Below are positions 1 to 36,735 of a DNA stretch of 36,735 nt, piece after piece. The notes under the pieces are model-generated. The model made no database searches. It had not been told where the DNA came from and saw only the letters and a list, made by a program, of their open reading frames with translations. Within the stretch, counting starts at the first letter, position 1, and the number at the start of each line of letters is the position of its first letter. This DNA is from Fretibacterium fastidiosum (lineage in GTDB: Bacteria > Synergistota > Synergistia > Synergistales > Aminobacteriaceae). The DNA is taken from positions 674,921 through 711,655 of the forward strand of contig NC_021038.1 of the NCBI RefSeq assembly GCF_000210715.1, in the 5' to 3' direction. A program made the position numbers and the translations under genes.

Positions 1-42
1 TAGGTTCCCCTCTTTTTGGTCCTTGACATGGGGACCACTATA
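1..42 (-). repeat. IS-like terminal repeat, left copy
   Basis: Positions 22-41 are the exact reverse complement of 2094-2113 (20 of 20), and similarity continues outward for about 12 more bases with a 2-base gap. The repeat resembles the ends of IS3-family elements, with a TAGTGGTCCCC start followed by an A-rich stretch; this family assignment is from memory. Its inside would lie to the left, beyond the window. It carries a TTGACA hexamer (23-28) pointing outward, into the GNAT fragment. The GNAT homology begins immediately after it. Confidence 0.6.
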
Positions 43-213
43 GACAACTGGCTGATGCTGAAGCGCGTGGAGATATCGGTCTTCACGGACAACGGACGGG
101 CCGTCCGCCTGTACGAGTCGCTGGGGTTTGTCGTCGAGGGGACGAAGCGGTATGCCGCCGTCAAGAACGGCGTCCACGCCGACGAGTACCTGATGGCACG
201 CTACGGGAAGTAG
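43..213 (+). pseudogene. GNAT N-acetyltransferase, 3' fragment
   Basis: About 56 residues match the C-terminal end of GNAT acetyltransferases, which transfer acetyl from acetyl-CoA to amines. The visible features are a DNWL..L.RVE strand, the N.RA..LYE.LGF helix that closes the acetyl-CoA site, and a closing ADEYLMAR motif. A full protein is about 170 residues, so the N-terminal two thirds, including most of the acetyl-CoA loop, is missing. The frame is closed upstream by a stop at 1-3, and homology stops exactly where the IS-like repeat ends. A TTG at 16 would give a 65-residue product, but its first residues come from the repeat. I read it as a gene cut by an insertion. Confidence 0.7.
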
Positions 214-230
214 CGGCGGTTTCTTTGCAG

Positions 231-266
231 AAAAAGCCGGCCCGCTCGAACGGAGGACCGGCTTTT
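231..266. terminator. Bidirectional intrinsic terminator
   Basis: AAAAGCCGG (232-240) pairs perfectly with CCGGCTTTT (258-266) around a 17-base loop. The T-run on each strand lets it end both the GNAT fragment (plus strand) and the TOPRIM gene (minus strand, stop at 277). Confidence 0.8.
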
Positions 267-276
267 CTCAAGTTTG

Positions 277-879
277 TCATGCGCTCGATTTCCTCTGTCT
301 CTCATGCTTATCGAGCGAGTCACAAAATCGACCAAATTCCGTACACGCGTCCCGAACCGATTGCGGTGCGTCATCGCATCTCGCGTCTCGGCTACGGCAC
401 TCGGTATACTTTTCAAAAAACCTTTTGCCATAATGGCCCGCTTTGGCTTTCTTGTATCTTTGCTTGTAGTCCTTGATCTCGTCGACTGCTTCTTCTCCAT
501 CGATCCAGGCAAACCACGTTTCGATATTCCTTTTGGGAACAAGACACAAAACCCGATCCTCTTTGCAGATTTTCGGTAGTCCCCTGGAGTGCAGCTCCTC
601 ATTCCACTGTTTTACGCGATCCGACAGATTGGGATCGTTTTTGTCCGCGTCGCTTACGAGCACAAGAAAAACATTCTCACGGTTTTTACGAATCTTGTCC
701 AATGCCTCGGGCAAACGTTCTCTCACATGTCCCTCAGCGGAGCGGGCTCCGTCGACCAACGGATAGGTGTCGAATTTCCTATCGCCGATCCCTAAAGACT
801 TAAAAAATGTGCGTACGAAATAGTTGTGCTCCTGATCCTCACAGAGTATGAACACTCGATATCTAGAAAGGTCAAGCAT
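277..879 (-). CDS. TOPRIM-like putative nuclease, partner of ATPase
   Basis: This 200-residue protein starts with a hydrophobic strand leading into E14 (VFILCE). A second hydrophobic strand ends in D77-A-D79, and a PKRNIETW motif follows at 115-122. The E...DxD order is that of the TOPRIM fold used by OLD, RloB/AbiLii and DUF4435/DUF4276-type nucleases. From memory, the NIETW motif occurs in small proteins encoded beside AAA ATPases in defence loci. The tail is rich in Lys and Arg. Its start overlaps the ATPase stop by 8 bases, so the two are probably translationally coupled and act as a complex. Nuclease activity and the anti-phage role are inference. The exact family is not certain. Confidence 0.65.
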   Translation of the reverse strand: MLDLSRYRVFILCEDQEHNYFVRTFFKSLGIGDRKFDTYPLVDGARSAEGHVRERLPEALDKIRKNRENVFLVLVSDADKNDPNLSDRVKQWNEELHSRGLPKICKEDRVLCLVPKRNIETWFAWIDGEEAVDEIKDYKQRYKKAKAGHYGKRFFEKYTECRSRDARCDDAPQSVRDACTEFGRFCDSLDKHERQRKSSA

Positions 880-2005
880 TGTCGCACTCCTCCCACTCCA
901 TCAGGCGGAGCTTGTCGACGAGGGGGTCGTCATCGTCATCGGTACGCCGCTCGACGACCACTTTCGGCGGAGTCCCCTCCAGAGAGAGAATCATTGCGTT
1001 TTTATTGTGCCAATTCAACGTCCGGGGATTATGCGAGATGATAATAAATTGTATGTCCCGCTCCTCCCAGGCGTCGTTCATCGCCTCCAGCCAAGGCTGT
1101 AGCTCGCTAAGAGCCAAAAAGTTCTCCGGTTCGTCGATAAGCACGGTGCTTCCGTTGGGGATATTGGCGAGGATCGAGTAGAGCGCGAGAAGGGTTTTCT
1201 GACCGTCCGACAGCTCATTGAATTCGATATCGTTTTCCCTTCCGTTGAACTCAACCTTCACGGCAAGCGCGTGCCAATCGCCTTTTTTGATGTAGCGGAT
1301 ATCGACAAGGCCGGGGATGAAATATTTCGACTGCTCAACGACCCTAGCTTGTCTCATGAGCTGCTGAGTTGCACGCAGGAAACGCCACGCGGCAAAGTTT
1401 TCTCCGTACAAGGCAAGAGTTTCCATCGGTTTTTCCACATCCTGCTTCATCAGCGCGGGAACGAGGTGAAACGCATACAGCGACGCAACCTGCTTGCCAA
1501 ATCTCCGGATTCGGCTGTTGTTGCTCGAACCGACGACCAAGCCGGAGCGCTTCCAGTCACTTCTGAAGGCTAGCTTTTTCTCGTCGTCCGTGAACATTTC
1601 TATTCTGCCTTCCTGAAATCGCAACAACAACGCCTCACCCAGCCGAAGCGACTCGTGTTGAACCCTGGAGATTTTTTCCAGGAAATTGTACCGAACCGTC
1701 AAATCATAGATGTAAAGCGGCTGTTCATCAGATTCAATCTCAAGCTTGACAGACATTTCTCCCCAGCCGTTCTCCTCGGTGCACCACCTACAAAACGTGC
1801 GGAAAGGAAAGGCGTCCTCCACCGAGCATGCGATGGTGTCCGAGTGATCGGGTATGGCGAGAAATCGCGTCAGGGCGTAGACGATTTCAATGACAGACGT
1901 TTTCCCGCTGCCGTTTGGGCCGCACAACAGATTGACCCCACCGTCCAGTTCAAGAGCAAAGTTACGAAACAACTTATAATTGTGGATCTCCAATTTCCGG
2001 ATCAT
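872..2005 (-). CDS. AAA/ABC-type ATPase of a putative defence module
   Basis: This 377-residue SMC/OLD-type ATPase opens with MIRKLEIHNYKLF, the usual start of AAA_15/AAA_21 proteins. Walker A is GPNGSGKTS (29-37), the ABC signature LSDGQ (265-269), Walker B TVLIDEPE (287-294, D291 and E292), and the switch His325 lies in SHNP. All ATPase motifs look intact. The ORF is open 7 codons further upstream, but AGGAGG lies about 10 bases before the ATG at 2005, which I chose. It precedes the TOPRIM gene and overlaps it. The layout recalls PARIS (AriA/AriB), AbiL and Septu pairs, in which an ATPase senses phage and licenses a nuclease; the function here is inferred. Confidence 0.75.
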   Translation of the reverse strand: MIRKLEIHNYKLFRNFALELDGGVNLLCGPNGSGKTSVIEIVYALTRFLAIPDHSDTIACSVEDAFPFRTFCRWCTEENGWGEMSVKLEIESDEQPLYIYDLTVRYNFLEKISRVQHESLRLGEALLLRFQEGRIEMFTDDEKKLAFRSDWKRSGLVVGSSNNSRIRRFGKQVASLYAFHLVPALMKQDVEKPMETLALYGENFAAWRFLRATQQLMRQARVVEQSKYFIPGLVDIRYIKKGDWHALAVKVEFNGRENDIEFNELSDGQKTLLALYSILANIPNGSTVLIDEPENFLALSELQPWLEAMNDAWEERDIQFIIISHNPRTLNWHNKNAMILSLEGTPPKVVVERRTDDDDDPLVDKLRLMEWEECDNA

Positions 2006-2082
2006 GCGTATCCCACCTCCTGACATACCTCGTAGCGTCAGTTATGCAAAGAAAACGCTGATTGAATCTATGAAGTATCCCA

Positions 2083-2112
2083 ATGGTACCCCAATAGTGG
2101 TCCCCATGTCAA
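2083..2112 (-). promoter_or_regulatory. Hybrid promoter candidate from the IS-like end
   Basis: On the minus strand a perfect TTGACA (2107-2112), carried by the IS-like repeat, lies 18 bases from TACCAT (2083-2088), about 80 bases before the ATPase start. IS ends often carry outward -35 boxes that create hybrid promoters. The -10 is a moderate match. Confidence 0.4.
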
Positions 2113-2126
2113 GAACCCCAAAAAGG
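2094..2126 (+). repeat. IS-like terminal repeat, right copy
   Basis: This is the inverted partner of the repeat at 1-42, identical over 2094-2113. The inside would run rightward, but the IS427-like element begins only about 13 bases further on, so nothing more of the element remains. The two copies bracket the GNAT fragment, terminator, TOPRIM gene and ATPase. Confidence 0.6.
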
Positions 2127-2138
2127 AAGAAGAGTTTA

Positions 2139-2216
2139 GGGTGTGTCATCGATTGACGAAATATGGACAGCGACAGTAAAGAAAGTAGCCTCTAGGTTGA
2201 AGTTAGGTGAACTTAT
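2139..2216. repeat. Long inverted repeat, left arm of the IS
   Basis: This arm of about 78 bases aligns with the reverse complement of about 3040-3112 at roughly three quarters identity, with small gaps. Matching blocks include GTGTGTCATC, ATTGAC, CAGTAAAG, GGTTGAAG and AACTTA. IS427-group terminal repeats are usually much shorter. Confidence 0.7.
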
Positions 2217-2242
2217 AATTGTCAGGGGAGAAAAGCACTCAG

Positions 2243-3043
2243 ATGACACGCCGTTACGCTTTGCGGGATGACCAATGGGAACGCATCAAGGATTTTCTGC
2301 CGGGACAACCCGGCTATGTTGGTGCCAACGGCAAGGATAACCGCCTTTTCGTTGAAACGGTCTTATTCCGTTATCGGGCCGGAATCCCATGGCGAGACCT
2401 TCCTGAACGTTTCGGAGATTTTCGCGTCGTCCACACTCGCTTCTCCCGGTGGTGCAAGAGCGGAGTCTGGAAACGTATCTTCGAGACGTTGGCGGAAGAC
2501 GCCGACAACGAATATGCCATGATTGATTCGACCATTGTCCGCGCTCACCAGCATAGCGCGGGGGCAAAAAAAGCAGCCCGGATGAGGAAGCCATTGGTCG
2601 CAGCCGTGGAGGTCTCAGCACCAAAATTCATGCGACGGTTGATGCGCTGGGAAACCCCACAAGCTTTTTACTGACGCCTGGCCAGGCTCACGATCTTGCA
2701 GGAGCGGATCAGCTTTTGCCCGAAGTAAGGGCGAAAACGGTAATCGCGGACAAGGGTTACGATGCTCAAGAACGGGTTATCGGCCTCTTGGAGAAGTCCG
2801 GGAAGAAAGCTATTATCCCGTCTAAGAGCAATGCAAAAGAACCGCGTATTTTCGATGAGCGGGATAAAGACCTTTACGGAGCCCTTCAATTTGATTGAGA
2901 TTGATTGAGGACTTTTTGCACGCTTGAAACAATATCGAGCAATAGCAATAGCAATACGTTACGACAAGAGAGCTGTTCATTTCCAGAGCGCTGTTTATCT
3001 CGCCGCTATTATTGTGGTATGGCTTATTTGTGACACGCCCTAA
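2243..3043 (+). pseudogene. IS5/IS427-type transposase, degenerate
   Basis: OrfA runs 2243-2674 (MTRRYALRDDQ, first catalytic Asp in MIDSTIVRAHQH). A run of seven A at 2566-2572 is a classic -1 slippery site. Slipping there continues into OrfB (EEAIGRSRGGLSTKIHATVDALG, then second Asp in VIADKGYD) up to a stop at 2896-2898. The region that should encode the catalytic Glu (HLIE.FFARLKQYRAIA) follows but is out of frame: bases around 2888-2915 are partly duplicated, a T appears lost before the Leu-Lys-Gln block, and an Ile-Ala repeat is expanded. The third DDE residue is therefore not translated. A further start exists at 2219 (TTG), but the ATG at 2243 matches the family start better. Confidence 0.8.
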
Positions 3044-3112
3044 GTTAACCTATCTTCAACCTGGGATCTACTTTACTGGCTCTATCCAAATTTTGTCAAT
3101 TGATGACACACC
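3040..3112. repeat. Long inverted repeat, right arm of the IS
   Basis: Partner of the arm at 2139-2216. Its inner end overlaps the last codons of the decayed transposase reading frame. Confidence 0.7.
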
Positions 3113-3113
3113 T

Positions 3114-3149
3114 CAGTATAGCACCAAGCGCCTGCTGAAGCTGAAGTAG
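3114..3149 (+). other. Possible 3' gene remnant next to the IS
   Basis: An open frame runs out of the IS right end as QYSTKRLLKLK and stops at 3147-3149, just before a strong terminator. This is what remains if an insertion removed the body of a gene convergent with the S9 peptidase. It is too short to identify and could be chance. Confidence 0.25.
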
Positions 3150-3160
3150 GGCGAAAATCG

Positions 3161-3192
3161 AAGGGGCGGGCGCCGAAGCACCCGCCCTTCTT
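3161..3192. terminator. Bidirectional intrinsic terminator
   Basis: AAGGGGCGGG (3161-3170) pairs with CCCGCCCTT (3181-3189) with one bulged G, followed by TCTTTCTT on the plus strand and a T-rich stretch on the minus strand. It lies 23 bases past the S9 peptidase stop and ends that gene. Confidence 0.75.
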
Positions 3193-3214
3193 TCTTAAAG
3201 CGCTCTTAAAGCGC

Positions 3215-5191
3215 TCACACCCTCTCCTTCAGCCACCTCGCGATCTCCTGCAGCCGGGCCAGGCGCGGCTGGGGTCGGCCTGAGCGGGATAGTTCGTGGT
3301 TCTCGCCCTTGAAGACGCACATGCGGGACTCCACACCTCCACGCTTCAGTGCCGTGAAGAGTTGCAACCCCTGCCCCAGGTCGCAGCGGTGGTCCTCGTC
3401 GGAGTGGATGACGAGCGTCGGCGTCCTCATCTGGTTGGCGTACTTCAGGGGCGAACGGTCCCACAGGGTCTCCACGCTGTCCCCAACGTCCGCTCCGTGC
3501 TGGTCCGGGTCGAAGTAGTAGCCGATGTCGGTCATGCCGGTCATGGAGACCCAGTTGCAGATGCTGCGCTGGGTCGCTGCAGCGCGGAAGCGGTTGGTGT
3601 GCCCGATGATCCAGTTGGTCATGAAGCCCCCGTAACTGCCGCCCGTCACGCCCAGGCGGTCGCCGTCCACAAAGGGCAGGGTCTGAACGGCCCAATCCAC
3701 GAAGGCCATCAGGTCTTCGTAGTCCACGGTCCCGTACTTGCCCCGGATGTCGTCAAAGCCGCCGCCCTTGCCGTCGCTGCCCCGTGGGTTGCAGAAGAGG
3801 ACGGCGAACCCCTCCGCTGCCCAGCACTGCATCTCGTGGACGAACACGTCGCTGAAGGTCGCCTTGGGGCCGCCGTGTATGTGCAGGATGGCGGGGTACT
3901 TCTTCCCCACCTCGAAGCCGATGGGGCGCATGTACCAGCAGTCCAGCCCATCGGGCGTCCCGTTCTCCAGTCGGACGTACTCCGGGACGCTCAGGTCCGT
4001 CCCCTCGAGGGCCGCCGTGTTCAGGCCCGTCAGGCGCCGCTCCGCGCCGTCCTCGATCAGGTAGAGCTCCTGCAGGGAGAGCCCTTCGAGGCCCACGACG
4101 ACCGCGCGTCCGTCCTTCACGTCGAAGTCGTCCACGCTGCGGAGCATCCGCGTGACCTGCACGACCGCGCCCTGCGCGTCCACGGTCGAGAGGCGGGAGC
4201 GCCAGCCCTCCGTGGAGATGAACCATGCCTTGTCCCCGTCCACGAGGAAGCTCTCCCCGATGGGGCCGATGCCGTACCGGCAGTCGCAGATGATGGAGTT
4301 GTGCAGGCTGCGATCCCAGTCCGGGGTCAGGCAGCGGGGGGCGGCGCCCTCCCGCGCCATGAAGAACCGCTTGTTCTCGTTGAGGCCGTGGCGCTTCATG
4401 TCCGTGCCCGCCAGCAGGACCTCCCCCTCGAAGAACGCGGCGCAGCCCCAGGCGTACTGCCCCTGCGGCAGGCGCTCCTTCAGGGTCTTCGAGCTCAGGT
4501 CGATCTCCCAGACCCCCGTGGTCAGCGGCATGACGTCCTCGTAGTCCACCCCCGTAAGGAGGACGCGCGTTCCGTCCGGCGACGGGCGCACCTGTCGGAC
4601 GTCCATCGTCTCCGGGGTCAGGTCCTCCAGCTTAGAGCCCTCCAGGGTGAGGAGCGAGAGGCGGGACCTCTGCTGGGCCGTGAAGCCCTTGCCGTTGGAG
4701 TTGAAGGGTATCTGCTGAAAGACCATGTAGTCCGCGTCCTCGAAGCGCTCGCCCTTGCGGGGGTCCGTGGTCTTCAGGAGGAGCCTGCCGTCCCCCAGGT
4801 CCCACAGGGCCGTGACCGTGCGAGGCAGGGCGGCCAGGAAGCGGGCCTCGCCTCCGGCAACGTTCATGCGGTAGAGCCGGGAGTCCCTGGGCGCGTCCGG
4901 GGCGGGTTCGGGCTCTCCGGGCTGAGGGCTGCGGCCGCTGACGAAGATCAGGTCCCGCCCGTCCTGCGACCAGCAGAAGGCCCGCTCCGTCCCGGAGAAG
5001 GTCAGCTGGGAGGTTTGGGCGGACGTCAGGTCGCAGAGCCAGAGGCAGGAGAGGTAGCGGTTGCCCTCAAGGTCCCCCTGGTGTACGGCGAAGGCCGCCT
5101 TGGCCCCATTCGGCGAGATGCGCGGCGAGGAGATGAAGCGGTACTTCATGAGGTCGTGAAACTGAACGCGATTGAGCTCGTTTTTCTCCAT
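3215..5191 (-). CDS. S9 family prolyl oligopeptidase/acylaminoacyl peptidase
   Basis: This 658-residue serine peptidase cleaves short peptides or removes acylated N-terminal residues. The N-terminal 400 residues are a WD40-like beta-propeller (ISPNG, WSQDGRDL, PSPDGTRV repeats) that gates the active site. The C-terminal alpha/beta hydrolase has the nucleophile Ser519 in GGSYGGF, Asp600 in HSDEDHRC and His632 in ENHELSRSG, the complete S9C triad. The length is normal for the family. No signal peptide is seen, so it is probably cytoplasmic and salvages amino acids, in keeping with a peptide-fermenting lifestyle. A GAGGGAG ribosome site precedes the ATG. It stands alone, with terminators on both sides. 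Confidence 0.92.
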   Translation of the reverse strand: MEKNELNRVQFHDLMKYRFISSPRISPNGAKAAFAVHQGDLEGNRYLSCLWLCDLTSAQTSQLTFSGTERAFCWSQDGRDLIFVSGRSPQPGEPEPAPDAPRDSRLYRMNVAGGEARFLAALPRTVTALWDLGDGRLLLKTTDPRKGERFEDADYMVFQQIPFNSNGKGFTAQQRSRLSLLTLEGSKLEDLTPETMDVRQVRPSPDGTRVLLTGVDYEDVMPLTTGVWEIDLSSKTLKERLPQGQYAWGCAAFFEGEVLLAGTDMKRHGLNENKRFFMAREGAAPRCLTPDWDRSLHNSIICDCRYGIGPIGESFLVDGDKAWFISTEGWRSRLSTVDAQGAVVQVTRMLRSVDDFDVKDGRAVVVGLEGLSLQELYLIEDGAERRLTGLNTAALEGTDLSVPEYVRLENGTPDGLDCWYMRPIGFEVGKKYPAILHIHGGPKATFSDVFVHEMQCWAAEGFAVLFCNPRGSDGKGGGFDDIRGKYGTVDYEDLMAFVDWAVQTLPFVDGDRLGVTGGSYGGFMTNWIIGHTNRFRAAATQRSICNWVSMTGMTDIGYYFDPDQHGADVGDSVETLWDRSPLKYANQMRTPTLVIHSDEDHRCDLGQGLQLFTALKRGGVESRMCVFKGENHELSRSGRPQPRLARLQEIARWLKERV

Positions 5192-5258
5192 AGTGTCGTC
5201 TCCCTCATCGTGCGCCCGGTCCTGCGGACGCTTTCTTTTTATCCTGCATCCCTACATC

Positions 5259-5295
5259 AAAAAGACGGCCCGCATCGCCTCGTTCGCCGGCCGTC
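5259..5295 (-). terminator. Terminator-like hairpin in the S9 peptidase leader
   Basis: On the minus strand GACGGCC (5289-5295) pairs with GGCCGTC (5264-5270) across an 18-base loop and is followed directly by TTTTT. It sits about 70 bases before the peptidase start and downstream of a TATAAT box, so it could act as an attenuator. No upstream gene on this strand needs ending. Confidence 0.45.
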
Positions 5296-5320
5296 GTCCC
5301 CCGGCGGGACGCTCGTGATT

Positions 5321-5326
5321 ATTATA
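5321..5326 (-). promoter_or_regulatory. Possible -10 box for the S9 peptidase
   Basis: A perfect TATAAT lies on the minus strand 130 bases before the peptidase ATG, in an otherwise GC-rich stretch. No good -35 box is found at 16-18 bases, so confidence is low. I see no gene in the rest of 5327-5600; ORFs there look like chance. Confidence 0.3.
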
Positions 5327-5607
5327 CCGTTTCGGAGGGGCCGGATGCGGATGGATCAGGCGTTCGTTTGGCGCGTCGCGTCGGAGTTTCAGGCTGCGAT
5401 CCTGCGGCGTGTGCCCTATGGACCGGATCAACGGGAAAGCATCCGTCCGATCCCATTCAGGTAACGTTGAACGTCAGACAATTTAAGGGATCGTTGACGC
5501 AACCTTGGGGGGACGGCGGGCGCGGGCCCCAAAACCGCAGTAAATAAGGAGAGCGCCAGGCAGGGACGGTTTAGAAAGACAGCGATTCCTTAAAATGCTT
5601 GCATTGC

Positions 5608-5636
5608 TTGCATTTTTTGTGGACTTCTGGTACTTT
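5608..5636 (+). promoter_or_regulatory. Promoter candidate for the Synerg-CTERM gene
   Basis: TTGCAT (5608-5613), a 17-base spacer and TACTTT (5631-5636) lie about 210 bases before the start codon. The -35 overlaps a direct repeat of TGCTTGCAT. The leader between here and 5850 holds no convincing gene. Confidence 0.4.
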
Positions 5637-5850
5637 ACGTTTGACCCTGTGTGTGGCGGGCGTTTTGTCTGCGTCGTGGTTCGTTTGGCTGGTGCCCGTT
5701 CGCGCTGTGGGAACGTCGGGGCCCTGGGGAGGTGAGCGAGGCGTCTTGAGACGTTCGTGAAGGGGAAGGTGACAAGGGGGTCGGGAGTTTTGTTTCAGGG
5801 AGTCAGGGTTTGGATCTGCTTTTTTGTGAGTTTGTGAGGAGGATGAGAAG

Positions 5851-8514
<2,664 letters not shown>

Positions 8515-8608
8515 CCGCGGATAGACGCCAGCAAGTGACCCGGCCCTTCCTGGGCCGTCGGAGGGGCTGAGCCCTTTCTCAGAAGCTGAGCTCTTTCCTC
8601 GATAACCT

Positions 8609-8636
8609 GACGGCCCCCTTGATGGGGGCCGTCTCA
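8609..8636 (+). terminator. Intrinsic terminator of the Synerg-CTERM gene
   Basis: GACGGCCCCC (8609-8618) and GGGGGCCGTC (8624-8633) form a perfect 10-base stem with loop TTGAT, followed by TCAATTGTT. A smaller hairpin (GGCCC/GGGCC) lies about 60 bases upstream. Confidence 0.85.
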
Positions 8637-8640
8637 ATTG

Positions 8641-8796
8641 TTGACGCAGGAGGGCCGGCGGGCAACGGGGAACGACGCAAGAGAGAAGATCGACATTGTG
8701 AAGCTCAATGCAGAGATTGAGAAAATTGTTGCGCGCGAACAGGTCCTCCGTGACGAAATTGAGAAGATTATCGCGGAAATCGAGGTGGACAGATGA
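8641..8796 (+). pseudogene. hsdM: Type I restriction-modification M subunit, 3' fragment
   Basis: The last 51 codons of an HsdM-like methyltransferase remain: KIDIVKLNAEIEKIVAREQ followed by VLRDEIEKIIAEIE, the coiled-coil C-terminal end of the family. The whole catalytic domain (normally about 450 more residues) is absent. Homology begins only about 7 bases after the terminator hairpin of the upstream gene, so the deletion joint lies there. The stop overlaps the rhuM start as ATGA, the tight coupling of an intact hsdM-rhuM-hsdS operon. Confidence 0.75.
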
Positions 8797-9871
8797 AAAA
8801 AGACGAGCGCGAAATCAGCATCGTCCGTTCCTCCGCTGCGGAATACCTCACTTTTATTACCGCTACCGGAGAAAGCGACGTAAACGCGGTGTACTTTGAT
8901 GAAAATGTGTGGCTGACGCAAAAGATGATGGGGCTTTTGTATCATGTGGAAACCCACACGATCAACTATCACCTGAAAAAAATATTTGCCGATGGCGAGA
9001 TCGACGAAAGCTCAGTTATTCGAAAATTTCGAGTAACTGCCGCAGACGGCAAGAGCTACAATACCAATCACTACAATTTGAGCGCCATCATTGCCGTGGG
9101 CAATAAAGTGGACTCACCCCGTGCGGTGCAGTTTAGAAAATGGGCGAACCGTATTATTGAGGAGTTTACCGTGAAGGGCTTCGCGATGGATGATGAGCGC
9201 CTGAAAAACGGCGGCACCGTCCTGACGAAGGACTATTTCAGGGAACAGTTGGAGCGTATCCGTGAGATTCGTCTTTCGGAGCGTCGGTTTTATCAAAAAA
9301 TTACAGACATCTATGCCACCAGCATTGATTATGACGCCAAAGCGGAAACGACAAGGCTGTTTTTCGCACGGGTGCAGAATCAGCTTCATTGGGCCATTCA
9401 CGGCGAAACGGCGGCGGAGACCATCTATCGCCGTGCCGACAGCAGCAAAGAGCACATGGGGCTGACCACCTGGAAGGATGCGCCAGGCGGCAAAATACAG
9501 AAATTCGACGTGGTGATGGCAAAGAATTATCTGACGCAGGAAGAGCTTTCCGCAATGGCGAGAATCGTCAACGCCTATCTGGACTTGGCGGAATTGCGGG
9601 CCGAGGAAGAAGTCCCCATGACCATGGAGGATTGGGCGGAACAGTTCGAGGGGGTCCCCTCCGGCTGAGCAGAAAGGAAATCCTGGTTCATGCGGGGAGC
9701 ATTTCCGCAAAAATTGCCGAACGGCACGCCCTGACCGAGTTTGAAAAATACCGCGTCCGGCAGGACCGGCTGTATCAAAGCGACTTTGACCGAATGCTTC
9801 TTGAGGAAGCAGCGCCAGGTTTGCCGGCAGCTACCGAAACGGAAACCGAAAAAGACGGTGAGAGCGAATGA
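8793..9871 (+). pseudogene. RhuM family protein, frameshifted
   Basis: RhuM-family proteins are commonly encoded inside type I restriction operons; their biochemical role is unsettled. The first 291 residues are in one frame (WLTQKMMGLLY, NYHLKKIF, YNLSAIIAVG, then a helical region ending MEDWAEQFE). The frame breaks in GGGGGTCCCC (9650-9659). The rest (LSRKEILVHAGSISAKIAE, FEKYRVRQDRLYQSDFD) continues in another frame to 9871. Adding one base there gives an unbroken 359-residue protein of normal length, so this may be a recent indel or a sequencing error. The stop overlaps the hsdS start as ATGA. Composition is AT-richer than the flanks. Confidence 0.8.
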
Positions 9872-10047
9872 GCAGACTGGATGAATTGATTCAGGAATAC
9901 TGCCCCGAAGGGGTGGAGTTCAAGCCGATCCAAGAGGTATATCAAAGGCTAAGGGGCACTCCAATTACTGCGGCTAAAATGGAAGAGATTGAAAAAGCCG
10001 ATGGAGATGTTCGCATTTTTGCGGATGGCAAAACAGTCATTGTATAG
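9868..10047 (+). pseudogene. hsdS: Type I restriction S subunit, 5' fragment
   Basis: Fifty-nine residues from the normal start (MSRLDELIQEYCPEGVEFK) run into the first target-recognition domain (GTPITAAKMEEIE, then DVRIFADGKTVI). A complete HsdS is about 400 residues with two such domains. The frame ends at TAG 10045-10047, which lies inside the palindrome at 10043-10073. The truncation therefore coincides with a repeat related to the IS-like ends at 22-41 and 2094-2113. Confidence 0.8.
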
Positions 10048-10073
10048 TGGTCCTCTATTTGGGGAGCACTATA
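10043..10073. repeat. Palindrome related to the IS-like ends
   Basis: TATAGTGGTCCTC (10043-10055) and GGGGAGCACTATA (10061-10073) pair over 13 positions with one mismatch and one wobble around TATTT. Each arm resembles the first bases of the repeats near 22-41 and 2094-2113 (ATAGTGGTCC). It looks like two element ends brought together by internal deletion. Between here and 10160 I see no gene. Confidence 0.55.
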
Positions 10074-10160
10074 TGAGGAAAGGAAGAAGAAACATGTAAT
10101 TGATAATTACAGAATACTGGAGAATATCGTAAGGGGCTTCTTTGGCGGAGCCGCGATCCC

Positions 10161-10196
10161 GCGGCACAGGCGACGTCGGGCTGCCGTCTGTGCCGC
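10161..10196 (-). terminator. Hairpin after the flavoprotein gene
   Basis: GCGGCACAG (10161-10169) pairs with CTGTGCCGC (10188-10196), 13 bases past the flavoprotein stop. There is no clear T-run on the minus strand, so this is either a weak terminator or an mRNA-stabilising hairpin. Confidence 0.45.
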
Positions 10197-10209
10197 AGGG
10201 GCGCCTCTC

Positions 10210-11724
10210 TCAAAGGGTGAACTCCCGCTGAAACGCCGGATCGGTCTCCGGAAAGTCCAGGCGGCTGTGGGTCCCGCGGCTCTCCTTGCGGTTCAGCGCC
10301 GCTTCGGCGATCGTCAGGATGGCCAGCGCGGACTGGCGCGTCAGGTCGTCCCGTGCCGTCACCGGCTCGTCCAGGATGGCCTTCACGGCGGAGCGGGCCG
10401 CCTCCAGGTCGGGGCCGTTCCGGTAGATTCCCAGGGCGTGGGCGGCGATGCCTCGCAGCTTCGGCAGGACCTTCCCGCGCAGGGTTGCGTCCTGAGTACA
10501 TCGCAGAGGGTGAGGGGAGATCGCGCGGTCCAGGCCGCCTTCCTTTGCGATGCCCTCCGCGCAGAGGAGCCCCGAGAGCACGGCCTGGCTCGCGGCGTTT
10601 CCAGCGCAGCGGCAGGCGCCGTGCAGCCCGCCGCAGGCCTCGCCCACGGCGTAGAGCCCCTGGACGTCGGAGCGATAGTCGGCGTCGACCCGAATGCCTC
10701 CGGAGAAGCTGTGGGCCATGGGCCCTACCTCCAACAACTGTCGGTTGGGGTCGCAGCCGTTCTTCATGAGGCGGTCGTAGAACCAGGGATAGGATTGCAA
10801 CACCGCGCGGTCGATGTGGCGCAGGTCCAGAAAGACGCCGCCCCTGGGACTGCCCTTGCCGCTTTGGACCTGCTTCCAGGCCTCGCGGTTGATGAGGGAC
10901 TTGGGCGCGCCGCCCTCTCCCTGGGGCCGGACGGACAGAAGGAAGCGCTCACCCCGGGAGTTCAGAAGGTGTCCGCCCTCCCCCAGCATGGCGGTGGGGG
11001 CCGGCTCGCCCACCGTGCCCGGCGGGTCCATCATGACCATGGGCTCAAACTCCAGAAACTCCATGTCGATCATCGTGGCTCCGGCCTCTTTGGCCATCCC
11101 CAGGGTGTTGCCCTGGACGTCGCCCGGATAGGTGGTGGGGCCAAGAAGGCCGCCCACGCCGCCCCAGGCTGCGACCGTCGCTGGGGCGTAGACGTTGTGC
11201 GGTTCGCCGTCCTGCAGGACCGTGAACCCCTCGATGCGCCCGCCCCGCGTCAGGAGGCCCGCCACCGGACACCTGCGATGGACCTCGATGCCCGCCGCCT
11301 CGAGGCGCGTCAGCATGGCCTCCAGGATCTCGGCCCCGATGAGCCGGGTGGTTTGGCAGAGGGAGCGGGGGTGCGTGTGACCGGAGACGTGGCGGCGCTT
11401 GAGCGTCCCGTCCTCGTTGCGGGCGAAGGTCACGCCCCAACGGCACAGGAGCTCGTAGCCGTCCGCCGTCCGGCTCGTCATCCGACGTACCGTTTCCCGA
11501 TCGGCGATGTCGTAACCCGCGTGCAGCATGTCCGTGCAGTACAGCTCCGGGGTGTCGCCGTAGGGGTTGTCCGGCAGGACGAAGTTGATGGCCGCGATGA
11601 AGGGCGTCCCTCCGAAGCCGTTTGCGTAGAGGGCGATGTCGCGCACGCCCAGCTCGTGGAGGCGGGCTGCTGTGGCGAGGGCGGCCAGGCCGCTGCCCGC
11701 GATGGCCACGCTGTGCCGGCTCAT
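10210..11724 (-). CDS. FAD-binding flavoprotein, fumarate reductase/aspartate oxidase-like
   Basis: This 504-residue flavoprotein has an N-terminal dinucleotide fold (VAIAGSGLAALATAARL). The SGHTHPRSLCQTTRL segment corresponds to the conserved His/Arg region of the succinate dehydrogenase/fumarate reductase/L-aspartate oxidase superfamily. The C-terminal FAD motif is GLYAVGEACGGLHGACR..GNA, followed by a helical tail. There is no signal peptide or haem motif, so it is cytoplasmic. The start overlaps the TRAP permease stop by 4 bases (ATGA). It probably oxidises or reduces the carboxylate imported by that permease; the substrate cannot be read from sequence. The reading frame stays open far upstream inside the permease gene, but only the part from this ATG is flavoprotein. 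Confidence 0.8.
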   Translation of the reverse strand: MSRHSVAIAGSGLAALATAARLHELGVRDIALYANGFGGTPFIAAINFVLPDNPYGDTPELYCTDMLHAGYDIADRETVRRMTSRTADGYELLCRWGVTFARNEDGTLKRRHVSGHTHPRSLCQTTRLIGAEILEAMLTRLEAAGIEVHRRCPVAGLLTRGGRIEGFTVLQDGEPHNVYAPATVAAWGGVGGLLGPTTYPGDVQGNTLGMAKEAGATMIDMEFLEFEPMVMMDPPGTVGEPAPTAMLGEGGHLLNSRGERFLLSVRPQGEGGAPKSLINREAWKQVQSGKGSPRGGVFLDLRHIDRAVLQSYPWFYDRLMKNGCDPNRQLLEVGPMAHSFSGGIRVDADYRSDVQGLYAVGEACGGLHGACRCAGNAASQAVLSGLLCAEGIAKEGGLDRAISPHPLRCTQDATLRGKVLPKLRGIAAHALGIYRNGPDLEAARSAVKAILDEPVTARDDLTRQSALAILTIAEAALNRKESRGTHSRLDFPETDPAFQREFTL

Positions 11725-13727
11725 TCGGAAGTCCCCCCTTCCGTGAGGGCGCGCTTCCGCTTCAGGGAGTTGACGGCCAGGACCGTGACGCCGAGGACGG
11801 CCCCCACGACGGAGCTGACGTACTCCGGGGCGATCAGGCACAGGGTTGCCACGAACAGCAGCGCGCGCTCGATCACGTTCAGCTCGCCCTTGAAGTAACC
11901 GGCCACGACGACGGCCAGGAAGAAGGTTCCGGCTCCCAACTGAAGCGTCGAGATGGCGATCTCCGCCACGGAGCCCTGAAGCAGGATGGCGGGGTTGTAC
12001 ACGAACACGAAGGGGACCATGAAGCCGACCATCGCGAAGGTGAAGCCCTTCATGCCCGTCTTCATGGCGTTGGCCTCCGCGATGCCCGCTGCGGTGTAGG
12101 ACGCCACGCAGACGGGCGGGGTGATCTGAGCCATGATGCCGTAGTAGAACACGAACATGTTGGCGCAGAGCCTCGCGACGGGGCCGCTCATGCCGCTGGC
12201 CAGCAGGATGGGCTGGATGCAGGGCACGAACAGGATGGCGCCCACCAGGTAGGCGGCTACGGTGGGCAGTGCCATGCCCAGGATCATGCAGCCGATCATG
12301 GCGATGCTCAGGGCGAGGAACAGGTTGCTGGTCCCCAGGGCGCTGATCAGGTTGGAGAGGTTGGTGGCCAGGGAGGTCTGCCCCGTGACGACGTTGATGA
12401 TGATCCCGCACGCCGCCGTTGGGATGGCGATGCTGGCGGCCTGACGCGCGCCGTCCATGCAGCAGGCGGCGAGACCTCTGAGGTTGATGTAGTCGTCCCG
12501 GTTGAAGAAGCGGTTGAGGACGTTGCAGGCGATGCAGGCGAAGATGCCTACCATGCCGGACCGCATCAGCGAGGCGCCGCGGATGATCCAGACCACCAGG
12601 AGGATGGCCGGTATCAGCAGGTAGAGGCGGGGCAGGATGGCCCGCTTTATCTGGATGGTCGCGTCCACGTTGGCGTTGAGGTGGGAGGCGCGCCTGGCGG
12701 CGAGGCGGTCCACCAGGACGAACACCGCGAAGTAGTAGGCCAGCGCGGGGATGATAGCCGACGCCGCGACGCTCATGTAGTTGACCCCCAGCATCTCGGC
12801 CATGATGAAGGCGCCGACGCCCATGATGGGCGGCATGATCTGCCCGCCGGTGGAGGCCACGGCCTCGACGGCTCCGGCCTCCTCCGGGGCGTAGCCGATC
12901 TTCTTCATCATGGGGATGGTCATGACCCCTGTGGTGGCGACGTTGGCCACGGCGGAGCCGGAGATCATGCCCATGAGGCCTGAGGAGAGCACCGCGGCCT
13001 TGGCCGGCCCCCCTGCGGATTTGTTGGACACGTTCATCCCCATGTCGATCAGGAGCTGGCCGCCGCCTATGGTGGAGAAGAACGCTCCGAACACGATGAA
13101 GTAGAACAACGTGCTGGCGCTCGTATAGAGGGGTGTGCCGAACACGCCGCTCTCCGTCATGGTCATGCCCGCGGTGAACTGGTTCAGGAACTTGAGAAAG
13201 CTCTTCGGCTTCGTGTAGAGGATGCCGGGCAGGTGGGGGGACGTCCAGGCGTAGAGGATGAAGACGGCGATGAAGGCGGCCAGAGTCATCCCAAGCGTCC
13301 TGTACACCGCCACGAGGAGCAGCCCCACGGTGACGATCATGCAGGCGTAGTCGATGCCGTAGACGGGGGAGATGCTGACCACGTAGTCGGTCAGTCGGGC
13401 GTTCTGGGTCAGGGCGTACCACAGGAGGTAGGCGATCCCCGCGAAGGCCGGGAGGTCCAGCCAGTTGGTCCAGGCGTAGCGGTTGAGCTCCGTCGGGTCC
13501 GGCGCGTGGCCCTGGGATTCCGCGGCCTTCCGCACCTTTTTGCGGTGGTTGTGGTCCGCAGGGAAGTAGATGAAGACCAACGTCAGGGCGAACACCAGGT
13601 GCAGCGGGCTCTGCAGCATGGGGGGAAACTGTTTCACGAGGGCGATGTAGAGCTGAAACGCAAAGAACGCCGTGGTGACGACGACGGCGGCGACGGTCCG
13701 CGGGGCGATCTTCTTATCGGTACTCAA
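11721..13727 (-). CDS. TRAP transporter fused permease (4TM/12TM)
   Basis: About 668 residues carry many membrane segments: a DctQ-like N-terminal part fused to a DctM-like part (residues about 200-620: GGGQLLIDMG, GLMGMISGSAVANVATTG, ALPTVAAYLVGAI, ITPPVCVASYTAAGIA). This fused form works with TAXI-type binding proteins, one of which is encoded at 14777-15781. It uses the sodium gradient to import organic acids. The ORF opens with GTG at 13736, but AAGGAA abuts that codon; TTG at 13727 sits 9 bases behind it and is the better start. A MITE-like repeat and a hairpin separate it from the upstream SDR gene. Confidence 0.85.
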   Translation of the reverse strand: MSTDKKIAPRTVAAVVVTTAFFAFQLYIALVKQFPPMLQSPLHLVFALTLVFIYFPADHNHRKKVRKAAESQGHAPDPTELNRYAWTNWLDLPAFAGIAYLLWYALTQNARLTDYVVSISPVYGIDYACMIVTVGLLLVAVYRTLGMTLAAFIAVFILYAWTSPHLPGILYTKPKSFLKFLNQFTAGMTMTESGVFGTPLYTSASTLFYFIVFGAFFSTIGGGQLLIDMGMNVSNKSAGGPAKAAVLSSGLMGMISGSAVANVATTGVMTIPMMKKIGYAPEEAGAVEAVASTGGQIMPPIMGVGAFIMAEMLGVNYMSVAASAIIPALAYYFAVFVLVDRLAARRASHLNANVDATIQIKRAILPRLYLLIPAILLVVWIIRGASLMRSGMVGIFACIACNVLNRFFNRDDYINLRGLAACCMDGARQAASIAIPTAACGIIINVVTGQTSLATNLSNLISALGTSNLFLALSIAMIGCMILGMALPTVAAYLVGAILFVPCIQPILLASGMSGPVARLCANMFVFYYGIMAQITPPVCVASYTAAGIAEANAMKTGMKGFTFAMVGFMVPFVFVYNPAILLQGSVAEIAISTLQLGAGTFFLAVVVAGYFKGELNVIERALLFVATLCLIAPEYVSSVVGAVLGVTVLAVNSLKRKRALTEGGTSE

Positions 13728-13757
13728 GTCGCTCACTTCCTTACTTGTAAGGATTTT

Positions 13758-13962
13758 AGGGAAACACTGATTAAGTCGTTGAGAACTGTCAACCGTATGT
13801 TCTCTATATTTAGTGTCTGAAACTTCATCAGGCCGCGCGAAGCGCGTGGGGATTGGGGCGTAGCCCCATGTTAAAATTTTAAGGAAGCGCTGAAGGATAC
13901 CCTTCGCTTGATACTCCTTGATTGTTTCAACAACTTTTGAAGATTAATCAGCGCTTCCTTAA
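13758..13962. repeat. MITE-like repeat with nested inverted repeats
   Basis: TTAAGGAAGCGCTGA (13879-13893) and its exact reverse complement (13948-13962) form a perfect 15-base inverted repeat around 54 bases. A third, diverged copy, GGGAAACACTGATTAA, at about 13759-13774 faces the right end and would bound a 200-base unit. Between them lies GC-rich, stem-forming sequence. No ORF is supported. It is most likely a non-autonomous transposon remnant inside the transport operon. Confidence 0.55.
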
Positions 13963-13966
13963 TAAT

Positions 13967-13993
13967 GGGGAGCCGGGGTGAGCCCGGCTCCCC
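13967..13993 (-). terminator. Hairpin after the SDR gene
   Basis: GGGGAGCCGGG (13967-13977) pairs perfectly with CCCGGCTCCCC (13983-13993), 26 bases past the SDR stop; on the minus strand ATTATTAA follows. It probably ends or attenuates transcription before the permease gene. Confidence 0.65.
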
Positions 13994-14019
13994 GCACTGC
14001 GCCGGCATGGAGCGCAGGG

Positions 14020-14766
14020 TCAGTTCATGTACTTCCCGCCGTTGACGTTGATGGATTCGCCCACGATGAACGTGGACATGTCCGACGCCAGGAAGACGGC
14101 CACGTTCGCGACGTCCGCCCCACAGCCCAGCCGCCGGACGGGGATGGACTTCAGGACCTCCTCACGGTACTCCGGGATCCACTGCCTCGTCATATCCGTC
14201 TCGATGGGGCCGGGGCAGATCGCGTTGACGCGGATTCCGAAGGGCGCCAGGTCCCACGCCAGCTTCTGCGTCAGGGAGTTGATTCCGGCCTTGGAGACGC
14301 CATAGGGAAGGGCGGCGTTCGGGTGTGCCGTCTTTCCGGCGGAGGAGGACAGGTTGATGATGCAGCCGCTGCGCTGCCTCAGCATGTGAGGCACCACGCA
14401 CTTGCACGTGCAAAAGGCGCCCGTCAGGTTCGTTCGCAGCACGCGCTCCCACTCCTCAAGGGAGAGGTCCGCGAAGGGGGTCCGGCTGTTGACGCCGGCG
14501 TTGTTCACCAGAACGTCGATCCGGCCGAAGGCGTCCAGGCAGGCCGCCGTCAGGCGCTCCGCCGTGGAGTAGTCGCCGATGTCGCCTGCTGCACACTCAC
14601 AGCGAACACCCGTTGCGCGGATGCGGTCCCGCAGGTCGGGTTGTTCTCGCGTGCCGTGGATCACCACGTCGGCGCCGTTCTCCGCGAAGGCGAGGGCGAT
14701 GTCCCTGCCGATGCCGCGGGACGAGCCCGTGACGATCGCGGCCTTCCCCTTCAGGAGGCTTTGCAT
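14020..14766 (-). CDS. SDR family oxidoreductase (FabG-like)
   Basis: This is a 248-residue classical short-chain dehydrogenase. The cofactor motif TGSSRGIG is at about 13-20, NNAG near 89-92, a catalytic Ser in INLSSSAG, the YGVSK pair of Tyr and Lys, and a PG.I.TDM substrate loop. The family reduces or oxidises hydroxyl/keto groups with NAD(P)H. Similarity to FabG is general and does not prove a fatty-acid role. Placed 10 bases after the TAXI binding protein, it more likely acts on the imported hydroxy or keto acid. There is no clear ribosome site, so translation is probably coupled. Confidence 0.88.
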   Translation of the reverse strand: MQSLLKGKAAIVTGSSRGIGRDIALAFAENGADVVIHGTREQPDLRDRIRATGVRCECAAGDIGDYSTAERLTAACLDAFGRIDVLVNNAGVNSRTPFADLSLEEWERVLRTNLTGAFCTCKCVVPHMLRQRSGCIINLSSSAGKTAHPNAALPYGVSKAGINSLTQKLAWDLAPFGIRVNAICPGPIETDMTRQWIPEYREEVLKSIPVRRLGCGADVANVAVFLASDMSTFIVGESINVNGGKYMN

Positions 14767-14776
14767 GGCGCCGGAG

Positions 14777-15781
14777 CTATTCGTCCACCTGGACGCCGAT
14801 CTCCTTGTAGTATCGGATCGCGCCGGGGTGCAGGGGGGCGCCGTTGAGCTCTTTTCTGGCGGCGGTCTTGAGGTCGAACCAGCCTAGGGAGGCGACGAAC
14901 TTGGCCATCTCGTCCTTGTTCTCGCAGATGGCCTTGGTCAGCGCGTAGGCGAGCTCCTCGTCCATCGCCGCGGGGACCAGGACGTTCTGCTGTGACCCCA
15001 TGGTCTTGATGTCCTTGTCCTGCTTGTTCCAGGTGCCGGCCGGCATGACGATGGGGGCGTAGCCCATCTTCTGCATGTTGGCGAGCGTCGCGTCGGAGAG
15101 CTGAACGAAGAACATGTCGTGGGTGAGGGCGATCTCGGTGGTGGTGGCCTGTCCCGCGTCGATGTGATCGATGGTCATCTCGTACAGGTCGTCCTGCAGG
15201 CCGCTCTTGATGGCGTCGGTGCCGGTCTTTTCCCATTTGGCAAAGGAGTTGAACTCCTCGACGGAGATGCCGCAGGCCTCGATGACGCGCTCAGCCGTCA
15301 GCTCCCCAAGGGACCCGTTCTTCTTCGTGACGATCTTGACGGGGTGCTTTTTTGCGATGAGCTCCTCCAGGGTCGTGATGCCCGTCTCGTCCACGAACTT
15401 CTTCGTGAACATGACGTTCGTGAAGGTGTGCCCAAGGCCGCCGCCGATGCTGCGGACGTCCTTACAGCCGCCAAACTGATACTGATCGGGCGTGCGCTCG
15501 TAGCTCCAGAGGGAGGGGCCGGCGTTGGAGACGATCAGGTCGCAGTCCTCGTTCTGGATCAGCATGGGGGCGCCCACGCCGCCGGGGGAGTTGGTGGTGA
15601 GGTCGATGGTCGAGCCCTGGGGCAGGCCCTTCACCAGCACCGACTGGATGGCGGCCGCCACCGAGTAGGCTCCGGTCCCCACCTCCTGGGCCGCAAAGGT
15701 CAGGTTGACGGGCTGCGTCAACTCGGCCGACGCAGCGGCGGCAAACGCGAGGATCAACGACAACGCAAGGATCTTCTTCAT
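14777..15781 (-). CDS. TAXI family TRAP solute-binding protein
   Basis: This 334-residue exported protein has signal peptide MKKILALSLILAFAAAASA and an AAGGAGG site. It shows TAXI features: VNLTFAAQEVGTGAYSVAAAI near the mature N terminus, NEDCDLIVSN, and the C-terminal HPGAIRYYKE.G motif. It binds an organic acid in the periplasm and delivers it to a fused TRAP permease, here encoded two genes downstream (11721-13727). Its immediate upstream neighbour is the binding protein of a different system (TctC), an unusual pairing. The ligand is unknown. Confidence 0.88.
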   Translation of the reverse strand: MKKILALSLILAFAAAASAELTQPVNLTFAAQEVGTGAYSVAAAIQSVLVKGLPQGSTIDLTTNSPGGVGAPMLIQNEDCDLIVSNAGPSLWSYERTPDQYQFGGCKDVRSIGGGLGHTFTNVMFTKKFVDETGITTLEELIAKKHPVKIVTKKNGSLGELTAERVIEACGISVEEFNSFAKWEKTGTDAIKSGLQDDLYEMTIDHIDAGQATTTEIALTHDMFFVQLSDATLANMQKMGYAPIVMPAGTWNKQDKDIKTMGSQQNVLVPAAMDEELAYALTKAICENKDEMAKFVASLGWFDLKTAARKELNGAPLHPGAIRYYKEIGVQVDE

Positions 15782-15821
15782 GGTTCTTCCTCCTTCAAAA
15801 AGTAAGACGTTTTTTGCTGCA

Positions 15822-15841
15822 CGCCGCCTCAGTCGGCGGCG
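15822..15841 (-). other. Intercistronic hairpin between tctC and the TAXI gene
   Basis: CGCCGCC (15822-15828) and GGCGGCG (15835-15841) form a 7-base GC stem with a 6-base loop in the 96-base gap. No T-run follows, so processing or stability control is more likely than termination. Confidence 0.4.
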
Positions 15842-15877
15842 AAAATCCGGACCAAACCTTCAGGCCTCCTGCGGGGG

Positions 15878-16828
15878 TTACAGGAAGGGGAGAAAGCTCT
15901 GGAAGAGGTCGCGCTGTTCCTTGAGGTTCTGGACCGTGTCCTCGACGTTGAAGAAGAAGGGGTCCTGATAGCAGTAGTCGTTGACGAGTTTCTTCCACTG
16001 CTCAGAGCCACAGACCTTCAGGATGGCGTCGTTCATGGACTTCACCAGGTCGGCCGGCGTCCCCTTGGGCGCCAGGATCACGTACTCCGTGTCCAGCTTC
16101 AGCTCCGGGATCACGGCGGAGGCGGAGGGCTGGTCCGGGAGCAGCGTCGGGGCCTTCGACAGGACGGTGCAGAGGCTTCGGAGCTGGCCCTTCTCGATGT
16201 AGTCGGCGGCGGTGGAGTAGGGCAGCGACGTGGCGTCGATCGCCTTCCCCAGGAGCGCCGTCAGGCGGTTGGCGCCGTCTCCGGCGTCGATGATGTTGAA
16301 CTGGGCGTGCCCTAAGTTCGTCAGGACGCAGGCCATGATGTACACGCCGCCGCCCGTCGATATCCCGAACCGGATCTGGCCGGGGTTCGCGATGGAGGCG
16401 TCGATGAGCTCCTTGAGGTCCTTGTAAGGGGAGTCGGCCGGGACTACGATGTTCTCTCCGGACTGGATGCCGTAGACGGCGACGGGTTCAAAGGCGGAGT
16501 AGCCGAAGTCCACCATCTGAGTGGCCTCGTTGCCGTTCAGCGCGGCCGTGTTGGTGGCGATGAAGGTGTAGCCGTCCTTGCTGCCGTCCTTGTACTGCTG
16601 CATACAGGTCGCGCCGTTGGCGCCGGTGACGTTGCTGACGACCACGGAAACCCCCAGGACCTTCTCCAGTTGAGCGGAGAGCTGACGGGCCATGTAGTCG
16701 GTGTCGCCGCCGGGCGCATGGGTCACGTAAACGTTGATGGGCTTCGTGGGCCAGTCGGCCGCAAACGAGGCGGAGGCCATGCCCGTGAGCAAGAGGGCGG
16801 TGAGGAGCGCTGAAAACGCTTTCTTCAT
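15878..16828 (-). CDS. tctC: Tripartite tricarboxylate transporter binding protein TctC
   Basis: A 316-residue Bug/TctC-family periplasmic binding protein. The signal peptide ends SFAA, and the mature protein starts DWPTKPINVYVTHAPGGDTDYMARQL, the family hallmark with its ligand-site glycines. It captures a carboxylate for TctAB. The ORF extends to a TTG at 16834, but AAGGAAGG is only 3 bases from it and 9 from the ATG at 16828, which also gives a standard signal peptide. It is third in the tctB-tctA-tctC order. Confidence 0.9.
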   Translation of the reverse strand: MKKAFSALLTALLLTGMASASFAADWPTKPINVYVTHAPGGDTDYMARQLSAQLEKVLGVSVVVSNVTGANGATCMQQYKDGSKDGYTFIATNTAALNGNEATQMVDFGYSAFEPVAVYGIQSGENIVVPADSPYKDLKELIDASIANPGQIRFGISTGGGVYIMACVLTNLGHAQFNIIDAGDGANRLTALLGKAIDATSLPYSTAADYIEKGQLRSLCTVLSKAPTLLPDQPSASAVIPELKLDTEYVILAPKGTPADLVKSMNDAILKVCGSEQWKKLVNDYCYQDPFFFNVEDTVQNLKEQRDLFQSFLPFL

Positions 16829-16871
16829 CTTCAAAAACCTTCCTTTCCTGTCCTACAATCGCCTGTTTTCA

Positions 16872-18365
16872 TCAATCGTCACCCTGCGCCGCTTCCTCGC
16901 GGGCCGCGTCCCTCATGTTGGCGCGCGCGGAGAAGACGACGACCAGGAGCGTGGCGACGATCAGCACGCAGAAGATCGGGTGATTCCAAAACGGGTCGCT
17001 CGAGGTGAGCTGAGAGGCCCGACGCAGGTTCTGTTCAAAGGTCGGGCCGAGGATGAAGCCCAGGATCATGGGGACCGTGGGTATCCTTGCCTTGATCATC
17101 AGGTACGCCATCAGCCCGAAGGCCACCATCGTGTAGGTGTCGAAGATCTGATTTGCGTTGCCGATGGCGCCGATGCCGCACAGCACCAGCACCAGGGGCA
17201 AAAGGTAGTTCTTCGGCACCTTCAGCACCGAGATGAAGAACCTCATGCCCCACAGCATGAAGAACAGCATCATCACGGCCGCGATCAACATGGCGAAGAA
17301 GATGGCGTGGACGACGACGCCGTTCTTCTCGTAGATCAGCGGTCCGGGGGCGACGTTGTGGATCTGAAGCCCTCCCAGCAGCATGGCCGTGACGGCGTCC
17401 CCCGGAATGCCCAGGGACAGGAGCGGGATCATGGCGCCGCCGATGGTGGCGTTGTTTGCCGTCTCGGAGGCGACGACGCCGTCGATGATTCCCGTGCCGT
17501 ACAGCTCCCGATGCTTCGACGTGTTCTTGGACACGGTGTAGGAGATCATGCAGGACACGCCTCCGCCGATGCCCGGCAGGATGCCGATGCCCACGCCGAT
17601 CAGCGCGGAGACGATGGCGTTCCGGATCTGGCCGAAGAACTCGGCGAGGCTGAAGCCCGCTCCCCGGATCCTGACGCTTGCCTCAACCGTGTAGTCCTGT
17701 CTCCGGCGCACCGTTTCCGCAAAGGCCATGACCTCGGAGATGGCGAACAGGCCGATGAGGAGCACCACCAGCGCGAAGCCGTTGTTCAGTTGAAACAGGC
17801 CAAACGTGAAGCGAGGGCGCGAGTCGATGGGGGCCAGCCCCACGGTTGCCAGCAGGGCTCCCAGGATGGCGCTGATCAGCCCCTTGGTCATGTCGGTTCC
17901 CGTCAGGGCGACGACCATGCTGAGGGAGAACAGGGCCAGCGCGCAGTACTCGTAGGACTGAAACTTGAGGGCAAAGGCACAGAGCACCGGGGCCAGGACG
18001 ACCAGGATGGCGATGCCGATGAGCGTCCCGATGAAGGAGAACACCACCCCGACGCCCAACGCCTTCCCGGCCTCTCCCCTGTTCGCCATGGGCTTGCCGT
18101 CGAGGCAGGTGGCGACGGAGGACGGGGTTCCGGGAATATTCAACAGGATGGCAGAGATCAGTCCACCGGAGATGCCCCCGATGTAGAGGGCCATCAACAT
18201 CGCGATCCCCTCGGAGGCGGCCATGGAGTAGGTGAGGGGCAGGAACATGACGACGGCCATCGTGGCGGTCAGGCCTGGGATTGCGCCGAAGACGATGCCC
18301 ACCGCCACGCCGATGGCGATGAACAGGAGGGTGAGCGGCTGGCAGACGGCCAGCAGTCCTTCCAT
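16872..18365 (-). CDS. tctA: Tripartite tricarboxylate transporter large permease TctA
   Basis: About 497 residues with roughly 12 membrane segments form the ion-coupled channel of a TTT importer. Family features are FGAIPGLTATMA near the N terminus, GISGGLISAILLNIPGTPSS, the mirrored GILPGIGGGVSCMISY and LGIPGDAVTAMLLGGL. The ORF has ATG codons at 18371 and 18365; AGAGG touches the first and lies 6 bases from the second, which I prefer. It lies 12-18 bases after tctB. Confidence 0.92.
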   Translation of the reverse strand: MEGLLAVCQPLTLLFIAIGVAVGIVFGAIPGLTATMAVVMFLPLTYSMAASEGIAMLMALYIGGISGGLISAILLNIPGTPSSVATCLDGKPMANRGEAGKALGVGVVFSFIGTLIGIAILVVLAPVLCAFALKFQSYEYCALALFSLSMVVALTGTDMTKGLISAILGALLATVGLAPIDSRPRFTFGLFQLNNGFALVVLLIGLFAISEVMAFAETVRRRQDYTVEASVRIRGAGFSLAEFFGQIRNAIVSALIGVGIGILPGIGGGVSCMISYTVSKNTSKHRELYGTGIIDGVVASETANNATIGGAMIPLLSLGIPGDAVTAMLLGGLQIHNVAPGPLIYEKNGVVVHAIFFAMLIAAVMMLFFMLWGMRFFISVLKVPKNYLLPLVLVLCGIGAIGNANQIFDTYTMVAFGLMAYLMIKARIPTVPMILGFILGPTFEQNLRRASQLTSSDPFWNHPIFCVLIVATLLVVVFSARANMRDAAREEAAQGDD

Positions 18366-18383
18366 GATCATCCTCTATCCCCC

Positions 18384-18911
18384 CTACAGCATGAACTCGC
18401 CGAACGCGCCCGCGGGAAGCAACACGCCCAGCGTCCGCCGAAAGACGTAAAACAAAAGAAAGCCCGTGATGATCGCCGTCACGGCGGCGGGCAGAAGGTT
18501 TCTTCCCCACCGCTCCACAGGGGTGAGGATCAGGATCTGCACGAACGTGTAGGCGACGGTCGCCAGGATAAACCCCGCAGACTCCATGAAGATGACGTAA
18601 AGCGTCAGGGCGACGAAACTCGCGATCACCTCACGCTTCTCCAGAAGGGCGCGCCACAGGGATGTCCGCGCCGGGCGGGCGTTCGCCGCCGTGAAGCGCC
18701 GGTACTTCAACACCCCTCTGACGATCAGCCACAGGCTCAGGAGCATGAGCGATCCACCCCAGAGCCAGGGAACGAAGCGATTGTTGATGGGCGTCGATCC
18801 CAGCCCCTTGAACGCCTGAATGCCCGGAACGTTGCCCATGTAGAACGCGGAGAACAGGGCCAGGATCACGCCGGGAACGATATCCAGCTTATATTGGCCG
18901 TCTTTTTTCAA
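18384..18911 (-). CDS. tctB: Tripartite tricarboxylate transporter small subunit TctB
   Basis: This 175-residue protein has four predicted membrane segments (VIASFVALTLYVIFMESAG, FILATVAYTFVQILIL and others) and a short cytoplasmic loop, typical of the DUF1468/TctB small subunit. It starts with TTG at 18911 behind GGGAGGAG. It is the first gene of the transport cluster on the minus strand. The 90 bases upstream are AT-rich and probably contain the promoter, but I could not fix the boxes. Confidence 0.82.
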   Translation of the reverse strand: MKKDGQYKLDIVPGVILALFSAFYMGNVPGIQAFKGLGSTPINNRFVPWLWGGSLMLLSLWLIVRGVLKYRRFTAANARPARTSLWRALLEKREVIASFVALTLYVIFMESAGFILATVAYTFVQILILTPVERWGRNLLPAAVTAIITGFLLFYVFRRTLGVLLPAGAFGEFML

Positions 18912-19002
18912 GATATTCTCCTCCCGTTTTTGATTCTATTAAAGTTACAAAATTAATAAACTAGTGATTCGACTTGGAATACTTCCTCTTGTTTAGCTCT
19001 AT

Positions 19003-20163
19003 CTAAAAAAACGACTGACGATAGACGATATTACCGTCTTTAAGCGTCATAAGTGGTACAAATACTTTATTGCCTTGGCAGGACCCACCCCACCAATCAT
19101 AATACACCTCGCTTGTTTTTTGAACGTCCATTAAACAGATATCCGCTGGTTTCCCAACCTCCAAGGTGCCGGCACGGTCCAAAATACCTAGCGCTTTTGC
19201 AGGAGTGTAGGTAACAGCTTTGAGGATGTCCAAGTCCTTCATTCCTGCCGCAGAGTTTACGCACAGAGCATGTATCAGAGAACATCCTGGTTTGACGTAC
19301 ATGCTGTTCCTCACGATATCTGAGCTGATAATATCAGGAAAGAAGTCATCACTATATGCGTTTCTCAGATTTTTAAACGACCAGTGAACGCGCCCATGGC
19401 AGTTATCCATCCAAATACCTCGATCGCGTGCCTGCCTTAGTATGCTGCGAACCTTATTATCTTTGTTAAAAATAGTTTCTCGGTGCGTTTGCATGACATG
19501 CGAAAGGATATCCCCTGTGCGCAGCGCATCCAAGATGGCTTGTAACGTGACATTATCTGGCAAATCGTCATAATGCACGTCTACGATACAGGGAAAACCT
19601 CTTGCCGCTTCAACGTTTTTCGCGATTTCAATAGTGCGCAACAGTGGTTTAATGCCAAAGTCACCTAGGGTCGCACGACACATACGGACCTTCAATCCCC
19701 GAATGACCTCTGGGTATTTTACAGCCAGCTTTATAATTTCGGTTTCGTTGAAGTCCGCCGGGTTGTGATCCTCATCACGCTGAAGGCCACCATTATGAAC
19801 GCCATAAGGAGAAACGTGTATATAGGCCAGTACATTTGTGGTATACCGTACAATATTGTAACGATAAAATCCCTCAAAATTTGTCCAGCCGCTGGTGCCT
19901 GCGTCCACCGCCGTTGTAACACCCATGGGAATGCACAATAAGTCAGCATTAGCACCAATGTTGCTGTTATTGTAATTCAGGTGAACGTGCTCGTCAACTA
20001 ATCCGGGGAGGACGTATTTGCCAGAAGCGTCGATAATAAACCTTGCCTCACTCCCTTCATCTGGTGGTGCAATGAAGCCATCTTTGATGCATATGTTCCT
20101 CTGGCTGGTTTGCATTGTTTGAAAATCAATGACTATCCCGTTCTTGATAATGTGGTCGTACAA
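19003..20163 (-). CDS. Amidohydrolase/deacetylase family metallohydrolase
   Basis: This 386-residue amidohydrolase-superfamily enzyme resembles the dihydroorotase-like PRK09237 group. The metal site shows HVH (H59, H61) after GLVDE, a GLKVRM lysine segment, VDVHYDD, LSHVMQTHRE and a late Asp in ISSDI. The PADICLMDV end with a final beta-sandwich strand is standard. It probably hydrolyses an amide, lactam or acetyl bond in the compound brought in by the TRAP system encoded just upstream; true dihydroorotase activity is unlikely in this context. TTG start behind AAGAGG. Visibly AT-richer than the flanks, like the rest of its operon. Confidence 0.85.
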   Translation of the reverse strand: MYDHIIKNGIVIDFQTMQTSQRNICIKDGFIAPPDEGSEARFIIDASGKYVLPGLVDEHVHLNYNNSNIGANADLLCIPMGVTTAVDAGTSGWTNFEGFYRYNIVRYTTNVLAYIHVSPYGVHNGGLQRDEDHNPADFNETEIIKLAVKYPEVIRGLKVRMCRATLGDFGIKPLLRTIEIAKNVEAARGFPCIVDVHYDDLPDNVTLQAILDALRTGDILSHVMQTHRETIFNKDNKVRSILRQARDRGIWMDNCHGRVHWSFKNLRNAYSDDFFPDIISSDIVRNSMYVKPGCSLIHALCVNSAAGMKDLDILKAVTYTPAKALGILDRAGTLEVGKPADICLMDVQKTSEVYYDWWGGSCQGNKVFVPLMTLKDGNIVYRQSFF

Positions 20164-20186
20164 AACTCAACGCCTCTTTTCTGCTT

Positions 20187-21476
20187 CTAGCGCGCCATCA
20201 TAAGGCGCGGAATCGTTAGCGCGATCTCTGGTATGAAAGACGTTGCCAAAACCATAAGGTACAAAATGATAACGAAAGGCATGGCGTTTCGACTTAGGGT
20301 TGCGATGCTCTGCCCTGTAACGGGCTGTGCCGCGAAAAGGCATAGACCGAAGGGCGGTGTTGCCTGCCCGACGGATAGGTTAAACACGATAATGCACCCC
20401 AAGTGTACGGGGTCAATGCCAAACTTTAAAGCTATAGGATAGACGATTGGTGCGATAATTAAAATGATGGGGCCCGCATCCATAACCATGCCAAGGATAA
20501 GCAGGAGTATGTTGAGTGCCAGAAGAAATTCCGTCTTTGTAGTGATAGCACTTGTTATGGCGTTAGACAACATAACGGGAATGTTATTACGTGTTAATAC
20601 GTAAGAGAACAAAGTCGCCGCCATGATGATCAACATAACGTTAGCCGTCGATTTTACGCTTTCAATCGCGATTTGAATCAATCGCTTCAGTTTTAGCTCA
20701 CGATAGACCCCACATGAGACGAAAAGGCCGTAAATGCACGCTATGGCAGCTGACTCTGTTGGTGTGAAGATGCCAGCGTAAATGCCTCCAAGGACAATAA
20801 TGGGCATCATCAAGGCCCACATGGCGTCCTTCGTCGCATCAAGAAATGCATTGAAGCGAAAGGGAGCTCCTTTTGGCATTTTATGCCGCAATGCATAGAA
20901 ATAGGCATATAGACACATGGCTAAACCACCAAGGAGGCCGGGCAGCACGCCGGACATAAGAAGGCGAGCCACAGACGTGTTTGTCGTTGTACCGTAGACA
21001 ACGAACACGATGCTGGGAGGAATAACAATGCCCAGCGTACCACCGACGACAGGTAACGTTGCAGCATAACCTTTTTTATAGCCATCTTTAACCAGTTCCG
21101 GATAGAAGATGGTGCCGATCGCTGCTGTTGTAGCAACGGACGAGCCAGACAAGGCCGCAAAAAACATACAGGTAATGATTGCAACGATGGACATGCCACC
21201 ACGGATAAAGCTGGTGATAGATTTTGCAAAGGCTATCAGTCGTTTGGCAATACCGCCATGTTGCATGATAGAACCAGCCAGCAGAAAGAAGAATATGGCC
21301 AGCAAGGCATATTTCTCGCTGCCAAGTTCCATCTTCTGAGCGAGAAAAGAGAGAGAAATGCCCGGTATTGACAGACATGCAACCATGCTGGAGAGGGCCA
21401 AGGACCACACTACGGGGACGCCAATCGCTAGAGTAACAGCGAAGCAAAGAGCAAGGAAAAACATGGAAATGGTCAT
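20187..21476 (-). CDS. dctM: TRAP transporter large permease DctM
   Basis: A 429-residue membrane protein of the DctM family, about 12 segments, that couples sodium entry to substrate import. Motifs include GGIAKRLIAFA, ALSGSSVATTAAIGTI, GTLGIVIPPSIVFVVYG, TPTESAAIACIYG and VGQATPPFGLCLF. The start overlaps the dctQ stop as ATGA. The amidohydrolase follows after 23 bases. Confidence 0.92.
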   Translation of the reverse strand: MTISMFFLALCFAVTLAIGVPVVWSLALSSMVACLSIPGISLSFLAQKMELGSEKYALLAIFFFLLAGSIMQHGGIAKRLIAFAKSITSFIRGGMSIVAIITCMFFAALSGSSVATTAAIGTIFYPELVKDGYKKGYAATLPVVGGTLGIVIPPSIVFVVYGTTTNTSVARLLMSGVLPGLLGGLAMCLYAYFYALRHKMPKGAPFRFNAFLDATKDAMWALMMPIIVLGGIYAGIFTPTESAAIACIYGLFVSCGVYRELKLKRLIQIAIESVKSTANVMLIIMAATLFSYVLTRNNIPVMLSNAITSAITTKTEFLLALNILLLILGMVMDAGPIILIIAPIVYPIALKFGIDPVHLGCIIVFNLSVGQATPPFGLCLFAAQPVTGQSIATLSRNAMPFVIILYLMVLATSFIPEIALTIPRLMMAR

Positions 21477-22021
21477 GATTGCGCTTGCTCCATTTCTTTC
21501 TCGGAATTACAAGAAGTTGAAGTGTCGATTCCCATCAATACGCACGTATTTTCAAGAACGTTGATAACTTTATCAAACAGTACCAGCCCAAAGCCCATGG
21601 GAAGCCATAAATAAATGTAAAAATAATTTAGACGAATAGAGGAAAGAAACTGTGGGAATTTACGGGCATGTTTCAGCAATGCGAATCCAGAAACGATAAA
21701 AACTACCAGGGCTACTATGGACAGCGCATCGGTTAGGATATGGAGGGCGGAGTTAGTCCTCTTATTCTTAAATTTCAGGATGTCGACTTTTGTTTCGCTG
21801 TCTGTTTTGACAGCCAGATTTGCGCCAAGCATAATCAAGATGAAGAAGAGAAGAACGCTGACTTGTTCAGACCATGCAAGGCTTGAGTGCAGGACATATC
21901 GGCAAAAAACCTGGGCGCCGTTAATAATCACCATGGCTATGACGCCAAAAAGGATCAATATTTTCTGAATAGAGTACAAAAAATTGTCTGCTTTTTTCAG
22001 TCTAACAAGTAGCTTGAGCAT
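21473..22021 (-). CDS. dctQ: TRAP transporter small permease DctQ
   Basis: A 182-residue four-helix membrane protein. A central AWSEQVSVLLFFILIMLGANLAVKT-like region carries the DctQ family W.EE/SEQ motif. It links the binding protein to DctM. It follows dctP after a gap with a perfect hairpin and overlaps dctM by 4 bases. Confidence 0.88.
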   Translation of the reverse strand: MLKLLVRLKKADNFLYSIQKILILFGVIAMVIINGAQVFCRYVLHSSLAWSEQVSVLLFFILIMLGANLAVKTDSETKVDILKFKNKRTNSALHILTDALSIVALVVFIVSGFALLKHARKFPQFLSSIRLNYFYIYLWLPMGFGLVLFDKVINVLENTCVLMGIDTSTSCNSEKEMEQAQS

Positions 22022-22056
22022 TCTAAAATAGCCCCCCTTCGCTTCCTCTGTTTTGA

Positions 22057-22086
22057 ATCCCTGATGAGGTACACCGCATCAGGGAT
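22057..22086 (-). other. Intercistronic hairpin between dctP and dctQ (AT-rich operon)
   Basis: ATCCCTGATG (22057-22066) and CATCAGGGAT (22077-22086) form a perfect 10-base stem with a 10-base loop. It lies between the binding-protein gene and the permease genes, where partial termination or 3' end protection would give more binding protein than permease. Confidence 0.6.
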
Positions 22087-22119
22087 ATGAACATGAAAGG
22101 ACGCTGTATATGGACGAGA

Positions 22120-23109
22120 TTACCGAATGTTACGGATGCTCTGCACTAGATCGGCATACTCCGGATAGCTGTTGTATACAGAAGCGGTGGCAGCCTGGAG
22201 ATCCGCCTTACTGATTGTTTCAATGAAGGAACACTCTTTTTCTTGAATCAGCGTTTTCAATGCATCAGCGTTAATATCTACAGTCGCCTTACGGAAGATA
22301 GGTGTGCATTCCTTGGCACAGTTGCGGATCAATTCGAGTTGCTCCGAGCTGACTTTTGAGGCAACTTGAGGGGACATCATGAATACAGCTGGAGTAAAGG
22401 CATGTTCTGTCTTGACGATAATGGGATTAACCTCCCAGATGTTGGAGCTTAGCACCTGGGTAAAAGGATTTTCCTCGCCATCGACGGTCCCCTGTTGCAG
22501 GGCAGTGTACAGTTCGCCCCAATCCATAGGAACGGCATCAGCACCTAAGGCCTGAAATAGGGCTTGGTGGATCGCAGACTGCATGGTGCGAATACGAAAG
22601 CCTTTTAGATCCCCGATACTGTTAATCGGGTGTTTTTTTGAGGTCGTGACGTTGCGGAATCCAAGCCCCCACCATGCTAGAGCCTCTATGCCATTGTCTG
22701 CCAAGGCGCTGGTCAATTGGGTTCCGACCTCCCCGTCTAGCGTTTGCCATACGTGCTCATAATCCTCGAACAAGAAAGGCAGGTCAAAAATGGAAACCGT
22801 ATGGCAGAAGTTTGCTATAAAGGTACTGGCTGCGGGGGCCAGATCGATCGTACCACTTTGGACGCCAACGACGTATTCTGACACGGTCCCCAATTGCCCA
22901 TTAGGAAAGATATCTACGATAATTGAACCATTGGACCTCTGCTCAAGCACATTCTTGAATTCAGTCATGCAAGTCCCGAAGAGGCTCCCCTCCGGTGTAT
23001 CTGCATGGGCCAACGTAAGGTGTATCGCGTCAGCAGCCTCAGTTGCAGGACATACAGCAGTCATGAAAGCAATCGCCAAAATTACCGTGCTAAATTTCCA
23101 TCTTATCAT
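22120..23109 (-). CDS. dctP: TRAP transporter substrate-binding protein DctP
   Basis: A 329-residue DctP-family protein with a signal peptide ending near ATEAA. The mature protein has IHLTLAHADTPEG, then GFRIRTMQSAIHQ with the carboxylate-binding Arg, and VPMDWGELYTALQQGTVDGEENP, all family hallmarks. AGGAGGGG precedes the ATG. It is the first gene of the AT-richer operon. In the 66 bases to the LarA-like gene upstream I could not assign a promoter with confidence. Confidence 0.92.
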   Translation of the reverse strand: MIRWKFSTVILAIAFMTAVCPATEAADAIHLTLAHADTPEGSLFGTCMTEFKNVLEQRSNGSIIVDIFPNGQLGTVSEYVVGVQSGTIDLAPAASTFIANFCHTVSIFDLPFLFEDYEHVWQTLDGEVGTQLTSALADNGIEALAWWGLGFRNVTTSKKHPINSIGDLKGFRIRTMQSAIHQALFQALGADAVPMDWGELYTALQQGTVDGEENPFTQVLSSNIWEVNPIIVKTEHAFTPAVFMMSPQVASKVSSEQLELIRNCAKECTPIFRKATVDINADALKTLIQEKECSFIETISKADLQAATASVYNSYPEYADLVQSIRNIR

Positions 23110-23175
23110 GAGAGTCCCCTCCTCAAGTTTCTACTGTAAATTTTTATGTTGAAATCAGCATGCCAGCATAGGTGC

Positions 23176-24468
23176 TCACGCAAGGTCCAGCAGGTTCCCT
23201 ATCCCGTCAAATCGAAGGGGTTGGGGGTCTCCAAGGACCTCCATGCCCTCCGTCGCCCTCGCTTCGTCCATGAGCGCCTCGGAGATCATGACGGAGGCGA
23301 GCGACAGCGTGTTCTTGATGTAGACGACCCGGACCCGTGCCCTGTCCACCCCGGTCAGGGTTTTGATGGCTGCCTGGATAGCGAGCCGGTCGTCCTCCAG
23401 CACCATCGGGATCTTGCCGACCTCCAGCACCGTGGAGGTGAGCATGTTGAGATAGGTCGCGTTCGTCGCGAGTTTTTCGAAGGCTCGGAGCGTGGTCACG
23501 TCCGCCTTCCCCAGGCCGATAAAGCTGCCGTGGCTCTCCTGGGAGATGTCCAGCACCACGACGCGCTGTTTTTTGATGCCGCCCGAGGCGTAGGGGGTGC
23601 CGAACGTCCCCGTCACGTTGGGGTCCATGCCGCTTCCGGAAAAGTTCTTGCCGATCTCCCGAACCACCAGGACGTCCGTCTCCGGAAGGAGGATGCGGGG
23701 CATCCGCCCCCGCGCGTACTCCAGAAGTTCCGGCTCCCTCGCGAAGATATTCTCCGCGGGGAGGACTTCGATCCGGCACGTTTCGTCAAACTCGTTCTCG
23801 ATTAGCCCAACCCCGAAGACGACGTTACAGTGGTCAAAGACGACCCGGGCGTACTGTGGAAGACGCTTGCCCATCGCGCCGAAGCCCGACCGATGGAGCG
23901 AGTCCGCCCCCTCCCGCTTGCCCATGCCGATTGCCATCATCTTGACGAGGCCGGACTCGTAGGGGCCGCGGAAGGCCGTGTGGGGCTTGATTCGTCCCAC
24001 CACGATGACGGCGTCGGCGTCGTGGGCAAACCGGTCCACGCACACCTCGTCACCGTTGTCCAGCTGTCCCACCCGGACGGTCTCCATGCTGGAGAAGATC
24101 CGGCACCCACAGGCTGCCTCGGTGATGCCGTAGCCCTCCAGGATCGCCATCTGCCCCTCGGCGGTGGCCCCTCCGTGGCTGCCCATCGCCGGGATGATCC
24201 AAGGCGTCGCGCCGCACCCTCTGACGAACGCGGCCAGCTCCCGGAGGACGACAGGCATGTTGGAAACCTGGCGGCTGCTGCCCGTCAGGACCACCTTCAT
24301 CCCAGGCTGGATACGGCGCATCAGGTCCTCGCGCATCAGTTTTCCCCGGAGGCAGGAGGAAACGTCCGAAATCCCGTCCCTCTTGAACCTCTGCCGAACC
24401 GTCAGCATTTTCGGGAGGTTCACCGTCCTCAGCACCTCGCGCAACGCAGATTGTTCCTGAATTTTCAC
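23176..24468 (-). CDS. LarA-like (Lar_N domain) protein, putative racemase
   Basis: About 430 residues related to nickel-pincer lactate racemase LarA and the wider DUF2088 family. The N-terminal domain runs through VVLTGSSRQVSNMPVVLREL and IPAMGSHGGAT; the middle has VVGRIKPHTAFRGPYESGLVKMMAIGMGKREGADSLH, with His and Lys where LarA has metal/cofactor ligands, though spacing differs from true LarA. It may therefore racemise or epimerise another 2-hydroxy acid. The ORF opens at 24624, but GTG 24468 sits 7 bases behind AAGGAGG and fits the family start. It follows the hydroxyacid dehydrogenase by 41 bases and is last in the C4-acid operon. Confidence 0.75.
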   Translation of the reverse strand: MKIQEQSALREVLRTVNLPKMLTVRQRFKRDGISDVSSCLRGKLMREDLMRRIQPGMKVVLTGSSRQVSNMPVVLRELAAFVRGCGATPWIIPAMGSHGGATAEGQMAILEGYGITEAACGCRIFSSMETVRVGQLDNGDEVCVDRFAHDADAVIVVGRIKPHTAFRGPYESGLVKMMAIGMGKREGADSLHRSGFGAMGKRLPQYARVVFDHCNVVFGVGLIENEFDETCRIEVLPAENIFAREPELLEYARGRMPRILLPETDVLVVREIGKNFSGSGMDPNVTGTFGTPYASGGIKKQRVVVLDISQESHGSFIGLGKADVTTLRAFEKLATNATYLNMLTSTVLEVGKIPMVLEDDRLAIQAAIKTLTGVDRARVRVVYIKNTLSLASVMISEALMDEARATEGMEVLGDPQPLRFDGIGNLLDLA

Positions 24469-24509
24469 GCTGCCGCCTCCTTTTGCGCCGGTTTTGTCGG
24501 TGCGACGGC

Positions 24510-25505
24510 CTAGTCGGCCTCGGCCCAGTCCCTGCCCGCCCAGATCGGGTGGTCGTACACTGATCGGTCCGCCACGTGGGGCCACTTTTTGCCGCTGCAG
24601 ACGGCGAGGCATCCCCGGACGCACATCTGCGCCATCTTGACGACGGCCTCGCGCGTCTGTGCAGCGGAGTGGGGGCTCAGGATGAGGTTGGGACAGTGCA
24701 GCAGGGGGTCGTCCGGCTTCGGCGGCTCGTGGCAGTAGACGTCCGTACCGGCTCCGGCGATGACGCCGTCCTTCAGTGCGCGGACCAGGTCGCCCTCATC
24801 GATGATACCGCCGCGACTGCAGTTGATGATGAGGGCCGTCCTCTTCATCGAGGCGAGCTGCCTCGCTCCGATCATCCCGCGGGTCTCGTTGGTCAGGGGC
24901 ACGTGGATCGTCACGACGTCCGCCCGCTTCAGCAGGTCTTCGTAGTCGGCGCAGTACAGGGCCCCCAGCGCCTCGATTTTGTCACGGCTCAGGAAGGGGT
25001 CGTAGCCGATCAGCTTCATGCCGCAGCCCCGACAGATCGTCGCCACCTCGCGACCAATGGCGCCCATGCCGACGATGCCCACCGTCTTGCCCTCCAGCTC
25101 AAAGGCCTTGCCAGCCCCTCGAATCTCCCAGTTCCCGGCGCACATCTCGTTCTGTGCCTCCACCAGGTTTTTTGAGAGGGCGAACATCATGGCGACCGCG
25201 TGTTCGGCTACGCTCCGATTGTTGGCGCCCGGCGTGAGCACCACCGGGATGCCGCGCTCGCTGGCCTTCTTCACGTCCACGGTGTCGTAGCCGACGCCGG
25301 TCCGCCCGATGACCTTCAGCCGCGGGCTGTGCTCAATGGCGTTCGCGTCGCACCTGGCGATGCGGACGATCAAGGCGTCCGCGTCCTGAAGGACGTCGAG
25401 GTAGCGGTTGGGGTCCGGATCGTCCGCCACGTGGACGTCGATTGCCCCCATCTTGAGGAGTTCCATCCCCTCAGGACAAAGAGCCTGAGTGAGTACGAAT
25501 TTCAT
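24510..25505 (-). CDS. D-2-hydroxyacid dehydrogenase (SerA-like)
   Basis: A 331-residue NAD-dependent 2-hydroxyacid dehydrogenase. The Rossmann motif is GIVGMGAIG, catalytic Arg in INCSRGGIID, Glu in the CHEPP segment, and His in LSPHSAAQT; GRTGVGYDTVD and TPGANNRSVAEHA complete the family pattern. It lacks the C-terminal ACT domain of long SerA forms, so a catabolic role on an imported or epimerised 2-hydroxy acid is more likely than serine synthesis. GAGGG precedes the ATG. It lies between dctM and the LarA-like gene. Confidence 0.9.
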   Translation of the reverse strand: MKFVLTQALCPEGMELLKMGAIDVHVADDPDPNRYLDVLQDADALIVRIARCDANAIEHSPRLKVIGRTGVGYDTVDVKKASERGIPVVLTPGANNRSVAEHAVAMMFALSKNLVEAQNEMCAGNWEIRGAGKAFELEGKTVGIVGMGAIGREVATICRGCGMKLIGYDPFLSRDKIEALGALYCADYEDLLKRADVVTIHVPLTNETRGMIGARQLASMKRTALIINCSRGGIIDEGDLVRALKDGVIAGAGTDVYCHEPPKPDDPLLHCPNLILSPHSAAQTREAVVKMAQMCVRGCLAVCSGKKWPHVADRSVYDHPIWAGRDWAEAD

Positions 25506-25589
25506 ACCAGATCCCTCGATTCTGCTTTTGCGCTTAATTCAATATTTAGGCTTTACCGCCTCCCTCGGAGGGGGAAGCTCCTCCTGACC

Positions 25590-26888
25590 TCAGCGCACCC
25601 CGTAAAGCAGGTTGGGTAGCCAGGTGGAGAGGAAGGGAACGTAGGTCATCAGCATTAAGATGATAATTAAGAGAGCGTAGAACACGCGGCACTCCCTGAT
25701 GAAATCACCGGTGGTGCAACGGGTCACGCCGCAGGTGACGAACATGAGGTTCCCCATGGGAGGCGTGATGGAGCCGATAGCCATGTTAAAGATGAATATC
25801 ATGCCAAAATGCACGGGGTCAATGCCGAAGGCTACCGCCACCGGGGCTAGCATAGGAGCCAGCACGATCTGCGCCGCCGTGGCTTCCACGAACATCCCCA
25901 CCGCCAGCAGGAAAACGTTCACGGCGAGGAGAAACACGTACTTGTTGTGGCAGAGCGCGATGAGCTCCGCCGTCATGGTCTGGGGGATGTTCTCCCAGGT
26001 TAGAATCCAGCTGAAGCAGGTGGCTGCCCCTACGATCAACATGATGGAGGCGGTGGTGGCTACAGTTTCCTTGATGCAGGTCAAAATGTTGTCCAGGCGG
26101 ATTTCCTGGTAGAGGATGCCCAGCAGGAGGGCGTAGAAGATGGCGATGGACCCGGCCTCAGTGGGGGTGAAGATGCCCATGCGAATGCCGCCGATGATGA
26201 TGATGGGGAGGCACAGGGGCAGGAACGCGGGCTTGAAGGCCTCCCAGAGCTCGTAGATGGTGGCGCGCCTCTCGGAGAGGCGGGGGATGCCGTTCTTCCT
26301 GGAGAAGCGGGATACGATGATCATCATGGCAGCGCATAACACCGCCGCAGGTAGAATACCGGCCACGAACAGGCGGCCGATGGAGGTGCCTGTGATGGAC
26401 CCGTAGATAATGGCGGCGATTCCCGGCGGGATCAGGGGCGTGATCATGGAGGATGCCGCAGTGATGGCGGAGGCGAAGCCATTGGAGTAGCCTGCTTTGC
26501 GCATCTCTGGAACCAAGAGCTGTGCTTCCATGGCGGCGTCTGCCAGGGAAGAGCCGGACATACCTCCCATGAGGGTGGAGAGGGTGATGTTCACCTGGCC
26601 CAGTCCGCCGTACATGTGCTGGGTCAGGACCTTGCAGAACTGGAGCATACGCCCGGTGATGCCGCAGTAGTTCATCAAAACCCCTGTGGCCACGAAGAAT
26701 GGGATGGCCAGCATGGTCACGGACTGCATGCCGCTGATGATGCGTTGGGTGGCCATCATGGCCGTGAAGCCGGTGTCTGGGGCGGAGACGAAGTAGGCGA
26801 TGCAGGCGCCCACCACGGAGGCAAAAACGGGGACGTTGGCGAAGAGCAGCACGAGCATAATGGCTGCCGATAGGGCGATAGGTGACAT
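25590..26888 (-). CDS. dctM: TRAP transporter large permease DctM
   Basis: A 432-residue 12-segment permease with family motifs GGMSGSSLADAAMEAQLLVPEM, PLIPPGIAAIIYG, TPTEAGSIAIFYALLLG and IGSITPPMGNLMF. It forms one importer with the dctQ and dctP genes just upstream; stop and start share one base with dctQ (TAATG). GC-rich like the rest of the operon, unlike the second DctM at 20187-21476, so the two systems have different histories. Confidence 0.93.
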   Translation of the reverse strand: MSPIALSAAIMLVLLFANVPVFASVVGACIAYFVSAPDTGFTAMMATQRIISGMQSVTMLAIPFFVATGVLMNYCGITGRMLQFCKVLTQHMYGGLGQVNITLSTLMGGMSGSSLADAAMEAQLLVPEMRKAGYSNGFASAITAASSMITPLIPPGIAAIIYGSITGTSIGRLFVAGILPAAVLCAAMMIIVSRFSRKNGIPRLSERRATIYELWEAFKPAFLPLCLPIIIIGGIRMGIFTPTEAGSIAIFYALLLGILYQEIRLDNILTCIKETVATTASIMLIVGAATCFSWILTWENIPQTMTAELIALCHNKYVFLLAVNVFLLAVGMFVEATAAQIVLAPMLAPVAVAFGIDPVHFGMIFIFNMAIGSITPPMGNLMFVTCGVTRCTTGDFIRECRVFYALLIIILMLMTYVPFLSTWLPNLLYGVR

Positions 26889-27385
26889 TATGCCTCAGCT
26901 CCTTCCTCTTGCGCAGCTTCCCTGTTCCGGAGGAATTTGTCCCAGGCTATAAGGCTGTACTGGATGATCATCAGCACGCACCCGATGGGAACCGCCAAAT
27001 CAATGAGGCTGTAGCTGATCTTGAAATAGGGTGTAACCTTCTTCGTTACGGACATCATCAGCTGATAGCCTCCCTTTGTAAGGTAGGCCAGGACCAGGAC
27101 CGTGATGAGATAGTCCACGATGTCCAGGATACACCGGGCCCTGGGGCTGAGGCGCACGGCGATCAGGTCGATGCTGACCTGACTGCCCGTGCGGAAGGCG
27201 ACGCTGCCACCGAAGAAGATCGTCCAAATGAAGAAGAATATCTGCATCTCCTCCATCCAAGCGAAGGGTCGTCCCATCACCTTCCGCATGAAGACACCGG
27301 CCACCGTCATCACCACGATGAGCACCAGTCCCACGCCGGCGACCAACGTGTCCAGGTTCAAAAGTGCGTTCAGTGTCTTTTTCAT
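26888..27385 (-). CDS. dctQ: TRAP transporter small permease DctQ
   Basis: A 165-residue four-helix protein with the DctQ pattern FAWMEEMQIFFFIWTIFFGG and a FRTGSQVSIDL loop. It bridges DctP and DctM. A hairpin fills the 57-base gap to dctP. Confidence 0.9.
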   Translation of the reverse strand: MKKTLNALLNLDTLVAGVGLVLIVVMTVAGVFMRKVMGRPFAWMEEMQIFFFIWTIFFGGSVAFRTGSQVSIDLIAVRLSPRARCILDIVDYLITVLVLAYLTKGGYQLMMSVTKKVTPYFKISYSLIDLAVPIGCVLMIIQYSLIAWDKFLRNREAAQEEGAEA

Positions 27386-27401
27386 GTCGACTCCTCTGTC
27401 A

Positions 27402-27435
27402 TCAGGAGGAGCGGGCGTGCCGCCGCCCCTCCTGA
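27402..27435 (-). other. Intercistronic hairpin between dctP and dctQ (C4-acid operon)
   Basis: TCAGGAGG (27402-27409) pairs with CCTCCTGA (27428-27435); one mismatch further in, the stem continues through GC pairs. It occupies the same place in the operon as the hairpin at 22057-22086 but has an unrelated sequence. Confidence 0.6.
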
Positions 27436-27442
27436 CCGATCC

Positions 27443-28456
27443 CTAATGATTGATAATGGCCTGGATTTTGTCGTAAAGCCCCTTAGACCAGGTACCTTTC
27501 TCCTCGTATTCCTTGTAGAGCTTCACACAGGCATCCTTGAACTCCGCCTGGGCGGCCTCGTCCAGGGTGATGATGGTGCAACCCTCGTCGGTGAGGGCTT
27601 GTTGCATCTTCTGGCTGACCTGCTGGTAGAGGTCGTTGTTGTAGAGGGCCGCCTCCTTGCCGCAGGAAACAATGGCCTCCTGGTACTTCGGGGGTAGCTT
27701 GTCCCAGAAAGTCTTCCCCACGATGAAGTTGGAGAAGGTCATCTGGTGGTTTGTCATGGTGACGTTCTTGCAAACCTCCTGGAATTTGTTGTTGTAGAGG
27801 GTAGTCAGGGGGTTCTCAACGCCGTCCACCACGCCCTGGCTCAGGGCGGTATACACCTCGCTGAGCGCCATGGGGGTGGAGGCTGCGCCCAGGTCGTTGA
27901 ACATGGTGACGGAGATGTCGTTGTTGGGGACGCGAATCTTCAGTCCCTTCATGTCCGCCAGGCTCTTGACGGGGCTGCGGGTCATCAGTTGACGCTCGCC
28001 ATACACCCAGTTGGTGGAGATGATCTTCAGGCCCTGCTCCTCAAGCTGAGCGGCGACCTCCCCCCACCAGTCGCTGTCGGTGATCTGATACATAGCGGAC
28101 CATTCGGAGAACAGGAAGGGGCCCATGACCACGCCGAAGTCCGGTACGTAGTCCATGAGGTAGGAGCCGTCGGCGATTGTACATACGTTCTGCCCCATGA
28201 GCATCATTTCGATGAGGTCGGCCTTGGCTCCCAGTTGGCTGGAGGGGTACACTTGAATCTTGACGGCACCGTCCGTGGCCTTGCTCACGAGCTCCGCCCA
28301 TCGGTCGCAGCCGTCGTCGATGGGGTCGCCATCCGTCTGCTCAGTGCAGAGCTTCAATACGAACTTCGCCTCGGTGGCGGAAGCCATGGAAGCGCTCCCG
28401 CTGATTACGCTCAAAGCCAGTCCCAGAGTCAGCAAAAGAGCAAGCGTTTTCTTCAT
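27443..28456 (-). CDS. dctP: TRAP transporter substrate-binding protein DctP
   Basis: A 337-residue DctP-family protein. Signal peptide MKKTLALLLTLGLALSVISG, then FVLKLCTEQTDGDPIDDG, GLKIRVPNND with the carboxylate-binding Arg, and TPMALSEVYTALSQGVVDGVENP. Its position after a pdxA-type gene and with a DUF1537 kinase in the same operon suggests a four-carbon sugar acid as ligand. That is inference from context; the pocket cannot be read for specificity. Confidence 0.93.
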   Translation of the reverse strand: MKKTLALLLTLGLALSVISGSASMASATEAKFVLKLCTEQTDGDPIDDGCDRWAELVSKATDGAVKIQVYPSSQLGAKADLIEMMLMGQNVCTIADGSYLMDYVPDFGVVMGPFLFSEWSAMYQITDSDWWGEVAAQLEEQGLKIISTNWVYGERQLMTRSPVKSLADMKGLKIRVPNNDISVTMFNDLGAASTPMALSEVYTALSQGVVDGVENPLTTLYNNKFQEVCKNVTMTNHQMTFSNFIVGKTFWDKLPPKYQEAIVSCGKEAALYNNDLYQQVSQKMQQALTDEGCTIITLDEAAQAEFKDACVKLYKEYEEKGTWSKGLYDKIQAIINH

Positions 28457-28502
28457 AACAATGAACTCCTTCTTAAAGTTGAGCTCGGTTACCGGCTCAG
28501 TT

Positions 28503-29576
28503 TTACCCCCGGTGCTCCGCCAGCCGGATGCCGTAGTCCATCGCGTTGACCAGGCTCAGGGCGTTGGCGCCGCCGCTGCCGGCGTGGCCGTACCCCGTGC
28601 CGTGGTCCACGCTGGCGCGAATGATCGGCAGGCCGAGCGTCACGTTGACCCCCGCCACGGCCTCCCAGCGCTTTTCGGCCTTGTTGTAGACGAATCCTTT
28701 CACCTTCAGGGGGATGTGCCCCTGGTCGTGGTACATGGCCACCACGATGTCGTACCAGCCGCCGATGGCCTTGCTGAAGATCGTGTCGGGTGGCGTGGGC
28801 TTGCGGTCGGGGACGTTGATCCCCTGAGCCAGCGCCGTGTCGATGGCCGGCTGAATCTCCTGAATATCCTCCGTGCCGAACATGCCGTTCTCGCCGCAGT
28901 GGGGGTTCAGGCCCGCCACCCCGACCTTCGGGTCCCGGATGCCCAGAGCCAGACAGGCGTCGTTTGCAATTCGGATGCAGTCCAGCACCCGTTCCTTCTT
29001 CACCCGATCGCAGGCCTCGCGGAGGGAGACGTGGGTGGAGACGTGGACGACGCGCAGGTTCTCGTGGGCCAGCATCATGGTGTACTTCTGCGTGTGCGTG
29101 TAGTCGGCGTAGATCTCCGTGTGTCCCGAATAGTGGTGCCCCGCCAGGTTGATGGCCTCCTTGCTGAGGGCGTTCGTGACCGTGGCGTCCACCGTGCCCG
29201 CCATCGCCATCTGGATGACCCTCACCACGTACTGAAACGCGGCCTCGCCGCCCAGCTTCGTGACCCCCAGTCCAAAGGGTTTCGGGGCCGCCGGGTCGCC
29301 GGGGATGTCGGAGGCCTTCACGAGGCCCAGGTCGAGGACGTCAATGACGCCGGGGGTGAAGGCGGCCTCGCTCACGGCCTTGACGGGCCGGACCTCCAGG
29401 TCCGCTCCGGAGAGCGTCCGGGCCGCCGCCGCGGCGTATCGGATGCTGGATGCATCGCCCACCACGAGGGGACGGCAGCGATCGTAGACCGCCGCGTCGG
29501 CCAGGGCCTTGACGGTGATCTCCGGCCCGTTGCCGAAGGGGTCCCCCATGGTGATGCCGAGGATGGGTTTGTCCAT
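28503..29576 (-). CDS. PdxA family 4-phospho-hydroxyacid dehydrogenase
   Basis: A 357-residue member of the PdxA family, with ITMGDPFGNGPEI at the N terminus, the GHYSGHTEIYADY stretch and the metal-binding His in AMYHDQGHIPLK. Canonical PdxA oxidises 4-phospho-L-threonine in vitamin B6 synthesis. The PdxA2 branch, found next to DUF1537 kinases, oxidises and decarboxylates 4-phospho-D-threonate or erythronate to dihydroxyacetone phosphate. The same-operon kinase and TRAP importer favour the second role. AAGGAGG precedes the ATG. Confidence 0.85.
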   Translation of the reverse strand: MDKPILGITMGDPFGNGPEITVKALADAAVYDRCRPLVVGDASSIRYAAAAARTLSGADLEVRPVKAVSEAAFTPGVIDVLDLGLVKASDIPGDPAAPKPFGLGVTKLGGEAAFQYVVRVIQMAMAGTVDATVTNALSKEAINLAGHHYSGHTEIYADYTHTQKYTMMLAHENLRVVHVSTHVSLREACDRVKKERVLDCIRIANDACLALGIRDPKVGVAGLNPHCGENGMFGTEDIQEIQPAIDTALAQGINVPDRKPTPPDTIFSKAIGGWYDIVVAMYHDQGHIPLKVKGFVYNKAEKRWEAVAGVNVTLGLPIIRASVDHGTGYGHAGSGGANALSLVNAMDYGIRLAEHRG

Positions 29577-29611
29577 GGAACATGCCTCCTTAAGAAAGAC
29601 AGGCTGCGGGC

Positions 29612-30520
29612 CTAATGGAGCCCGTTCTCCCTGCAGTGCTCCAGGGCCTCCTTCAGCGCCTTCATGCCTTCGTCGGACAGGCGACAGAAGGGCCTGCGGC
29701 AGGCCCCGACGGGATAGCCCAGAAGCCCCGTGGCGATCTTGATGATCGTGTTGGGGTTGCCGTACTTGAAGCAGTTTCGGAAGGTGCGGATGCTGTCCTG
29801 GACCCTCATAGCCCGTTTGAGGTCCCCGGCGGCGAAGGCCTCGTAGATCTCCGCCATGGTGTGAGGGAAGACGTTGGCGCAGCCCGCGATGCCGCCCCTG
29901 CCTCCGAAGACCAGCCCGGGCAGGATCAGGGCGTCGTTGCCGGAGAGGACGCTGAAGTCCTTGTCCAGGGCGCTCGTCAGCTCGATGTACTGCTTGAGGT
30001 TGTCGAAGTTCCCGCTCGAGTCCTTGGCCCCTGCGATGTTGGGGGCGTCCCTGGCCAGGCGGGCCACCGTGGCGGGCGCCAGGGCGTTGCCCGTGCGGGG
30101 CGGGATGTTGTAGAGCACGATGGGCAGGTCGACGGCCTCGGCCACCGCCATGTAGTGGTCGTAGAGCTCGTCCTGAGAGGCCGCGGCGTAGAAGGGAGCC
30201 ACGATGGAGAGGGCGTCGGCGCCCAGCTCCTGAGCCCGACGGCTCAGCCGGACGGTGTCCGCCGTGGTGATGAAGCCTGTCCCGGCGTAGACGGGGACCC
30301 GCCCCCGCACCTCGTCGACAACAGCCGTCAGCACGCGCTCCTTCTCCGCGTCGCTCAGGGCGTAGCCCTCTCCGTTGGTCCCAAAGGCGAAGATGCCGTG
30401 GATGCCCGCGTCGATCATGCGGCGGACCTGGCTGCGAAGCTCCCCCTCGTTGACGCTCTCGTCCTCGTTCATGGGGGTCAGGATGGGGACGATGATGCCC
30501 CTCATGTCGATCTTCTTCAA
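29612..30520 (-). CDS. DapA/NAL superfamily lyase
   Basis: A 302-residue class I aldolase-fold protein with a GTNGEGYALS motif for the carboxylate, Tyr in LYNIPPRTGN and the Schiff-base Lys in AGAKDSSGN. Family members split or condense pyruvate with an aldehyde (dihydrodipicolinate synthase, N-acetylneuraminate lyase, KDG aldolase). In a sugar-acid operon a catabolic 2-keto-acid aldolase is more likely than lysine synthesis, but the sequence does not decide the substrate. Confidence 0.88.
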   Translation of the reverse strand: MKKIDMRGIIVPILTPMNEDESVNEGELRSQVRRMIDAGIHGIFAFGTNGEGYALSDAEKERVLTAVVDEVRGRVPVYAGTGFITTADTVRLSRRAQELGADALSIVAPFYAAASQDELYDHYMAVAEAVDLPIVLYNIPPRTGNALAPATVARLARDAPNIAGAKDSSGNFDNLKQYIELTSALDKDFSVLSGNDALILPGLVFGGRGGIAGCANVFPHTMAEIYEAFAAGDLKRAMRVQDSIRTFRNCFKYGNPNTIIKIATGLLGYPVGACRRPFCRLSDEGMKALKEALEHCRENGLH

Positions 30521-30563
30521 GGTCGTTCTCCTCCTCTGTCCTTCCTGTTCGGCTCGTAAAATG

Positions 30564-31718
30564 CTACAGGATCTCCTGATAGATCCGGCGGGCGTCCTCC
30601 TCCGTGACGGGGCGACGGTTGTTCACCAGGAGGCGCGTGACCTGCATTCCAGACTGTACCAGCGATTCCAGGTCTTCCTTGGGCACGTTGAACTCCTGCA
30701 GGCTGACGGGGATGTCGAGGTGTCTAACGATCTCCTCGATGCGGGTGATGACGGCTGCGCTCTTGGCCTCCGTCGAGGAGGCGTCGCCGTGGATGCAGCG
30801 GTCGTAGGCGTGGGCCAGCAGCTCTCGACAGGCGGGCTCGTTGAAGCGCATCACGGGCGCCAGCAGGATGGCGTTGGAGACGCCGTGGGCGATGTGATAC
30901 CTGCCTCCGAGGGGGTAGCTCAGCGCATGGACTGCCGTGGTGCCGGAGGCCGTGATGGCGATGCCGCCGTAGAAGCTCGCGATCTGCATCATGCGCTTGG
31001 CCTCCATGGCCTTCGGGTCGTCACAGGCCCGCTCGATGTTGTTCAGGATCATGTCGAGGGCCTGAAGGGCGAAGATGTCGCTGAAGGGGTTGGCCTTGTT
31101 GCTGGTGTAGCACTCGATGGCGTGGGCCAGGGCGTCCAGCCCCGTGGCCGCCGCGATCTTGCGGGGGAGCTTCTTGACCATCACGGCGTCCAGGACGACG
31201 TAGTCCGCGATCATGCGCGGGTTGACGATGCCCACCTTCAGCTCCTTTTCGGGCACGGCCACGATGGCGTTGGGCGTGGCCTCGGCCCCCGTCCCCGCCG
31301 TGGTGGGAATCATGAGGGTCTTGACGTGCTTGCGGGCGCGGCCGGGGTCCTCCAGAAGCTCCTTGATCCCGTACTCGTCGGTCATCAGGACGCTCGACAG
31401 CTTCGCCGTGTCCATGACGCTGCCGCCGCCCACGGCCATGATGAAGTCCGCTCCGCTCTCGCGGCACTGGTCCACCAGCTTCTGAGCCTGAGCGTAGGAG
31501 GGCTCGGCCGGCAGGTCGTCCAGGACGGTGAACTCGACGCCCGTCCTGCGCACCTCCGCCATGGGGGGCTCCAGGAGCCCTGCGCCCTCGATCCCCTTGT
31601 CGGTGAAGACGGCCAGCTTCTTCACGCCGTTTTCGGCCAAGACGTTGCCCACGTTCGTCAGCGCGTCCTCGCCGCTGTAGACCGCGCTCGGCATCTTCAG
31701 ATCGTACTTCGTCAGCAT
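30564..31718 (-). CDS. Iron-containing alcohol dehydrogenase
   Basis: A 384-residue group III alcohol dehydrogenase. The NAD motif is AVGGGSVMDTAK, metal-ligand His residues lie in LDALAHAIECY and HIAHGVSNAIL, and the fold is of normal length. It interconverts an alcohol and an aldehyde or ketone, perhaps a 4-hydroxy acid or the aldehyde from the neighbouring lyase. The frame is open to 31934, but ATG 31718 follows GAGAGGAG and shares one base with the kinase stop (TGATG), so I place the start there. Confidence 0.9.
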   Translation of the reverse strand: MLTKYDLKMPSAVYSGEDALTNVGNVLAENGVKKLAVFTDKGIEGAGLLEPPMAEVRRTGVEFTVLDDLPAEPSYAQAQKLVDQCRESGADFIMAVGGGSVMDTAKLSSVLMTDEYGIKELLEDPGRARKHVKTLMIPTTAGTGAEATPNAIVAVPEKELKVGIVNPRMIADYVVLDAVMVKKLPRKIAAATGLDALAHAIECYTSNKANPFSDIFALQALDMILNNIERACDDPKAMEAKRMMQIASFYGGIAITASGTTAVHALSYPLGGRYHIAHGVSNAILLAPVMRFNEPACRELLAHAYDRCIHGDASSTEAKSAAVITRIEEIVRHLDIPVSLQEFNVPKEDLESLVQSGMQVTRLLVNNRRPVTEEDARRIYQEIL

Positions 31719-32970
31719 CAGGCTTTCTCCTCTCTCCCGGCGCCAATCCGGTCGGCCAGGCAGCACAAAAGGTCCGGTTTGCCAAACCCTCCGGACTTGG
31801 CAAGGATGTAACGGGCCCTTCCCCCGTAGACGAAACTCGTCAGGACGACGCCCGGAGCCATCTCGCAGACGGGCGTCAACTCGTGCGTCCCCACGGCCTG
31901 CATCAGGGCCAGCAGCGTGTCCCCGCCGACGCACAGCAGCGTGGCCTCGAGCCCTCGGTCCAGAAGTCCCTTGGTCAACTCAGCCAGCGCTTTGGACACC
32001 CGAACCCGGGTCTGGGGCAGGCTCAGTCCCATGGCCGCGGCCCGCTCCTGCGTCTCTGCGCTTCCCTCCGGGTCGTTCGTGTCCAGGATCACCCGGCCGT
32101 ACCGACGGGCCCTCGCCAGGCAGTCCTCGATCAGGGCGGAGCTCTCGTTCTCCGACGGCCAGGCCTCATCGAGCTTCTGCCGCACGCTGAGATGGACGTG
32201 CTGGAAGCCGCAGCCCTCGGCGGCGGCCGTCTGGCGCCGCGTCACGGGGTTGACGCTGCCGCAGGCCATGAGGAGGTGCCGGGGGCGAGGGAGGGGACCG
32301 CGGCGGGGCGCGCGGCCGGCATCAGGAGGTCTGCCAGGACCGAGGCGAATCCGGCGCAGCCCGCCGACAGGCGCAGGCCCTCCGGGCCGAGGGCGCGTGC
32401 GGTGAGCTTCAGGTCCTCGTCCGTCGTGGCGTCGTAGACCTGGATGCCCTGGCCCATCCCCGGCTCCCCCGGCCTGCGGACGAAGACCGCCTTTGACGTC
32501 TGCTGGGCGATGACGTCGCCGATCCGGGAGAAGCGCACGGGCTCGAAGGGGTCCCGACCGAAGACGCTCTGGTCCAGGGGCAGGCCGTCCACGTACTGGA
32601 CGCCGTCCCGCGTGATCCGGCCCATGGAGGGGAAGGCGGGGACGAAGGGCAGGCTCTGAACGCCCGCTGCGTCCATGGCGGCCGCCAGCTCGCTGCCGAC
32701 GTTCCCTCGAAGCCCGGAGTCCGTCTTCTTGTAGATGTAGGGGACGCCCGCGCGAAGTGCCGCCGACACGGCACGGTGGACCGCCGCGTAGGCGGCCTCC
32801 GGCGCGAGGTGCCGCGTCTCGGTGTCCAGCACCAGCACCTGCGCTTCGTCCCGGCTGAAGTCCCGATCGAGGTCCGTCACGACCCGCGTGGAGGCCCCAC
32901 GGGCCACGAACTGCACGCCCGTGTCCAACGCTCCCGTAAAGTCATCGGCTACGATCAAAAGGGATACCAT
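31718..32970 (-). CDS. DUF1537 four-carbon acid sugar kinase (frameshifted)
   Basis: The N-terminal part (MVSLLIVADDFTGALDTGVQF, KKTDSGLRGNVG) and C-terminal part (MACGSVNPVTRRQ, LCVGGDTLLALM) of an OtnK/DtnK-type kinase lie in two frames. The break is at a five-G run on the plus strand (32281-32285): one more base restores APRHLLMACGSVNP and a 417-residue protein of normal length. DUF1537 kinases phosphorylate D-threonate, L-threonate or D-erythronate at the 4-OH. It is the first gene of the minus-strand operon, behind a GAGGGG site. Whether the break is real, programmed or a sequencing error cannot be told from one sequence. An in-frame ATG at 32269 begins the second half but has no ribosome site. 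Confidence 0.85.
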
Positions 32971-33029
32971 CGTCCACGCCCCTCAAACTCCGTCTCGATT
33001 GTTAAATAATGAAACAAATTCAACGCCTG

Positions 33030-33058
33030 TTGGTTCGGCTACTTCGATCCGCTATAAT
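33030..33058 (+). promoter_or_regulatory. Sigma70 promoter for the regulator
   Basis: TTGGTT (33030-33035), a 17-base spacer and a perfect TATAAT (33053-33058) lie about 125 bases before the GTG start. Confidence 0.6.
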
Positions 33059-33087
33059 TTTGTCGTGGGGCTTCCTCGAATGGCCTC

Positions 33088-33115
33088 ATTATACCGGGGG
33101 ATTTTGGATTTGCAA
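33088..33115 (-). promoter_or_regulatory. Sigma70 promoter for the C4-acid operon
   Basis: On the minus strand TTGCAA (33110-33115), a 16-base spacer and a perfect TATAAT (33088-33093) lie about 115 bases before the kinase start. No canonical GG-N10-GC sigma54 element is found in this intergenic region. Confidence 0.6.
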
Positions 33116-33134
33116 GAATTTTAAGCGAATGATT

Positions 33135-33153
33135 TTGTTTCGTTTTGAAACAA
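33135..33153. promoter_or_regulatory. Palindromic operator candidate
   Basis: TTGTTTC (33135-33141) and GAAACAA (33147-33153) form a perfect inverted repeat around GTTTT. A half copy, GAAACAA, recurs at 33011-33017. The palindrome lies about 20 bases upstream of the operon -35 box and downstream of the regulator promoter, a fitting place for activation of the operon and self-control by the divergent regulator. Confidence 0.5.
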
Positions 33154-33183
33154 GGTCTGGAATTGGAGGGGAAGGAGGGGGAC

Positions 33184-34975
33184 GTGAGGGTGGAACGGCG
33201 GATCAGGCTTTTGGGCGTCGCTCCCTACGAGGGCATGGGGGCCCTGATGCAGAGGCTGGCGGGGGAATACCCGCAGGTTGACCTGACGTCGTTCGTTGGG
33301 GACATGGAGCAGGGGTTGGAGGCGGTGCGGAGCAGCTTTCACGGGAACTACGACGCCCTCGTCTCCAGGGGCGGCACGGCACGGATGCTTCAGGAGCACC
33401 TGACGCTTCCGGTCATCGAGATCGAAGTGTCCGCCTACGACGTCCTCTGCGCCCTGAAGCTGTCGGACGACGTGGCGGCCCCGACGGCCATGGTGGCCTT
33501 CGCCAACATCACGAACAGCGCGCGGCAGCTCTGCGAGCTCATGGGCCGTCCGATCGAGATCGTGACCATCGAATCCCCGGAGGAGGTGGAGCCCGCCCTG
33601 CTGCGACTGCGGGAGAGGCGTTTCGAGGTCGTCCTGTGCGACGCGATCTCCCACGCCGCGGCCAGGCGGCTGGGGATGAACTCCTTCCTCATCGCATCGG
33701 GCGCCGACAGCGTCCGTCGGGCCTTTGACCAGGCGGTCCGGCTCTACGACAGCCAGGCGCAGCTGTGGGCGGAGAACCGTTTTTTCAAGGAGGTCATCCA
33801 GGGGCAGGTGGGGCAGACCGTCGTCTTCGACGACCGGGGACGGCTCTTTCTCTCCTCCATCGAGAACCCCTCCCCCAGGCTCCTGGCGCTGTTGAGGGGC
33901 GAGATCGAGAGGGCCGGTGCGGCGCAGGAGCGTCGGATCCTGCGCAACGCGGACGGGATGCTCTACTCCATCCGCAGCCGGCGCGTCGAGGCCGGGGGGC
34001 TCTCCTGCACGGCGTTCTTCTTCACGGCCCACCGGTCGCCCCTGTCGCCCCGCCAGATGGGCATCCGCTTCCTGACGCGGGAGGAGGCGGAGCGCATCTA
34101 CGACGGCAGCCTGCTGAGCCTGGCCGACGGCATCGCGGACTATCGGCGGGACCTGGACCGCATCAATCGGAGCGAAGCCCCCGTCATGATCACGGGGGAG
34201 GACGGCACGGGCAAGGAGCCCATGGCCTGCGCGCTCCACGTGCAGGGCGCCCTGAGCCGAAACCCCTTCGTCGCCGTCAACTGCAGCCTGCTGACGGAGA
34301 GGAGCTGGAGTTTCCTGACGGAGCGCCACTCCTCGCCCCTCTACGGAGAGGCCTGCACGCTCTACTTCTCGAACCTGGACGCGCTGAGCCCGGAGCGCCG
34401 CCGGCAGCTCCTGGCCATCCTCTCCGACATGGAGGTGTGCCGACAGAACCGCGTCCTCCTCTCCTGCGCGTGCCGCCAGGGGGAGTACGCCTCCGAGGTC
34501 GGGTCCCTGTTCCTGGACAGGCTGTGCTGCCTTTCCCTCTGTCTGAGGCCTCTGAGGGAGACCGCGTCCCGCATCCCCCTCCTGCTGAGCCTTCTGCTGA
34601 ATCGTCTGAACGCGGACCTGCCGCGCCCGATCCTGGGGGCGTCTCCCGAAGCGCTGCGCCTCCTCCAGGAGTTCCCCTGGCCCCACAACGCCACTCAGTT
34701 CCGAAGGGTGGTGGGGGAGCTGGTGGTGACGGCTCAGGGGCGCATCAGTGCGGAGGACGTGCGGCGGACGCTGGGGCGCGAGCGCCACGTGGGGACGCTC
34801 TCGCCCAACGCGGAGAACGCCTCCGCCCCCCTGGACCTGAACCGAACCCTGGAGGAGATCAATCGGGACGTCGCCCTTCGGGTGCTGGAGGAGGCGGGGG
34901 GGCAACCGCACCGCCGCGGCCGAACGGCTGGGCATCAGCCGCACCACGCTCTGGCGCATGATCCGTCCCCTTTGA
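33184..34975 (+). CDS. PrpR_N-type transcriptional regulator, degenerate AAA+ domain (frameshifted end)
   Basis: An N-terminal PrpR_N sensor domain (RIRLLGVAPYEGM, VSRGGTARMLQ, PVIEIEVSAYDVL) is followed by a linker and a sigma54-activator-like AAA+ domain. Walker A is GEDGTGKE (338-345). The GAFTGA loop that contacts sigma54 is missing, and the Walker B position reads LYFSNLD, with Ser396-Asn397 where Asp-Glu is expected. The C-terminal Fis-type HTH (GNRTAAAERLGISRTTLWRMI) is shifted out of frame by a seven-G run (34896-34902). Six G would give 596 residues ending at 34975; uncorrected, the frame runs to 35100 with a nonsense tail. GTG 33184 follows AAGGAGGGG and begins the family homology; the open frame starts at 33145. 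Divergent from the C4-acid operon, it is probably its regulator. Confidence 0.82.
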
Positions 34976-35000
34976 CGCCGGAGGGCGGGCCGCGGAGAAC

Positions 35001-35030
35001 GGCAAAGAACGGCAAAGAACGGCAAAGAAC
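35001..35030. repeat. Three tandem copies of a 10-base unit
   Basis: GGCAAAGAAC is repeated three times exactly, preceded by a partial GGAGAAC and followed by GCAAAAAG, between the regulator and leuS. It is probably a slippage product. Confidence 0.8.
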
Positions 35031-35032
35031 GC

Positions 35033-35060
35033 AAAAAGGGGGCCTCCGCGGGAGGCCCCC
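35033..35060 (-). terminator. Intrinsic terminator of leuS
   Basis: GGGGGCCTCC (35038-35047) and GGAGGCCCCC (35051-35060) form a perfect stem; on the minus strand it is followed by TTTTT. It also lies past the regulator stop on the plus strand, where the tail is weaker. Confidence 0.85.
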
Positions 35061-35077
35061 TTGCAATCGCGGAAGGA

Positions 35078-36735
35078 CTAGCCCTTCACCACGATGTTGA
35101 CCAGGCGGTCGGGCACCGCGATGACCTTGAGGACGGCCTTGCCCGCGAGCTTCTCCTGCACGGCCGGGTCCGAGACGACGCTCCTCTCGAGCTCCTCCCT
35201 GGAGAGCCCGGCAGGGCGCTCCAGCCTGGCGCGGACCTTGCCGTTCACCTGAACGACGATGGTCGCCACGTCCCGGACCAGCGCCGCCGGGTCGGCCTCC
35301 GGCCAGGGGGCCGTGCTGATCACCTCCTGGTGCCCCAGCATCTCCCAAAGCTCCTCCGCGATGTGGGGGCAGAAGGGTGAGAGGCAGTGCAGGAGGGCCT
35401 CCACGGCCTCGGCGCGCAGGGAATCCGCCGTCTCCCCCGTCTCCTTCAGGGCGGTCAGGCTGTTCGTCAGCTCCATCAGGCGGGCGATGGCCGTGTTGAA
35501 CTGCTTCTCCGTCTCGATGTCACACGTCACGTCGCGGATGGTGGTGTGGATCTTCCGCTTGAAGTCCCGCAGGGCGTCCTCATCGAGCTCTCCCATGGGG
35601 ACGATGCGCCCCCTGTGGGCCTTGAGCGTCGCCAGGTTCTCCTCCACGCAGCGCCACACGCGGCCCAGGAAGCGGCTGGACCCCTCCACGCCCTTCTCCG
35701 ACCAGTCCAGGTCGTTCTGGGGCGGCGCGGCGAACAGGATGAAGAGCCTCACGGTGTCCGCGCCGAACCGGTTCACGATCTCCGTGGGGTCCACCACGTT
35801 GCCCAGGGACTTCGACATCTTGGCGCCGTCCTTGATGACCATGCCCTGCGTCAGCAGGTTGGTGAAGGGCTCCCGGACGCGGATCAGGCCGATGTCCGCC
35901 AGGAACTTCGTGAAGAACCGGGCGTAGATCAGGTGCAGGCAGGCGTGTTCGATGCCGCCGATGTACTGGTCCACCGGCATCCAGTAGTCCACGTCGGCCC
36001 TCTCGAAGGGGCGTTCCGCGTCGCCGGGGGAGCAGTAGCGGTCGAAGTACCAGGAGGAGCAGAAGAAGGTGTCCATGGTGTCGGCCTCACGCTTGGCGGG
36101 GCCGCCGCACCGGGGACAGGTCGTCGCCAGCCAGTCCGGCAGGTCCAGCAGCGGGGAGTGCCCCACTTCCTTGACCGTCACGTCCTCCGGCAGGCGCACG
36201 GGCAGTTGGTCCTCCGGCACGGGCACGTCGCCGCACTGCGGGCAGTGTACGAAGGGGATGGGCGTGCCCCAGTAGCGCTGGCGGGAGATCAGCCAGTCGC
36301 GCAGGCGGAAGGTGACGGTCCTCTTGCAGTAGCCGTTTTCCTCGCCCCACTCGATCATGGCGGGGATGGCCTCCTCGGTGGTCATCCCGTCGAAGCGGCC
36401 GGAGTTGGCGACGATCCCGTGCTCCGTGAAGGCCTCCGTCATGGTGTCGCCGTCCAGGACCGTGCCGTCCTTCGGCTGGACCACGGGAACGACGGGGATG
36501 CCGTACTTGCGGCAGAACTCGAAGTCACGCTGGTCCCCCGCCGGCACGCCCATGATGGCCCCCGTGCCGTAGTCCGTCAGGATGTAGTTGGCCAGCCAGA
36601 TGGGAACGGGCTTGCCCGTGACGGGGTTGATGCCGCTGAAGGGCGTCTTGAAGCCCAGCTTTTCCGCGCCGGCGTCGGAGCGCTCGATGGAGCTCTGGGC
36701 CGCGGCCTTCCGAACGAAGTCCCCCATGGCCTCGG
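35078..36735 (-). CDS. leuS: Leucyl-tRNA synthetase, C-terminal part (cut by window edge)
   Basis: About 552 residues of leucyl-tRNA synthetase, which charges tRNA-Leu. The visible part begins in the CP1 editing domain ([27 protein letters not shown]-like region, with Gly where many LeuRS have His before the conserved Asp). The catalytic-core second half follows ([12 protein letters not shown], two CxxC zinc-type pairs, SSWYFDRYC), then KMSKS in [10 protein letters not shown], the anticodon-binding helices, and the C-terminal domain ending VNIVVKG. The frame is open to the window edge, so the N-terminal HIGH region lies outside. An ATG at 36727 is internal, not the start. This is a normal housekeeping gene. 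Confidence 0.97.

Follow-up and report, generated by a model that had tools for sequence, protein, structure and literature searches.

We found, in a 36,735-nt stretch of the Fretibacterium fastidiosum genome (hereafter the window), a pair of overlapping genes encoding an ABC ATPase and a small TOPRIM-like putative nuclease. The gene pair is real, and with a probability of roughly 0.7 its two genes form an anti-phage module of the type that joins an OLD-ATPase to a TOPRIM protein, and belong to a family without a dedicated model in PADLOC-DB 2023; the defensive role, judged from context, is probable. In our reading the pair is a variant of the PARIS/HEC-01 type that is so far missing from the catalogues. 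An earlier note on this DNA had proposed a candidate mobile defence cassette, and that proposal gains support from the pairing of the two genes, their co-evolution, the homology of the small protein to HEC-01B and DUF4276, the BREX genes around some relatives and the IS ends around the window copy. If this is confirmed, the ATPase-gated TOPRIM defences would gain a family with clear boundaries and members in about 18 phyla.

Table 1. Features of the window around the gene pair (window coordinates)
Feature	Positions	Strand	Evidence or remark
IS3-type terminal inverted repeat	9..41	+	End of the copy probably within the N-run left of the window
GNAT acetyltransferase gene, 3' fragment cut by the IS end	42..213	+	Pfam Acetyltransf_4, 7.8e-4
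Rho-independent terminator-like hairpin 3' of the TOPRIM gene	232..268	-	Sequence; core stem 254-241
TOPRIM-like putative nuclease, 200 aa	277..879	-	hhalign to HEC-01B, AlphaFold2, weak DUF4276 match
ATPase stop overlapping the TOPRIM start by 8 bp	872..879	-	Sequence
OLD/Rad50-type ABC ATPase, 377 aa	872..2005	-	Pfam, motifs, Shine-Dalgarno, ATPase clade
Matching inverted repeat, left over from a second copy of this IS type; bears a TTGACA box	2094..2126	-	33 nt, 88% complementary to 9-41
IS4/IS5-type element, frame-broken transposase, 42-nt terminal inverted repeats	2140..3112	+	

The ATPase matched the Pfam families AAA_21 (1.5e-17), AAA_15 (2e-14) and SMC_N (3e-14) and carries a Walker A motif (GPNGSGKT, residues 29-36), the signature LSDGQ (265-269), a Walker B motif (VLIDEPE, 288-294) and an H-switch (ISH, 323-325). 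Its start is best placed at position 2005, where AGGAGGT closely precedes the ATG; the alternative ATG at 2026 is without a Shine-Dalgarno-like site. The ATPase stop (874-872) and the small-gene ATG (879-877) fall within the 8 bp common to both genes, the small-gene ATG is preceded by its own GGAGGAG, and translational coupling across the overlap is probable. The small protein contains E14, D77-x-D79 and PKRNIETW at 115-122. Downstream of its gene, the core stem of the hairpin lies on the minus strand with the tail CCGGCTTTTT, inside a longer repeat (about 232-268). The claims of the earlier note about this segment, namely intact Walker A, LSDGQ and Walker B in the ATPase, an 8-base gene overlap, an E...DxD arrangement with PKRNIETW in a 200-residue protein and a downstream terminator, were all borne out, and the acidic residues proved conserved in an 80-member alignment.

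Relatives of the small protein were collected by scanning GTDB species contigs with PKRNIETW-like and LCED-like peptide patterns, which returned 196 relatives, mostly from MAGs, of which 80 were kept. The 80 span about 18 phyla, including Synergistota, Cyanobacteriota, Thermodesulfobacteriota, Myxococcota, Pseudomonadota, Chloroflexota, Planctomycetota, Spirochaetota and Acidobacteriota. The distribution is patchy, since among 188 Synergistota genomes only 7 were matched by the protein and 8 by the family profile. Homologues occurring apart from the ATPase had been named in the earlier note as evidence against its reading; we found the ATPase directly upstream on the same strand in 79 of the 80 loci, a result strongly in favour of that reading; in the exception (L094) the frame upstream is shorter and gave no ATPase match. 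With both genes kept at 79 of 80 loci, the pairing is beyond chance. The junctions are mostly overlaps, of -8 in many relatives and of -4 or -14 in most others. Across 63 loci, the pairwise identities of the ATPases and of the small proteins were correlated at 0.85, compared with a null maximum of 0.16 in 2000 permutations, which shows that the two genes are inherited together, in part because of how the species are related.

In a tree of 70 ATPases, 34 of them from the window family (the window and 33 relatives), the window-family ATPases formed one clade (100/99). The partners of HEC-01B (100/99), RloB (100/100) and DUF3226 (100/95) formed clades of their own, and the DUF4276 partners grouped weakly. 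At most loci of these other small-TOPRIM families an ATPase also stands upstream, so the layout is common and the families are distinct. The ATPases of the window and of a Synergistaceae relative (L030) share a long branch and make up a divergent subgroup. A C-terminal ARGW is near-invariant in the family ATPases; it reads LMEW in the window ATPase (about 872-900) and EMEW in the L030 sister.

To relate the small protein to other families, we compared profiles with hhalign. The window family aligned with HEC-01B at 91.8% (E 7.5e-7, score 49) with the catalytic columns in register: E14, D77/D79 and E120 align with the E, DxD and E that are invariant in HEC-01B. The values for other families were 33% for DUF3226, 11% for DUF4276, 10% for RloB and 0.1% for DUF4435. 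Column-shuffled versions of the HEC-01B, DUF3226, DUF4276 and RloB families reached at most 2% (HEC-01B at most 1.8%) with scores of at most 21, and reversed versions stayed below 1%. The acidic residues also fall in similar register with DUF4276 and RloB. Because HEC-01B itself matches DUF4276 (96.4%, E 1.3e-9), the window family joins a HEC-01B/DUF4276 group. Against Pfam, the small protein matched DUF4276 only, at 7.7e-4 and 20.2 of 30.2 bits, below the gathering cut-off; such weak DUF4276 matches occur in 15 of 80 relatives. The PADLOC models gave no match to the small protein. The HEC-01B model PDLC04202 was matched weakly by 34 of 80 relatives taken singly (best 1.1e-6) and found nothing in the window genome (G000), and the window-family profile recovered none of the HEC-01B loci. 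The RloB profile had no match in the window genome.

HEC-01, a PADLOC candidate (HEC-01A ATPase plus HEC-01B), shares with the window pair two genes with the ATPase upstream of a protein of about 200 aa and homologous small proteins with aligned E, DxD and E-x-W columns, and pairs of the two kinds stand side by side at one locus (L108); unlike in layout, the partner ATPases of HEC-01B and those of the window family are separate clades. HEC-01 proper was rejected on this separation and on the blank PDLC04202 search of the window genome. DUF4276-type pairs, including MAD3-MAD4 of MADS, have the same layout, are weakly matched by the small protein and are neighbours of a family member in L024, whereas the window protein stays below the Pfam cut-off and its ATPases keep to their own clade. 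PARIS (AriA OLD-ATPase plus AriB TOPRIM) likewise has separate ATPase and TOPRIM genes, and its working principle is likely the same (PMC12409363, PMC12839542); the window protein differs in not being a DUF4435 protein (no Pfam match), and PARIS was rejected as a home in the absence of an AriB (DUF4435) partner. AbiL (AbiLi plus AbiLii/RloB) also combines an ATPase with an RloB-type small protein, and the best PADLOC match of the window ATPase is AbiLi (8.5e-21). The small protein, however, has no Pfam RloB match, its hhalign value for RloB is low yet above the shuffles, and its ATPase lies apart from the RloB partners; AbiL was rejected as there is no RloB partner above cut-off and the ATPases fall outside the AbiLi-type clade. 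Septu was rejected because the partner shows no HNH match (PtuB), and Gabija/class 1 OLD because the ATPase and TOPRIM parts are unfused and no helicase is adjacent. The likeness to PARIS, AbiL and Septu drawn in the earlier note thus stands for an ATPase/TOPRIM-type pair as such, but not for the specific partners or for the ATPase clade. A literature search of limited scope returned no paper on DUF4276, DUF3226 or HEC-01.

In PARIS, detection of phage proteins by the ATPase sets free a TOPRIM nuclease directed against tRNA (PMC12409363, PMC12839542); the AriB TOPRIM cuts tRNA and is inactive as E26A (PMC12409363). OLD-type ATPases can also serve non-defence roles (Cran1, PMC12796447). By analogy with PARIS, ATPase-gated nuclease release and abortive infection are expected for the window family, and we infer complex formation, gating, nuclease activity, substrate, trigger and defence along these lines. 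The ATPase and the TOPRIM protein would form a complex in which the ATPase keeps its partner inactive; on sensing an infection cue, the ATPase would free a metal-dependent nuclease, in which E14, D77, D79 and perhaps E120 may bind a divalent metal. The freed protein would cut nucleic acid, host RNA such as tRNA being somewhat likelier than DNA, and the cleavage would arrest growth of the infected cell. Inside BREX operons the pair may act as a backup effector, and in the window genome it is perhaps transcribed from a promoter partly supplied by an IS end. The fuller reading is tentative and somewhat short of an even bet: a separate, widespread ATPase/TOPRIM immune family, marked by a PKRNIETW active-site signature and an ATPase clade of its own, whose target is a specific cellular RNA and which BREX operons have taken up as a built-in backup. 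A serious contender is that the module is the same and its TOPRIM protein is a DNase, Gabija/OLD-like, which the ATPase directs to phage DNA ends or replication intermediates. The TOPRIM domains of OLD and GajA are DNases (PMC10568477), and by profile the ATPase resembles Rad50 and RecF; a small TOPRIM subunit encoded on its own, however, is closer to the layout of PARIS (an RNase) than to fused OLD or GajA, and a helicase partner is missing.

The neighbourhoods of the 80 loci bear on the defensive reading. The L076 locus runs from pglX through a small gene, the ATPase, the TOPRIM gene and pglZ to brxL; at L103 the end of pglX is followed by the pair, pglZ and brxL; and at L040 the pair is followed by pglZ and brxL. 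At L108 (both pairs within 319-3497) the HEC-01 pair lies just upstream of window-family frames that look broken, and at L024 (both pairs within 6048-9766) the DUF4276 pair lies just downstream. Among the 133 nearest neighbours, PADLOC at 1e-20 matched 8 mad3-like ATPases, 4 mad2-like genes, 3 BrxL and a few methyltransferases, a minority overall; some of the mad3 matches are generic ABC-type ATPases, and the mad3 matches should not all be read as defence genes. In a small control set of 74 distant genes from the same loci, single PADLOC matches were scattered. Linkage to known defence systems is thus clear in a minority of loci (L040, L076 and L103; L024 and L108). Missing linkage to defence islands was another observation that the earlier note would have held against its proposal: BREX or a second pair was found at these five loci, but most of the 80 have otherwise ordinary neighbourhoods with no obvious defence island. 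TOPRIM-linked OLD-ABC modules have been reported as BREX backup effectors (PMC12839542), and the window family, compared with that class by its description, resembles it in having members inside BREX operons. This position makes the backup-effector idea directly testable.

The window copy itself is bordered by IS sequences. The two inverted-repeat matches compare with 0.01 expected in shuffles. The 19-bp core of the repeat occurs exactly three times in the genome, and because the third occurrence (G000:C1:2456064) terminates an element that encodes an rve transposase, an IS3-type element is likely. The right repeat is cut by the IS4/5-type element, and the left one abuts an N-run (L029:13106-14921) amid ankyrin-repeat-like genes, where an IS was probably masked or left unassembled. 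The IS debris noticed earlier was found as IS3-type ends and a broken IS4/5-type element. Between the IS3-type ends lie the GNAT fragment, which has a 79% identical stretch at G000:C1:474185, and the gene pair, whose G+C is 0.51 compared with 0.61 in the rest of the window; a mobile cassette between IS3-type ends is probable. A promoter-like site (TTGACA at 2112, TACCAT at 2083, 10/12) lies partly inside the IS end, and a hybrid promoter with its -35-like TTGACA from the IS end is possible, though not above chance taken alone; 5 such sites were found here against 2.2 +/- 1.6 expected, only weakly above chance. The IS-derived promoter of the earlier note therefore holds as to the TTGACA inside the IS end, but such sites are barely more frequent than chance. 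The flanking IS ends, together with the gene overlap and PDB entries whose titles call AriA an antitoxin, would also suit a toxin-antitoxin-like pair that persists on mobile DNA by securing its own maintenance, in which the ATPase is the antitoxin and any defence is secondary. We consider this rather unlikely: pairs are embedded in BREX operons and adjoin other defence-candidate pairs, and searches of plasmid, phage and viral-contig collections found no homologue, hence no copies in the plasmid collection, a result that also weighs against the main reading.

Conservation of the small protein centres on its putative active site. In the 80-member alignment E14, D77 and D79 are each present in 79 sequences and T121 and W122 in all 80; position 120 is E in 73 and Q in 7. 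The near-invariant positions include L12, C13, E14, D15, V52, R64, L72, D77, A78, D79, P115, I119, T121, W122, E134 and Y138. Conservation of E14 and IETW is partly selected, since both lay in the search patterns; D77, D79, E134 and Y138 lay outside them. An AlphaFold2 model from a deep alignment (pLDDT 92.1, pTM 0.88) has strands at 8-13, 36-38, 70-75 and 110-113 with helices in between, E14 after the first strand, D77/D79 after the third and E120 opening the helix after the fourth. TOPRIM proteins generally place their acidic residues in this way, and the model follows the TOPRIM order of alternating strands and helices as well as its placement of the E and the DxD motif. Foldseek against the PDB gave no match at E <= 0.001, the top ones being generic alpha/beta folds; against BFVD it gave a weak match to an RloB-like phage/viral protein (probability 0.98, E 5e-3). 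An earlier model from 6 sequences was weaker (pLDDT 78.7) and found generic folds only, plus retron Eco2 at low probability, and PDB sequence searches with the small protein gave no convincing match. Given these Foldseek results, the TOPRIM-like assignment draws on profiles, motifs and predicted topology rather than on a direct structural match. A small protein unlike any TOPRIM structure would have told against the earlier note, and on this point the results are mixed, with TOPRIM order and motif placement in a high-confidence model on one side and the lack of a significant PDB match on the other. The missing PDB match and the Q at position 120 in 7 of 80 would fit a structural or signalling Rossmann-like partner that is no nuclease, which we regard as quite unlikely: three acidic residues stand at TOPRIM positions in 79 of 80, where they line up with the HEC-01B residues and, in similar register, with the DUF4276 and RloB ones. 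Our own HEC-01B, DUF4276 and RloB small-protein profiles found no convincing solved structure, so that a single structure from the window family would throw light on fold and active site across the group.

A role outside defence, in which a RecF/Rad50-like ATPase and a nuclease serve DNA repair or recombination, would suit the likeness of the ATPase profile to Rad50, RecF and SMC and the many loci amid ordinary genes. The very patchy distribution, the IS-bounded window copy and the BREX embedding make it very unlikely.

Related genes and other features were seen in the same genome. One locus (L188, G000:C1:428500-433000) has, between two similar solute-binding-protein genes, a DUF3226 gene preceded by the end of an AAA_15-type ATPase, and another (L189, G000:C1:1260000-1265000) holds a DUF4276 gene remnant with an internal stop. 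Within the window, DctP/DctQ/DctM transporter genes stand beside an amidohydrolase (19006-23109), and dctM and dctP, at a G+C of 0.48-0.49 compared with 0.61 for the window, were possibly acquired. A long protein encoded at 5851-8514 has the C-terminal end GGCDAGFGGLALALGAAFLLRRKA, which resembles a Synergistetes-type C-terminal sorting signal.

Follow-up and report, generated by a model that had tools for sequence, protein, structure and literature searches.

The DUF1537/PdxA pathway for D-threonate, reportedly set out by Zhang et al. in 2016 and cited in PMC7954711 and PMC10580937, pairs a four-carbon-acid kinase with a PdxA homologue. In the glucarate/galactarate route GarD-GarL-GarR-GarK, a lyase, a semialdehyde reductase and a kinase act on a 2-keto-3-deoxy aldarate, and sialic acid catabolism involves a sialidase, a NanQ-like DUF386 protein and NanA. 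For group 22 of the LarA superfamily, the excerpts of PMC7583248 and PMC11770544 assign no substrate, and a literature search for DUF1537 together with lactate racemase found no paper.

The DNA analysed here (the window) is a stretch of 36,735 nucleotides of Fretibacterium fastidiosum (NC_021038.1, positions 674,921 to 711,655). Every protein that the first-pass annotation had named is found on the minus strand from 32970 to 23176, with Pfam and NCBIfam support, in the order kinase, iron-containing alcohol dehydrogenase (FeADH), DapA, PdxA, DctP-DctQ-DctM, 2-hydroxyacid dehydrogenase (2HADH) and LarA-like protein. Intergenic gaps do not exceed 84 bases, and it is therefore plausible that these genes form a single transcript. 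The cluster continues beyond the end given at first, with genes from TctB-TctA-TctC to an FAD protein (18911-10210), which follow the same enzymes in the sister cluster L084. The divergent PrpR-type regulator also belongs to the cluster, and 18 of 27 Lachnospiraceae loci have a homologue no more than 6 kb from the lyase. Since the same gene set was found again in other genera and in a second phylum, the cluster is more than a chance assembly. The features are as follows.

33145 to about 34975, plus strand: divergent PrpR_N/sigma-54-type regulator (PF06506, 162 bits), frameshifted at about 34897
31718 to 32970, minus strand: DUF1537 four-carbon-acid kinase (PF07005, 158 bits; PF17042, 82 bits), one frameshift at about 32270-32310
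30564 to 31718, minus strand: FeADH (PF00465, PF25137), proposed C4-semialdehyde reductase
29612 to 30520, minus strand: DapA-family lyase (PF00701) with Asn45, Arg138 and Ser163 in DHDPS numbering
28503 to 29576, minus strand: PdxA homologue (PF04166, 302 bits; PDB relatives 4jqp, 2hi1 and 6e85), proposed D-threonate 4-phosphate dehydrogenase
25590 to 28456, minus strand: TRAP importer 1 (Pfam), with DctP 28456-27443, DctQ 27385-26888 and DctM 26888-25590
24510 to 25505, minus strand: D-2-hydroxyacid dehydrogenase, 2HADH (PF02826), nearest model PGDH/SerA (TIGR01327, 314 bits, under its cut-off)
23176 to 24468, minus strand: LarA homologue, NPN isomerase group 22, LarAH22 (NF052515, 501 bits), GTG start after AAAGGAGG
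19003 to 23109, minus strand: TRAP importer 2 (DctP, DctQ, DctM) and a metallo-dependent amidohydrolase, GC3 0.46-0.54
15878 to 18911, minus strand: TctB-TctA-TctC tripartite tricarboxylate transporter (PF07331, PF01970, PF03401)
10210 to 15781, minus strand: TAXI-type binding protein, SDR, fused TRAP permease and FAD protein (Pfam/NCBIfam), order as in L084

The conserved core of this cluster is the quartet of kinase, FeADH, DapA and PdxA, which is found again across Synergistota and Lachnospiraceae, in most cases with no LarA. The comparison covered 27 Lachnospiraceae loci from 32 genomes with a match (leaving out G186, with cluster L133, and four weaker matches) and 20 further Synergistota loci from 24 genomes, the other four (G000, G060, G087 and G089) having been examined before. 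All four genes lie within 6 kb in 23 of the Lachnospiraceae loci (24 if the fused L255 is counted) and in 11 of the further Synergistota loci; contig ends cut L268, L270 and L272, and L266 and L269 are incomplete without such an explanation. FeADH is found near the lyase in 25/27 and 19/20 loci, respectively, and LarAH22 lies within 6 kb of it in 0/27 and 0/20. An SDR gene accompanies the lyase in 5/20 Synergistota loci. Of the Lachnospiraceae loci, 14/27 have a BNR_2 sialidase-like gene in the fetched stretch, and in six of these it sits inside the core quartet; DUF386 is nearby in 3/27. The BNR_2 proteins carry His at what we take to be the position of the RIP arginine motif of GH33 enzymes, and consequently may not be ulosonidases.

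According to the excerpted text of PMC3188589, human HOGA contacts the distal carboxylate and 4-hydroxyl through Asn78 and Ser198, and Arg138 of DHDPS binds the semialdehyde substrate. The signature Thr-Asn-Tyr-Arg-Lys-Ser is kept in 8/8 module lyases, and GTNGE/RT/KDS in all 27 Lachnospiraceae and all 20 further Synergistota lyases. Three other DapA proteins of the same relatives (L212-L214) show Thr-Thr-Tyr-Arg-Lys-Ala, as in DHDPS, while a further control, L217, yielded no frame that could be read; Thr45 and Ala163 are thus absent from the module lyases, where Asn and Ser occupy these positions in 8/8. Equivalents of HOGA Asn78 and Ser198 are present, but Arg replaces Asn173. The Schiff-base Lys and the Tyr are common to the module lyase, human HOGA and bacterial DHDPS; Asn and Ser are shared with HOGA and Arg with DHDPS, whereas the combination Asn + Arg + Ser occurs in neither (PMC3188589, in excerpt). 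These three residues suit a hydroxylated substrate that bears a carboxylate, and they set the lyase apart from the biosynthetic DapA encoded in those genomes.

The kinase carries the SBD_N and NBD_C domains (PF07005, PF17042) on overlapping pieces in different frames (32970-32242 and 32269-31718), so that it has no single intact reading frame in this assembly; its orthologues in L131 and L097 are single ORFs. Intact relatives score 154-202 on the NCBIfam D-threonate equivalog NF047819, below its cut-off of 450, and the PdxA homologue reaches 291.5 bits on the D-threonate equivalog NF002891, below its cut-off of 583. PdxA stands in one cluster with this kinase, and no PdxJ was found in the genome, which disfavours a vitamin B6 role. 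The earlier proposal of a DUF1537 kinase and PdxA as a four-carbon acid core with extra enzymes is supported. That the pathway is decaying in this strain, with genuine frameshifts in kinase and regulator, is rather improbable: the two breaks do fall within about 3 kb, but the regulator is interrupted in a run of seven G and the kinase in C-rich sequence, all other genes are open, and the assembly from which the sequence probably comes is an old draft with gaps (9.95% Ns; PMC11984142).

The LarA homologue scores 500.9 bits on the group 22 model NF052515 (cut-off 400). A sequence search against the PDB gave only a chance match; the fold is that of LarA, the top 12 structural matches being LarA-family (Z 19.2-22.6 and rmsd 3.4-5.0 across 299-332 residues, with the match after these falling to Z 5.8), including, in row 12, 4nar, which is titled by its UniProt code only and which we take to be a LarA homologue. 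H92, H157, K170 and H186 are invariant in 11/11 LarAH22 sequences; H92 and H157 align to the catalytic H108 and H174 of LarA, and K170 and H186 presumably correspond, from the LarA motifs, to the cofactor K184 and nickel H200. LarE was found in the genome and LarC was not, in what is likely the same gapped assembly; LarC is present in 6/8 Synergistota genomes with LarAH22 beside kinase and/or PdxA, and in 5/5 others searched. LarA group 17, as described in excerpts of PMC12611868, was set aside as a model because it is a different subfamily (His to Asn).

Taken together, the quartet may form a linear catabolic route from a C7 2-keto-3-deoxy dicarboxylate to pyruvate and DHAP, with LarAH22 and 2HADH as accessories, a reading we favour tentatively and place just short of an even chance. 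In step 1, the lyase would cleave the C7 substrate, releasing pyruvate and leaving a C4 semialdehyde acid, and in step 2 FeADH would reduce the aldehyde group of this acid, so that a tetronate forms which is most likely D-threonate. The kinase would then phosphorylate the new C4 hydroxyl (step 3), and the PdxA homologue would oxidise C3 and decarboxylate, giving DHAP, CO2 and NADH (step 4), the last two steps following what is reported for the D-threonate pathway. LarAH22, a nickel-pincer enzyme, would most likely convert D-erythronate to D-threonate at C2, and the SerA-like 2HADH most likely 2-keto-tetronate to D-erythronate; both are accessory and probably adjust C2. Gene content, co-conservation, the LarAH22 fold and the active-site residues are observed here; we infer steps 1 and 2, the substrate size, the stereochemistry and the LarAH22 role. 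In favour of the route are the close grouping of the quartet and its one fusion, the lyase residues, the failure to find PdxJ, the transporter families of the clusters, the BNR_2 genes and the presence of LarC in most of the other genomes with LarAH22; against it count the four Synergistota loci that have FeADH-DapA but neither kinase nor PdxA, the scores under the D-threonate equivalog cut-offs, the His of the BNR_2 proteins and, in this assembly, the two frameshifts and the LarC that was not found. More specifically, the substrate could be DHA (3-deoxy-D-lyxo-hept-2-ulosarate), a rare C7 acid of pectin RG-II, with LarAH22 as an erythronate/threonate 2-epimerase attached in some species; this is a possibility that we regard as somewhat doubtful. 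DHA fits stereochemically, since retro-aldol cleavage of the D-lyxo compound followed by reduction gives exactly D-threonate, and it is listed as an RG-II (rhamnogalacturonan II) monomer in the excerpt of PMC6353982. No paper on DHA breakdown was found in the open literature. On chemical grounds, KDO was discarded as a substrate, as it would yield pyruvate and arabinose and no C4 acid, and so were C6 aldarates, which would yield glycerate, not decarboxylable by PdxA.

A different direction of flow had been suggested by the first-pass annotation, in which C2 of a C4 acid is first epimerised by LarAH22 and then oxidised by 2HADH, to give a 2-keto product that the DapA lyase cleaves. For 26/172 LarAH22 genes (four duplicate loci, L132, L154, L158 and L208, removed), a 2HADH gene does stand on the same strand no more than 8 kb away, and E. 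coli SerA oxidises erythronate to 3,4-dihydroxy-2-oxobutyrate (PMC7954711, in excerpt). However, the lyase lacks a LarAH22 neighbour in all 47 further loci and has 2HADH near it in only 8/47, and a non-deoxy C4 2-keto acid would be expected to split into formaldehyde and hydroxypyruvate, and the cluster shows no evident gene for either product. This route is accordingly very unlikely. Since DapA occurs with FeADH, kinase and PdxA mostly without LarA, LarA and 2HADH need not feed the lyase, and the reverse flow, from lyase and FeADH to the kinase, fits better, including the kinase-FeADH fusion in L255 (one 818-aa protein, one genome).

A less likely reading is that the operon holds two separate branches: kinase, PdxA and LarAH22 (as erythronate/threonate 2-epimerase) would take free C4 sugar acids to DHAP, and DapA and FeADH would break down another 2-keto-3-deoxy acid, yielding pyruvate and a reduced alcohol that serves as electron sink. 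Kinase, PdxA and LarAH22 occur without DapA/FeADH in L055, L056/L058, L115, L142, L168 and L153 (its kinase divergent), FeADH-DapA occurs without kinase/PdxA in 4/20 Synergistota loci (L281-L284), and within the PDB, FeADH comes closest to methanol dehydrogenases, ADH2 and lactaldehyde reductases; yet the quartet stays together in 34/47 further loci even with L255, which fuses kinase to FeADH, excluded. It is hardly credible that the two enzymes are biosynthetic, PdxA serving vitamin B6 and DapA serving lysine/diaminopimelate. PdxA just reaches TIGR00557 (291.0 against a cut-off of 290.35), DapA reaches TIGR00674 (227 against 206), and no DHDPS-family gene other than the operon DapA was found in G000; against this stand the missing PdxJ, the Ns of the likely source assembly, and further DHDPS-family genes in all four relatives with the module, three of which were read and have the canonical DHDPS residues that the operon lyase lacks.

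The TRAP importer claimed at first is present in the cluster, but it is a local insertion, and the sister clusters have TctABC instead. TRAP importer 1 is absent from L084, L097 and L131, where TctB-TctA-TctC follows LarAH22, and its GC3 of 0.78-0.83 compares with 0.86-0.93 for the flanking enzyme genes. TRAP importer 2 with the amidohydrolase is a recent low-GC insertion, likewise absent from the sister cluster; the set adjoins 2HADH in L134 and L247. For the COG3964 amidohydrolase, a literature search on function gave one passing mention only. The clusters contain TctABC, TRAP and CitMHS transporters, among which TctABC would be the core importer and the TRAP systems additions in this strain. 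Among solved structures, the inserted DctP of TRAP 1 is closest to 4ovt and 4o8m, which we take to bind C6 aldonates, a point against the C7 route; as TRAP 1 is an insertion, and the shortened titles of its structural neighbours name no ligand, it was dropped as a substrate guide. A literature search for 4OVT, 4O8M and EFI-510153 gave no match.

If correct, the C7 route would provide a complete anaerobic pathway for a pectin sugar acid whose breakdown was not found in print in the open literature, a testable function for DapA-family and iron-alcohol-dehydrogenase subfamilies in bacteria of the gut, rumen and mouth, and a suggested substrate for LarA group 22 nickel enzymes. The locus also shows how a pathway can acquire TRAP importers through inserted genes and take on a C2-epimerase as an extra part. 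Among known systems, LarA superfamily group 22 (NF052515; PMC7583248 and PMC11770544, in excerpt) shares model score, fold and catalytic and cofactor residues with the protein described here, whose context, in contrast to those excerpts, points to C4 sugar acids. The DUF1537/PdxA D-threonate pathway is alike in having the Pfam-pair kinase beside a PdxA homologue and binding-protein-dependent importers, but here a DapA-family lyase and FeADH stand in the core, with LarAH22 and the SerA-like 2HADH as accessories. Sialic acid catabolism resembles the Lachnospiraceae loci in the DapA-family lyase near a sialidase-like gene and, in a few, DUF386, whereas the downstream kinase and PdxA call for a C4 acid and not ManNAc. 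The quartet shares its logic of lyase, semialdehyde reductase and kinase with GarD-GarL-GarR-GarK, but it uses other protein families and would handle one carbon more, leading to a tetronate that PdxA can decarboxylate.

The window (G000:C1:674921-711655) lies within the single-contig genome of 2.73 Mb. For F. fastidiosum SGP1, PMC11984142 describes assembly GCA_000210715.1, made up of 362 contigs and containing 9.95% Ns, as well as a closed genome of 2.85 Mb with 63.17% GC. Every protein listed in the first-pass annotation is recovered by Pfam and NCBIfam searches, and its observation of a gene cluster is upheld; the extent assigned to it was too small, as the cluster continues downstream to 10210. 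In L084, a locus from another Synergistota genome, the order is kinase-FeADH-DapA-PdxA-2HADH-LarAH22-TctB-TctA-TctC-TAXI-SDR-fused TRAP-FAD protein, and its downstream genes are also present in the window, down to 10210. The window features referred to by position are:

28503-29576, minus strand: PdxA homologue
25590-28456: TRAP 1, between PdxA and 2HADH, extra relative to L084
19003-23109: TRAP 2 with a metallo-dependent amidohydrolase, between LarAH22 and TctB, extra relative to L084
5851-8514, plus strand: large repetitive protein whose glycine-rich C-terminus, with a hydrophobic stretch and RRK, resembles a Synergist-CTERM sorting signal

The GC3 of the TRAP 2 block (0.46-0.54) is well below that of the remaining genes (0.83-0.94), with TRAP 1 at 0.78-0.83, so the TRAP 2/amidohydrolase block arrived recently; the same set recurs beside 2HADH in two Lachnospiraceae loci (L134, L247). 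One frameshift splits the DUF1537 kinase and another, within a run of seven G, interrupts the divergent PrpR_N/sigma-54-type regulator; both look like sequencing errors.

The core of the system is the quartet of DUF1537 kinase, iron alcohol dehydrogenase (FeADH), DapA-family lyase and PdxA homologue, whose gene association is strong. The module lyase query (alignment A3) matches 32 of 397 Lachnospiraceae genomes at 1e-95. Within 6 kb of the lyase in the 27 loci fetched, PdxA is found in all 27, kinase and FeADH in 25 each and the regulator in 18; all three enzymes occur together in 23, or 24 including L255, where one 818-aa ORF (L255:7665-10118, minus strand) carries complete kinase and FeADH domains, a single case, from a Lachnospiraceae genome, which is not among the 25 loci counted as having the kinase. 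The lyase is also present in 24 of 185 Synergistota genomes, and near it in 20 new loci lie FeADH (19), PdxA (15), kinase (13) and all three (11). A strict quartet is disfavoured, since four Synergistota loci (L281-L284) keep FeADH-DapA without kinase or PdxA. LarAH22 accompanies the lyase in none of the 27 Lachnospiraceae loci (within 6 kb) and none of the 20 Synergistota loci, and the pathway proposed earlier, in which LarA and 2HADH feed the lyase, is replaced by one of opposite flow. A second DUF1537 kinase of the genome (G000:C1:2169325, L039) has an intact 440-aa frame and no PdxA or DapA relatives nearby.

Of the 27 Lachnospiraceae quartets, 14 are accompanied by a BNR_2 (sialidase-like) gene, which in six cases stands among the core genes themselves (L240, L242, L243, L249, L258, L260); other companions are ABC permeases (8), a CitMHS transporter (6) and DUF386 (3). 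The BNR_2 proteins contain Asp boxes and are putative sialidases, because His occupies the position of the RIP arginine of GH33.

With NCBIfam model NF052515 for NPN isomerase group 22, whose cut-off is 400, the window's LarA homologue reaches 501 bits, and its AlphaFold model (pLDDT 83.7) matches 12 LarA-family structures with Z 19.2-22.6, the next row falling to 5.8. All 11 sequences compared share H92, H157, K170 and H186. LarE is present in the genome; LarC was not found in this assembly, which is probably the one with 9.95% Ns. LarC occurs in six of the eight Synergistota genomes with LarAH22 and kinase and/or PdxA in one fetched stretch (the exceptions being the window's genome and G054) and in all five further genomes searched. 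Since LarC is widespread in Synergistota anyway (157 of 185 genomes), this co-occurrence amounts only to compatible evidence. The consulted sections of PMC7583248 and PMC11770544 give no substrate for LarA group 22. A second LarAH22 gene of the window's genome (G000:C1:1249433-1250596, L038) lies beside another DctP-DctQ-DctM set.

The LarAH22 set comprises 172 genes from 169 loci. For 10 of these genes, kinase and PdxA lie no more than 8 kb away and share the strand, with two additional cases in the window (insertion between them) and L153 (divergent kinase); all six enzyme types occur together in the window and four loci (L084, L097, L131, L133). On a FastTree phylogeny with 14 genes labelled as kinase/PdxA state, including L085 and L094, both cut by contig ends, this state requires 8 changes; the association has therefore been gained or lost several times. 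Furthermore, galactarate/altronate-dehydratase-type genes accompany LarAH22 in 31 loci, so the family overall is not bound to one pathway. The L131 cluster, from a Clostridia MAG, also carries an HpcH/HpaI-type aldolase-like protein downstream of TctC (L131:14474-15292, plus strand; 63 bits to HpaI, under the cut-off).

D-erythronate and D-threonate are C2 epimers. The window 2HADH matches the SerA model best, and oxidation of erythronate to 3,4-dihydroxy-2-oxobutyrate is possible for E. coli SerA (PMC7954711). On the simplest reading, LarAH22 and 2HADH would allow D-erythronate, or the 2-keto form of it, to enter the route as well.

In the route proposed for the quartet, FeADH would convert a C4 semialdehyde acid to a tetronate, the kinase would phosphorylate its new C4 hydroxyl, and PdxA would yield DHAP and CO2. 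The hypothetical substrate is a seven-carbon 2-keto-3-deoxy aldarate, a size that fits all four steps. By Fischer-projection reasoning, removal of pyruvate from 3-deoxy-D-lyxo-hept-2-ulosarate (DHA) of pectin RG-II (D-lyxo at C4-C6) and reduction at C4 would give D-threonate, which a DUF1537/PdxA pair reportedly degrades, according to Zhang et al. in 2016, a study to which PMC7954711 and PMC10580937 refer. Close to their active site, the window and module PdxAs carry an insertion of 11 residues (the region of KGFVYNKAEKRWEAVAG), missing from the aligned structures 4jqp and 2hi1 and from loci L055 and L056.

GTNGE, NIPxRT and KDSSG are kept by all module lyases read (8/8, 27/27 in Lachnospiraceae, 20/20 in Synergistota). 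The four positions that vary read Thr-Thr-Arg-Ala, as in DHDPS, in some other DHDPS-family proteins from these relatives (L212-L214) and Thr-Ser-Lys-Ser in others (L215, L216). In human HOGA, Asn78 touches the distal carboxylate of the substrate and Ser198 its 4-hydroxyl, positions held by Thr45 and Ala163 in DHDPS, whose Arg138 binds aspartate semialdehyde and corresponds to HOGA Asn173 (PMC3188589). The residue set of the module lyases, with Asn and Ser as in HOGA and Arg as in DHDPS, suggests that they split, in a retro-aldol reaction, a 4-hydroxy-2-oxo acid with a carboxylate at the far end.
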